Source: Cheilinus undulatus
Lineage: Eukaryota > Chordata > Actinopteri > Labriformes > Labridae
Direction: 5' to 3'
NCBI RefSeq assembly: GCF_018320785.1
Contig: NC_054881.1
Coordinates: 22,320,275 to 22,384,274 of the forward strand
DNA length: 64,000 bases
Shown here: piece after piece, positions 1 through 64,000 of the stretch
Layout: the number at the start of each line of letters is the position of its first letter
Position numbering within the stretch: the first letter of the stretch is position 1
Notes under the pieces: model-generated
The model's database searches: none
What the model was told of the DNA's origin: nothing
Seen by the model: only the letters and a program-made list of their open reading frames with translations
Position numbers and translations under genes: made by a program

Positions 1-27
1 ATTTTTGCTACTTTTTTAAAAAAGGTT

Positions 28-186
28 TATTTTTGGCCTTTATTAGATAGGACAGTGGATAGAATCGGAAACACGGAAGACAGCGGGGAGAGACATGCAG
101 GAGATGGTGCCACGGGCCGGATTGGAACCCGGGTCGCCTGCGTACATGGCGTGCGCCTTGACCACTCGACAACCGGCGCGCCCCAG
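28..186 (-). repeat. tRNA-headed SINE copy (reverse orientation)
   Basis: Read on the minus strand, this starts with a tRNA-like head: a degenerate A box, then a B-box-like GGGTTCCAATCC. It runs into a tail ending in a pyrimidine-rich stretch and TCCTATCTAATAAAGG. The layout is that of a common teleost tRNA-derived SINE, and a related plus-strand copy lies at about 61,245-61,400. It is not a working tRNA gene, because the acceptor and anticodon stems do not form. Confidence 0.65.
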
Positions 187-745
187 ATTTTTGCTACTTT
201 AAACTATTTTTGCCAAAACACCTTTCTTCACCTTTCTACCCAGTGTTGCCACTTTATACCAACTTTATCAGTTTTTTTTTAACCTTCTTTAACAATTTTT
301 TCTACTTTTTAAACACATTTCCTTTTTTCCACTAATTCATATCACTCTTAAGCACTTTCCGTCACTATTTTTGCCTGTTTTCACAACTTTCTACCCATTT
401 TATATCTCTGTTGACCCATTTTTGCAACTTTTGACCCTTTCCCACAACTTTTTTATGCCCTTTTATCCACTTTTGCAACTTTCTATCTATTATTGCTGCT
501 ATTGGCCCATTTTTGGCACTATTAATCCCTTTTTGCCACTTTTTATAGCCAATTGTTGCCAATTTTACCTGCATTTTATTGTTTGTTATACCCTCTTTAT
601 TGACTTAAACTCATTTTCCACTTGTAACCCCTTTTCAGAAATTTTCTGTTGGTTTTTGAATCAATTTTTTTGCCATTTTGAGCCCAATTTTGCTATTTTT
701 AAAATCCCATTTCACTCCCTTTCCTACCCATTTTTGACACTTTGA
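187..745. repeat. Degenerate minisatellite, TTTTTGCCACTTT type
   Basis: About 550 bases of strongly strand-biased T/C-rich sequence built from imperfect, variably spaced copies of a motif close to CCCATTTTTGCCACTTTT. Open frames here on both strands are by-products of the composition. The same motif recurs as its reverse complement at about 25,490-26,010, so this is a dispersed minisatellite family. Confidence 0.6.
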
Positions 746-892
746 CCCATTAAATTATTTTATGAAAAGGGATTTATATTTTTAAGATGGCTATATACTA
801 CAGTATAAATAAAAACGTTAATTTGTTGGTTTTGATAAGAGTGGCTATTATTAAGGCTATATACACACAGTTAACACAGCTTTTTGCAACAG

Positions 893-949
893 ACCATGAT
901 TTTCCTGAGCTCCATAGTCCCCCCGTCTACCAACTACTTCTTTGACAAG
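893..949 (+). other. Possible orphan exon-like segment (unidentified)
   Basis: A 57-base segment of 19 in-frame codons follows TTTTTGCAACAG and ends in AAG before a perfect GTAAGTG donor. It includes an ATG in acceptable context. I do not recognise the peptide and found no partner exon, so this may be chance. Confidence 0.15.
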
Positions 950-1509
950 GTAAGTGTTGCTCTGTATTTATAATTTTCCTGTCTGTTTTAGCCAAGTTGT
1001 GTGCAGCTTGCTGTTAAAATAGGTGAGTCTTCGACTCTCAAGATCCTGGTACATGAGATATGGCGCACATACAGGCAGGCTGAAAGCCTTGACTCTTCAG
1101 CATGCATGCCAAAATCAAACTCAGGCTGCTAAAGTGTTGTTGTGCAGCAGCCATGCACCCAGCCTGAATCTGCAGTAAGGGTGCTGTCACATTAAGCACT
1201 TTATACTGTACCGAATCATCTTTGAACCCCAAAGTTCAGCTTTTTGGACAGTGTGAGTGCTCTGAGTGGTAAGACACAGTATGTACACTTCCTTGGTTTT
1301 GGCACAAATAGAGGAAGTGGACTGCAGCATTTTATACTTGTTCATGCATGTGCACAAGCATGGTTGTGACATAGACAAGTATCCTATAAATAAAACATAA
1401 CACACTCAACTTTTACACACTGAGTCTAATGCTGATACTTTACTATTAGATATTAAATTGTTAAAAAAAAAAAGGACAGTGAAGAAGATTCTGTGGCTCT
1501 TTTACTCCA

Positions 1510-1541
<32 letters not shown>

Positions 1542-1990
1542 CAAAACAAAACACCGGGTCTATCCACTCTTGACTGAGAGCTTTATAGGGGTATTTGCAC
1601 AAGCAGCACTGTGCAAAGTTGGAAAGAGAGAGTGCATCTTTTTCAATTCCATCCATTTTTATGTGGCTGTGAGTATGCATTTTGGTCTCTATCTAGTATG
1701 TTTGATATCCAGATAAAACACTAGCAAAGCACAGGCTTAGAAGTATGGAAGCCTGTTTCCGCCAGTAAAAAAAAAAAAAAGACTTCTTTTTTTCGTCATT
1801 TCAACTTTAATCTTGAAGGGCCCAGCATAATTTTTCCCTTTACCTGTGGCCCTAGTCCTCTTCTGTAAACAAAAACTTTCAGGCAAAGGCTTAATTGTCA
1901 AAGAAATGTATGGATAGAAGGATTTCCATTTAAAAAACTTAGTTTTGTTGTTTTTTGGCTGTTTTGGTCTTAGCAATTTTTTTCTGATAT
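950..1990. other. No gene seen; one AAAAC microsatellite
   Basis: AT-rich sequence with no exon I can support. The only clear feature is an (AAAAC)n array at about 1508-1552, which creates a Phe/Cys/Val-rich spurious frame on the minus strand. Confidence 0.6.
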
Positions 1991-1991
1991 A

Positions 1992-2590
1992 CACTGCTCA
2001 AAAAATACAAGGAACACTTAAAAAGAATACATCCCAGGTCTCAATGAATTAAATATTCCAGTTGAAAATCTTTATTCATTACATAGTGGAATGCTTTGAG
2101 AACAAAATGACAGAAGGACGATCAGTGGAAACCAAAATCATTAACCCATGGAAGACTGGATATAGATTCATACTCAAAATAAAAGTGGAAAAATCAGATC
2201 ACGGTCTGATCCAACTTAGTGAAATTCCTTATGACAGCTCAAAATGAGGCTCAGTAGTGTTTATGGCCTCCACGTGCCTGTATGCACTCCTTACAGTGTC
2301 TGGGCATGCTCCTGATGAGACGATGGACGATCTCCTGAAGGATCTCCTCCTAAAACTAGATCAGGGCATTAGTCAGCTGGTGGACAGTCCGTGGTGCAAC
2401 ATGGTGGCGTTGGATGGAACAAGACGTGATGTCCCAGAGGTGTCTGCTTGGATTCAGGTCTGAGGAACAAGCAGACAAGTAAATTCCTTCATCATGCAGG
2501 AACTGCTTACACACTCTAGCCACATGAGGTCGAGCATTGTCATGCATCAGAAGGAACCCAGGGTCAACTGCACCAGCTTGTAGAGGCTTG
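1992..2590 (-). mobile_element. Tc1-like DNA transposon, 3' part with transposase C-terminus
   Basis: It begins with CACTGCTCAAAAAAT followed by AAGGAACACTT, the terminal-repeat sequence of a widespread fish Tc1 family. On the minus strand an open frame (roughly 2,360-2,585) encodes the end of a DDE transposase, with FLLMHDNARPHVARV around the second catalytic Asp and SSDLNPSRHLWD in the D-L-N-P block. The usual Glu of NPIEHLW is replaced by Ser-Arg and the 5' half is absent, so the copy is dead. It runs directly into another repeat at about 2,590. Confidence 0.85.
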
Positions 2591-3213
2591 TAGTGTGAGT
2601 TGGTATGCACAATGGCTGCTGGTGGAGCGTTTAGCTTGGATGTAGCCACAGTGGCAGTTTTATCAGACCTAGACTGCATTTCTACACTGAAAGCTTTTAA
2701 TGACAAAAAAAATGTTTTCGCCCTTCTGGCAACCTATTTCAGCAGGAGTTTGCAATCGTTATGAGTGAGGTTTAGTTGTACTGTAAGCTAGCGTATATAA
2801 TGGCTACCACCGCAGTACTGATTAGCTGATTAGCTTGGATGTAGCCGTAGAAAAGTGGCAGTTTTATCAGATCTCGACCACGTGTCTTTAGTAAAACAAG
2901 AACAAAGATTCACACTGAAAGTTTTTACATGCAATAGACTTTGGCATGAATTTTAGCCACCGTCATGCTTTGCCTCCAAAGAGTAGCGCTCGCCTGTATA
3001 GCCTCTTAGCATTGGAGCTGTTCATGTCTTCTGCCACATCTTCTTGTCGCTCTGATTGGCTCATCATAAATGTGACAGAACGTACATCCAATCACCTTAG
3101 ATGTTTTTAAAGTCCTGCCCTTCCCAAATTCTTTCAATGGCAGGTTCCTAAACAAATGTGAAATACTTCGATACAATGGATATATGAAACACGCAATCTG
3201 ACGTGTAAGGTCA
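2591..3213 (-). mobile_element. MULE-like MITE family copy, degraded
   Basis: The right edge reads, on the minus strand, TGACCTTACACGTCAG, a diverged version of the terminal repeat of the better copies at 46,026-46,607 and 25,173-25,270. Inside are family modules: GTGACAGAACG plus a CCAATCA block, and two tandem copies of a stretch containing AGTGGCAGTTTTATCAGA (near 2,655 and 2,850). No coding capacity is visible. The left end is not clear. Confidence 0.55.
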
Positions 3214-3989
3214 CCGAGATACTGAGACAAAGCATGAGGTATAAAATCTCAAGAGCATTTTTGCAGATTTTCACCAAACTTTGAACAAATGTTCACCCTG
3301 ACTCAAGGATGAACTGATTAGATTTTTGGAGGTCAAATGTCAAGGCCTTTGCCTCATGCTCATCCCTTGCTCTCTAGTCAATACTGATGAAAGCAATACT
3401 ATCAGAGTGCACAAGGTTTTATTGCCAGGTTTGCTTCTGCATGTGAGTGAAAATACTTAAAATAACTCAAAACTAATATTTTCACTGCATCGAAAAAGTA
3501 GCTTAAATTCAAATTCATTAATCATTTATATTTGCTGTTCAAATATAAATCTTGGTTTAAAAATAGAATGAAAGCTTTATGCTCTTTCTGTCATGACATT
3601 ATTGGTAATCATAGTTATTAAATTGACGATATTTTCTGCTAAATCTGCAGCAACTTCACCCTTTAGAATGGAGAATAAAAAGAAAGTGGTCCTCCTGGTA
3701 GCCAAAGTGTCTCATCCCTGCTCTACATCATGTTTTTACTCATTAGAATTTTTCTTATGGATTCATCCTTTTGGGAGTCATTTAGAGAAATTCTCAATTT
3801 AATCTCACATCGTGGCTCATAAGGAGCAAATTCAGCACAAGCTCAGAGTCAGTGATGCTGGTGGATGACAGTGAGCTTCAAATCCTGCTGATACAACACT
3901 TTCTCCCTGAAAACAAAAACATGTCTGTCGCTATACACGACCAAGTGAACACCCCCTCCCCAGAGTCTGCCTGTGAGTAAGAAGGGGAG
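3214..3989. other. No gene seen
   Basis: AT-rich sequence with no exon, transposon end or simple array that I can support. Confidence 0.6.
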
Positions 3990-4620
3990 TAAAAGAAGTG
4001 AGAGAGAGAGAGAGAGACAGGTGGTCGGGCCGGTCTTTTCCTTGCCCTCCGCTCCTTTTTGAACTTTTCTTTCATTCTTCCAGTTCATTCTGTGCTTCTC
4101 TCCATAGCGCCAGTGACAAGGCGCTCCATTCACTGCCTCATTCTTCCACCCCTCCCCTCCTCCCTCCATCCCCGACCCCATCCCCTCCCCTCCCCGGCTC
4201 CTTTGTCTAGCTTGCTGGGGCCTGCTTTAGCTGCTATTCACCAGCCAGACGGACCGCCATTGACTGGACCCCCCTCCATCCTAACCCCCTCCCCATCCCT
4301 CCCCTCTGACAAACACCCTCACATACACATATGCACACAGCAACCTGGCCAGTCCCCACCCTATGCCCTGTATCAGGCAGCTGCTATGCTAATAGGGAGG
4401 AAGGGATAGATGGAGGAGAGACAGAGCAGCCAGCCTATAGTGAAGGGGCAGGGAGGGAGGGAGAGCAGGGAGAGTGACCCCGCTCCTCTATCTCCATAGC
4501 CATGCCAGAGCAGCAGCAGACCTCCTGTTACACAAAGGGAGTCCCCCGGCACCCTCCCTCCTCTCCTTCCCCTTCTCACCCCCTCCATCCCTCTGTTCCC
4601 TCTTTCTCATTCAAATCCAT
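3990..4620. other. Polypyrimidine/polypurine block with G-run potential
   Basis: The block starts with an (AG)n run at about 3,999-4,018. It then becomes strongly C/T-rich on the plus strand (about 4,140-4,330 and 4,540-4,600), so the minus strand carries many GGGG and GGGAGG tracts. It is much richer in GC than the flanks. Such tracts can form G-quadruplex or triplex DNA. The open frames across it look compositional. A link to a nearby promoter is possible but not shown. Confidence 0.45.
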
Positions 4621-5089
4621 TTTATACCCCAGTGGTAAAGGGAGCTGTAAGTGCAGTATGTAAAGTAACCTTACTCCTGCCCCGCGGGCGTAACAATTCA
4701 AACACAGAGAACAGCCTGTGAGTTTGTGTGAGTCCATTCCCCTGCTTTGTTTAGGACTGCAGCCCATACCTCCACACAAACACAACTGACACCTGTCCTT
4801 GAGTTGAGTTGCATCTCTGACTTAAGAGATGAGCAGTCTTCTTCAACATCCCTATCACGGTTTCATATTAAAGACTGTTTATTAAAGAAAGGTATGTGGA
4901 GTCATTATTGATGCAAAACTCAAGAGCACATTTGAACTTTTTGAGAACATGACTTAGTGGTTTTGGGTTCAGATTTTTTTCAGTTTTCTATTAAAACTTG
5001 CCTTTGAGCTCAAAACAACTTACAGGTGCTAAGATTTCCCTGTACTCAAAATGTCTGCTTGTTCTTAAATCTTTAGTTGCTCTTTCGTA

Positions 5090-5675
5090 GCTTGCAGAGA
5101 AAGTTTTGTATGTGCACGGATAAAGCTTTGAGTGCACAGCAAAAGTTTCATAATGTGTGCACATAATTTAGAATTACGCAGTAAATGTTTCAAGCGTGCA
5201 CAGAAAGTTTTGTATGTGCACAGAGAATTTTTGGTACATGCACGCAGAAAAGTTTTGGTCATGCGCTGAGAAAATTTCATACGTTTACAGACAAAGCTTT
5301 GTTGGCAGAGAACGTTTTTTGCGTGCGCAAAGAAAATGTGATTCGTGTGAAGGAAAAGTTTCATATGTTTGTGAGAAATTTTAAGCACGCAGAAAAAATT
5401 TAGTACGTTTGCAGACAAAATGTACTTTTGAAGACAAAATTTCTTATGCTTGCTGACAAAATTTCCTACGTATGCAGACACAATTACCTATGTTTGTAGA
5501 ACAAATTTCGTACGTTTGCAGACAAAATGTCGTACATATGCAGAAAAAATTTTGTATGTTAGCAAAGAAAGTTTCATACATTTGCACACATAATTTCTTA
5601 TGTTTTCAGTCACAGTTTCTTCCGTTTGCAGACAAAATTTCTTACATTTGCAGACAAAGTTTCACATGTGCAACA
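5090..5675. repeat. Degenerate minisatellite, 22-24 bp unit
   Basis: About 25 imperfect head-to-tail copies of a unit close to GTTTGCAGACAAAATTTC, each usually carrying a purine-rich GCAGA(C/G)AAA core followed by a TTTC and CATACGT variant. Copies are most alike at about 5,400-5,660 and fade to the left. The long frames on both strands come from a period near a multiple of three in places, and are not genes. Confidence 0.75.
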
Positions 5676-7657
5676 CCAATACCTATTTTAGTTTCACTAT
5701 ACTTGATGCTGAAACTATACTTGAAATTGACAACCACACTGGTTCGATTCTTGATCTGTAAAGGAGGATGTCCACAAGAGATGGCCACATTTGGAAGTGA
5801 CGCTGTATTTACAACCTTAAGATAAAACATTAAAAATACTTTACAATAAAGTGGATTTTATTCATTTATAAATTACTGTTTTGTCAATATTCAACCTATT
5901 TGATATTTGACATTTATTTGATCACACAGTGTGCTCATGCAAACTATACATGTTTATCTGTGGCCATTTCATTTTTGTATTTATGCTGGACATTAAGTTC
6001 ACTCAAAACACTGATAGGTTCACAGAGGAACTGTATTTTTTTAACTGACCATTAAATCTGATGCTATAAAGTCCCCACAGTGACATGTAAAAGTTAGTAG
6101 CTCTACTGTAAAGACCAAAAAGAAGTTTAGCGTCATACGTTTGTCATGTTGAAAATCACATTGCCAAAAAAAGGGTATGCATTGGCTTCACTCTTAGCAA
6201 CACAGCTGCTCAGTCAGGCTGAGTCACAAAACATTCTGCAACACCACTGTCTGCTCGATTGGGAACGGATAAAAGCAGGAGAAAATCTGACTTATATCTG
6301 CGTAAATTAGTATATTTGGACTGGACCGAGATCCATACTGTCCCCTAAAGGCACAGTGGGCCATTGACATTGATAAGTGGTCTTAAATTTGGTTTCCTGA
6401 CATTACATGGACCTGATTTCAAGCACACAAAGTAGGAGACCACATCAGCTTAGTTCATCAGTGATTAATGTGAAACTGAATTAACATCAGAGTCTTGTCA
6501 ATTTGAAGCTTAAGATCAGTTGTTTCTCTGTTTTTAGTGATTCATTTACTTCTTTTATCCAAGCTTATCTGTAAAACATTGCTCTGTGAAAGTTAAATCA
6601 CTTTGTAAAATCTGTAAAAAGGGAGTATTTCAAAATGAAATTGATGTACGCCAGCTGTCCTTCTTAACCTAGTTTGAAGTTAGCACCACTGAAACCTTCA
6701 TTTTATTAATTTATTAATCTGTCATCAATTTTTTTGGCCTTTTCTGTTATAAAACGGTGTGTTAATCATACATGGTGGAACAATATTTACAGCTATAAAA
6801 TATCATCCATTGTCACTATACTTCGTCACTTGTCACCAAAGTAATCACTCACTCATAAACTTTGTTGTGAAAATTAAATTTCTTTAGCTGTCTTATAAAT
6901 AAAGGCAAAATCAAGAACATTAAGAAATAAGGCTTCTTCTGCTGGCTGATCTGAAGCATTTTGTTTGACACCTGCTTCGCTGCTGCTATTTTAGACATTT
7001 AAAAAGTTGAATACAGACCTGCTTTTATTTTTAAGGAACTTAAGGGCGATCAAAGATTGTGACTTGAACTTAACCATGGAAAAAGGAATTTGTTATGGAC
7101 TGAAAAGAAAAAAAGGGAACATTAAAAAGGTAAATGTTTGAAATCACAATGTGCAGGAGGCTAATGACACGTCCACTGAGCTGTCAGTGAGTTTTTAAAG
7201 TGAAATGAGATTCAAGCGCAGTGGTGGACTTTTTTTCATCGCTGTTGCTGCATGGAGACACTGCCTGAAAGGGGCAATAAATCACATGATTTTAAATTGA
7301 ATGCACTAATTATGAACATTATCTAATCATGCTTAATACATAAACTCTGGCAGCCCCAGAAAAAAAGGCAATAACCGTTGTACAATTGAAGTCTGTAAAA
7401 CATAACATTAATGAAAACAGATGCTTTTATTTTATGGCCTTCAATTGAAAATGTAGAAAAAATTCTGAGAAATGTTTTACATATTAACAGAACTTTTTTT
7501 CTTTTTGTGAAACTTACAAAAAGCTTTGGTAGTTGAGTTTTTTTTACTTTAAACAGGTTTAATATGATACTTTAACAGTAAAGGTATGTTTGTGTCAGCA
7601 GCTTTTCCTAGTTGAGTGTATGTCTCTTGTTATGCTGTGTTTGGGTGGATGGGGGGG

Positions 7658-7661
<4 letters not shown>
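5676..7661. other. Gene-free stretch with a CNE-like segment near 7.25-7.35 kb
   Basis: No exon is visible. Most of it is plain AT-rich DNA. About 7,255-7,345 stands out as repeat-free and dense in TAAT, ATAAATCA and CATAAA type motifs, flanked by balanced GC. That texture is typical of vertebrate conserved non-coding elements, but conservation cannot be tested here. Confidence 0.35.
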
Positions 7662-7715
<54 letters not shown>

Positions 7716-7964
7716 CCTCCTGTTCTGTTATTTACCCCTGTGCAGTGTGACCCTGTGCCCCATCAGGGAGGCACGTCCCATTTGACATCTGCCTGTTTGC
7801 AGGGGAGGGGGGTGTACAAAGGGTGGGGTGCCCATATGGAGCTTCAACACCCCCCTCACCACCAACACCGCCACCTGACCCAGCCTTACACACACACACA
7901 CACACTAACACACACATGCACACAATTCCAGCACCACATCTCCTTCTGCCTTCACCCTTTGTTC

Positions 7965-7999
<35 letters not shown>
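7662..7999. repeat. Microsatellites (CT)n, (CA)n and (GT)n
   Basis: A pure (CT)25 run (7,662-7,711) is followed by a GC-richer spacer, then (CA)n-rich sequence (about 7,888-7,920) and a (GT)n run (about 7,969-7,999). The CA and GT runs are complementary and about 50 bases apart, so they could pair as a hairpin. Large open frames across the region are microsatellite artefacts. Confidence 0.9.
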
Positions 8000-8000
<1 letters not shown>

Positions 8001-8555
8001 ATGCGTGGTTATGTGTGTGTGATGGATATGTCGTACCATTCTGGCACACATACCTGTAGTGAGCCAGGCTGAGAGACTGAATGCTGTGGTGGTATTCAGT
8101 AGCTAACATGGATGGATTATAGAATTTCTACATATTTATAAATGTAATTTTTAATTTAACATAATTTTACCTACCAATCTGTTAATACTGAAGTGAAAAC
8201 ATTTAATTTTAATCTTTAAGTTTTAGTTAAAAAAGATTAGACGAAGCTCAGTTTCAGCCAATAAAGCTTATTGGATTTAGATAGATATAGATTTGCCAAC
8301 CAAAGAGGGGGGCAATGTTTAATCTAGTCAGCTAGCCCCACACATGAGTTGTTTTTATTTATAAGCTATGGCCCGGAACAGTTAGCTTTTATGTTAGCTA
8401 CCCTCTTTCTCAGAACTCGTACTCAGAAGCAGTGTATTACTTGCAAACTCAAAACCTCAAAGACTTGAGGTATGAACGATGGACATTTAGCAAGCTTCAT
8501 AGATACTATATTGGTGACCTAGCTGATTATCGTCCTGTTAGTATGCTAGTGCCCT

Positions 8556-8705
8556 AGCTTACATTAGCATCCGCTAGCTTACGTGCTGTAAGCAATGGCA
8601 ACACATTTCAATCAAGACAATGGTGTTTAAGGCAGCATAACTTAGCTAGCTTACATTAGCATCCGCTTGCTAATGTGCTGTTTGCAATGGAAGCACATAC
8701 AGTTA
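8556..8705. repeat. Tandem duplication, period about 92 bp
   Basis: AGCTTACATTAGCATCCGC occurs at 8,556 and again at 8,648. It is followed both times by a diverged GTGCTGT..GCAATGG..CACAT block. This is one duplication of a GCTAGC-rich segment. Confidence 0.65.
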
Positions 8706-8801
8706 AGACGAGGGGGGGCAAAATAAGTTAACTGTCTTTAAGCAAATAATGTAAATATAAAATACAAGTTACATGAATTCAATAATGACTGTAAAAGGCC
8801 A

Positions 8802-9217
8802 TAACCTTGCAGAGCAGATGGATTTGCCCGTTTCCATGTTTCTCACTGGCAAATCCATCTTGCAAAGCTCCCTCCCTCCCTCTCTGAACCGTGTGGGCCC
8901 GGTTAGAAAGTGACAGGACCAATCAGCGACGAGGGGCAGTACTTTCTGACGAGCAGTCATGACGTATGCAAGCAGCGAGAAGAGGCTGGTGCAGATATGA
9001 CGAGGAAATTAGCGTGGATGCTGCTGAAGCGTCAGTTCTATCAGAAGTTGACATTTCTTCGTTAAAAGAAGAACAAAGAACAGCATCGAGTTGTTTTCCT
9101 TCAAAAACGACAAAAGTCGTATACTAACATGTCTACAGTTGCCATGGTTCACGCTATGGAATTTACTCCTAGCAAGGGGCTACGTCACGTGTGTTGTTGC
9201 TCTGATTGGCCCATAAG
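8802..9217 (-). mobile_element. MULE-like MITE family copy, truncated
   Basis: It starts with TAACCTTGCAGAGCAGATGG, the terminal repeat of the family, then CTCACTGGCAAATCCATCTTGCAAAG as in the full copy at 46 kb. It continues through the GACAGGACCAATCAGCG and GTTGTTGCTCTGATTGGCCC blocks and stops there, without the opposite terminal repeat. It lies in reverse orientation to the 46-kb copy. Confidence 0.75.
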
Positions 9218-10279
9218 ATGTTTTCTATTTAACACAACAAAACAGAATAATAGCATATACAATAAATAGGGTTAAGTATTTTGCTGTAAATAGGTTTATA
9301 AGTAGACAGCCAAACAAGGGAGATTTATAGTTATTTTGTACAGTTCCCAGTTAGATATCGCTATCATTGTGCCAAAACCTTGAATCTCCATTTTTCATAA
9401 CTTGAAAATCAGTGCTACTGGTCTTTCTTTTCATTTGTCAGTGGGTTTAAACCACTTTTAAGCAGTAAAATCTGTTAAAAAGATGCTGACTATGGCCATT
9501 CAGTGTTAAATTAATTGAAAATACAGTGTTTTTTTCATTCCCTGAAAAGTGGTGATTTTGGAGATATGAGGTTTTGGCCAGCCACAATATGGAAGAACTG
9601 GGCCAGCTGGTCATTATTTCAAGTAGGTAGTGATAATTCAAATAGCTTCAATCTATCTGATAGTCATAGATATGAGATTTTTACCTAATATAGCCTACTT
9701 GTCCTGCTGTCCTTATGTGCAGCATGGGAGCAACAATTACCCTGTATGGATTATCCTCCTACACAATGATTCAGTGTGCAGGATGCACAATGAATGGGCT
9801 GGCCGCAGGGCTGGATCTAGGCTAACGAGCTCGGAGAAGTTTAAATGGCTCTGTGTAACACTGACAAAACTGTGGCTGATACTGCACAGCACTTTCTCTG
9901 TCAAGGCCCACCACCTTTGTCTGACAGGCTGTGTACCATAATACCTCTTGTTAAAGGGCTTACAGTGAATTAGGTTGTTAGGACATATTGTGGCACAGCT
10001 GTTGTAGCTATTTTTTTTGATTACAGTAAAGAAATTAGGGTTCAGCTGGATTAGGAAATTAATCTCCATATGTGCTGGTGAATGAATTGTTGCTCTCTTG
10101 CTTTGAAAGAATGCAGGAGGGTTAATGAGAACACATCCCATCTGTTATGTAGGTCAGTTGCAGGTGAGTAGCAACAATCCAACACTGAAATTGTTCTAAA
10201 GTGTTGTCTAATGTCAGCACTGCATACGATTCCTACTTAGTACCAAACAGAGATTAAAACGGCCTCTCAAGTTTCAGTA
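9218..10279. other. No gene seen; balanced-GC unique stretch at 9.70-9.97 kb
   Basis: No exon or recognised repeat. About 9,700-9,970 is unique-looking, less AT-rich than its surroundings, and could be a regulatory element. I see no coding frame with splice sites. Confidence 0.4.
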
Positions 10280-10800
10280 ATGGAGCTATAAAAGTTGCAG
10301 TTTCAGCACTTGAGCTCATGGCAATGGCTGTCACCAGTGTATTATAAGTTTTGATGAAGCTGTAGTATAGTAGCAATTTCATCAGAACTGGACCATTTCT
10401 TCATGAAGTCAAGAGCAAAGAACAGTACTGAAAACTTTTCATGGCTAGAAAGGTATTTTTGCTCTTCTCCTGACCTGCTTCAGCATGACTTTGCGATTGT
10501 TGTCGAGTGAGTCTGAATGTAAAATGGCTGCCACCAGGGAGCGACTTGCTCAGTGTATCCACAGTGGCAGTTTAACAGAACTGGACTTCATTTATTCAAA
10601 CAAGAACAAAGAGCTGCACTAAAAGCTTTTCATGATGGAAAACCAACCTGCATCAGCATGAGTTTGCAATCATTAGTGGGGTTAACTTGTACTGTAAGCA
10701 GGTGTATAGCTGCTGCCAGGGTAGCAATTAGCTTGGATGTAGCTGTAGAAAAGTGGCAGTTTTATCAGAAATGGGCCTCATTATCCCTAATGATCTCTGC
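10280..10800. repeat. Tandem internal modules of the MULE-like MITE family
   Basis: Two to three diverged copies of a module of roughly 200 bases, each with AGTGGCAGTTT.ATCAGAA, then an AAGAACAAAGA.C.GCACT..AAA.CTTTTCATG block, then TTTGCAATCATT. The same modules occur at 2,650-2,960. No terminal repeats were found, so this is an internal fragment. Confidence 0.5.
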
Positions 10801-12334
10801 TCCCATAGCCAATCACAGCTCTTTCTCGCAACACAGTGGTATATTTGAATATGACGTACTTCTCACTAATCGCTGCTTGCATTAATGCTGATGCACCACA
10901 CAGCTGCTGGCAAAGCTTAACCTCCTCCACCCCAGCCTTCTCCTTTATAACATAAAACTTGCTGCACTCTCATATTTAGATTCATGCTACCATGGAATAA
11001 TTGCTTCTGAACTAATCTTATTGTATTCAATATGCATTGTCATAAATATATCAATCCATATGGGGGTTTCTAGCGATGCACTCCCTGGAAAGTCAAAGCA
11101 TGGTGCTTGACTAACGCAGGGAGCATCTTTTGAGCAGAGCCTTATTTGCCAAGTAAAACTGAATTTCTATTTTGCAATAAAATGGTCAAATGTATGAAGA
11201 GGGTGTTCCTGACTGAATCATAGCAAGTAAACAAAATATTTTGAAGCCTCTCTTATCAGGTAACAAGGCCAGAGAATTACAGGAAATATCAACAATTTAG
11301 AAATTTAGATACCCAACAGTGCTTACTCATTACCTCTTAGAAGAGCAAAATAACTCTAAAAACTAATAAGAAAAAATATATATATGCTCACTAGCATTGC
11401 CACAAATCCTTTATTTTGTATAACCTTTAAGGTTTAACAGGCATGATAGAAATAAACCTGTACCATCCAAATAACTAAACTGACACTTGACACATTAAAA
11501 GTCTGTCAAGAGTCAATCTGTTATATTTGTGAATAAGGCATTGTATTATTCAAATAGATTAATTAATATTGATACATGTGAATATGTATATCTATATGTG
11601 TGTGTATACATGTGTGTCAGGGAGTAATTATGGAGAATAAAGGCCTGGTTGTACACAGTGAAACTGTGGGTTTTGAAGTGAGATGGAAGATGCTTTTCTG
11701 TTTGGCTGAGCAGACTCAATGGTCCCATTCAACCAGCCCCCTTACTGCCCATTGTCCTCCCACCACCAGCTCTCCACTCATACACGGCTGTGGAGACTCA
11801 GTAGTAGGCTGCTGGAGTAAAGGCCTGCAGGAGAGAGAGAATTGTAGAGTGGGAGCTTTATGTTGGGGACTGAAGTGAGGAAGAGAGGAAACGAAAACAC
11901 AGATGGAAATAAAGTTGGAACTCAGGTTTCCTACTATCTTGTGGTAACCTGATGCATTTTAGATCAGAATGGGCTTTATGCACGCATGTGGGATTAAGCG
12001 GCTCCCAAACGTTGAGATTGAATGCAGAAGAGAACGGCATATGATGGTAGCTTTGTTGCAGTTTACTCGCTGTTTGCATGAGTTACTCAAGCTGACTGTC
12101 AATGAGGACTTAAATTTAGCTGAAGATGTATGTCCCAGCACACACCAATGATGTCCAGAGGAGCTATTAATCTGTGTTTGAAACATCATTTTAGCATGTT
12201 TTGATGCTATTGTGATAAAGAGTAAACACAACAACAATCTAAACAAACATACAGCAGTACAGTGGTAAAGGTTAATTATTCTCCTAATCCTGGGAGAATT
12301 TCAATATGTTTCATGCACAATAAAAAGAACTTGG
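10801..12334. other. Gene-free stretch with two CNE-like segments
   Basis: No gene is visible. Two stretches, about 10,975-11,160 and about 11,960-12,190, are repeat-free. They are rich in homeodomain-like TAAT/ATTA cores and ATGCA, and contain motifs such as GGATTAAGCGG. They resemble conserved enhancers in texture only. A short (TA/TG)-rich run lies near 11,570-11,620. Confidence 0.35.
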
Positions 12335-12859
12335 GGGTAAAGTCCCATAGACAATGCTTGGGAAGGGCAGGACCTTTCAAAAAAAAATCTCAGAGGATGA
12401 CTGACAAAATCTGTCAGTCACATTCATTCAGTCCAATAAGAGCCACAAAGCATACAGTATGATGTAGCCACCTTAGGAATTAACTATACAACATGAGCGC
12501 AACAGGTAGCCGTTATCATTGTTCACTATCAGTGGAGCCAGTTAGTGAATTAAACTCCTGCTGAAGTCGATTGTAAGAAGAGCAAAACCACCTTTTCTAA
12601 CGAGAAAAGTTTTCAGTGTGGTTCTTTATCTTCTGTCCTGTTGTTGATCAAACTGCAGCTATAGGTGCATCCATGCTAATATCTTCATGTTTACATGCTT
12701 GCAGAACGACCAGGTCCCCCCCAGAGCTACTGCCTCTTTCTCCTCAAATGACACTTATTACTCTGATTGGGAACACACATATCAGCTTGAGTCTTTACAA
12801 GATGGATCTGCCTGATGACAGACATGGATTCTGGCCAATCCATCAGCTTTGTAAGGTTA
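12335..12859 (+). mobile_element. MULE-like MITE family copy, 5'-truncated
   Basis: In the same orientation as the 46-kb copy. It shows the TTGGGAAGGGCAGGACC block, the GTCAGTCAC..CCAATAAGAGC block, an internal module, and a 3' end CCATCAGCTTTGTAAGGTTA that ends at 12,859. The left terminal repeat is missing. Confidence 0.65.
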
Positions 12860-12969
12860 AAATGCCTATGCATGTAAATCTGAATCATGGAAGTAAGTAA
12901 TAAAAGTAAGTAGTAGACATGGTTAAATTTGCTTCTTCTAGATAGAAGAGTGAAAGATATAGCTTTTTC

Positions 12970-13082
12970 TTGTACGCTTTTCTATTCTATTCTAATTTTA
13001 CTGCTGCTGGACTGTGAGTTCCAAACAAAATTTCATTGTACCGACAACAATGACGATAAAGTCTTTCTGATCTTCTGATCTT
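12970..13082 (+). repeat. LINE 3' tail
   Basis: ACTGCTGCTGGACTGTGAGTT, then AAATTTCATTGTACCG, then CAATGACGATAAAG, then a short TCTGATCT repeat. This is the standard 3' end of fish non-LTR retrotransposons, which carry a GACAATAAAG box and a microsatellite tail. No coding part remains. Confidence 0.6.
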
Positions 13083-14439
13083 AAAAATGTGTTAATAACA
13101 ATAAATGAAAATACTGTAGTTGTTTAAGAATACCTTCAAACCATACTTGCGTAAATGTGCTTAATAATGTCCCCTCTGCAGGCCTACCACTTCAGTGTAT
13201 GTACTTTCCACCCTTTTTCTCAGGTCAAGACACCACATGCCATCACCATCCAGTGCTCTAAGTTACACCCCTCGTTCAGCAGTTAACCAGCTCCACACGA
13301 CATTAGAAGCCCTCACACAATAGTCCATATCCAACACACAGTGGTCACACAATAGTCTGGACAGGGCAATGAGGAACTCGCACTCATCAGGGGTTAATGA
13401 TCGTTGGCCATCGGTTTGAAGCCCATTGGGCTATTGATCCGACTGCGTCTTTTATGCCACCTGGGGAAAGGAATGTGCTTTCTCCTATTGTGTCTGTCTG
13501 CGAGAGTCACTGAGTGGTCATATAATCTGTGTGTCAGAGAGAGGCCAGTCAGAGGAGAATGGGCCCAAGAGTTACACACTGTGCAGGGACAGAGAAGGGT
13601 TAAATGTTCCTGAGGCAGCTTGGTCAGGGGTCATTCAGTCTGGATTAAATGAAGACATCAGAAAACTTACATTAAAGTTGTCCCTGGAAAAAAAAAAAAA
13701 ACACCAGGGAGTAAGATAAATGATAATGCAGAGCTCAGCACCTTTAGTGGCTACGTGATGCGCATACATACACAGAAGACACACAAAGGGAAGAAAGGAG
13801 CTGCATTCATAGCTGCTTCTATTAGTTGGCTGAATTTATTGCCTCCTCTTATAAAACATCTTTCATTAAAAACAATTCAACTTCTCTGTGGGTGGAAAAT
13901 ACCTAATTACAAGCAACATCATTGGTTTAATTGAACAGCTTTTTCATGCACTAAGGCCATTTTAAAAAAGGGTTAGAGCCTCAAGACTTGCTAAAGTGAA
14001 CTTTGGATATGGTATAAAAGTTTTAAGGTAGGGCTTCTATTAGTAGTTGAATTATAATTCCCTTTTTAATCTAATTAAATAATGCCATTCATTAAAATAT
14101 CATGCAGGTTCTGCATTAAAAAGTAAATAACAGGATATGTATGGCTTTGTGATTCACAATGCTTTTTTTCTAAAGTATTCCATGCATTTACCTTAAAGAA
14201 CAATATTAAACCTACCATTACCCCAACTGTCAGTGAAAATTTCTACCTTCTTTTAAAGAAAAATAATAGAAAGCTTGTCTCGTTTGCAAGAAAATAGTTT
14301 GTTACCTAAATGTCCTACTAAAGGCATCAACACACTACATTTTACACAACAAGACAACTTAAATTTGAGTTCCTTATTAAAGCATACATGCGTCTACAAC
14401 TATTAAACAGAAAGCTGTTTGCAAATTCTGCGGCTATAT
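13083..14439. other. No gene seen; possible CNE near 13.80-13.98 kb
   Basis: A poly(A) run lies at about 13,688-13,701. About 13,800-13,980 is unique, with TTAATTGAAC, CCTAATTACAAG and TTCATTAAAA motifs that suggest homeodomain binding. No supported exon. Confidence 0.35.
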
Positions 14440-14720
14440 CTCCTATTATGTAAGCTCTTCAAGCTAACATTAGCTGTTTGCACTGGGGATTTGAACATAC
14501 TATGCTAGCAACACCATGACTCTGCTAGCCTGTTAGCTTTGTCACAAAACTCAGAGAGGTAGATTTGGATATTTTCTGTAGCTATATCTTATTTAAATTT
14601 TGAAATTGTTTGTTGTGAAAAGTTAGCATGGCTAGATGTAGCGATTTCACTTTGTAAGCTAGTTAGCTTAGTTAGCTGTGCTGATAGTGGTGCTATCTTG
14701 CTGGTTTGGGAGGTTTGTGC
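14440..14720. repeat. AGCT/GCTA-rich palindromic repeat region
   Basis: Repeated TTAGCT, GCTAGC and AAGCTA words give many short self-complementary sequences. It resembles the arrays at 17,180-17,530 and 44,390-44,640. Confidence 0.45.
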
Positions 14721-15119
14721 ACAGAGCGTTGATGTTTATAACATGTCTAGAAATATTTAACAGACATTTTACACAGCAAGATGAATCAGTGTTGGAGTAC
14801 ATATATATTTTTACAGCATAAACACAACTAAAAATATTAAAAAACATAGCTTTTTTGTGATACTGCGCCTGTATCCTAATATATAGTTACATCTTGGACC
14901 TTCTCCAAGCTAGCCTTAGCTTACAGATACTAGATATTTGGACAACCTATGTCCACAGCTATGTAACTTTGCTACTTTATTAGCTTTGTAAAAAAAACTC
15001 CCCCACATTTTCAACCAACACACGAACCCTCCATGATAAGTGCTATTTATGCTATCAGATGCCATAAACTCTATGTGAGGGAGACCAGGAATGTTATCTC
15101 TGTCTGTTGATCTAAGCTC

Positions 15120-15415
15120 CGCCCACTGTGATTTCAAATCTGGGGGATATGTGGATGGTGTTCCCCATCATGCCCTTAAGCAGAGTGTTTAGATGTGTTT
15201 GGATGTTGCCTGTCGTACAGAGATCCTTGCTGAGGTTCTTTTGCTAATGTTTCTAATGAATTGTTTTGTTGTGAGACACGTGTTGCACCATGACTGAAGT
15301 TATCCACCAAGTTAGTGGTAGAGATCATATTTTACTGCACAACTCCATGGTAGCTACTCAGTACTCCAAGTAAAATTAGAATTAAATGCTTTTACTTGTG
15401 TAGATTTATAGGCCA
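15120..15415 (+). repeat. Dispersed repeat, uninterrupted copy
   Basis: It runs from CCCACTGTGATTTCAA through TTCCCCATCATGCCCTT, TGTTTGGATGTTG and TTGCACCATGA.TGAA to AGATCATATTTTACTG and TTTACTTG.GTAGATTTATAG. The same ordered blocks are found at 45,600-45,835 and 46,745-46,870, where other sequence separates them. No terminal repeat or protein was seen, so the class is unknown. Confidence 0.65.
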
Positions 15416-17088
15416 GATTTGAGATCGGCAGCCAGAATGTCGCAAACCACAGAAAATAAAACTCTGGTGGATGTCAGAATCTTCTTAGAAACAAATTTCT
15501 TCCTGATAATGCTTGGTGAGAACCTAACCCTAACCTAAGAACTGGAACCAATGACATGTTTCCAAGCATTATGACACAGCAAGGTGTATATTACTTTTAA
15601 TTGCGTATTTATTTATTGTCTTTCTTAGAATTTTTAGAAGACAACCCTTTCTGAAAATAAAAATAAAAGCAGGAAAATTATTATTTATTTTAAAGAGCCA
15701 AGGTCCATCGAGCAAAGCATTTTTTAAAAACTTTGACTTAAGGCTTTGGCGATAGCTCCATAAATAAAGTTTTTTTTTCACTGACTTTATTTCTTCTCAT
15801 CAGCGTCTGTGTCAACTTTTCATGCATTTTATGTTTTTGTTGCAAACATCTGTTGGATCTCAGAGTTTGTAAAACCCTCCGATGAAACAGCTGGGGTTTA
15901 GGGGAGGGGGTTCACAGGGTCTCTAAATGTTGGGGGGCGGCCATGTAATCAGAGTTGAACTTGAAGAAGGAAAGAAAGTGATGTCCAACACAAAATAAGA
16001 GAGAGAGAGTAGTGTGTATGTGTGAAGGGGGGTTGTCCTGTGTTGGCAGGACAATAGACAGTGGCAGCAGCAGCAGCTGACCAGAGATCCCCTTCTTCTT
16101 TTGTCATCCTGTATAATGACGTCTCCACCACACTCTCTCCCTCTGTCTCTGTCACCCGTCCCCCTCCCGAGTTGGCTTTAAAGGACTTTAGCATTTTCTG
16201 TTGTCTTCATCTGTCATTGTAGGTTTGTGTTTTTGCAGTGTTTGAGTTTGTAAGAAATGTTTTTCAGTTTTGGCTCCTAAAGACTATAACCCATGAGATA
16301 CTTGCTCAACACATTTAATATACGCCATGTTTAATTCCAGCTCCCATCTGTGTTCAGCCCATGTGTATTGACATCTGTTTCTCTTTGTTTGTCGATTTGT
16401 GCATGTGATTTTTATTTGGATTATCTTGAAATACCAGGATTTTATTTTCTAATGTCGCTCTTGTTGGAAAAAAGTCATTTGCTGTTGTATTTCGTGGCTT
16501 TTTCTGCCAACTGTTGACAGCTAAGGGTTAAATGTCCAACCCTCTTTGGACAGCAGGGGGAGTTTTAGTAAGGGAATACAGAGGTCTGGAAAATGAAAAG
16601 AACTTGTCTTTGATGTCCTTGTAAAACCGAGAGGTGGTTAGGCATTGCAGCTCTGTTTCCATCTCCGGGTGGCTGAAATGGGTGCACAGTCTGTCTTCTT
16701 TAGGTATCCTGCTTTGACTGTAGTGTCCTCTCTCAATAGCGTGGTTGTGCTCACTGAGTCCTTACATAGTCAAACACTTCCTCAGCCATAGATCAGTTAC
16801 AGCGCTAAAGTAGTCTGTAACTGCATATTCCTATCCTAAGTTTTCATATAATTACTTCATATTAAAACAGATTATCACCATAACCTGATTATTCGAGAAG
16901 GGTCTGGCTGCCACAATCACAGACGTTAATCTGAGATGCCATGTATCTCAAAAAGAAGTGCTGTAATTTGCCTGTACAGCGTATTTCCAATTCAACTTTA
17001 TTCATAAAAGTCTGGCAGTTACACTTATACGGAAGAGTTTAGGACCACTGAAAAAAAAATTTTGAGACAAATTTTTTTTTTTTCAATT
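15416..17088. other. No gene seen
   Basis: It contains a purine-rich, CAG-rich segment (about 15,900-16,190) and a CNE-like AT-rich segment (about 16,370-16,470). No frame with splice sites could be supported. Confidence 0.45.
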
Positions 17089-17168
17089 GTGAGAAAAAAG
17101 TCAGAATTCTGAGATTAAAGTCAGAATTCTGAGAAAAAAGTCAGAATTCTGAGATTAAAGTCAGAATT
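17089..17168. repeat. 20-bp tandem repeat TCAGAATTCTGAGATTAAAG
   Basis: About three and a half units alternating GAGATTAAAG and GAGAAAAAAG after TCAGAATTCT. The core TCAGAATTCTGA is a perfect 12-base palindrome. It is preceded by a poly(T) stretch. Confidence 0.9.
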
Positions 17169-17179
17169 AAAGTTAATAT

Positions 17180-17530
17180 AACTATGCTAGCTACCTAATT
17201 GAGTTACTACCAGTGTTGCAAAGTTGGCTTTAAAAATGTGAGCTTAAGAAATGTGCTAAAGCTAACGTAGCTGCGTGGAGACTGTAACTATGTAGTTTAC
17301 ATAGCTTCTTTGTAAGTTCAACCTTAGCTACGTGAGCTATGTAGCTCCATTATCTATAGCATACTTGGTTTAGTAACACAAGCTTTGGCAAATGTCACTA
17401 AAGCTAATTTAGCTATGCAGATAATGTAGATACGTAGCTGCTTTGTGATCTTAGCTTTAGCTCCGTAGCTCCATTATCTATGTAGCTTATGCTGCTAATG
17501 AAGCTGTCTAAGCTATGCTGGCTGAATGTC
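17180..17530. repeat. AGCT/TACGTA-rich palindromic repeat region
   Basis: Repeated words such as TAGCTACGTAGCT, TAGCTCCATTATCTAT and ATGCTGGC recur about six times. The region matches, largely in the opposite sense, the block at 44,390-44,640. Self-complementary words make it prone to hairpins. Confidence 0.6.
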
Positions 17531-17788
17531 TTCTTGGAGAACAAGCTTTTTTTTTCCTGTAAGCAGACTGTTTGTAATAAGGTTTAGCAGGTCAAGTTTT
17601 TGACATTTAACCTTTAGTATCCTGACCCTTACATCAATCCTCACCTTAATCCTAAATGCAAGTTTAACCTGCTTATATCTCAAAAGTTTTAATGTGTATT
17701 TTTGTTCTGAGATATACGGCTTCTCTGATCAGCGGTCTGTGAGAGTGGCCATCAGAAATGAACGGTCTGCAGTCAGACTGTCTTGGAA

Positions 17789-17865
17789 TATTCCCTGTTA
17801 TCAGATTATCTGTGATCATGTTGACTAGATTATCCCAATCATAAATAATCTGATAACTGGGAATA
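17789..17865. repeat. 21-bp inverted repeat (hairpin)
   Basis: TATTCCCTGTTATCAGATTA (17,789-17,808, with one more paired base) is matched by its reverse complement at 17,845-17,865 with one mismatch across 21 bases and a 35-base loop. It could be a mini-MITE or an RNA hairpin. No flanking terminal repeat identifies the class. Confidence 0.7.
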
Positions 17866-17869
17866 ATCA

Positions 17870-20071
17870 AGTCATGCGAATGATCTGATTTGACATGTCT
17901 ACAAGCATTTCAGATAAAAAATATCTTCCTAAATGACATTGTCTTGTTGCATTTTTTTCCAGGAATACATTTCCACAAATCCAATGCAGTGATTTGCTGT
18001 TTCATCTTTATTGTAGTCTTCACATTTCAAATGATAATATTGTAATATATCCTAGTTTTCATATATATTGCTTCATACAATGGAGGCATGTGTTATCATC
18101 ACCAGCCAACAGTCATTGTTCATGGGTGCAGTAGACATTTTTATGGTTATCAGAGACCCTACAAATTGGAGCTGAGCTGTGAAACTCAAGCATTGTGGGC
18201 TCTGTGGTATTTTTGGCTGAGATCATGGATAAACTATGTTTTTCTGAAAACAGGTTTATTTCTTACAAAAATGTATGTATACTTGTGGTGAGTCTAACTT
18301 GGACATTTCTGACATTATGGCTCATATCAAATCTGCTATGGAGAAAATGAATTAAGCATATTGTGTTACTTCAGGCAGGCAATGGAGTCAAGTGCTGCCA
18401 TGTAAATGAGATCGGCTGATCTCACAAAAGCCCTCATTAGCCAATCGCCAGCTGATTTGCTCTAAGCGCGCTTTGGCTAATCCCACACATGCTCCCATAT
18501 TTAAACTGTTGTAGCCTGGCTATGCTTTGCAAGCCACCTTTTGCGACTCTCCTCCACCCCAGCTCCTCCTTTATTCAGCTTCTGAATTTATCAGTGTCAT
18601 TCTGTTGTCAGTGATGCCTGCTCTGCTCTTCCTCTCTGCCTCAGGCTTTCCTTGTAAGCACAGAAAAGGCAGGAACATGTGCTGTTCCTGTTTGATGCTT
18701 TCCATGTAGGCTTGTGGAAGGGCAGGGGAGGGCACATGGTACTAATAACAGCAATAAAAGCAAATCAATAACTGATAAAATACATATACTTATATTTAGT
18801 ACCATAAATCATGTGTTTCTTGACAAAGTAGTCCTGACTGGAATGTGATTTTTACTTATAGAACCCCACAATTGAGCTCTATATTCATATTTTTAAAGTT
18901 TTCATCTCTTTACAGAAGTATTCTCTTACCATCTTTCTCTCTCTCTCTCTCTCTTGTCTTGGAAATTGAATTGAATTGTTAATCAGCCTGTGATCTATGG
19001 TCATTTTTTAACCTGTGAGTGTGTTTTAAGCTTGTTTGGTGGCTCTCATCCATCCAGCACCAGGTGATATGGCCTGGTACGGAAGGTCACCGCTGTGATG
19101 TCACTTCCCCTTCCTCTCCGGATATTCCCAGCATTCTACTGCCAGCAGCCGGGAACTCTGGGAACTAAGAGCAGGAAGCCTGGCTCCTTCAGAGCAGAGA
19201 GAGAGAGAGAGGTGGGGGTAATGATTGTATGTGGTGATTTTTATGAGTCATTACTTTGTGTGAAAATAACAAACAAGCAGCAGGCATGTCAGAACTTTCA
19301 AGACTGTGATACTTTTCCAAGACTCTGTACTTTAAATGTAGCATTATCTGTTAGTTTTTAAAGTTTAATAGTTCCCATAACCACTTAAGTAATGAAAATA
19401 TTTAACAGATTTACAGTCATTTTTCTTTAAAAAAACAGAGAGAAAGAGAATAAAAAATTCCGGTCAAAGAGCAGAGTCACTTTATGCACTTCTTCTAAAT
19501 TATCAATGATAAATAATGTTATTTTGATTTCCATTACTAAAGAAAAATCTACTTTAATTTGCCTTTTAATACTATGAACAGTGTGTCTTGTGTAAATATG
19601 TGCCCAGGGATCCTCTCTAATGTGAAAGTTTGACATACAAAGTAACTAAATTAACATGTTATGGGTGTTTGAGATTTCATTTGTAGTAGCCATGATATCA
19701 AAATAGATATTTAAGATGTTATTGGCTTGATTTTTATTAGTGTTGCATCAAAATTCAAATTTGTTTCCATAGCAGAGTTTAAAAAAGCTGTGGTATGTGT
19801 CCGATAAGGTGCTGATTGTGTTATTTACTGCATTGATTTGTTAGGATAAAAATGAATTTGTAAGAAAGTAAATGTGAGTCATTCATAAATAGAGCCATAA
19901 CGCCCCCATCTGGTAATGCTCTTTTATTGAAACACTGTATTGAAGCCCTATAAAGTCTTTGTGTTTTAGTGACCAACTGTAATAATGATCATAAAATAGT
20001 TAGATCTTGATTATACATTTGTCTCGCTCTAAAACAATTCAAACCTAAAAATGAAAGGAAGAAAAATTTGG
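17870..20071. other. No gene seen; simple repeats and a dispersed-repeat-like segment
   Basis: A (TC)n run lies at about 18,932-18,953 and an (AG)n run at about 19,196-19,212. About 18,400-18,720 resembles a dispersed fish repeat; its CTCCTCCACCCCAGC block also occurs near 10,925. About 19,040-19,200 is unique and GC-balanced. No exon is supported. Confidence 0.4.
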
Positions 20072-21065
20072 GAATGATAATCTCCTGAGTGCAGTGATGA
20101 AGAAAGTTCTTTGGTCTAATGAGACCAGAATGGTGCTTTTTGTCCATCAGACAAGACGCCATGTTTACTGGACACTAAACTCAGCACATCACCACAAACA
20201 CATCCCCACTATGAAGCACGGTGGTAGCTGTCACATCCCCTGGTTGAGTTAGTTAAGTTTTATTTTTCCCTCATGTTTCCTGTCTTGTCATTTCCTGTTT
20301 TATTTTGTATACTTACCTTGTGTCTCTTTTCCAGATCATTCCTTCCTGCCCATTCCTACCTGTTCTCTGCGTCTGTAATCACCTCAGGTGTTTCACCTGC
20401 ATTGATTGTCTGAGTGGCTGCACCTGGGGATCCTTGTCTGGTTGTCTTCCCTCTCCTTGTGTATTTATACCATTCACTCCCTTCCCTCTATGTGAGATCG
20501 TCTTGTTCTGCTACCCGTGAGCATTACTTACGAGTCTTTATTCCTGATAGATCCTTATGTTTGGTGACCCAGTTTATAGTCCTCCGTTTCTGAGTTTTTG
20601 TCTACCATATTTTTGTACTTTGCCTGTCCTGATTGACCTCGTGTGTACCGAACTTGTTTGATTAAACAGATTGAAACTTTTTCCTGGTGTCCTGAGTCTG
20701 CTTGTGAGTCCTTTACTTGGCATTTTGTTACAGAAGCAGCATCATGCTACAGCTGACCCTGGAAGGCTTGTAAATGTAGAGGGTAAAATGAAGGGGAATC
20801 TCATTCAGTGTGCAAGAGAACTACTGCACCTTGGGAGGGGAATTATTTTCCAGAAAGACAATGACCCCGAAGCATACAGAGAAAGCTACACAGAAATGTT
20901 TTAAAGACAACAAGGTGAATGTTTTGGAGTGGATGAGTCAAAGGCCAAAGAATTTGTGGCTGGACTTAAAAAGGGCTGTTCACACCCTATGAATATTTAT
21001 GCAGTCACTTATTTTACACCACATATTTTTATCTAATGTTTATATTAAAATGATATTGTGGGAAA
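20072..21065 (+). mobile_element. Tc1-like transposon, degenerate, split by a solo LTR
   Basis: The left part (20,072-20,228) carries the AAAGTTCTTTGGTCTAATGAG and CATCACCACAAACACAT blocks of a Tc1 transposase gene. The right part (20,738-21,065) resumes with AGCATCATGCT and carries a CAGAAAGACAATGACCC block (the QKDNDP motif), then [11 protein letters not shown]. The usual D-L-N-P-I-E block is only partly recognisable. The same family occurs at 30,110-31,126 and 49,315-50,185. The element is inactive and older than the LTR inside it. Confidence 0.8.
20229..20732. mobile_element. Solo LTR of an LTR retrotransposon (fossil)
   Basis: A 504-base block beginning TGTCAC and ending GTTACA interrupts the Tc1 copy exactly where GGTAGCAGCATCATG would be continuous. 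Flanking pentamers GTAGC (20,224-20,228) and GAAGC (20,733-20,737) are a near-identical 5-bp target duplication, as expected of retroviral-type integrase. No internal region or second LTR is present, so this is a solo LTR left by recombination. The family (Ty3-like or other) cannot be told from the LTR alone. Confidence 0.75.
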
Positions 21066-21102
21066 AAAAAAACCCTGAAAAGTGTGCTTTTTTTACCCCC
21101 GC

Positions 21103-21716
21103 CGAGGAGGTTATGTGATCGGGTGGGCTTGTTCGTTTGTTCGTTTGTTTGTTAGCAACATAACTCAAAAAGTCATGGACGGATTTTCAGGAAATTTTCA
21201 GGAAATGTCAGAAATGACATAAGGAAGAACTGCTTAGATTTTGGGACTGATCCGGATCTCCGTCTGGATCCAGGAATTTGTTAAAGGATTCTGTACTACT
21301 CGGAGATAGGGCTAATGGCGGAGGTCTGCGCTATTACTACTTTACACCAGGAGATGGCGAACATGAGTAACTGATTCAAAGTTTTGGAGTTTATAGAGTT
21401 TGAAAGACACACACCCGGTCAAGGAGACAAGCCGGAGCGTAACAGAGAGAAAGACAGCGAATCGTAGTGAGAATACTCACAATGCTGGGAGGAATAGAGG
21501 AATATTCACCCTGTGCCATGACTTCCACATATAGCGAAGCCAATGCTTTGCCTCACTTTGTCTCCACCCCACCAGGAAGGGAATAATCGGCAAATTAGAT
21601 TTTGGGAGTGATCCGGATCACCGTCTGGATCAAGGAAATTTTTTCAAAGGATTCTTCACTATTGGGAAATAGGGCTAATGGCAGAGGTCTGCGCTCTCTG
21701 AGTGCTTTTCTAGTTT
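21103..21716. repeat. Dispersed fish repeat (CCGCCGAGGAGGTTATG family), two units
   Basis: The first unit (21,103-21,335) runs from CCGCCGAGGAGGTTATGTG through AACATAACTCAAAAAGT and GATCCGGAT to GGCGGAGGTCTGCGCT. A second unit (21,575-21,716) repeats the GATCCGGATCACCGTCTGG part and ends GAGTGCTTTTCTAGTTT. A short internally deleted relative is at 44,826-44,912. No protein is encoded and the class is unknown to me. Confidence 0.7.
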
Positions 21717-22593
21717 CTAAATGTTTTGATAATAGAACTTAATTCATTTTCCTGAAGGTTCCTTTACTTCTGCCTGTTTAAAGGCTGAAAAACTGTACAA
21801 ACATTTTGGTTAAGTGGTGTGCTATGAATGCATGCTAAATCAAAGTCCAGATCATACACAGTTGATTTCCATGATGATTTAAACAGCTCTACAAGCTACT
21901 ACTGCTCTAGACTGAATTTGTAGAATTTTATTTTGCCGCACATTTGATATCAAAGCATTTGTTTTGGCCTTTTGTTGCATAGTATTCTCATTTGCTGCAT
22001 GCTTCCGTTGATGCATTTGTATGTGAATGTGCACGCTTTCTCTAATTTTGATTGATTCAACCACTGTACAATTCCCCTTTAACTAATAGTGGTATGATTC
22101 TCTCAACTTACTCCAGCCAAAACACACATGAATAAAAGGGCAAAGTTCTATTTAGACATCTGATAAAGCTGAACTGTTGAGCAACATCAGCACACACATT
22201 TTTATGCTGTGAAAGAAAAATAAAGCAGATTTTTGGTCTTTTACAGATATATTTTTATTCACCATCCACTCTATTCGTCTTAACTTTTTGTCCAAACTGA
22301 AGTTTACTTGTTTTGGCTGAGTGGTCCTCAACAACAAATATTTAGATTTTTCTTGTATGACTGAAGTCCAATGTTTCTTATCAAGTCAAAAAACAACCAG
22401 AGCAAGATCATTTTGTCTTTTTCTTGTAATTTGGCTGTAGTGGTAAGAACATGTTGGCAACATGGCACATAGAGGTCAAGGCTCAATGCCCTCACTGGGC
22501 TAACAGGACAGGAGGAGTACACGAAAGTGTGAGGTGATGGTTTAACTTTCAGTCCATTAACATTTCAGACGACCACAGAGAACTACAGACAAG
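21717..22593. other. Upstream region of the single-Kunitz gene
   Basis: AT-rich and without a coding frame. Just before the start codon, CATTAACATTTCAG|ACGA (about 22,557-22,574) has the form of a 3' splice site, so a 5' UTR exon may lie further upstream. The ambp start codon is likewise preceded by TCTGTCACAG|ACGA. No TATA box can be assigned with confidence. Confidence 0.35.
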
Positions 22594-24456
22594 ATGAAAA
22601 AAGTGGTGATTCTTTTTTCTGTGCTGATTCTGGTCTGGACATGGACCCTCCAGGTGCACAATATGGAGGCAGATGATAGTGATGATCAGGTGAGCAGCAA
22701 AACATTTCATCTGTTTCCATAAAGCCAATAACTGGAGGTAGTAGTATATTCAAAACATGTATTTTAAGTTGTGATTGTCACTTTCCTGATACAGAAGGAG
22801 AGTAATGCTGCAGCTTCTGAAGCTCACTTCAACAAATCTGGTAAGAAACTTTCTCATTTAATTAATTTTCACTATGGTGCAGTTATAATGTGTGTAGTAA
22901 TATGCAAATACGTACGTTGCACGTATCAATCAATCAGTCAGTCAGCCTTTATTTGCATAGTGCTACTTCATAACCAATGCAAATTATTGATGTAGACCAA
23001 ACATGTATCCACCATGAGCTCAGCTCTAAGCAGCATTTAGCAACTTTAAGTGGCAAGGTCAAACTTCCTTTTACTGGGCAGAAACCTCCAGCAGAACCAG
23101 CAGTCATCTCTCAAAGTTGTGTTGGGGTTGTAAAGGAAAATGTAGATGAGGAAAGAGCAAACACAAGAAGAGAAAAAAATGTTTAAGTTACCAGTTTGGC
23201 TGTCTTGGACATAAATCCTTCATCAATTTAAGGGGTCTTGACCAAGGGTTTGGTTTTTAATTCGTATGAATAACTTGCTCCACGTCAAATTGTGAGTACT
23301 CAAAAGATGAGAGAAGGCAGCTTCCTTCTCCCACATCACATACTACACTGAGAGGATTGCTGCTTTGTATCTGCCCAAAACTGAGGAAGACACTGCCTCA
23401 TCTAACTCCATTGGATCCTTCAGAGGCGCACACAACTCAGAGAATTCCACGACTGATGACAGCTGCTTCCAGTGCTATTTTCAGTTAGCACAGGCACAAA
23501 TTGTGGAGGAAAAATTTGCTTCCCTGAGGGGGTTATGCTAACTCAAGACAATCCGTCTTCCAATGAGCTCCTTTTTATTCCTGTGCCAGAAGAGCCCGCA
23601 CATTGTGTCATATGGCTCAGGGTAGCCATAGACAGACATCACAAATTTCTCCTCCATTTTCCAGTTGAATGAACCTCCGCCCCCCCAGGCTGGTCCTTCA
23701 GAGATACTTTATGCTGATTGGCCATCGTGGCCAATCATGTACCAAGAAGTCTGCACATCTATTATCATCTCTCTGTCACTTGTCACCTGTCTCTTATTTT
23801 CCTTTACTTGAGGAGTGTTTTCAGTCAAACCAGCACTCCACATGCTTTATTTACTTAACAGCATTCTCCTTGCTTTCTTTAAATGAAATTCTGACCTAAT
23901 ACAGAAGAGAGCGGTTAAAAAGGGGCAACAACCCAGACTAGTCTGGTTCATGTATTTATGTATTCCAGCATGTTCTAAACAGAGAAGAAGCCGTTTGTAA
24001 TTCACAAAGAATGGGGTAAAATTTTCAGCACTTTATACAGGTATGTTAGTTGTATCAGTATTTAGGACACAGGCAACATTTTAGATGACACAGCAGGTAT
24101 TAAATAAGAATTTTACACCAGATTTGTTATACTTAAAATTGTGACTCTGGACACATGTCCTTTTGGGTCTTTAAGCTTGGAAGATTTATATGTCAATGTT
24201 TTAGTTAGGCCACTCCAGTCAAAAAGTCTAGTCTATTGGCTATCTCTTTTCTGTTTCCTTTATTTCTCTTCCTATAGAAGTTTGTGTGATGGCTTCAGAA
24301 AAAGGTCCTTGTAAGGCGCACATAGAACGTTTCTACTACAACTCCACCACCAAAACCTGTGACATCTTTGTCTACGGAGGCTGCGCGGGCAACCTGAACA
24401 ACTTTGAAAGTACAGAGGAGTGTATGAATAATTGTCACACTGAAGAAGAGGACTGA
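22594..24456 (+). CDS. Secreted single-Kunitz-domain protease inhibitor (AMBP-derived)
   Basis: Three exons (22,594-22,689; 22,795-22,840; 24,278-24,456) with GT/AG borders encode 106 residues. Residues 1-20 are a signal peptide, MKKVVILFSVLILVWTWTLQ, close to that of AMBP ([20 protein letters not shown]). Residues ~21-48 are an acidic, Ser/Ala-rich linker. Residues ~50-100 form one complete Kunitz/BPTI domain with all six Cys, a YGGC core and a GNLNNF motif. The reactive loop GPCKAH puts Lys at P1, which in this family favours trypsin-like proteases. The Kunitz exon enters in phase 1, like both AMBP Kunitz exons, and most resembles bikunin domain 1 (YYNS, TC, YGGC, NNF shared). It lies tail-to-tail with ambp. 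I infer a partial ambp duplicate that lost the lipocalin half. The furin-type site and the Ser-Gly attachment site are absent. Confidence 0.88.
22915..23190. repeat. Dispersed fish repeat in Kunitz-gene intron 2
   Basis: TCAATCAATCAGTCAGTCAG, then CTTTATTTGCATAGTGCTA, then CATCCACCATGAGCTCAGC, then CAAACTTCCTTTTACTGGG. A partial relative sits at about 63,850-64,000, sharing the TATAGACC.AACAT and CATAAACTCAGC blocks. This is a common teleost repeat. The open frame in it is not a host gene. Confidence 0.6.
23191..24277. other. Rest of Kunitz-gene intron 2; nothing recognised
   Basis: About 1.1 kb of intron with no additional Kunitz exon, no transposon terminus and no simple array. It ends in a good polypyrimidine tract before TTCCTATAG|AAG. 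Confidence 0.5.
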
Positions 24457-24715
24457 AATGTAAAGCACATTTCACACATCTTAGTTCAGTCTAAGATGGA
24501 AAAATGGTCTGACTTTTTTAATCTTTGCACTCTTTGACAGAAAACCAATCTCTGACGACAACTGCTATCTGAGCTCTTTTTGGGTGCAGAGCAATTGTGG
24601 GTCTGATTGTGAAAACCTGCTCCTCGATGAGAAAACACAACTAAGAGATAAAGCTTGAGGCATTACATTACATTTTATGTTTAAGCACTCAAAAAATGTG
24701 GAGAATGAGATTACC

Positions 24716-24721
24716 AATAAA
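24716..24721 (+). terminator. Poly(A) signal AATAAA of the Kunitz gene
   Basis: A canonical AATAAA lies 260 bases after the stop codon, followed by a T-rich stretch (GATTTTTTTGTTGCT). It is the first good signal downstream and gives a short 3' UTR. Confidence 0.65.
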
Positions 24722-25172
24722 TCAACTCACTGATCTGAATGATTTTTTTGTTGCTCATCAATGTTAAAAATGATGTTCTGGCCACACAACGCATCCATCT
24801 ACAACTGTTATACTCCTCACACGCTGCCATAGAAGAAATAAGGGTTCAAAAACAGAAATGTTAAACAGCTTTATCTTAAAACATCTATGTTTTAAATGCT
24901 GATATTTGTTTTTGCATCTTGTTAAAAGATGTTGACAGGAAGAATTAAGCAGTTTAATTCCAGTTTATTAGTTCTAAACATTGTGCATAAATCTTTTCAC
25001 AAATGCACAGGACAGTAAAATAACTGGTAAGAAAAAGTAGATGAAAGTAAAATAAGATCAAATAAAATTCATAATGAATTTGTTATAAAATATCAGAAAT
25101 ACACGTGTATTTATTTACAGGCAAGGTGACCCATAATACAAAATAATTGTATTTATCTATGCTGTAATAAAC

Positions 25173-25270
25173 TAACCTTACACGCCAGATGGATTTGTTT
25201 CACTCATCCACCAGTGGATTCGCCAGTGAGAAACACAGAAACGAGCGTATCCATCTGCTTTGCAAGGTTA
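25173..25270 (+). mobile_element. 98-bp internally deleted MULE-like MITE
   Basis: It starts TAACCTTACACGCCAGATGG and ends CCATCTGCTTTGCAAGGTTA, the two ends of the family, with only TTCACTGG-type end sequence between them. Flanking nonamers GTAATAAAC and GTAGTAAAC match at eight of nine bases. A 9-bp target duplication with short imperfect terminal repeats fits Mutator-like elements. Almost the whole interior of the 582-bp copy at 46 kb is missing. Confidence 0.8.
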
Positions 25271-25489
25271 GTAGTAAACAACCTTCTAAAAAAGGTAAAC
25301 CCCTTTTCTTAAAACAGAATTACATTTCTTTTATGTTAACAATGTGGATAGATGCATTAAACTAAACCATTAAGTAATGCCAGGCTTTGTAGATAGGTCA
25401 TGATGTGCTTAAGTGTCAGAATGCAAGAAAAATAATGTAGAAGAAACTGAGACCATTATAAGGGAAAAATGATTAAACAACTGCAGTGT

Positions 25490-26010
25490 CAACAAAAAGT
25501 TACCAGTGGCAGAAATTGGCAGAGAGAGTGGTCACAAGGGTTAAAAGTGGCAAAAATGTGTTACAAGTGGCAAAAAAGGGTAAAAATTAGGCACAATGGG
25601 TAGGAAAAAGTGGTTAGAAAGTGGCAGAGTTGGGTAAATAAGTGTGGAAAATAGGTTTCAAAGTGGGAAATGGTAAAAAAGTGGCAAAAAATGGGTTTGA
25701 AGAGACACAAATGGTTTAAAAAATTGGTTTGCAGTCGCAAAACTTGGCAGAAAAGAGTGGTGAATGGGGTTAGAGGTGTAAAAGTGGATTAGAAGAGGCC
25801 AAAACGTGGGTTCATTTTGGCAAAAATGGTTCAAAGTGTTATAATGTATTTTAAGAGGCAATAAAATGGCAGTGTCAAAAATGGATTCAAAGAGGCAGAA
25901 ATTAGTGTAAAGTCCAAAAAGTGTCAAAATTAGCAGAAAAAAACAGGAAAGGAGGTTAAAAAGTGGTGAAAAGATGTTAAAATGGGCAAATATTAGTATT
26001 TTTGACATTA
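25490..26010. repeat. Degenerate minisatellite, AAGTGGCAAAAATGGG type
   Basis: More than 20 imperfect copies of a motif near AAAGTGGCAAAAATGGGTT, with variable spacing, purine-rich on the plus strand. It is the reverse complement of the family at 187-745. The minus-strand frame across it is compositional. Confidence 0.7.
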
Positions 26011-26663
26011 CAACCTGACAAAAGCTTGACACATGTCTAACTCTACAATGGGGTAACTGTTTGAAAGATGCCGGCACTAATGCTACTGATCAAACGCATA
26101 TATCGATCAATATCATCAGTAAATAACAACCTGGACAGGCCCATTGACTGAGTTCTTCAGGGGCTCGGGTGGAAATGACCAATTCATTGGTAATTTGCAG
26201 ACCCTCAAGCTACAATAAGTAGATTTTTTTCACTGATATGGCTATTAATATAATAAATATAAATAAAGTTATTATTATTATTATTATATTAAATAAAAAT
26301 TACTGTTCCTATGCTATTTATATTAATAAGGGTATTTTTATTATCTCAAATATTTCAACAGTTTTCAAACCAAAGAAATTCCAGGCTTACCCCTGTGATG
26401 CAGAACTCTGACCTCTTTTTGAAATCAAATTGTTGTTTTACTATTTAGAAAAAACCCCTCCTGGAGTGCTGGTTTTGATGGACTGAGTCCTCAGTTCAAA
26501 GCTCATAGTAGCCACAGATGTGGGCAGAGCTGAGCAGCGCTGGCCTCTCCTCATATCATGGTGTTCTGATTGGTCATTAGAAGTCTGGTAGATATTATAA
26601 ACCACAAGTAAACGAGAACAAGAAGAAAACAAGATAAGAAACAGACAAAGACAAGCATGGTGT
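26011..26663. other. Intergenic, between the Kunitz gene and ambp; nothing coding seen
   Basis: It includes a (TTA/ATT)n stretch at about 26,262-26,290. A 118-codon minus-strand frame (26,441-26,797) has no recognisable domain and overlaps the ambp 3' UTR, so I do not call it. Confidence 0.5.
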
Positions 26664-26669
26664 TTTATT
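26664..26669 (-). terminator. Poly(A) signal of ambp
   Basis: TTTATT on the plus strand reads AATAAA on the minus strand, 176 bases beyond the ambp stop codon. It is the nearest canonical signal. Confidence 0.6.
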
Positions 26670-26844
26670 TTGGATCTGTAATGACACAAGTTCACATATT
26701 GTTTCTGTTGATCTGAAAACATCTCCAGATTGCAAGAACATAATATGTTGACTCTGTAACTCAGAATTTCTTGGAGGAGGACCCTAAGCACCCCCATTTA
26801 CTGTATAAGCTTAGTTTTTGATTGAAGCGCTGACATGTGCTGAT

Positions 26845-29800
26845 TCAGTTTGCCTTCAGGAGCTCTTCTTCTGCAAAAGAGGAAAAATACATCTGTTATA
26901 TGTGGGTGTACATTCGTTTTGTTTTAGTGTTGTATGAACAAAATCAAGAGTCCAGGGAGTTTTAAGAAAATCTCTCGCCGATGTTGTAGATATTCCACAA
27001 GCTGGATCATAAATGAATGTTTGTGCTATTTCCACACATCTCCAAAATCTCACCGTCAGCAGCGACTTTTGCGACCCCGCAGTACTCCTTACACTCGGCC
27101 TCGCTGTAGAACTTGTTGGCTTTGGTCGGACAGAAGTTCGGTTTGTAGGCCACACACACACCCACGGTGGAGTCGAAGGCCCACATCTGTGGCTGACCAG
27201 TGCAGGGTTGGGCCTCCATGGGCAGACGGCATGCGGCTGGAGAGAAACAATGGAGAAGTTTTGATATTTCCATGCTTTTCTGGACGATCCTTATTTTTCA
27301 AGCTTGGCAACATCTTAATTTCAGTGGATTTCACCAGGCAGAGGCCCTTTACAGCAGTGACAGTTATAGTAATAGGGGTGGGAAGCCAGTTAACATTCCT
27401 TTTGTTACAACAACTTTTACAGGTTTGACAGTTACATTTCTGCTTCTTATTGATGGGTGGATGAAGTCTTAAAGCTTTAGAGCTGTATTTATTAGTACAC
27501 TATAACAGTGACACCTGCTGGTTAATAATAATTACAACAGCTTTATTATAGCCAGCATGAAGCACTGCAGGACCCCACAGATATTCACAGATTTAGTCTA
27601 ACATTTGAGAAAAAAAAGTCCAAGAAATCTGTGTCTTAAAATCAATATTTTTATACATTTTTTCTTCAGATATGCTGCATCCTATATTGATGATTTAATG
27701 CAACAAGTTCTCCCTGAAAGCCCTTATACTAAATACTTTCAGAAATAACACTGATGACCCATTTGGTGAAGTTATTTACTCCTTAATTTTTGGGCTCATC
27801 TTAATAAGTTTTATGATTAGTATTTTGTGCAAGTTTACAGTTGCCATAAGGGATGATATTTGTAAAATATCTACACAGTCATAGTAGTATGAATAAGATT
27901 GCCTGCAGCTACTCAACAGACCAAAATGTGCTACTCTAAAACAAAACAGCAAACAGTGACATATAGAGATATCTATCTGAGAGTCTGTGGAAACAGTCAC
28001 TTTATCAACACACCACTTGGCCCTCAAACATCCTCTGTTTCACTTTCATTGCCAAGGGGCCTAAAATATAGCTACTACAAGAAAGGAAAAGTTAAATATG
28101 AGGTCCACATCTTAAATCACCTTCATTGTTTAAAATGTGGATTTGATTGCGATTACAGAGTTGAGAGTGAGGAAAATGGCCTTAAAAATAGATTTTGGTT
28201 GGAAAAAAATTCCCCAAGTACTCCTGGCCCTAACAGCGAGGTCAAGGCCCACAAAAGCCACAAACTGTCTTTATATCAAGCAAATTACACAAGGAAGCTC
28301 TGGAATAATTTGCCTGAGGAAATCAGATCAGCTGACTCTGTGCTTTTTTATGAGTTGCATTTAAAAAAAATATTTTACCAGATGGCTTTTTGTAAGTTTC
28401 AACACAATGTGTCTTTAAAGTATCTGTTTTTCCTTACTTTTTGTATTTCATTAGGTTTGATGCACCAAGCTGGTGTGTAAACAAAATGGTCCCAATGTTT
28501 TTTGTGTGTTTTTTTTTAAAGTTGTGTACAGCACCTTGAAACATCTGTTTGAAAAAGCACCTCATAAATAGATTTATTATTGAAGATTTACACTGACCTA
28601 CTGAAACAATGAATAGGTGGATTACTGTGTTGTAAAATGGCATGCAATGAGCAAAAAAAGACTTAGAATAGTTGATTTACTTGCTCTGATTACTTTTAGC
28701 TTCATGGGCAAGGGCCTCAATTTGTTCTCCACTGCCTCTAAATAACTTAAAATCCCCCCTTAGTTGCTTTTACTCCAGCAAAACTTACACCATCGGCTTG
28801 GGAAAGCATTCTCTTTCCAAAAAACCTAACAAGAGCGCAAGCCAATACTTTCCACTCTGATTTCATCATAAAAAACATGCGCTACCTGGAGCTGGCAGAG
28901 CAAATGTTGATTTGCATTTTGAGTTATATGTCCCTGGAGTTAATGTTGCTGTTATGAAGGATTTATTCATTATTCATCTTGGCCTAATATTTTACATCAC
29001 ACGATTGTGACCTTTTAACAGCAGTGTATAGATTTTTTTTATAGCCCCTGTATGTATTTTCAATTAATTGAATCCAGAAAACTTGAGTACACATGGAAAG
29101 TTAAATAAATTAATTTACTGTTGCTTAAAAAAACAGGGTGTGTGCAAGTGATGCAACTTTATTTAAATAATGACAGCTCTCCAGTAGAGTACTTGTACCC
29201 ATCTATAGTTACAAAATGTGGTATTTAAAGCTCTGTGAAAAGACTGCAACTTATTAGTTTAGCTGATGAAATGCTTACTTGGTATGTTCATCACTATATA
29301 TAAGTTTGTCTTGCACTAACAGAATCAACTGGTAACAGACGGACTTCGATGATATTTTATAATAATTTGATAAATGGTGTAGTTTTTATATTGCTCCTCA
29401 CCCTCTGTGCGACATCTCTGCAGACAGTCTCTCTCAGTGTCAAAGTTGTTCTGGTTGCCCAAACAACCTCCGTAATTGAACGTCTGACAGGTCATGGCGG
29501 AGGAATTGTAGTAGTAACGAGGGTGAAGCCCGAAACACGGTCCGGTCTCTGGTGCTGCGTGACAAGCCTCTATGTGAAGACACAGATTGAAACAAAGACA
29601 GGAGACACTCAGCTGTAGCAACCATTAAAATCTTGTATCTTCCATTAAAAGTTTGAGTATCAGAGCATCCTGTTATTTAGGATTGATCACTTACCTGCTG
29701 AATTGAAAAGAAGACTATCATCACCAGAGCCCTCCTCTTCTGCAACGTTTCTTCTTCTCCGCTGAATCACAGCCAAAGACAGAGTCAGGTTGAGATACAA

Positions 29801-32800
29801 AGGCATGTGAACCAAAATTATTACAAATAACCCTGTGAGATAAACCCTTTTAGAGGTTTTCGATATCAGAGAATTTAGGTTTGAGAAAGAGTTGAGAGTA
29901 CCTGAGGCTGAGGTGCCGGCTCTTCCACCACCTCTCCAGGAACACAATCACCTACAAAGAAATGAAATGAAATCAAATGATTTCAACATCACTTCATCAA
30001 TTCAACAATGTAGCATGAAGTATGTGTCATATTTTCTCTTTTCTTGGGTTATCCTTTTTGTCTTCAGAACAAGATTTAAAAAGGTTAATTTCCTTTTTTA
30101 AAACATAGATTTGAGCTTGACTCTCTTTGAATGCATTAAATATGTCTCGAGTCATTGTAGTTGTCCAAGCAACTCAGAGAAAAGATTACTGAAAAGTATT
30201 AGTCACAGGATGGGTAAAAAAAATTCCAAGTCACTGAACATCCTCCAGAGTTCAGTTAAGTCTGTCATCAATAAATGGAAAAACATATGTCACATGTATA
30301 AATCAGGCTGTCCTCACAAACTGAGTGACAATGCAAGAAGACTAGGCATCCATGGTCAAGCTGAAGAAAGTTCTTTGGTCTGATGACAACAAAATGATGC
30401 TTTTTGGTCATCAGACAAGACGCTATGTTTGGCAGACACCAAACACTGCACATCACCACAAACACACCATCCCCACTGTGAAGCACAGGGGTGGCAGCAT
30501 CAAGCTGTGGGGATGCTTCTCATCAGCCAACCCCTGGAAGGCTTCCAAAGACAGAGAGTAAAATGAATACAGCAAAATATCGGAAAATCCTGGAGAAAAA
30601 TCTTACTCAGTCTGCAAGAGAACCAAAGCTTAGGAGAAGATTTATTTTCCAACAAGACAGTGACCCAAAGCATACAGAGAAAGCTACACAGAAATGTTTT
30701 AAAGACAACAGGATGAATGTTCTGGAGTGGACGAGTCAAAGCCCAGACCTCAATCAAGAGAGAATTTGTGGCTGGATTAAAAAAGGGCTGTTCACATCTG
30801 ATCCCTGCACAACCTGACAGAGCTTGAGCAGTTTTGCAAAGAGGAATGGAGTACAATTGCAATGTTCATATTTGCGATCCTGATTGAGACCTACCCACAC
30901 AAACTGAGTGCTGTGATTGCAGCCAAAGGTGACTCTCCTAAATACTGACTTGAAGGGGTTGAATATTTATGCTCTAACTTATTTTATTGACATTACTTTG
31001 TAGAAATCTGATTTGACTTTGATACGAAGCAAGTATTTTGGTCAAAAAGAGCCATGACTGATTTATAAAATCAATAAAAGGTTAAAATATCCAAGGGAGT
31101 GAAAACTTTTTATAAGTACTGTACAGCCTTTACAAGGGTGAAGGTAAAAATGAGAAAAGCTTTGAAAAGTAACACATCAGTTGAATGTCCTGTATTAGAC
31201 ACTATCGTTCTCATCACATAAAGTACTATACACCTACTGATTACTTTATTAGGCACTAACAACCACTGTGACTGTGTCATACCTTTGTCCTGCTTGATGA
31301 CAATAGTGTCATCACTCATCCCCTGTTGTCTGACCAGTGTTTTGAAGTCTTCCAGTACAGTGTCTCTAACAGACTTGGTTCGACCTGATGAGGAATAAAT
31401 AAAATGTCATATTTATGATGTAAAGCAGGCCTAGCAAAAACATGTACTGTACATCTGTGAAGTGTCTACTCACTGTAGAGTTTAACTGAGGTGCTCCCCC
31501 CTGATGATTTCTGTTTGACCATTATCACAATGGCGTACTCATTGTAGTTTGTGTGAACCACGTAGGCATCAACATCAGCCGCCCACCCTTTTTAAATGAC
31601 AGGGAGAGAAACATGGCTGTTACAGAAACTGAAAAAATGAGTGAAAGTACAACCGTAAAATCCCACTGAAGGAGACAGAAGAGACACACTTGTGATGTGG
31701 TAGAAGAATCGTCCTGGTGTGGAGGTCAGCTCATAGTCTCCAGACATCTCCCTACATGTGCCATGTCTGCATAAACACAGAAAAACAACTAAGGAGTGGA
31801 ATTAACAATGAGTGCAGGATGTCTGTGTATACTTAAGAGAATAGTTGCATGGTTCATACACCTTTACCACGGTCAAACTTAATCAATCACTCCAAGGTGC
31901 TTTTTTGAGCTTTCCAGCCCCTCACAACTGTGGTAAATTCTGTATTTATACAAATATACTGAAACTACAAACTCACTTCCTTATCATGTAAGGACAGGTA
32001 TTACGCTATTTTTTTTCCTCACAATAGTCTATAGCTAGATGAAAAATTAAAGGAAAACCCAACAAAATCAATATAAAACTGGAGCAAATGCTCACCGTCA
32101 TTTGGTGAAAGGCAAGTTACACTTACAATTTTATAGTCATAGGTTACGAGTACACTTTTAAACATTCTATAATTTCAGATATTTTCAGAGCTCCTACAGA
32201 GTTTTAAAAATCAAATTTAAGTCCTTTTCAGACCTGAACTGAGAAGAATTAAAACCACCGTTTGAAAGGCACGTGATTTATCCAAACCAGGGCTGAATTT
32301 TCTCTTTTAATGTACTGTTAATGAAATGTCAGATGGTGTAGGGAAAGTAATTTGATTATTTCTAGCAAATTTAATGCCTCTATTCTATCAATATGCTGTA
32401 TAGTGATATTTATCATAACACATTTTTGCAGGCATGCTGAGCTGATTCTGAACAGTTAATACAGGTACCCTGCGTACAGGCTGCACTGCTGTAAATGCTG
32501 TTAATTGCCATGTGAACAGGCATATACACATAAATAATGATGAAAATCAGATATTTTATCACCTTTAATTTCAAAAGTCCATTCAAAAACTTTTAAGGAC
32601 TTTTCAAGGATCTGCATGAGCCCTGTTTTTAATATTTCAAAAGTGATAAGAGAGTATGTCATTACATGTTTCAATTTTTCTATGTCATATGAAGTAGTGA
32701 ATAAATGTGCGACGTATGCCCTTGTCACAGACCTGAGTACGGTTAGAGTTGTTTGGATTTTGTCCACAGTGCTTCCTCTCTCCAAAACCAGTTTACCGAT

Positions 32801-33648
32801 GGCTGCATCTCCCCGATGCTGTCGCATATGAGGACATGTACTCGCCACAGCAACATCATGCCAAGTTCCCAAAAACTGATTTAAAAAAAAGGACATAAAA
32901 CCATGTATCAATGATTAACATAATAGAATTAAGGCTGTTATTGAAATAGAAAATGATGGATGTTTGATTTACACATTTGCATATGGAGACAATAACAGGA
33001 TATGGCTTGGTTAAACCGTCCTATTTATTGTTATTTTTAAAAATTGCTTGTTGGTAAAAAACAAAACAAGATTTATAAAGAATCTAAAATATTTTTAATG
33101 AGAATTATGTGTTTAAAATCCCTTTCAATAACAGCAATCCTAACAAGGAAAGACCACTCAGCATGTTTCACTTAAAAACAGACATCAAACCCTCTACCAA
33201 CAGAAAAATGTAGCTATTAGAGATGCGTACAGCATATAAAATAACCCTCTATGCAGAGGATGTTATACTTGCACATGTCTAATAAATGCACACTCTTGGG
33301 TTTTACAAATCAATTCCATAAAGTTTGAGCTGCCTAACAGTCATAAATTTTTAGTAAAAAGCTATAAATTTACAGGAAATAAAAGGATGGGAAAGAGGAC
33401 ATTTCGGCTGTAAAAGAGTGCATTTCTGCATCTGTGCCTCTTGACATTTTTAACAACAAATGTAAGATAGATAATTGTTCATAAAAGAAGAAAATTAACT
33501 TGACAAACTTCATTAAGAGGCCTCTTACCTGGCTCAGATCAAAGTTCTCTTGGGTGGGGAACAGAGGTTCTGGGAGTACAGGAAGCCCCTGAAGGGTCCA
33601 TGTCCACCCCAGGACCAGCAGGGAAACCAGAGTCACAGCTTTCTGCAT
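26845..33648 (-). CDS. ambp: Protein AMBP: alpha-1-microglobulin/bikunin precursor
   Basis: Ten coding exons, all with GT/AG borders and consistent phases (33,529-33,648; 32,733-32,875; 31,690-31,766; 31,474-31,587; 31,283-31,384; 29,902-29,951; 29,695-29,761; 29,402-29,569; 27,054-27,236; 26,845-26,870), give 349 aa; the human protein has 352 aa and also ten exons. Residues 1-~20 are a signal peptide. Next is the lipocalin, with G-x-W (GTWHDVA), the free Cys in STCP, and the Cys pair in HGTCRE and GDCVPG. RRRR (~203-206) is the furin-type cut. EEEGSGDD keeps the Ser-Gly chondroitin site of bikunin. Kunitz 1 has six Cys and P1 Phe (GPCFGL). Kunitz 2 has six Cys, P1 Thr (QPCTGQ) and PNFC in place of YGGC. 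In vertebrates this is a liver plasma protein: A1M binds heme and radicals, and bikunin joins inter-alpha-inhibitor. Introns carry a Tc1 copy and a LINE end. Confidence 0.95.
28230..28585 (+). mobile_element. LINE 3' fragment in ambp intron 8
   Basis: The plus strand encodes [20 protein letters not shown] and EIRSADSV, the R-L-W-N-x-L-P-E-E-I-R motif found at the C-terminus of many fish non-LTR reverse transcriptases. It is followed by a tail with TGTACAGCACCTTGAAAC and ATAAATAGATTTATTATT. It lies antisense to ambp and is a dead 5'-truncated copy. Confidence 0.65.
30110..31126 (+). mobile_element. Tc1-like transposon in ambp intron 5, degenerate
   Basis: Segments of a Tc1 transposase are visible in order on the plus strand: the helix-turn-helix part ([11 protein letters not shown]), the [16 protein letters not shown] block, [20 protein letters not shown] with the second catalytic Asp, [14 protein letters not shown] (E-R in place of I-E), and a C-terminal [11 protein letters not shown]. 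They lie in shifted frames, so the gene is dead. The 3' terminal region ends near AAGTACTGTA and matches, inverted, the left terminal region of the copy at 49.3 kb. Confidence 0.85.
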
Positions 33649-34227
33649 CCTGCCGTCTAATCGTCTGTGACAGAATTAAAATACAAGACACATAAAACAA
33701 GAAAAGTTTCAACTTATTGCCTAATTTTTTTTCACTCCCCTCTCGACGGGGCGATGACCTGAGTTTTGTGTGCAGTTGCCCCCATGCTCACTCCATCAGC
33801 CAAACAAGTAACAGAGCAAAGTCCTCCCTCTCTGTCTCTCGCTTCAGGCAGCTGACCACTTCAACATTGGACTTTTGGCAACATCAACAAATCAATAAGA
33901 GTGATCATCTAAAACACTAACGGGTGAAAACCACATGATATTTTGTCGTGTACTGTGGATATTTTCCAGGTTTTAGTTCTATTTTTCATTTTATTCAAAG
34001 ACTTTATGATACATTATATATTATGTTCTTATCAAAACTTCATGAATTTCCCTTGTTGACCTTGGCAAGGAGGTGTTAGGAATGAGCTTTCTACATTTAA
34101 AGTTCTGGTGAGAAATTATTAACTACTTATGAAACAGAGCAAATTGACACCGATGCATCTTCATGACAAACAAAAGCAAACAAGACAATCGGCGACAAAA
34201 ATGTCGATGCTATTTTCAGTGCACATA
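33649..34227. promoter_or_regulatory. Probable 5' region of ambp
   Basis: Read on the minus strand, TTCTGTCACAG|ACGATTAGACGG precedes the start codon and could be a 3' splice site of a 5' UTR intron ending near 33,668. No TATA box or liver-factor site can be assigned with certainty, so the promoter position is inferred only from the gene. Confidence 0.3.
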
Positions 34228-34731
34228 CAGTGCTTAACAAATTTATTAGACCACCCTAACCCTAACCAAAGTAAGGTTTATGCCACAGCTGCCCTAAATT
34301 AACAGCATCGGTAATTACCAAAATCATTTTTTATGTTTCTGCAATAGTTAATACACCAATATGTAGAAGCTCTTTAACCAAAATGATATTTTTAATGCTG
34401 AAATATAATTATTATTGTTATCCATGAATTTTCAAATTTACTGATTAACAAAAAAACTGAAAAAATAGTAAAGCACATTAATATTTCTTGATTAATATGT
34501 CAAATTATAGTTATTTACTTGCATTACTGAACAGAAAAATGAGTTTAAGTGGTTGAATGTTATGCTTGATTAATTTCTGACTTCACAGAGAAGCCCAGTG
34601 AACCAGCTCAAATTTGAAAGAAACATGGAGAGCTCACTGAAAATGAAAGAGTCTGCATTAAAGCACTTCATGATGCTGGATGGTCTTTGAGACAAATATG
34701 ACAGGTGGTCTAATAAATTTGTTAAGCACTG
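34228..34731. mobile_element. MITE with perfect 28-bp terminal inverted repeats
   Basis: The 28 bases at 34,228-34,255, starting CAGTGCTTAACAAATTTATT, are the exact reverse complement of 34,704-34,731. The interior (about 450 bases) has no long frame but contains GCCCAGTGAACCAGCTCAAA and related words. This is a Tc1-type non-autonomous element. Perfect ends suggest it is younger than the other repeats here. Confidence 0.85.
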
Positions 34732-37700
34732 GATATAGCTATAATGCCAGGGTTAGGTTTTTTTTTTTAAAGTAATTTACAGCACACTAAAGGAATTTTT
34801 CACTGAAATGATTCCCCATGGATAAGATTAATCAAAGATTAATAAAAATGCATCAACATCATTTACCTTAAATCTTAACAATTCCCTTAACAATACTTTC
34901 CTTCCATACGCCTTGAAAAACACGGTCTTAATAGGCAGTCAGTGCAAACAAGAACAGAGAAGTCCATAAGTTAACATGACGGACAGTCACAAAAACAGGA
35001 TAAAGCGATCAAAAGTGTGGCTTAATTTCTCAAAAAATTATGCAAAAAGTGCAAAATCACTGATTTCATGCAAGGCATGAATCTTTTTGCACAGAAACAG
35101 TTCATTGTCAACAAGATTTCCTTTTATTGTTATACATCCAGAGATCTAGGATCCAGAGACTAGTTTTATGTTTATTCTAGTTAAAGAAAATGAGCAGTAG
35201 TATTGTATTCTAATTCAAGTTCAGAGATTGAAGATCCAGAGATAAGTTTGTTTTAAGTGAGACATTTCCAACAAAAATAAGTTTTTTTGTATATTTATCA
35301 TGTTCTCCTCCCATACACTTGATGTTTAACATTTTTAGTTATCAAAACTGTTCATTATAGCACTAATTAAAGTGTGCAAGTCATTGATTCTCACTGAAGC
35401 TGGCATACATTGTGCTCGGTGTCCAGAGAAAAGAGACTCAATACAATTTGAGTTGTTATTAGTGAAAACCTATATAGTTTACTTTTTATTAAAACAAATT
35501 CACAGGAAGGAATTGATAAAGAATTGAATTGATAAGAGCAATCTATAATGATATTGATATGGCATCCATATCAACAAAATCTTATCCAATCCCATAAACT
35601 CCTGTTGCTTTCTTCCTCATGAAATTTTTCAACATGTGGTAACTGGTGTTATACTGCCACCTACTGGTCGCTTCTTAGCATGGTAAACTTGCCGTTGCAG
35701 CTTGTTTACAGCTATTGCTTGTTTAATTAACTGCTTTGGTGGCTGACACACAATAAAAAGGGGAATAAATGGAAAAAAAGGAAGTAAAAGGAAAAGGACC
35801 CAACTGGGAAAAAATGACTTTCAACACAAAACGGAGACCTTCAGACAAACTGAGCATGATAAAAAATGTTAATCCACATTAGTTTGCAGCTCTGGACTGG
35901 ATGATAGACACTGACCAAACACCAGTTAGTTTAAACTCTGCCACCATTACAGTAGAGAAATATTGTTAAACAACTTACCTTGGAAATATGTTTTCCCCTT
36001 TATATACGCTATTTATCTGCTCAAAAGTCAGAACATACACTGAAATTCATATCAAGCCACCAAACCCTAAATTCTCTGTTGGTGTCTCCCTGTTGCCGTG
36101 CCTCATAATTACACTTCCAGACATCTAAGCTAACGTTAACCCTCTCTGGCTCATCCCCCATCATTGGTTTAGCATTTTGGCTGGTTGCCCACTGGACCTG
36201 TCCCCACCTGTTGCTCATACATAATTTAAATGACATTTAGAAAGAACAAAAAAACAAACTGCAGTCAAACAACCTACCGAGTGTTGTTCAGATTAATAGC
36301 TCTAAAGTTATTACTGTTTTAGGATGTGTAGTACCTCATGCTCCTCATTTCTTTTGGATGACGGCCTAATGATATTAAAGGAAGTTGTCCTACAAAGGCA
36401 GACTTTGGTTTAGTGTGCTAATCCATTAACACAATTACAAAGACACTGAGCCGTGTAAACCAGACAGGTCCACTTATCACTAATCTGGTGTTGTTTACCT
36501 TGTGTTGTGAAGAGAACAAATCCTCTGGTTGAACAAACTTGATTGAATCACTCCTCTCAGTTAGGAGAAATTCAGTGTACAGGGACTAAGTCACTGCATG
36601 AGAGCAATAAGATATTAATTTGTAATAAAATAGAGATGTGACTAGACTGAGACTCAAAGTTGCTTATCATAAGTTAGAGATCTTGTTCAGAGATTCATTT
36701 GTAGGAAAGGAGTCGTTCATATTGAGAGACTCGTTCACTAAATTCACTGAAGTGTGACCCGATCCTTCAATGAGTTTCTCAAATGAAAGCATCCTTAATT
36801 AAAAAAAAAGATTTTGTGGGACAGTGTACCAAAAATGAGGAGATACTTTATTTCTAGCTAACATACATTTGAAACACAGTAAATTACAAAAACAAAAAAC
36901 ATGTTTAATCACATTTAAACTTTCACTTTCAACTCTTAGTGCAGCATTTTTCAGGCTTCATATATTCATGGTTTTGGTATTTTGCTAAGAGAAACACGCA
37001 TTTTAATGTATTTCTTTAGCCTCTCTATACAAATGTAAACCTAGCTACAGAGCACATGCTAACACTGGATCAAAAAAGCACAATTAGACAAATTAATGTT
37101 AAAAATAGTGAGTTTTTTGTTTGTTTTAAATTACTATCCGCAGGTAGCTGATTATAGCTTATTATTTGCTCACCTTGTTCTCAATGAACGTCTCTCTCTC
37201 CAGCCCACAGTCGAAATGAAAAGAGCATTATGAAGCAGCATGTAGGTTCACAGTGGACGGGAGTACGCAGGTGAAACTCAGGGCAGGGGGTATGAACGAC
37301 ACCGTGAACAAATCTTTTAACCGACTCTTTTTTAAATTAATGAATTATAACAATTAACTACACTAACAACTGCTAGGCTTATCTATAAATAAACGTCAGA
37401 GATAATCAACCACAAAACATAATATTTTTTTTTTTTTAGAGATTTTTGATATAATGATGGAGAAATTTGGAAAATCTTCTGAATGATTAAATAATTAATT
37501 GTGATTCAAAGTGAGGACCATGATGAATAATCGTGCTTTTGAGGCATTTTTAAAAATTCTTTATTGACTGATAAACACAAAAAAGATACACAGTATACAG
37601 TGATAAAGTGAACCTATACAATAATATCAGCAAACATATTTAACCTGAAACAAACAGTAAATGTTTGAAAAGGGACAGGATGAAGTTTATTTTATGTCTA

Positions 37701-38102
37701 ACAATTGATCACAAATATTAAAGAGGGGAAAATAAACAAGGCATCAGGAAAAACATAAACCACATAATGTTTGTAAAATGGGGCAGAATTAAACAGCCTA
37801 TCTGGTCATGCCCCTTTATTACAAGTTACACAGTATTGAATGTCCCTCTTTTGTGTTTGGTATCTTCTGGGAAAAAGTTATATTGTTAAAAATGCACTTT
37901 ACTGAGGAGCATTTCTGCACATTGTCTGCAACACTTATGAAGACTTGTGAAATGTGTTAGCTGCTGGTCTGTTCGCTGTACACTGCTGTTCTGCCCAGAT
38001 TAAAAGCCGTTAAAGGACTTTGTGCATGCTGAAGTGTTTTCCTGTAGGTCTTATGCCTTTAGGAGTTTTGTAAATACATGAGATACAGTAGTAAAAAACA
38101 GC
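34732..38102. other. Gene-free interval between ambp and the lipocalin-only gene
   Basis: About 3.4 kb of AT-rich DNA. No Kunitz or lipocalin exon remnant was found on either strand. A minus-strand frame at 36,021-36,236 has no known domain. Poly(T) lies near 37,425 and AT-rich low-complexity DNA at about 37,320-37,500. Confidence 0.5.
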
Positions 38103-38108
38103 TTTATT
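38103..38108 (-). terminator. Poly(A) signal of the AMBP-like lipocalin gene
   Basis: AATAAA on the minus strand, 206 bases after the exon-6 stop codon. Confidence 0.5.
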
Positions 38109-38313
38109 CTTTGGTATAAATTTTAAACCGCTGTCCCAGTATAAATGATGGGTGTGATGTTGCTTATCTTCTCACCAAACATCACCCCTTCATGAGCAGG
38201 AGCCACATCTGGCACCACTTTCCTTTATAACAACATGACAGATAGTTAATCAGAAAAAAATGGCTGTTGTATCTCAGAATATGTGCACAGAAAATGTATA
38301 ATCTTACCCTCGT

Positions 38314-40673
38314 TCATAATAATGCAGCAGGTACCTGTGGTTCAGTCGACACTGGCTTTGTCCTGACACCTGGTTCACAATCACCTGAAGGGAACATTTA
38401 ACCTCATGATTTAATTCACCAGCAGAAGAAGAGACCCGAAATCTTGCAGCTTAAATAGACCACTAATTTAGGAGGATGTGAGTCATGTGATTTGATTAAG
38501 ATGCATATCAGGTGTGAATCAGTGTGCTTGAGATTATCGGCTGAATTAACTTGCGAGCTTTGTTACATTTAATATTAAAATTAGGGCCAAATCCTTTGGT
38601 TGCTTTGGGGTCACTGGCAGGGAAATACGATTAACTGCAGGAAAGTGAAACACTTTATCCTTTGCTTCCGTGCTTGCTCAGATAACAATTCTGCTGAGAT
38701 GGAAGGATACTTTGCCACTCAAAAATTGGAGAAAATTAGTTATTTACTCCAGCATTCAAACAGGAAATTTCAGAAAACATGGGGTTCATTATTAAATACA
38801 TTCCAGACTCTATTGGTGCTATTTCACAACTCCATGTACTATTTGAATACTTTGGGCAGACTGATGGTGTGACAGTGTTTTTACAGTGTGTGTAGTGTGC
38901 TGGTAGAGACTGTTTATATTACGTTTCTGTAAGAGTATAGTTTTCTATATTTAATATCACTCTTATCCATGCTTGCTTTTTTTGTTTGAGATAAAGGAGT
39001 CAGCTGCTCTTACTTATGTCTGGTTAATTATTTTTGTAATGAAATTCCAGCACTGCACTTTTGTTTTATCATGAAAAAATTCAATAAAAAGATATTGAGT
39101 AAAAAAAGAGTGTGAAGACCAAATATCTTGTTTTTGTGCTTCCTCAAATTGAAAATAGGTTGGAAAGGATTTAGAAACCACTGTATTCTGATAAAAATTA
39201 ACATTTTATACAAAGATTCAACTCTTCTGGCATCGTATGTATGCATTTGTGTTATTTTTTGCACCTTTGCTCTGGTTTATGATGATATCGTCATCACTCA
39301 TTCCATGTTGTCTGACCAGCGATTTGAAGTCATTTAACACAGCAGAATCCACATTCATAGTTCGACCTGGAGACACAGAACATAAAATGGCATGAATATT
39401 GAAAGGGGGAAAAATATAAACAAAGTGATAGATTCAAACATGTCACTCACTAAAAAGCTTGGCTATTGTAGTTTTATTTCCTGATGGTTTCTCTGTGCTT
39501 AGCTGGATCATCTTGGCAAAATCAGTGTAGTTTGTATGAACCACAAAGGAATCCACATCCACCCCAAACCCTGAGCAGAGGAAAAGGAGTGATGAATAAA
39601 TTATCTGCACTAGCACAAGAAAAGAAAACAAACAAACAAAAAAACTGTGTCAATGAAGTGAGAAAGACATGGACAAACATACTTGCAACATGATGGAAGA
39701 ATCCTCCAGGAGTGTTGGTCAGACTATAATCTGTTGATGTCTGCTTACATGAACCATTCCTATATACATGTATGCAAACACAAGTTCTGCTTGAATTTAG
39801 TTCATACTTCACCTCTGTGTCTATGAGAATCAAAGCAAGGCTGACCTGAAGGTAGTAGAGGTCATGGTGAAGCTGTCCTCAGAGGTAGTTTGCTGCAGCT
39901 CCATTGCAACTATGACAGGATTTCCTCTCTTCCTCTGCATAAAGTTAGGGCAGGTAGAAATCACTGCTACTTCATACCATCTCCCCATGAACTGTGAGGA
40001 ACAGCGAAATCATTGGTGTTATAACATGACAAAAAAACAAAAGTGGCACAGAGGACACAGTGGCAAGGAAACAAGGAAAAAATGACAAGACAATAAACAA
40101 AGTAGAGGCATATAAGAGCAGTGGATGGTGTATGTTTAGTGGTATATGTTATGAGAGGAAAGAAATGAATAGAATATTGTTAATCCAAAAGTCACAGTGA
40201 AAGCTAAAGAGAAAAAAAAAAAGTTTGTTAATTTAATTATTACACTGGTTCTCTTGTAAGGATGATTTTTATTGTTTTAAAACCAGGGTTATAACCTCTA
40301 AATAACAGTGTTAATACATCAGCATCAAGGAGGAAACATTTACTCTTTACCATAAGAAAACAGTAAAAAAAAAAAAAACAATTCCGCTTAGTTCTCATTA
40401 GGTAACAAAATTACGGTTTAATGAGCAAGAATTTCTGAAAATAGTCACGTGATTTCAAGATGAAGGGGGTCGGAAAAATACTGTCATAAGAAATTTTACA
40501 CCACTTAATATTTGAATAATATTTGAAAAAAAATGTTTTAAAAACAAACTCACCTGGCCCACATCAAAGCTCTCCTGTGGGACTACAAGAGGTCCTGGGT
40601 CCACATGATTGGCTCTCAGGGTCCAGGCCGACCCAAGGACCAACACAGACAGCAGATTCACGACTCTCTGCAT
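38314..40673 (-). CDS. AMBP-like lipocalin lacking bikunin (alpha-1-microglobulin-like)
   Basis: Six exons (40,554-40,673; 39,846-39,991; 39,683-39,759; 39,451-39,570; 39,265-39,366; 38,314-38,384) give 211 aa. The ATG at 40,673 aligns with that of AMBP; the in-frame GTG upstream is not used. Exon 1 is 40 codons, as in ambp, and exons 3 and 5 are 77 and 102 nt, as in ambp. The protein has a signal peptide (MQRVVNLLSVLVLGSAWTLR), lipocalin motif GRWYEVA, the free-Cys motif STCP, the disulfide Cys in NGSCKQ and GDCEPG, SFVVHTNYTDF, and VRQHGMSDDDI. Exon 6 matches ambp exon 6 up to the CAG|GTAC donor, then reads into VPAALL and a stop. Splicing at that donor would instead add a short unrelated tail. 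No RRRR, Ser-Gly site or Kunitz exon follows. I infer a secreted A1M-type carrier from a tandem ambp duplicate. Confidence 0.88.
38580..39110 (+). mobile_element. L1-like LINE 3' end in intron 5 of the lipocalin-only gene
   Basis: The plus strand encodes EMEGYFATQKLEKISYLLQ, then NRKFQKTWGSLL. This resembles the C-terminal end of L1-type ORF2 (LEKI.Y.L...KF...W.P). It is followed by a 3' UTR-like stretch ending AATAAAAAG and an A-rich tail near 39,107. It is antisense to the host gene and 5'-truncated. Confidence 0.5.
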
Positions 40674-41546
40674 CCCGTCAGCCACTCAGGGTCAAACTGA
40701 CACACTTTTCCCTCTCAAAACACTAAAAAAACCTACACGACAAGAGAGAGGACTAAAGGCCTCTATCAGCGTGTCACTCAACTGACCATGTGACTGTATT
40801 TGTTCTTTCTTAGTGCTGAATCACTGGACTTTAGAATCTGAGGCTAAAACAAACAATTAGTCAATACATGTTAACAGCTGATGAAAAGAAGAGGCTGGAT
40901 GCCTCTGTAACAAGATCAATATAAGTCTGATCTACCTAAAGTGGATTTAACCTACTTTTACACTACATAGTTCATCATATACCAGTTGCAAGCTAGTCAG
41001 CTGTAGCATTGTCTAGCTCTTGGTTGTTCATTTGAGGTGCAATGTGAAAGCAGCAGCAGAACCATAAGTGTATGTAGAGTCTGTCCTCTGGTGGTCATAT
41101 GTGTGAACTTCAAAATCTGGGGTCTGTAAGTCTAGTGTGCCTTAAAATAAACATTACACAGTCACAAAGTAGTAAATGCTGATTCATTGGAGCTGCGGTT
41201 CCCAAAGAGGGGGTCAGCACCCCCAGAAAGTTGTGAGACACTCTCAAATATCATTTTTAAATGATTTCACATTGTATTTTTAACCAATGTTGTGAAAATA
41301 TATGACTAAAATAAATCAATTTAAATAAAATTCTAGTTATTAGGTAAGGTAAAGGTATTTATGCTGAAATCAAAGTAATGATTAAAAAAATCTTTAAAAT
41401 GTAATTCCGCACATGATGAATCTTGAATATGCATGGCTATGTGTGACTACCGGCACTGTTATTTTTAAGGGTCAAAGGTGAAAAAGTTTGGCAACCTCTT
41501 CATTAGAGGTAAAGGTGAAGCTGAGGGCAAAATTTGACTTATTAAA
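40674..41546. other. 5' flank of the lipocalin-only gene; nothing else seen
   Basis: Repeat-poor unique DNA directly upstream of the start codon, then a segment around 41,190-41,510 that resembles an old dispersed repeat. No promoter element is distinct. Confidence 0.35.
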
Positions 41547-42019
41547 CAACATATAGACAAAGTATTTGCCACACCTGTTAATTATTTAATTCAGGTGTTT
41601 CAATCAGACCCATTGCCACAGGTGTATAAAAAACACCTAGCCATGCTGTCTCCAATCTGCAAAAATTTGTGATACAAAATGGGTTGTTCTGAAGAGCTCA
41701 GTAACTTCATCCCTGCTGGATAATCCACAGTCAACAGTAAGTGATTTTATCAAAAAGGGGGAAAAGTTTAGGAACAACAGCAACTGAGAGGGTTTGCAAA
41801 ATCACAGAGCAGGATCAATAACTGCAAAGGTGCATGGTGCATAAAAGTTGCCAGCTGAGCAAAAACTTTGCAGTGAAGCCTTCCAAGAAGTGTGGAGGCT
41901 GCTATAGTAGAAACAGGCAAGCAACTCCATACTAAAGTACATTTATTTGACTGCAATGTGATTACAGTCCCTGTTGGTGTAATAGTCAGCTGGCCAAATA
42001 CTTGTGTCCATATAGTGTA
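41547..42019. mobile_element. Tc1/mariner-type MITE
   Basis: The left end ATATAGACAAAGTATTTGCC and the right end, whose reverse complement is TATATGGACACAAGTATTTG, form imperfect terminal inverted repeats. The interior has CTGTTAATTATTTAATTCAGGTG and GGTGTATAAAA.A..ACCTAGCCATG, typical of a fish non-autonomous family. No transposase is encoded. Confidence 0.75.
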
Positions 42020-42103
42020 TTTTCTTACCTTTGTTCTCGTTGTTATAATGTTTGGCCGAAATTCATTGTTTGTTCTACATTTACCTTGAAATTGTCACAC
42101 ATA

Positions 42104-42301
42104 AAGTGGTGTGAAAAAGTATTTGCCCCCTTTCTGATTCCTGAGTTTTTTGCTGATTTATCACACTTAAATGTTTTGGATCATCAAACCATTTTTTATA
42201 TTTCACAAAGACGCCCCAAGTAAATGGAAAATGCAGTGTTTGAATGATTATCTAATTTTTTAAGGGGGGGGGGGGGGATCCAAAACTTTTTCACACCACT
42301 G
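42104..42301. mobile_element. 200-bp MITE with GTGGTGTGAAAAAGT ends
   Basis: GTGGTGTGAAAAAGTATTTG at the left and its inverted counterpart CCAAAACTTTTTCACACCAC at the right form the ends, with a TA-rich flank, as in Tc1-type elements. A run of 15 G lies just inside the right end (about 42,264-42,278). Confidence 0.85.
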
Positions 42302-42669
42302 TAATTAGCGGTGCTTTGCTAGAAGTGCTTTATTTAGTGGTTTTTATTTAGCCTTTATTTAGATTTTGTGAATGACTAAGCTAAAGTTCAGTTTAAAACA
42401 GCCTCTCAGTATGGCAGCTGCCACAGTTTGGACTCAGAAACTCTCTTTAGTGACCAAATGGCTGAAGTCACACTGGCTTCATCTTATTTTTTCTACAGTC
42501 TGTGGACCAGACTAGTGTAGCAAGTTAGCAGTTGTTTCAAGTTTGCTTCCACACATTTTGAGAGACATGTGACGTTATTTCTTCAGTGCGTTAAATAAAT
42601 ACTGTTTCCTGAGTTTGAATGCCTCCATTAATAAGGTTAGCCTGCTAATGGCATTTGCCATTATCTGTT

Positions 42670-42808
42670 AAAGCACTGAGACGGCCCTCCCCAAGGTGAC
42701 CAATGATTTATTTTTAGCAGCAGATGGGGGGAGGGAGCCATTTTATTTCTTTTAGATTTCAGTGCGGCATTTGATACCGTTGATCATACTATTTTAACCC
42801 ACTGAAAA
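42670..42808 (+). mobile_element. LINE reverse-transcriptase fragment
   Basis: Two frames encode TETALPKVTNDL and LDFSAAFDTVDHTIL, the latter being the reverse-transcriptase motif with the first catalytic Asp (LDLSAAFDTVDH in intact fish LINEs). Only about 140 bases are recognisable. Confidence 0.75.
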
Positions 42809-43058
42809 GACTTTGCATGGGTGTAGGTTTGCTTTACTGGAGGTAGCCCAGAGAAGGGGCTCTCTGATTGGTGGATCTGCAACCAATCAAAGTTTTAACA
42901 CAGGGTCAATTACATCCACACTGGAGAATGATGCATCAACCATCATGGTCAATAATTGATGCATATGAGTGTTAAAAAAAAATAAGATGATTATTCTGTG
43001 ATGATGCATTACTTAGACACGTGCGGGACAAAATCAGCAAAAAGGAGCTAAAAGAAGC

Positions 43059-43064
43059 TTTAAT
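43059..43064 (-). terminator. Possible poly(A) signal ATTAAA of the PTGDS-like gene
   Basis: ATTAAA on the minus strand, 239 bases beyond the stop codon. It is a common variant signal and the assignment is tentative. Confidence 0.35.
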
Positions 43065-43302
43065 GAAGGTTAAATACAGGTGACCACAGTGAAAAGTCTT
43101 TAGCTTGGTGGTTAGAAAAAGGAATGTGTACATGATGTAGAGCACCACAGAAAAAGGATTGTACATTGATTTCAGTTTGCTATTTGTGATGTTTGAAACC
43201 AAAGTGATGACATTTTCTGCTAGAGTTTCCTTGCAGTGTGTCAGTGCACGTCAGGAAAAAGTGGACAGGAAAAAACTGCAGCACCAGAGACCACTGACAC
43301 CC

Positions 43303-46300
43303 TCATCTCAGGTACACCATGGGACCTATGGTGTGTAAAAAAAGACAAATTTACACAAAAATATAGGAAGTAACAATATTTTATTAACAAATCCTAAAGT
43401 AAGTCTTATTATTTCAATATGGAGACAAAAGAAAGACTCACTTTTCATCCAGATCCTGAAGGTGGACAGTTTTCTGTTGGACAAAAGAAAGACTTGAGTG
43501 TTAATGTAGTCCATTATCTGCATACATATAAGTCACATACGTGTGGTAGTGTGTATAAATGTGTGTGTTCCTGCTTCTACCTGCAGGGGGGGGAGTCAGA
43601 ATGGATTCAGCCGGGAAACCCAGGGACTTGGCAAAGGTTTTAAACTTCTGTATGATGTTATTTCTGACAGTCAGAGAGCGACCTGCACACAGAGAGACAG
43701 AACAGTGAGAGAAAACAGTGACTCTGCAGCTCATATGGTAAGATGTATCATAAAGAAATTATATATAAAGGTGTTTCTCACCATAAAGTGCCACCTGTGT
43801 GTACTCTCTGTGAAAGACTTTGTGTTTGAGAACCAGAGCATAGTCAGTGTAGTTTGTATCCACCACTGTGATGTCTTTCACCATGTTGTGGCCTAAAACA
43901 TAACATACTGGTGAGAAAAAAGACCTCTGGGAATAACATATCCACCTAAAAAACAAAGAATAGATGAATACAAATCCATATCACACTATTATTATCAAAG
44001 TGAGAAAGTTATAAAAGTATTTAATCCTCTAATTTCACTAGTAGTACGAGTAAGGCTTAATATGTTCACTATCTGTAAGTACTAGTAGACTGACTGCAAA
44101 TTAAGTAGGCATTATAGACAAATCCTGGAGAGGGTTCTGGCAGCAGAGCTTACATCTCTGACTACCACTCTCATGGAGCACTAATTTGAGATGCAGTGTA
44201 TCTCTCAGAACAAAAACACACACTATACTTTTGAAATAAAATCAGATTAAAATCCAGTCAGGGTTATGGTAAGGGCTAAAGTAAGGGTTAGGATTCAAAA
44301 GTTTAAAGATAAAAACCTGATTACAAAACGTTAAATAAAAACAGTCTCATAGGAAAAAAGCTCATCCTCCATGAAAACATTCTAATACAGCATGCGTAAC
44401 TTATGTAGCTCCTGTAGCTGCGTAAACAATGTAGATAACAGAGCTACAAACCTAACATAGCTATGTGGCTAACATGATTAAAGCTAAGCTCACAAAGCTA
44501 CATTATCTACATAGCTACGTTAGCTTTAGCTATGTTTGCTTAAGTTCACATTGCTAAAGCTAACTTAGCTACATCGACTCATGTAATAACCTTCATCACA
44601 TAGCTAGCATAGCTACGTGATACTAAAAAGGGTTGTAAAATAATTGATCAACCCGTTTCAATAGTAGTTATACAATCTATCCGTTTCATTTATGAAATGC
44701 TGCTTTGTCTGTAATGTTTGAAATGTGGTTATATCATGAATGTAAGTGCCTGACTTTGTTTATGAATGAGGTTTAATTAAAAATAATAATCTAAAACTGG
44801 AAATACATTGTAACAGCAAATGATTACCTCCGCCAAGGAGGTTATGTTCTTCACTATTGGGAGGGAGGGCTTATGGCGGAGATCTGCGCTCTCTGAGTGC
44901 TTTTCTAGTTTAATAGTTTTATACATAGGCAGATTCTTTTTTCACATGTTGTGGATCAGTAAATACACCAGAAACCCAAATATACGAGCCTAAAATACTA
45001 AAAAAATTGTGTTTTTATGACACATCCCCTTAACATAAGAATTCAAAGTTGTCTACATTTTACCCTGCCATAGAAAAACTAAGGCCATACAGTAAAGTAA
45101 TCTTCTCTCTTTTAGTGCAGTTTTGAGTAAGGTTAGCTTTTAGCAGACTCACGTGTGCTGAAGTAGGTGAACTGTCCAGGTGTGTTGGTCTTCTCATACT
45201 GGTACACCCTACTCACACACCCATAAGGTCTGCAGCACAAACACAACACAAAATCATGTCTATTTCCTTCAAACCATCTGTAACTTCTATAGTTTTCTAA
45301 AATTCAAATGTACTCACGTAGCGTCCCACATTGTCAGGTTGACGTTGCCGTTTGTCAGAGGTGTGATCGTGCCCATGGAGGCCTTCAGTTTATCTCTGAA
45401 GGGGGCAAATCTGGGAGAGTCATAGGCCAGACCCACCCGGTACCAATTACCTGCAAACTGAACATATAAACAGTACTTGTACTTTTTCCACTGGAGTGTT
45501 GATATGTCAGGATTAAACATCTCAGAGCTGATTTAACTACCAACTAATTTAACTATTTGACGGTGTTGATCCACCAGTGTTAATTCAACTCTGTAAATAG
45601 TCAATCTAAGATCTGCCCACTGTGATTTCAATTTTGGGGTACATTTAGGCAGAGTTTCCCCATCATGCCCTTGGGCAGTGTGTTAAGATGTGTTTTATTT
45701 TGGTTTAGTTCTGTTTGGATGTTGTACAGTGACCCCTGCTGGGGTTCCTTTGGTCATGTTTCTGGTGGATTGTTGTTGTTTATGATGTGGGGCACATTTG
45801 CACCATGAGTGAATTTATCCTCTGAGTTAGAGTTCCCATTTGTGCTTTTAGGTGCTCCTAAAAGATGCATAGTGCATATTCTTCACCAGTATGAATTACC
45901 TTGCTATGAGGTTGACTCTCTGCTTTGTTTGTGTCAGAGAAGACCCACCCTGCTATAGATTTTCAAGATTTGCTGCAGCTCTGTCATGATATAGATATTG
46001 AACACTTTCAAAAGTCTAGTTTAACTAACCTGACACGCCAGATGGATTTGTTTCACACATCCATCTGGAAAACCTTTGATATGCAGCGTTTGGGAAAGGG
46101 CAGAGCCTTTGAAAAAAAACTTGAAGGGTGATTGGATGAACGTTCTGTCCGTCACATCTTTACGGGCCAATCAGAGCAACAAAATATGTGACGCTGTCGC
46201 AGCTACTGAGGTGCGCATGTGCAGCTACCGAGGAATAAACTCCATATAGAACTGCATAACATGACCCATGGCGATTATAGACATGTCACTTCACGACTTT

Positions 46301-48894
46301 TGTCATTTTTGAAAAGAAAACAACTCACTGCTGTTCTTTGTTCTTTTAACAAAGAAATGTTGTCAAGTTCTGATAAAACTGGCGCTTTAGCAACATCCAC
46401 GCTAATCTCTTCCTCCACAATTGCACCGGCCTCTTGTTGCTGCCTGCTTACGTCACAACTCCGCCGCACCTGAGAGTACTGCCCCTCGGCGCTGATTGGT
46501 CCTGTCACCTTCTAACCGAGCTCAAACCGCTCAGACAAGAGCTTTGCAAGATGGATTCGCCAGTGAGAAACACAGAAACAGGTGTATCCATCTGCTTTGC
46601 AAGGTTATAGTTTAACTACGTGTATGGTTAAAGTTAACTCTTTATGAGTTATATTAACACTGTTAATTTTGCTGTACTTTATTATAGAAGTGTGACTTTA
46701 CCTGAACAACCTGGTTGGAGATCTATTCTCTTGTTGTTCTTGCCAATAATGAAAGATCATATTTTACTGTAAAACTCCTCAGTAACTTCTCATTACTTAA
46801 AGTAAATTTTAACTAAATACTTTTTACTTTTACTTGGGTAGATTTATAGACCAGTACTTTTACTTTTACTTTTACTTAAGTAAATTTTAACCAGAGTAAC
46901 TACTTTTACTTGAGTACATTAGTCTTGTACTTTTTCCACCTCTGGTCTCTGATTGTCTTGTTTGCTTTAATCAGTCATATGGATCTATATTTAAAGGATA
47001 TTTCAATATTTTTGAAGTTGGGTTGTATCTGGTACTTGGCAATAGCAACGGCATTGACATACAGAGATTTCAGTGCGCACCGCCCTTTAAGGACAACATG
47101 CTGGGGGCATTAGCAAGAAAGCTAGACTATACAGTACTACCTTTTTAAATTAAAGTTTTATATAAAAATTGGCCAGAACAGTGTTGGCTCAAGTGTAAGC
47201 TATCTAAAAAAATTGTGACTGTTTTGGAATGCAGCTTTTGGCTACGTGTTCCTCTGCCCCAGCGTATTTTCACCTCAAAACTAGTTACCTCGGCTCAATT
47301 TTTCTACTACTAACAGCTGACAAGTTTTCATAAGCGAAACACATTGTACTGACTGATTTTCCAATTTGTCTTTGGAATTTGAAGAAGATCCGTTAAACAC
47401 CAGCACTGAGCAAGGCAGGGAACTCTGGATGAAGAGATAGGCAGGCTGCAGGCCTGATCAGTAATGTCCCTTAGAGTTGTAAAATTCAATTGTCTGGAGT
47501 CTCTCTCATCTGTTTACAGTAGAATTATAAAGTCTAATTGCTGATGGTATGAAAGATTTTCTAAATCTTTCCGTCCTGCAGCGAAGGGATAGGAGCCGTC
47601 CACCACCGTTGTTTCTTTGGTCATTTAGAGAGATATGAAGTGGACGATCCATTTCCTCAGAATGGCCTCCACGTGGCCATTGCCAACACGTGGCAATTGT
47701 GGAAAGTTGCATCAGAAAATAGGCCAAACCTGAAGGCTTGAGCCAGCATTATATTCTGCCCCATTTTTACCAAGAACTTGCTAAGTTATGCTGATAAACT
47801 GTTCCCTTGTGTAGTGCTGTATAGCCTGGTTTTCTTGCTGGTGCTCCCAGTGCTCTCTCCTTAAATGGGCACTACACACTGAAATCTCTGAAGGCTAGTG
47901 CCATTACTATTGCTAAATACCTTCTACAACCCAACTCCAAACTGAAATATTCCTTTAACATCATGTAACATATGCAGCTTAACAGCATATATTTTTGTGA
48001 GTACATGTATTTTTAGAGTCTATATTTTTACAGCGCATGGCCTCAACTGGAAAAACAAGCTGGTTGTTGCTGGTTTGGTCTATCATGCAAACACTTCTTC
48101 TAAGTACAGAAATTCCTCATGCGTGCATAAAGATCATAAAAACAGACTCGACTGAAGAAGAGTGACTTTTGAAATCCACTAAAGCATCCCTTATTTTTTT
48201 AAAAACATTGGCTTTTTGTCTGTATGATTTTTAGATTTAAAAAAAGGTTATGGCACAAGTTTTTTGTTGCTAGAAGTTGCTTACGCATTTTATTGGATTC
48301 ATGCCAGATTATCAAGTATCTGGCCCTTTTAAAATATGGATTTGTAACATTAATGAATCTTAAATGCTTTTAGGATCAATCAAGTCAGCTCTTATGTAAG
48401 CAAATGAAATAATCCTCATATTTAGGAACTTTTCATGGTGTAATTACCATGGGAAATGTCAGAATGATCTCTTGTAACCTCTCCTGTGTGAGGAGACCAG
48501 GACATCAAGGAATCAAACATTTATCAATCATAAGGTGATGGGGCAAGACTTTAAATCCATTCGTTTCTGTTTCGAGGTACGTACTTAGAAGCTATATGCT
48601 ATGTTGACTACAAACACAGACATATGGCCATGAATTAAGTCAAACGTATGGTGACAAACTTCCACATGGACATACACAGAACCCAGAGCTGCCTCAAAAA
48701 CAATTACTTTAAAAACAATAATGACTAACATTTAAAAGTCACACTTATTAAAGTCAAAGAATGTTAAAGACAATATAAAAACACTGAAATGTCTTTGTTA
48801 CCCTCTGCAGGTTGAAATCTCTTTGGGGCCTCACGTCAGCGTGCGCCATCATCCCGCACATCACCATGACAACAGCAACCACAGTGGTCCTCAT
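43303..48894 (-). CDS. ptgds-like: PTGDS-like secreted lipocalin
   Basis: Six exons (48,802-48,894; 45,318-45,457; 45,153-45,229; 43,782-43,892; 43,581-43,682; 43,303-43,325) give 181 aa. There is a signal peptide (MRTTVVAVVMVMCGMMAHA), then DFNLQRFAGNWYRVGLAYDS with the lipocalin G-x-W motif, ATPYGCVSRVYQYEK, VVDTNYTDYALVLKHKVF, QVALYGRS and a Pro-rich end. Exons 3 (77 nt) and 5 (102 nt) match the other two lipocalin genes in length. The catalytic Cys of mammalian prostaglandin D synthase (SMCKS) is Gly here (ASMGTI), so I expect carrier rather than synthase activity. With the chosen last exon (GPMVYLR) the usual C-terminal disulfide Cys is missing. A further 3' splice site at about 43,280 would give a tail with Cys instead. 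Intron 1 is swollen by several repeats. Confidence 0.85.
44390..44640. repeat. AGCTA/TACGT-rich palindromic repeat in intron 3
   Basis: Repeated TAGCTACGT, ACATAGCTA and TTAGCTTTAGC words. It mirrors the region at 17,180-17,530. It lies in the large intron between exons 3 and 4 of the PTGDS-like gene. Confidence 0.55.
44826..44912. repeat. Short copy of the CCGCCAAGGAGGTTATG repeat
   Basis: It has both ends of the family seen at 21,103-21,716 (CCGCCAAGGAGGTTATGTT at the left, CTGAGTGCTTTTCTAGTTT at the right) joined with almost no interior. This is an internally deleted copy. Confidence 0.75.
45600..46925 (+). repeat. Dispersed repeat split by younger insertions
   Basis: Blocks at 45,600-45,835 and 46,745-46,870 match, in order and orientation, the continuous repeat at 15,120-15,415. 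The gap contains the MULE-like MITE (46,026-46,607) and other sequence. The right part ends in ACTTTTACTT simple repeats (46,820-46,925). Confidence 0.6.
46026..46607 (+). mobile_element. MULE-like MITE, full-length copy
   Basis: The left end TAACCTGACACGCCAGATGG and the right end CCATCTGCTTTGCAAGGTTA are imperfect terminal inverted repeats. Exact 9-bp target duplications TAGTTTAAC lie at 46,017-46,025 and 46,608-46,616. The interior holds GTTTGGGAAAGGGCAGAGCC, CGTTCTGTCCGTCACATC, GGGCCAATCAGAGCAACAAA and a 3' CTGATTGGTCCTGTCAC block. No transposase is visible. This is the reference copy for relatives at 2.6-3.2, 8.8-9.2, 12.3-12.9 and 25.2 kb. Confidence 0.85.
46991..47958. mobile_element. 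Long-terminal-inverted-repeat element, with nested LINE
   Basis: Arms of about 150-200 bases face each other. The left begins TTAAAGGATATTTCAATATT, and the right, read in reverse, begins TTAAAGGAATATTTCAGTTT. Both share GAGATTTCAGTG, CAATAG.AA.GGCA and GCAAGAAA.C..G.CTATACAG. The arms resemble those of the foldback at 51,581-52,072. Between them lies unrelated sequence, including a LINE fragment. Confidence 0.7.
47500..47760 (-). mobile_element. LINE C-terminal fragment inside the long-TIR element
   Basis: The minus strand encodes GGRLLSLRCRTERFRKSFIP followed by SAIRLYN, a motif at the very end of many fish non-LTR retrotransposon ORFs (RCRTERFKKSFIPSAI.L.N). The upstream part is missing. 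Confidence 0.65.
47959..48801. other. Rest of PTGDS-like intron 1; nothing recognised
   Basis: Plain AT-rich intron with no array, transposon end or exon that I can support. Confidence 0.5.
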
Positions 48895-49314
48895 GTCTGC
48901 GTGGAGAAAAAGGGAAGCACTGGATGGATCTGAAAGGTGAAAAGAAAGGGTATCCGACCTAAGCCTGAAGTGAACTGAAGGCAGCTCTCACACAGGTACA
49001 GAGTGGCAAAGCCTGTGGCAATGTTTGCTTTTCTGCTGATCCGCCCACCTGCCCGTCAGCCAATCATTTCCAGGAGAGCAGGGAACAGTGGGTAAGTGTT
49101 GAAGATGTGTGGCTCCAAAACAAGCCTGACTCAGACTTTAACTTCCCGTAAATGCAGGAGTAGTTGGTACTGTGGTCGCCTGGTATCAGCTGAAGCTCAT
49201 GAGCAGAACACAAGTATGATATGACTTTGTCATGCACAGTCATGGGTTGACTTTGTCATGCAATGAAGGAAAAAATAAGTATATTTTACACTGCAGTACT
49301 GATTTACCCTGGTA

Positions 49315-50185
49315 TTGGTTTAATAAATCAATCATGGTCAATATATTTGGCCTTTTTGACAAAAAAGAAAACTCTAAATGTCAGAGAAAACAGATTTCTA
49401 CAAAGTAATGTCAATTAAACAAAAATATGTTTGGTAAATTAAGTGACTGCATAAATATTCACCCTTTTAAAAGTGACTGACCAAATTTAACAGAAGTCCA
49501 GCCAGTTGGTAATAGTAGTTGAAATGGGAATTACCTGAGTGCAGTGAATGTGTCTCAAGAGACTGTTGTGTAAAGACACCTGTGTCTGGAAGGTCCAATC
49601 ATTAGTTCATCAGTATTCCTGGATACAATTACACCATGAAGACAAAAGAACACTCCAAGAAACTCAGAGAAAAGTATAATGAAAAGTATAAGTCAGAGAA
49701 TGGAAACAAAGAAAATTTCCAAGGCACTGAACATCCACAGAGTTCAGTTAACTTCATCAAGAAATGGAAAGACTATGTCATGCTTAAACCTGTCTAGATC
49801 ACAAACAAGAAGTGACCGAACAAGAAGGAGACTCGTGAGAGAGGCCATCAAGACACCTGTAACTACTCTGAAGGAGCTACAAGCTTCACCAGCTGAGAGG
49901 GGAGAGACTCTGCATACAACAACAGTTACCCAGGTTCTTCACCAGTCAAAGCTTTATGGGAGCGTGGCAAAGAGAAAGAGAAAGTTCTTTGTTCTGAAGA
50001 GACCACAACGGTGCTTTTAGGGCATCAGACAAGATGCCATGTTTGGCGGACACCAAACACTTCACATCACCACAAACACACCATCCCCACTGTAAAACAC
50101 AGTGGTGGCAGCATCATGCTGTGGGGATGGCCCTGGAAGGCTTGTAAAGGTAGAAAGTAAAATGAATGTGGAAATCTGAGAAGGA
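49315..50185 (+). mobile_element. Tc1-like transposon copy, 3'-truncated
   Basis: The left terminal region (AATAAATCAATCATGG, CCTTTTTGAC) matches the inverted right end of the copy at 31.0-31.1 kb. The transposase region is degraded: helix-turn-helix (SKALNIHRVQLTSS), an R-R-x-L-V-R-E segment, and GTGGTGGCAGCATCATGCTG as in family members. It stops after CCCTGGAAGGCTTGTAAAGG, before the last catalytic block. It is 5' of the PTGDS-like gene. Confidence 0.8.
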
Positions 50186-51580
50186 GACTTGATGGAAGAC
50201 GCACATATTGTTGATGTAATTGATGGGAGCTATCTGATGAGATAGACTAAAGAGATTTTGTGATACTTTTTTGTTAATAAAATGATATTGTATATAATCA
50301 TTGTATTTTGTATAGTTTCCTAATTTTTCAGTTGTATATTTCTCAAAAGTTACTGAGTAGCTGATTGATTAAATGCGTGTTATGTTTTCATAACACGCTG
50401 ATAAGTCCTCATAGGGGAGCCATGAGTGTGTTTGGGGTCATATGTCAATGGTGAGTGTTCATAAAGAACACGTCTCTCTACTGCAGAAAATATACTTAAA
50501 GACTGATGAAGTGCTACTGCTTTATTTCTTCAGCATATTGTTTACCTACAAGAAACCTCAGCATGGTATTTTTCCACACCTGCTGGGAAAAATAACGTCT
50601 GAATTCTTGGCTTCAATTAAAGTTTGAGAGGCAAGTTTGAACAACTATCGACCGAGTCAGTAAACATAATTATTACTCAAGTCTTAACAAGAAGATCAAG
50701 TCATCCCTCTTATGAAAGAGACATCTCTATCAAAGACTGATTTTTAAACTGGCAGTATTTTCTGTCCAGTTAAAGCCTTAGAAGTACATGTGAAGTTATC
50801 AAAATAAATGTGCAAACATGCTAATCTACAGGGCCGGCTCTTTAAAGGATGATTTCACATTAGAACCAAGTGCACTTTGTCCCTAAAGTCCATTTGATTT
50901 GATCAGTGTGAACACAGGTGTACCCTGCTCACAGCACCTTGGACTTGGGCACAGTACAAAGAGGGATGTGAGCATAACCTTGCTCCAGTACAGGGTAGAG
51001 CTGTGAACATCTCCTGTCTCCACACTTGAGCATAGTACAAAACATTTGTGTCTAATGTGAAAATGCCCTAACAAATGCTGCTGGACATACCATTTATAAC
51101 TACTCAACATACAGTTTTCATTTTGAGTTACACTACATTAAAGACTCGACCTGGGTGATTTCAAATATCCTATCCTGGTATTTTCTTGCCCTTTACAGTA
51201 ACAGTATTGCAAAATTAAAAAGAGATCATGCACTTTAATGCATTCAGGTATTACAACCCCTTTTTGACCCTACATCATGTCTCTGTACTCAGTTCTTTCT
51301 AATTGCATCCATAGTTCTAAGTGTGTGCTAAGTTGCTGCAGACTAAAGCATATTTCCTAATGTGGATGTTCAAAATAAAAGCACTTGAGAAAAACAGCTA
51401 CAGACTTTAATTGTGAAGCACCAGATGCTAATCGTTAATTTAACTTATCTTTAGCAATGGTACCAGTAAGTAGCTAATGCGGCACACAGCGTGTGTTACA
51501 GCCATACACAGGCTGACAGAAATGCTTTGCAAAGCTAGCAAACTGGCTGTATGCTATTGTTATTACAGACTTTATGCTTT
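50186..51580. other. No gene seen
   Basis: AT-rich intergenic DNA. About 51,280-51,480 is unremarkable unique sequence leading to the foldback element. Confidence 0.5.
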
Positions 51581-52072
51581 GAGGGATATTTCAGTATTTT
51601 TGAAGTTGAGCCATATGAGGTATGTAGCAGTAGTAGTGGCATTAGCCTCTAGTGGTTTCAGAGAGCAATGCTGCTTTAAGGACTCGTTGGTTGTACTATC
51701 CAGGAAGCTAGGCTATACATCATAACAGATGGGTACAGTTTCTTCCTGGAATTTAGCGAGTTTTATTAAAAAAAGGGCCACAAAACATGTTGGCTGATTT
51801 TTTCAGGTTAAAAAAATAAACATTTTCAAAGATTTTAATCGTGCATACGTCTGAGCCAACATTGCTTTGTGGCCCATTTTAACCAACAACTAGCTAAATT
51901 CCATGGGGAGAAACTGTACCCATCTGTTACGCTGTATAGCCTAGATTCCTGGCCGGTACAACCAGCAAGTCCTTTTTAAAGGAGCAATGCTCTCTGAAAT
52001 CACTGGAGGCAAATGCCACTTCTACTACATACCTCATATAGCCCAACTTCAAAAATACTAAAATATCTGTTT
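51581..52072. mobile_element. Foldback element with arms of about 220 bp
   Basis: The left arm (51,581-51,810) and right arm (51,845-52,072) are inverted, well-matched copies. Shared blocks include GTATTTTTGAAGTTG, ATATGAGGTATGTAG, GGCTATACA, AACAGATGGGTACAGTTTC and GGGCCACAAA, with only about 35 bases between the arms. Transcribed in either direction it would form a very long RNA hairpin. It belongs to the same family as the element at 46,991-47,958. Confidence 0.85.
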
Positions 52073-55000
52073 GATTACAATGGCACGAGTGGGTGACGTT
52101 CAGTTAGTTACCCATCTGCTTGTATTGCTAGAGCAAAACATGCTGATGACCTGGACTTACACTTACATGTTATCCCCAGGGGGACCAACAGGGACAAAAC
52201 CCTGAAGTTGCTTGCAGGAGTTTTGAAAGATGTAACAAAGCTACACTGTGCATGTCTTTCTTTCCCCTTGATGTTGAAGTGAATTATTAACATGCATCTG
52301 AAAAATAAGGGTCATGTCGAAACATGTTCAGAATTTCATGCAATTTTTACAGCACCACGGCCTAAAATGGCCAATCATACTTTTCTATAATGATAAGTCT
52401 TGATTGTCATTGGTTTAAATTGGTATAAATGTAGATTTTACCGCAAAGAAAAGACACTATACCTAGAAATTAAACAAAAAACATCACAGATTGACCCAAA
52501 CTGAACTGACCCAATTTTGCAGTCATTTATAAAACGGTGTTTATAGGGGTTAATGTCCGGGCTGCTGGTTTAAAGTTTAGCAGTATTGCTAACCTCTTTA
52601 AAGGTTTTAGTGCTACGTATCTGGGTTATCTGACTGAACTGTTATTTAGGCTATTCGGTCCAACTAATCACAAGAAAAGCATCAGAGCCCAAATGAACAA
52701 TTTAAATAGTTTTATTAATAATGATTTTTTCCATTTGCAGCACTGCTTTTATCTCATTCTTTTGAAATGCATGATGTATACAGCTAGCCTTCAGTGGACA
52801 AGAGGACATCAGTGTGGGCACACCTCACAGACCTCCACTACTCACTCTGCATGAGCCGAGAGCTGCCGCCTGTGCAATCAGACCATTAAATTAAATAAAA
52901 ACAAGAATACAAAAAAAACAACAAAAAAAAAAAACAACCTCCCACTCACATAGGCAGACGTGTACAGACTTGTTTTTTCTCTAGCACTGCTGGATGTTCC
53001 TGAGGAGCACGGCAGGGAAAACAGAAAAACAGAGTGCAAAAAAAAACAAAAACAAAAAGAAAAAACAGAAGCAGAAATGTTAATCAGAGTCCGGAGGGAC
53101 AGTCAGACCAGAGACATGTGAAAAAGCATTATAATGTGCAGTGTAACCTGCCTGCAGCCATACCATGATGTCTAAATGATCATCAGCTTAAATAGACTTT
53201 CAACATGACATTTTTGCTGTTTTTTTTGCAAAAACTGAAATATTTCATAAAATTTTCTTGTTCACTAATAACTTCCTATGTACAGTTGTTTAAATCTTAC
53301 ACATGAGGTCCAAAAACTGCAGGATAAAAAGATGACATGCACTTTTGTCTGTTTCCCTTGTTGCTGAGGACACAGCGCCCCCATCTGGTCAAACCAAATG
53401 TTAACACTGTCCCAAAGAAACACACAAGCTTGCATGGCAGCTCTGTCAAATAGTGCGACATCTACCTTTGGAAACATGAAAACCTGCACCTGGTCAAAAC
53501 AAATGACTCATTTAACCCGGAAAAGGCTGTTTCCTAATGCACGGAGCTCCAAAGAGGACATGGGAAAAGAAATACAAATATTTAAGTTTAAGGTGTGCAC
53601 AGAAAACTCACCTGACCACTGGATACCTTAAGAATAATGCTCACATTTACTCATTACAGAAAAATGTTTTTCACATTCTCTAGAAAGCTTTGTGCATGCA
53701 CCATACAGCTTCCAGCAATTTGTAACTTCTGGTCGCTCCTCTGAGGGCCAGAGATGTCTTAAAAGCTTTCAACTGCCATGAGAAAACTTTGGTTATTTTC
53801 ACAAAAATGTCCATTGATAACTCTGTCTTGTTAAAAAGTCCTGAATTCAGACCACATTGTTCTGATAAAGGCTCAAGGCTCTTTGAAAATGACTATAAAA
53901 GCTGTAGTACACATGCAAGGTCAGTATTGGATATGTTACTTTGTAATGAAACACATGCATGCTCAGTCTTCTTTCCACTAAGCTGTCAGATGAAAACAAA
54001 AGTGGCGTGCATACGAACATTTGTGTGCATGCTACTCCAAGTGACTCTAAACTACAAAATGAGTAAATTTCAAAAAAACAAAACTTCTTTAAAAAGCGGG
54101 TGAAACTGCCTTATGAGCACATGAAACTTTATGCTGAGCATGTTAAACTTTCTCATGGATTCAAGATACATTTGTGGGCATGATTAAGCTTGGGTATCCT
54201 TTGTCTTTTTTGTGATAGCGGAGCTAAATTGCCACGTTTTACACTAACAGTGAACTCATCGATATTCTTAATAGAAAAAGTGTTTCAGAAGTCGGCAGCT
54301 GAATTAAGTTGTTTAAGTAGTGCGCATGATTCGGAAAATAGACGCCAATAGCACATGTAGTGAAGGAAAAAGGTGTAATTCCTTCAAATAATGTGTTTCG
54401 TCCCTTTCCTTTGGAATGACAGGAATCACATTGGGAGAGTGACGTACCGAAATGAAGCACCGAAATCTGTCTTGTAATTTGCTACGGTAAGGATCAGATG
54501 TATTGGAAGGGGATTTCAACACTCATCCCTAAGCACGGTAAGTTCTTGAGAGGACAAGCTCTAAGTAAGGTCTTAAAACATTTTCAGCAGACCTGAAAGT
54601 TTCTCATGAGCACAAGAAACTTTATCATCGCCTGAAACTATCTTGTCAGCATGTGAAACTATCTTGTTAACGTGTCAAATTTTTTCGTGAGCACAAGAAA
54701 CTTTTCATACAGTAAGCATAAAACTTTTTTTTTAACATGTTAAGACTTTATCATACACAGCAAATTTTCTTGTGAGCAGGGGTTATTGACTGGTACACAA
54801 CAGAGACTTCTCTGTAATTTTTTTTCTATCCATGTCCCTTCAGGAGCTCTGTACTAGTGCCTTTTCTTATTGGAAGGGAGAAGGAAAAAACAACCAAAAA
54901 AAAAACAAAAACAAAAACAAAAAAAAAAAACAGTGCCTTTTGATTGTCTTACACTCACGCATGTATCCCCCTTAAAAACCCAAATCACAAAGCTATGATT

Positions 55001-58000
55001 CCACACAAGAAACAAAAAAATAAAGCAAACATATTTAGCAGTGACACAATCAAAGAATAATTACGTTATTTCAAAAATAATAATTTAAACTCATTTAAAA
55101 AAGTGTACAATGGAAACATCTTATTCAGAGTGCTCTGCTGTGGGCTGTTCAGACAGGGCTCAAGCATCATAACAGCCAGACTGTTCCCTTACATACACAA
55201 ACATTACTTTACAACATCACCATTATTATTGTCATTGGTCACTCATTTTGCTTTTTCAGACATTCATGAGAACATTTCACACTCATCATTAAAGAATAAA
55301 TACAAGCGAGAGGAAAAAGTCTTTGAACTAAGACCACAGAGGAAGCAGCGATGAAGCTCTGTTTCTATCAAGAGGCGAATTTCTACTATGTGCAGTCGTC
55401 GGTTCACAGTACGAAGACATCGTTTTGAACCTACCGAGAAAAACTGCAGGAAACAAAGCAGCCAAAGCTAGGCAAAAGAAAAAAAACAGGTCATGAAGAG
55501 GAACAGGTCCTCCACGGTACAGCCAGTCTTCATATGACTTGTTACACATTTAATATCAGTAACAGTCAGACTGGCTGTGTTGAGGCGATTTCAAAAAAGA
55601 GAGTCAATAGAACAATGGCGGACTAGACATGACACATGTCAGGAAAAGATTTCAGAGAACAGTTTAGAACAGGAGATCTGTTGAAGATTTGTGTCACCAA
55701 ACAAATCATACCATTGTTTGGTTGAATATAAGCACAGCAGAATGAGCCAAAGTGGCGAATTGGAGAATCGGATCGTACAGAGGTACTGTTACGAAGCAGT
55801 GTAGGACCACAGAAGGAGAACAGGTTACAGATGGATGATCAGAATGACTTGAGAGCTTGGCAGAATGAGAAAGGCTTTACATAAAAGGTGACCAGAAAAT
55901 GGCAAATTACAGCTTTAGACAACCTAAGAGGCAAAAGATGGTTAAAGACAGGAATGTAATAATACTCTCAGCTAACTATACAATATGAATCACAATATTG
56001 GACACCCTACATGATTTTATCCCCTTTTTTTCAGTTTTCATTTTTGTAACATCCTTTAGGGTAACAACCCATGCATGGTGTTTGTAGGTGTGACCCATTA
56101 GATGTTTGAATCAAATCATGTGAGCTGTTATAGTTGTTCACTATTAGTGGAGCCAAAACTATATTTTCCATCAAGAAAGCTTTCAGTGCTTTCCTTTTAA
56201 TAATAAATATCATGCATGAATGCTATGGTGAAAACTGACAGGTATTTTACTTCCAAACACTGTTGAGCTCCAAAAGCCTTTCTTCTTAGGCTACTGTTGC
56301 AAAACAACACAATAGCACTCTCTGCTGTTTAAATAAGAGCATCTCAATATACGTTTTCCAAATTGATTTAAATTGTCCATATTTGTATTAGTTTTGAATT
56401 GTATTGTGAGGTATCATTACACCCCTACTTACAGAGGAATCTGAGTTATAATAAGGACCAGAAGAGACTTGAAGGTAAAGAAAAAGAGAAGACAGACTGA
56501 TTGAAAAGACATTATGACAGCCTTGCAAAATTTGGACTCTTGGCCATTCAGACATCAACACAGACTCTTCCAGGAAAAAACTTGCTTGTGGCTCTGCAGT
56601 CATGGATTTTAAGCAGATGATTTTCAGAATAAAACTAGATTTTTTTTAGTAAGCTTTTGCATGATGGGGACTTGAAGACATTAACTGGAATTACAGAAGG
56701 GAAAGTACAGGGAGCATAGGTCTGACAGGGGACCCAGTGAGACGCTATTTAGTCGGCCAGGGCCTGTGAATCTGGGAGGTGAACTCACAGTAAGGCACAG
56801 TGCTCTGCTTGTGGTTGGTAATGCTCATTCATACTGCTACAACCTCTGATGACAAAAACAGACAAAACATCAACAACAAAGCACATTTTCTCTTCTTCTA
56901 CTGTTTCATTTCTTCACACACCTCTTCATAATAAAAGTCTCTTCTCCCGCCTTTGTATCTTTGGATCTTTCGGCTCACTTGCAACCCTTTTTAGCACCAA
57001 AAACAAACATGAAAACACCAGTTTTGACTATCAGGTGCCTCTCTGTCTTCAGTCAGGTCCTCTTCATGTATTTCGGAAGAAAATGCACATCCTATGATAG
57101 GTAACTTTTGGGACAAAACCTGCAGATTGCATGTCAGCTCAGTGTGTAAAACATCCTATTTACGGGAAAGAAAAATCCAATGTGTTTAGCCCAGGGTTGA
57201 ACCAGTCAGATCACTTGACTTTGTGTTCCAGCAGCTGATATAAAATACAGTTTGTGGAGAATGCATAAAAGCAAAAACAACCTGATATAGAAAAAAAGGA
57301 GAAAGCTTTTACAACATAATAAATTACTAAGACTCTCTAATTTCTTAAATATGTAAACAAACACTACAACTTAAATATATTTGGTGTGATGCAGACATAT
57401 TTAAATAAAAAAAGCTCTTGTTTTATATCAGCGCTTATGTGGTGTGGCTGATTATTGCACTGCCAATGCTGGAGCACTATTGCACATGAGTGAATCTTTC
57501 AGCTTCAACCACTGGTCTAATTTAAATCCCTCACATCCTTACGTTGTTCCCTTTTGAATGAAAAGAATAAAAATAAAGTTATCAGACTGAGACAGGAGTG
57601 TCACTGCTGGCTAACTGTGCAGGTGCAGTCAGGGGGTGGAGGCTGTAGTCATTCAAAAACAATCTTCATGATGAAGCAAAGGACCGAGAGAGGCTCTGTC
57701 TGTGCTGTCCATGCTCGTCTTCAGCACACTTTGAGTCTGTGATTTCTCTAAGTTTGCAGCCCAAACACCAGCTGTGTGCTCCAGCTACACATCTGGACCA
57801 GGACGGACAGGCATGGTTGTTAGAAGCCGGTGTGGGCAGGGGATTGTGTGGCTATGAGAGGTGCATTCAAGTTACCAAATAGACCTGGTTGTAGGGTGTA
57901 TGTGACTCTCTGTTTGCTGAGGTAGCGAGAGGAAAGTTGCCGCGGAAAAGTCAGGAGGGACGGATGGAGTGGTGCAATGTGTCTGAGTGTCTGTGGCGTG

Positions 58001-58233
58001 CATAAGTCTGTTTTAAAGAGGTTTTAAAGAGCAAAAGGTGGGAATTAAATGTGTCCATGTGTTCATTTATGTTGATGTGTTGGCATTTGGAGTGTATGTA
58101 TGGCTATTACTTGGATGCATTCATGTAGGCGGGGTTGAGGTCCTTCCTTCTGCTCTCCTGGTCAGACAATATTGTCGTCTTTTTCTGTTTCTGTAGAAGT
58201 GGGTTTGTTTACATGTAGTGTTCAGCCTGGTCA
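52073..58233. other. Long gene-free stretch 3' of the SLC27A gene
   Basis: No coding exon is seen on either strand. It includes A-rich tracts (about 52,905-52,940, 53,038-53,065, 54,890-54,932), the minisatellite at 54,080-54,790 and a degraded relative of the MULE-like MITE interior near 56,120-56,200. The part nearest the SLC27A stop codon (about 55,100-58,230) is unique and GC-balanced. It could be a long 3' UTR of that gene, but no poly(A) signal could be fixed. Confidence 0.35.
54080..54790. repeat. Degenerate minisatellite, GAGCACAAGAAACTTT type
   Basis: Imperfect copies of a 22-26 bp unit near CATGAGCACAAGAAACTTTC, clearest at 54,105-54,160 and 54,595-54,780, with a diverged centre. 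It resembles in style, and partly in sequence (CATGTGAAACT and AAACTTT words), the minisatellite at 5,090-5,675. Confidence 0.55.
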
Positions 58234-61200
58234 TCACAATTTGTGTTTCCCTGACAGTATGGAGCGGTAAAGCTCCTCGTCCAGCTGCGTATAGCGCCCT
58301 CTGCTGGAATCCAGGAAGTACAGTCTGTCAGACACTGCGGTGGGATCAAAGCCGTCCCGACGCAGGTCCGTTTTCTGAAACTTGAAAGTCCCTGAGATAA
58401 AGATCGAGAGATAGAGAGATTATGCAGGTTTTTTATACAGTAATTTAATGTCTAAAGTGCAATAACTGCAACCCCAATTCAATAAAAGTTGGGACGCTGT
58501 GTAAAATGAGACAATACAGTGATTCGGAATCATTTTCTACCTATATTCAGTTCAATACAGCACAAAGACAAGATATTTGATGTTCAAACTGATCAACTTT
58601 AACGACATTTTTGTAAATATAAACACATTCTGAACTTGATACCTGCAACACGTTCCAAAAAAGTTGGGACAAAGCAAGAACAGATTGGGAAAGTTGGAGA
58701 TTGCTCAAAAAACATTCAAAACATTCCACAGGTGAGTAGGTTAAGTAGGATAACAGGTGAGGGTACCATGATAAGGTATAAAAGAGCACCCCTGAAAGGC
58801 TCAGTCATTCACAATCAGTAACAATACGAGGTTCTGCAAAGCGTGAAAGACTGCAATTGCCCTTAATGTTCACTTGCATTAGAATTCAGAGACTTTACAA
58901 TCTACAGTCAATATCATCAAAGGATTACAAGAATCAGGAGAAATCTCTGCATGAGGGGCAAGAATGAATGCCTGTGATCTCAGGTGGCAATGTGTCAAAA
59001 ATCGGCATCATCCTGTGTTGGACATTACAATGCGGGAACAGGACAACTTCAAAAACCACTTTAACTTAGCGCTGTATAAGGTTGCTACATCAGCTTTAAA
59101 ACTCTTTCATACAAAGCAACAACAATAAATCACCAAGATCCTGAAGTGTCGCAGATGAGCTCAACATCAGTGCCGAGCTCATCCAGATAGAATGACCTAA
59201 AGTGAGGAGTGCACATTTCAAATTGGAAATAACGGCCATCAAGTTCTCTTGGCTAAAAGGGAAAAGGTCCATCCAGATTCCTGTCAGTGCAAAATTCAAC
59301 AGCCAGTACTTGTGATCCTGTGAAGCTGTATTAGTGCTCATGGCATGGGTAACTTACACATCTATGAAGGCACCATTAATACTGAGAGGTGCATACAGGT
59401 TTCAGAGCAACATATGCTTCCATCCAGGCAACGTCTTTTTAGGCATGTCCCTGCCTATTTCAACAGGATGATGCCAAGCGACATTCTGCACGAGTCACAA
59501 CAGCATGGCTTTTACAGTGAAAGTGTGGGTACTAGACAGGCCCGTCTCCCACTGAAAATGTATGGAGCATTATGAAACACCAATACGAGAACAAAAATCC
59601 TGTAATGTTGAGCAACTAAGGATGTACATAAAGCAAGAATGGGAAGAATTCCACTTTAAATACTTGAACAATTAGTGCCTTCAGTCCCAAGACACTTTCA
59701 GAGTTTTGTTAGAAGAAAAGGTGATACAGCACACATGCTCCTGTTCCAACTTAAAAAAAACTTGTTGCAGGCATCAAATTTATAAAGTTGTGTATATTCT
59801 CAAAAATCTATTGAATTTCTATATTAAATGTCTTGTCTCTGTGCTCTATTTAAATATATATCTGTCACTGTGATTTGCAAATCTCTGTTTTTTGTATTCT
59901 TAATTCAGCAACATCCAACCTTTTTGGGGGATTGGGGTTTGTAAAATACCAACACAACCTAACCCTCAATGTTTTATTTAGATGTTATTCAGGACCATTT
60001 TAAAGAAATCAAAATATGTAAGCTATGGCTATGCTATTCCCCAAATGGCTTTGAAAAGAACATCTCACCTGTTTTATTGACCTCTGGCAGAAAGCGGAGG
60101 AATACAGGTCTGGCGTACGGAGGCAGAGCCTTTTCCATGTCTTTGACAAATTTGTCCAGGTCACTCGAGTGAGACGGATCGGCGATGGCGGCCATTCCAG
60201 CCTTTCCCTCTGCACCTATGTACACAAAAACAGGGATATCAGTGCTGTGGATTGCTGATTTTGAATATTTATGGATGTTCAAGATGATAGAATCACTCTT
60301 ATGTCTTAACACAGTACCTCACTTAGACATTTGCTTCTAAGTATTTATGGTATTTCTACTTGTTACAATTTATTTCCTTTTGAAATCTAAATTGGTGTTC
60401 TTAATAACGGCTGTCAAGATTTAAGCAGCAACCTTCAGGGCTGAGAAATACAGTCAGTGAAAATGGCCCAAACTGCAGTTCCTCCAGTTGCCCCTAGGAG
60501 TTGGCTTCAAAAGTGGCTCAATCCCTACTAGAGATAGTAGGCGTGACTTAAAGTCATCTTTTAATATGTTTACAGCATGGCACAAATGCAGTTAGGGTCT
60601 TTGTAGCTAGAGGGTTCAATTTTGACATGGTTCACACATTTGAATCATATTGAGGCTATGAGTTATGCATATTGAAGGCCATAGAGCTGTGAGAGACAGG
60701 TGGATGCCTCTCACTGTTTGCTGTGACTCACCTAATTTTAATCCCTGAATTTAACCACTGGGATGTGTTTGTGTTGTTGGAGCCTCATGGGGTTACTTCA
60801 TGCAAATGTAAGACAAATAATGTGGCTAACTGAGCAGTTTATAACACTTATAGACAAAGCAGTCAATGCACCCTTTTTAAGGGAAGTAAAGTTTAGTATT
60901 ATGTCATTTACTCTGTATGTATACCAGTTGCAGAGGTGTTTCTTATATTTATTATTTATAGTGGCTTATGGGAATAAATATTGCCATTTTCTTTTAGTGC
61001 AATGCTGAGGTGACTGGTTCTTTTTATTGTCCAGTTTAAGTCATTCACCTTCTGCTAACACTCTCTTTGGATATGAGGGAAAAACTGCAGCAACATTCAA
61101 CAACTCTTTCTGAATTTCTCCAGTCTAATTCATCTGTTCCCAGCGTAGGGAGCACCGTAGATCTCACGGGAGGTGCGAGTCTCTGTCTGCTCTGTGGCTG

Positions 61201-62205
61201 AGATAGTTAGATTTGCTCAAACTGGAATAATTAACGATAGTGGATGAGGTTCAGCTCAGTTGGTAGAGTGGGCGCCCATATATTGAGGGTATAATCATCA
61301 AGGCACTGGTTGCAGGATTGATTCCCTGTCTTGGTGCATGTTTGTTCCCCAACTCTCTCTCCCCATATTCTCTGTCTTTAAAAAAAATTGAAAAAATATA
61401 GTTCATACAAGGATGTTTTTGGTTAGAAAAAGTGTGACCAGAAGGCTTGGGAAAAAAAGGCATCGGTCCATCCTGTCTTGTATCAACCATTTGGGCTGGT
61501 AGTGGTAGTGTCATAGTAAAGGATATCTCCTTGCTACATCTAGCTGAACTCCACAGAACTCAAATCAACTCAAACTGATTTCTTAAACATGTTGAGTTGA
61601 CTGTAATCAGCTGATGAAAACACTCTAAATCAAACACTGCATTACCCACAAATCAGCTGCAGGTTTGGCTGTCAATACTGCTGATAAAGGCAAAGTGTCA
61701 GGAATTAGTCTTAAAAAAGGGTCAGTCCACAACAAAATAGGTGATGTCTTGGTAGGTATGTCCATGTTTGTATGGCCTAAGAAAAGAGCAGATACTGCAT
61801 TCCAGCATGAAAGATTTTACCTGGTACTTCCACTCCATACACCACCACATCTTTCATGTCCAGCAGCCTGCTGAGAGTCCCCTCCACCTCAGTCGTTGAG
61901 ACGTTCTCTCCTTTCCAGCGGAAAGTGTCTCCTGTGCGGTCCTTGAAGTACATGGAGCCGTACTCATCCATGATCAATACGTCGCCTAGTGATAGGGAGG
62001 GATTTATGTTTACTTGAACTTCAGCTGATTCAGTCTCTAACTCCATGTGTATGTAAGCGACTCTTACCAGAGAGATAGGCACTGTCTCCCTTCTTGAAGA
62101 CACTGTGGGCAATCTTCTTGCTAGTGGCTGTTTGGTTGACGTAGCCGTCAAACCTCCGCAGAGGATCGTTCTGGATGATTCTGCCAACGAGCTGGCCAGG
62201 CTCAC
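58234..62205 (-). CDS. slc27a4: Long-chain fatty acid transport protein (FATP), C-terminal exons
   Basis: The last four coding exons (62,068-62,205; 61,821-61,985; 60,069-60,215; 58,234-58,391) encode about the final 201 residues; the 5' exons lie beyond the window. The parent family of ~640 aa membrane proteins couples fatty-acid uptake to acyl-CoA synthesis at the plasma membrane and ER. Visible motifs: [11 protein letters not shown], the FATP/VLACS signature [18 protein letters not shown] with the AMP-binding Asp and Lys, [27 protein letters not shown], and [18 protein letters not shown] with the synthetase Lys near the C-terminus; the protein ends SGKHKL. All introns are phase 1. [11 protein letters not shown] and KFQKT favour SLC27A4, while [11 protein letters not shown] and SDRLYFLD resemble SLC27A1. 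Chromosome-9-type neighbours (AMBP, PTGDS) tip the call to slc27a4. Confidence 0.85.
58469..59941 (+). mobile_element. DNA transposon filling the last SLC27A intron
   Basis: The ends CAACCCCAATTC and, inverted, CAAACCCCAATC mark a fish DNA transposon, with AAAAGTTGGGAC just inside. The plus strand keeps pieces of a DDE transposase: [14 protein letters not shown], then [19 protein letters not shown], and in another frame [17 protein letters not shown] (the E of the catalytic triad). The pieces are in shifted frames with stops, so it is inactive. It occupies nearly all of the intron between the last two exons. Confidence 0.75.
60216..61239. other. SLC27A intron; possible old repeat
   Basis: About 60,430-60,700 (GTTCCTCCAGTTGCCCCTAG, TTGGCTTCAAAAGTGGCTCA, CTTTAATATGTTTACAGCAT) resembles a dispersed fish repeat. 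The rest is unique AT-rich intron. Confidence 0.4.
61240..61400 (+). repeat. tRNA-headed SINE copy
   Basis: The A-box-like TTCAGCTCAGTTGGTAGAG and B-box-like GGTTGCAGGATTGATTCCC are followed by a pyrimidine-rich AACTCTCTCTCCCC and TTCTCTGTCT body and an A-rich end. It belongs to the same family as the reverse copy at 28-186. It lies in an SLC27A intron and is not a tRNA gene. Confidence 0.75.
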
Positions 62206-63849
62206 CTACAGTGAGGGAAAGAGAGCAGGAGTTTAGAGAAATTTTCAATTATGTGAAATAAAATTAATATTTCTGATACAAGTGGGAATATTTGAGCTTC
62301 ATCAAGAGTTTTAGTTTCACTGATGTAAAAGAATGATGTAGAAATGACAGAAGAAGTAATCGCGTCTGACACTGAGATGCCAATTTTTGCTCTTTGTCAA
62401 AGCTACTCGTACTTAGACATATTCTGATTAAGCAGTTTCATATGCATGGATATCACACTGGTTATATGCCGGTAGCAGGATTTCAACACCTATTCCTTTT
62501 CTGGGTCAGTTATAGGGAATTTCCTAGAATAATGCTTGCTGTGTTTTATATAGGCTCACACCAACTTTTTAGAATTTTTTTTCAAGGGGCCAGCATAAAA
62601 ATATGTGTGTAAAGTCATACATGGAACAACTCAGGACAAAAAACGTTGTGCAGGAATTTTGTGCATGTGTGAAAGCACTTTATATTGTTAAATTGTACAT
62701 ATAAAATACATGTTTTTATTGGCTGTGATACAAAATATTCTGATAGAGATAGGCTTGAATTAAAACTTATATGAAAAAATAAAAGAGTAAAATTAAAGTC
62801 AATTAAAAGCTAGTGTTAAGTATGAACATAAACCAAACATTCATTTAAGAAAAGGCACACAGATAATCAATTTCTCTGTAAAGAACAATACTTTAAAGAA
62901 AGAAAATCAATATCAGCAGATCAGACCAGGAAAAAATCCAAAATTGAAAACAGCAAATTGGAATTGGTGCAACTCTAATATACTGTATAAACAGAATTTA
63001 AACCACTGTGTTATACAGGCTGTAATCTGTTTTTTTTTTTTGTATATCCAAAGGGAAAAAGGTTTTAAGATGCAGTGTGTAAAACAGATAACATTAGGGA
63101 AGTCCAAAAGTAGATTCTAAATAGCAATGCTCACTTCTGGTGGTACCTTTACAAACCAGTGGAATTTAAAAAAATGATATCTGGTATTCATTCCCTTCTG
63201 TGGTGCTGTACTGTAGAGATGGGGGAGTAATGGCGCATATTCTAAGTTAAAAAAATTATTGTGTGTGTGTTTTTGTTTTTTATAAATTTGTTCTGCTAAA
63301 TGCTACTAGGCTTAATATTAAACACTGCACCTTTACAGTGTCTTTCTGCTGAATTATTTATATTTTGTTCAGCAGATTTCTTAATGTGTAGTTCCTCTGC
63401 AGCTATGTCCCCCTAGTAGTAGCATCTGTTGTCCGTTTGCGCATCTACTTGTTGAGATCTTCCCTGTCTTTCCAGTTGCACCATCACTCCACAAGGTTTA
63501 TTTTCTTAATTGTATACTCCCCGTTTGCTTTAAAGGCAAGATTATGACCCAACAGGGGAGAAAAGCAGTTAAATTTGGCACAAACAGCTTTCAGTCTGGT
63601 CAGTGTTGTTGTGTATTCTGGCACATCGTCAGCATTGAAGTGGATGCTTACAACACACAATGAGTGAAGTGAATGCTTAGTTGGCTTGGGTAGCATTGAG
63701 AGATGCTATTTGTGGTGGCTACAGCATGTATCTCAGCACTTTATTCTGGTATATTGGTCATATCTGTATATTGAAGGCGGCCCAATTTTTAGATTAAAAA
63801 GTTCATCTTGTACAGTGTATTTTACGTCATGTCTTTCAATGGATTTTTT
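62206..63849. other. Upstream SLC27A intron; no exon seen
   Basis: The next SLC27A exon upstream should encode residues just before GEPGQ, and it was not found here, so this intron runs past the window edge. A minus-strand 70-codon frame at 63,484-63,696 has no recognised domain. A T-run lies at about 63,029-63,040. Confidence 0.5.
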
Positions 63850-64000
63850 TAAATGTATAGCCCAAATTCATATACAAAGCTGCCATTTTACAAAGCAGGC
63901 AGATCCAGACCATACTCTTTGTTATTATATTATTCATATAGACCCAACATCAATCCACCATAAACTCAGCACTAAGCACCACATATATAGATAGGGATTT
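63850..64000. repeat. Partial dispersed fish repeat at the window edge
   Basis: ATGTATAGCCCAAATTCATA, GCTGCCATTTTACAAAGCAG, then TATAGACCCAACATCAATCC. It matches the family at 22,915-23,190 and is cut by the end of the window. Confidence 0.55.

Follow-up and report, generated by a model that had tools for sequence, protein, structure and literature searches.

Three complete gene models, all with GT-AG introns, are found in the window (the whole 64,000-nucleotide stretch of Cheilinus undulatus DNA that was analysed): an intact ambp gene, a gene that encodes only the lipocalin half and a gene that encodes only a Kunitz domain. The two short genes are likely to be old local duplicates of ambp, one cut after exon 6 and the other consisting of the signal peptide, a linker and the first Kunitz domain. 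AMBP is a single precursor that yields two unrelated blood proteins, and a genome in which each half also exists unfused next to the fusion provides a direct test of the need for fusion. On the minus strand, ambp runs from 33648 to 26845 (ten exons, 349 aa) and the lipocalin-only gene from 40673 to 38314 (six exons, 211 aa), and the Kunitz-only gene lies on the plus strand from 22594 to 24456 (three exons, 106 aa). Pfam places them in two domain families, with Lipocalin alone in the lipocalin-only protein, Lipocalin and two Kunitz stretches in ambp, and Kunitz alone in the Kunitz-only protein. The preliminary description of this DNA had located all three genes, and each is confirmed at its position as a complete model.

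In ambp one reading frame runs from the lipocalin exons 1–6 into exons 7–10, which carry two Kunitz domains. The exons, taken from the gene model, are:

33529..33648, minus strand: exon 1, signal peptide, ends in phase 0
32733..32875, minus strand: exon 2, holds the C34 equivalent (also from alignment)
31690..31766, minus strand: exon 3
31474..31587, minus strand: exon 4
31283..31384, minus strand: exon 5
29902..29951, minus strand: exon 6, end of the lipocalin half
29695..29761, minus strand: exon 7, RRRR and EEEGSGDD motifs, phase 0 in, phase 1 out
29402..29569, minus strand: exon 8, Kunitz domain 1, P1 Phe
27054..27236, minus strand: exon 9, Kunitz domain 2, P1 Thr, GGC loop replaced by NFC
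26845..26870, minus strand: exon 10, with AATAAA 176 bases past the stop

By analogy with human AMBP, the RRRR motif of exon 7 is presumably a cleavage-type site and EEEGSGDD a glycosaminoglycan-type site; described AMBP has the same basic cleavage-type and glycosaminoglycan-type sites. In a protein tree the first Kunitz domain pairs with K1 of human bikunin (97/99) and the second with human K2 (93/96), on a very long branch (3.77). Neither domain has a basic P1 residue, which is a new observation, and whereas human Kunitz 2 has P1 Arg and GGC, the domain here lacks the GG before the fourth Cys. The gene otherwise agrees with AMBP as set out in the available text of a 2021 review (PMC7965949), with ten exons, of which 1–6 encode the lipocalin and 7–10 bikunin, C34 and the C72–C169 pair; as far as the uncertain loop alignment allows, equivalents of K118, K130 and Y132 are retained, whereas those of K69, K92, H123 and Y22 are missing.

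The lipocalin-only gene had been said to correspond to ambp exons 1–6, and this holds, since it has six exons with identical intron phases. From its gene model these are:

40554..40673, minus strand: exon 1, signal peptide (also from its DNA match to ambp exon 1)
39846..39991, minus strand: exon 2, C34 kept (also from alignment)
39683..39759, minus strand: exon 3
39451..39570, minus strand: exon 4
39265..39366, minus strand: exon 5, 82.6% over 69 nt with ambp exon 5
38314..38384, minus strand: exon 6, stop after VPAALL, with AATAAA 206 bases past the stop

Exon 6 continues beyond the position where ambp exon 6 has its donor and then reaches its stop, and the gene has no bikunin part. The protein retains all three cysteines, C34, C72 and C169, and K130 is the sole match among K69, K92, K118, H123, K130, Y22 and Y132, the loop alignment again being unsure. 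No Kunitz relic is matched at E <= 5 between this gene and ambp. The next gene in the cluster, at 43445–48894, is a PTGDS-like lipocalin gene. Fish PTGDS-type lipocalins are six-exon neighbours, like the lipocalin-only gene, but the PTGDS-like gene lacks C34, a comparison made with this cluster neighbour. In the left flank (1–22 kb) no gene was recognised by eye among open frames of at least 60 aa.

The Kunitz-only gene had been described as a signal-peptide exon plus one Kunitz exon; both are present, but a short linker exon had been missed:

22594..22689, plus strand: exon 1, signal peptide and acidic stretch, ends in phase 0 (gene model, DNA match)
22795..22840, plus strand: exon 2, 46-nt linker, phase 0 in, phase 1 out (gene model)
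24278..24456, plus strand: exon 3, one Kunitz domain, P1 Lys, stop after CHTEEED (gene model, Pfam)

The linker has the phases of ambp exon 7, and its sequence shows no significant match to that exon. The domain has an intact GGC loop, and no SG, as a Ser-Gly glycosaminoglycan site would need, occurs anywhere in the 106 residues. The model holds a single Kunitz exon rather than the multiple domains of the TFPI type, and downstream on the same strand no Kunitz match is better than E 0.28, which is at chance level. A single transcription unit for all three genes, the outcome named beforehand as speaking against separate genes, is excluded for the Kunitz-only gene by its opposite strand; the lipocalin-only gene, for its part, starts with a signal exon of its own and ends in its own stop and AATAAA.

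The signal-peptide exon connects all three genes. It spans 40 codons in ambp and the lipocalin-only gene, as had been noted, and 32 in the Kunitz-only gene. Over the first 20 codons, identical bases number 46/60 between the Kunitz-only gene and ambp, 43/60 between the lipocalin-only gene and ambp, and 39/60 between the two short genes. At the DNA level, exon 1 of ambp is matched by that of the Kunitz-only gene at 76.5% over 68 nt (E 1e-8) and by that of the lipocalin-only gene at 71.9% over 128 nt (E 6e-12), and the direct DNA match between the two short genes is not significant (E 0.27). The signal peptides, whose sequences are as previously given, had been called clearly related, and for each of the three pairs none of 20,000 residue shuffles matches the real score; together with the Kunitz/ambp DNA match this rules out a chance likeness. 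As a protein, Kunitz-only exon 1 matches ambp with 32 bits, the lipocalin-only gene with 25 and a low-complexity repeat at one Kunitz locus with 22, and the roughly 10 kb upstream of the three protein-nearest Kunitz loci hold no comparable DNA match to it (best E 0.13). A genome search with this 96-base exon returned only itself and was uninformative, as ambp exon 1 was also missed. Further upstream, a 12-base match is shared:

22364..22375, plus strand: AAGTCCAATGTT, 230 bases ahead of the Kunitz-only ATG, common to ambp at -226
33863..33874, minus strand: AAGTCCAATGTT, 226 bases ahead of the ambp ATG, common to the Kunitz-only upstream region

An equally long match arises in a colinear place in none of 300 shuffles and anywhere in one of 300, and among 2476 real 300-mers of the window a colinear 12-mer occurs in five against the Kunitz-only upstream region and in seven against that of ambp; the 12-mer, like the N24 site and C-x-T tail below, was picked after looking.

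The signal-peptide exon, the phases, the DNA and the shared characters make it likely that the Kunitz-only gene derives from ambp, though short of proof, as the protein domain shows a weak pull towards TFPI/TFPI2. The nearest DNA to its Kunitz exon is ambp exon 8 (K1, E 5e-20), the next best of the 48 other Kunitz matches standing at 6e-14, and the DNA tree makes the two sisters (85/43), with a TFPI2-type partner not rejected (p-AU 0.317). A C-x-T tail is found in two of 49 Kunitz matches, the Kunitz-only domain and ambp K1 alone, and the N24 glycosylation site, which the available text of PMC3426482 names for bikunin K1, in three, these two and one other. By protein score the order differs: four other Kunitz domains of the genome match at 67.5 to 59.0 bits and ambp K1 at 56.6, human TFPI K1 and K2 score 60 and 59 against 51 for bikunin K1, and a further domain, C21:37123753, has the highest identity (57%). 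A grouping with TFPI-type domains had been set beforehand against the proposed origin, and the trees divide on it, the protein tree leaning weakly to the TFPI/TFPI2 set (88/75) and the DNA tree to ambp K1, with neither placement rejected. Kunitz exons of TFPI-/TFPI2-like genes are commonly phase 1-1 modules and exchangeable, and this, with the protein scores and protein tree, would suit a chimera in which an ambp-type signal-peptide exon was joined to a TFPI-/TFPI2-like Kunitz exon, so that only the first exon is of ambp descent. Such an origin seems unlikely given the DNA affinity, the N24 site and tail shared with ambp K1, the position adjoining ambp and a linker exon with the phases of exon 7; moreover, the AU test does not reject a protein tree that unites the domain with K1 of human and fish bikunin (0.41 log units, p-AU 0.478). 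TFPI and TFPI2, whose Kunitz domains are nearest by protein score, have three such domains where the Kunitz-only gene has one. The two nearest Kunitz loci of this genome are putatively tfpi2 and tfpi, judging from three clustered Kunitz exons, and the roughly 10 kb upstream of each shows no ambp-like signal exon.

The sequence evidence supports placing the lipocalin-only gene inside the AMBP clade, as the preliminary description had anticipated. Its protein is 48% identical to fish ambp and 32% to human AMBP, and its best PDB match is human AMBP (2e-28), with the top prostaglandin D synthase at 5e-12. In a tree of five sequences it groups with both AMBPs (98/98) and, within these, with fish ambp (93/91, below the tree tool's own support mark of 95/80). 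An identity as PTGDS is rejected, as joining it to the PTGDS-like neighbour gives p-AU 0.0017 and it retains the C34 that the neighbour lacks. All 11 matches at E <= 1 in a genome search with the protein fall in this locus, ten candidates being scored, in a search of low sensitivity that missed the PTGDS-like neighbour too. The gene might instead be an old unfused A1M relative, retained in fish, whose lineage diverged before the Kunitz half was added, and the absence of Kunitz relics next to it would fit, as would a published tree in which AMBP was grouped with two fish PTGDS clades and derived by duplication and fusion (PMC8420045, available text). This is quite unlikely, as fish ambp pairs with this gene and leaves human AMBP outside, the tree required, joining fish and human AMBP without it, is marginally rejected (p-AU 0.049, five sequences), and the fast-changing signal peptides of the gene and ambp are alike. 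It is very improbable that the short genes are ordinary degenerate duplicates, one or both functionless, as silent genes or pseudogenes. The lipocalin-only branch is indeed long (0.93 against 0.14 for fish ambp in the five-row tree), but both genes have open frames, consensus splice sites and AATAAA signals, and third codon positions agree with ambp at 0.57 and 0.51 whereas positions 1 and 2 are better kept.

Descent of both short genes from ambp would then involve a series of old local duplications giving rise to three genes; the origin of the Kunitz exon, the order of events and the function and expression of the products are what we infer here. The intact copy would go on encoding the fused A1M–bikunin precursor. 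The same-strand copy would have dropped everything beyond exon 6, leaving a secreted A1M-like lipocalin, and the inverted copy would have retained only exons 1 (signal peptide), 7 (linker) and 8 (first Kunitz domain), leaving a secreted single Kunitz inhibitor. Since ambp has phase 0 both at the end of exon 1 and at the start of exon 7, exon 1 could be spliced straight to exon 7 with the reading frame intact. Both short genes would have acquired their ends by reading past the site of an ambp splice donor to a stop close by. When introns and flanks of the three genes are compared, only short matches are found (E 0.04 or worse); since the introns do not align, the duplicates look old, and they therefore need not be special to this lineage, as had been proposed. 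Nor has the fusion been resolved into separate genes, as also suggested: the ten-exon gene is intact and appears to have been supplemented instead.

As to function, the lipocalin-only protein is predicted to work independently of bikunin as a reductant or scavenger, because the reactive Cys34 and the C72–C169 pair are kept. The Kunitz-only protein, with P1 Lys, is predicted to inhibit trypsin- or plasmin-like proteases and, because it has no Ser-Gly glycosaminoglycan site, to remain outside inter-alpha-inhibitor. The trypsin-type site may have moved from ambp to the Kunitz-only gene, because P1 is Phe and Thr in the former, and Lys with an intact GGC loop in the latter. A full division of labour, in which the bikunin scaffold, protease inhibition and the A1M redox role each reside in a different gene, is conceivable but doubtful; on that reading ambp Kunitz 2 would have lost its basic P1 to Thr and had the GG of its loop replaced, the Kunitz-only protein would supply trypsin/plasmin inhibition of the mammalian bikunin type, and the reactive-Cys lipocalin would be made unfused. 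As a caution, a sea anemone Kunitz inhibitor with P1 Thr remains active against trypsin (Ki 7.4e-8 M; PMC3407930, available text). The changed reactive sites predict that bikunin of this animal has different protease targets from mammalian bikunin.

Why A1M and bikunin share one precursor is largely unknown according to the 2021 review, whose available text states that the fused arrangement is preserved in all species with AMBP described (PMC7965949). Should each half prove to be expressed, made and folded on its own, fusion would not be needed for either product as such. Like the Kunitz-only gene, PTI, CTI, ELP and SPINT3/4 have a signal-peptide exon and one Kunitz exon; there the Kunitz exon is second and a short C-terminal exon third, whereas here the Kunitz exon comes last, after a linker exon, and no ELP/CTI orthologue was found in fish (PMC3426482, available text). 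Single-half AMBP genes in fish are not described in the titles and abstract openings of the mostly non-subscription literature among the matches listed. Automatic ‘AMBP-like’ annotations do exist in fish, and the short genes are therefore not claimed to be unannotated. In Lates (akame LG09) a ‘Protein AMBP-like’, a best-hit name, has a 273-base coding sequence over 1.25 kb (PMC11346364, Table 2, available text), and by size this possibly partial model fits the Kunitz-only gene better than the lipocalin or the fusion.

Three genes related to ambp, the gene encoding the fused precursor of A1M (lipocalin half, exons 1-6) and bikunin (two Kunitz domains, K1 and K2, exons 7-10), lie between 22594 and 40673, and models rebuilt from the DNA bear out this part of the preliminary description:

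33648 to 26845, minus strand, ambp, ten exons, 349 aa
40673 to 38314, minus strand, lipocalin-only gene, six exons, 211 aa
22594 to 24456, plus strand, Kunitz-only gene, three exons, 106 aa

All introns in the three models are bounded by GT-AG, which upholds the ten exons ascribed to ambp, and an AATAAA is found 176, 206 and 260 bases past the stop codons of ambp, the lipocalin-only gene and the Kunitz-only gene, respectively. The lipocalin-only gene does correspond to ambp exons 1 to 6 only, with identical intron phases and a Pfam Lipocalin match as in ambp. Pfam Kunitz is matched twice in ambp and once in the Kunitz-only gene, which had been described as a signal-peptide exon plus one Kunitz exon; both exist, but an additional 46-base exon lies between them.

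The likeness of the signal peptides, also claimed at the outset, is real as judged by sequence comparison. In the first 60 coding bases the Kunitz-only gene shares 46 with ambp, the lipocalin-only gene shares 43 with ambp, and the two short genes share 39 with each other, whilst none of 20,000 residue shuffles attained the real score for any of the three pairs. Against ambp exon 1, blastn aligns 68 bases of Kunitz-only exon 1 at 76.5% (E 1e-8) and 128 bases of lipocalin-only exon 1 at 71.9% (E 6e-12); the two short genes do not match each other significantly in DNA (E 0.27). As a control, the upstream DNA (about 10 kb) of the three Kunitz loci with the nearest protein domains, stretches that may exclude the loci's own signal exons, gave no comparable DNA match to the Kunitz-only exon 1 (best E 0.13 among the matches listed). 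At the protein level, the only control sequence to come near among the matches listed is a low-complexity repeat at one locus (22 bits), below both ambp (32 bits) and the lipocalin-only gene (25 bits).

The descent of the lipocalin-only gene from the fused AMBP, followed by loss of the Kunitz half, is fairly well supported by sequence. Its best match among solved structures is human AMBP (2.3e-28), with prostaglandin D synthases next (5e-12) and C8 gamma third (1e-9). Its identity is 48.4% with the A1M part of fish ambp and 31.9% with that of human, the fish and human ambp sharing 41.4%. A five-row tree, comprising fish ambp, the lipocalin-only gene, a neighbouring PTGDS-like gene, human AMBP and one solved PTGDS, places it within AMBP (98/98), in keeping with the earlier proposal, and joins it to fish ambp with 93/91, slightly under the tool's own mark of 95/80. 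Were the gene older than the fusion, the fish and human AMBP would have to be held together without it, and such a tree is 5.3 log units worse, with a marginal p-AU of 0.049; origin from the fused gene is therefore the likelier course. No Kunitz remnant was matched at E <= 5 between the lipocalin-only gene and ambp. The gene stops at the place where ambp exon 6 ends and retains CAG|GTAC at the donor place, beyond which the modelled frame continues for six codons to a stop; this donor may be spliced to an unseen exon. C34, C72 and C169 of human A1M are retained along with K130, whilst K69, K92, K118, H123, Y22 and Y132 are absent, as are K69, K92, H123 and Y22 from fish ambp (what these residues do is taken from PMC7965949). 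The PTGDS-like gene, which has six exons on the minus strand at 43445-48894, extends the cluster; it is without a C34 equivalent and groups with the solved prostaglandin D synthase in the five-row tree (98/98), where joining the lipocalin-only gene to it is rejected (p-AU 0.0017).

The Kunitz-only gene likely descends from ambp as well, although this is not proven. Four lines favour such a descent, namely the signal exon, the phases of the linker, the DNA of the Kunitz exon and two shared characters. The 46-base linker exon has the same phases as ambp exon 7, which is possible because ambp exon 1 (33529-33648) ends and exon 7 (29695-29761) begins in phase 0, an arrangement that could in principle also let ambp itself yield bikunin alone if exons 2-6 were skipped. 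Among at least 48 other Kunitz matches in the genome, the nearest to the Kunitz exon by DNA is ambp exon 8 (E 5e-20, the next being 6e-14), and the two are sisters, with support of only 85/43, in a 38-row DNA tree that omits 11 of the 49 rows (ten from a cluster on contig C9 and one near-copy on contig C8). The shared characters, picked after inspection of the data, are an N-glycosylation site at position 24, found in three of the at least 49 matches (the Kunitz-only gene, ambp K1 and a single TFPI2-like domain), as well as a C-x-T tail limited to the first two of these. The former was chosen because bikunin K1 is named among the few glycosylated Kunitz domains in the accessible part of PMC3426482. 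Upstream of the start codons, a 12-base sequence is common to the Kunitz-only gene (-230) and ambp (-226); an equally long match arose in dinucleotide shuffles at the colinear place in 0/300 and anywhere in 1/300, and among actual 300-base segments of the window, 5/2476 (against the Kunitz-only upstream) and 7/2476 (against that of ambp) contain an equally long colinear match.

The protein sequence points elsewhere, and the gene may instead be chimeric, with a foreign Kunitz exon joined to a signal exon from ambp. Four other domains in the genome score higher (67.5, 61.4, 59.9 and 59.0 bits) than ambp K1 (56.6), as do two TFPI domains (60 and 59) over bikunin K1 (51) among solved structures, and the highest identity, 57%, is to yet another domain, C21:37123753. 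In a protein tree of 52 rows (46 different Kunitz domains of the genome and six from the PDB), the domain falls inside a seven-row TFPI/TFPI2 set (88/75), whilst the partner of ambp K1 is human bikunin K1 (97/99). A protein tree made to unite the domain with human and fish bikunin K1 loses only 0.41 log units (p-AU 0.478), and one that unites it with ambp K1 alone loses 7.3 (p-AU 0.351); conversely, the DNA tree does not reject a TFPI2-type partner (9.2 units worse, p-AU 0.317) or a four-row TFPI-type group (14.5, p-AU 0.25). The Kunitz trees thus divide, DNA siding with ambp and protein with TFPI/TFPI2, neither rejecting the other, and fifty-five columns are too few to settle the placement. 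Descent from ambp is considered likelier than a chimera on account of the signal exon, place and phases, none of which depends on the domain tree.

Alignment among the three genes is confined to exons, with only short matches elsewhere (E 0.04 or worse), and agreement with ambp at first, second and third codon positions is 0.66, 0.72 and 0.57 for the lipocalin and 0.73, 0.64 and 0.51 for the Kunitz sequence. This pattern fits old duplicates under constraint, which are therefore unlikely to be restricted to Cheilinus undulatus. On LG09 of the akame genome, a 'Protein AMBP-like' whose coding sequence of 273 bases spans 1.25 kb is listed among the top 30 polymorphic genes (PMC11346364), a size that would fit a Kunitz-only gene. 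The passages of PMC8420045 that were consulted have fish AMBP in one group, with two clades of fish PTGDS adjoining AMBP, and no description of AMBP half-genes was found in them. The three-gene cluster is sound as an observation, but the earlier suggestion that the fusion was resolved into separate genes, so that each product could be regulated alone, is not supported, as the intact ambp persists. With the fusion and both halves in one animal, the reason for the joint production of A1M and bikunin, an old question, becomes testable.

The ambp linker retains RRRR and EEEGSGDD, motifs of the type that serve for cleavage and chondroitin sulfate attachment in human, so the fused gene looks capable of making A1M and bikunin. 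Lacking any Ser-Gly, the Kunitz-only protein would not be incorporated into inter-alpha-inhibitor. The reactive-site sequences are GPCMG and GPCRA in human bikunin, GPCFG and QPCTG in this ambp, and GPCKA, with the GGC loop intact, in the Kunitz-only gene; a basic P1 is found in 21 of the at least 49 matches, six of which have no readable P1. The second ambp domain (27054-27236) is highly diverged, with a branch of 3.77 in the 52-row tree, and has the GG before the fourth cysteine replaced (NFC), though all six cysteines and the splice sites are intact. As P1 determines inhibitor specificity (PMC3426482), these residues suggest that the second domain would no longer give this bikunin trypsin-type inhibition, a role that the Kunitz-only gene could fill. 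Against the strong form of this loss, a sea anemone Kunitz inhibitor with P1 Thr still inhibits trypsin (Ki 7.4e-8 M), according to the accessible part of PMC3407930.

On the right flank, an open frame at 61777-62205 (minus strand) has a PDB match to long-chain fatty acid transport protein 2 (4e-14), and 60034-60318 (minus strand), perhaps of the same gene, has a weak AMP-binding_C match below the cut-off (0.028). Broken Tc1/mariner transposase-like stretches were noted by eye at 2356-2733, 20055-20252, about 30300-31070 (ambp intron 5) and 49600-50160; scans of frames from the three outside intron 5 returned one weak, sub-threshold DDE_3 match (0.037) and nothing relevant for the other two. 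A repeated motif with a GATGGATT...GTATCCATCTGCTTTGCAAGGTTA unit, also seen by eye at about 25183-25272 and 46030-46610, is possibly a short mobile element. Elsewhere in the genome, the C9 cluster (G000:C9:23300511-23313269) holds twelve Kunitz matches, two types of which alternate in its larger part, and the second and fourth cysteines are absent from six of the twelve.
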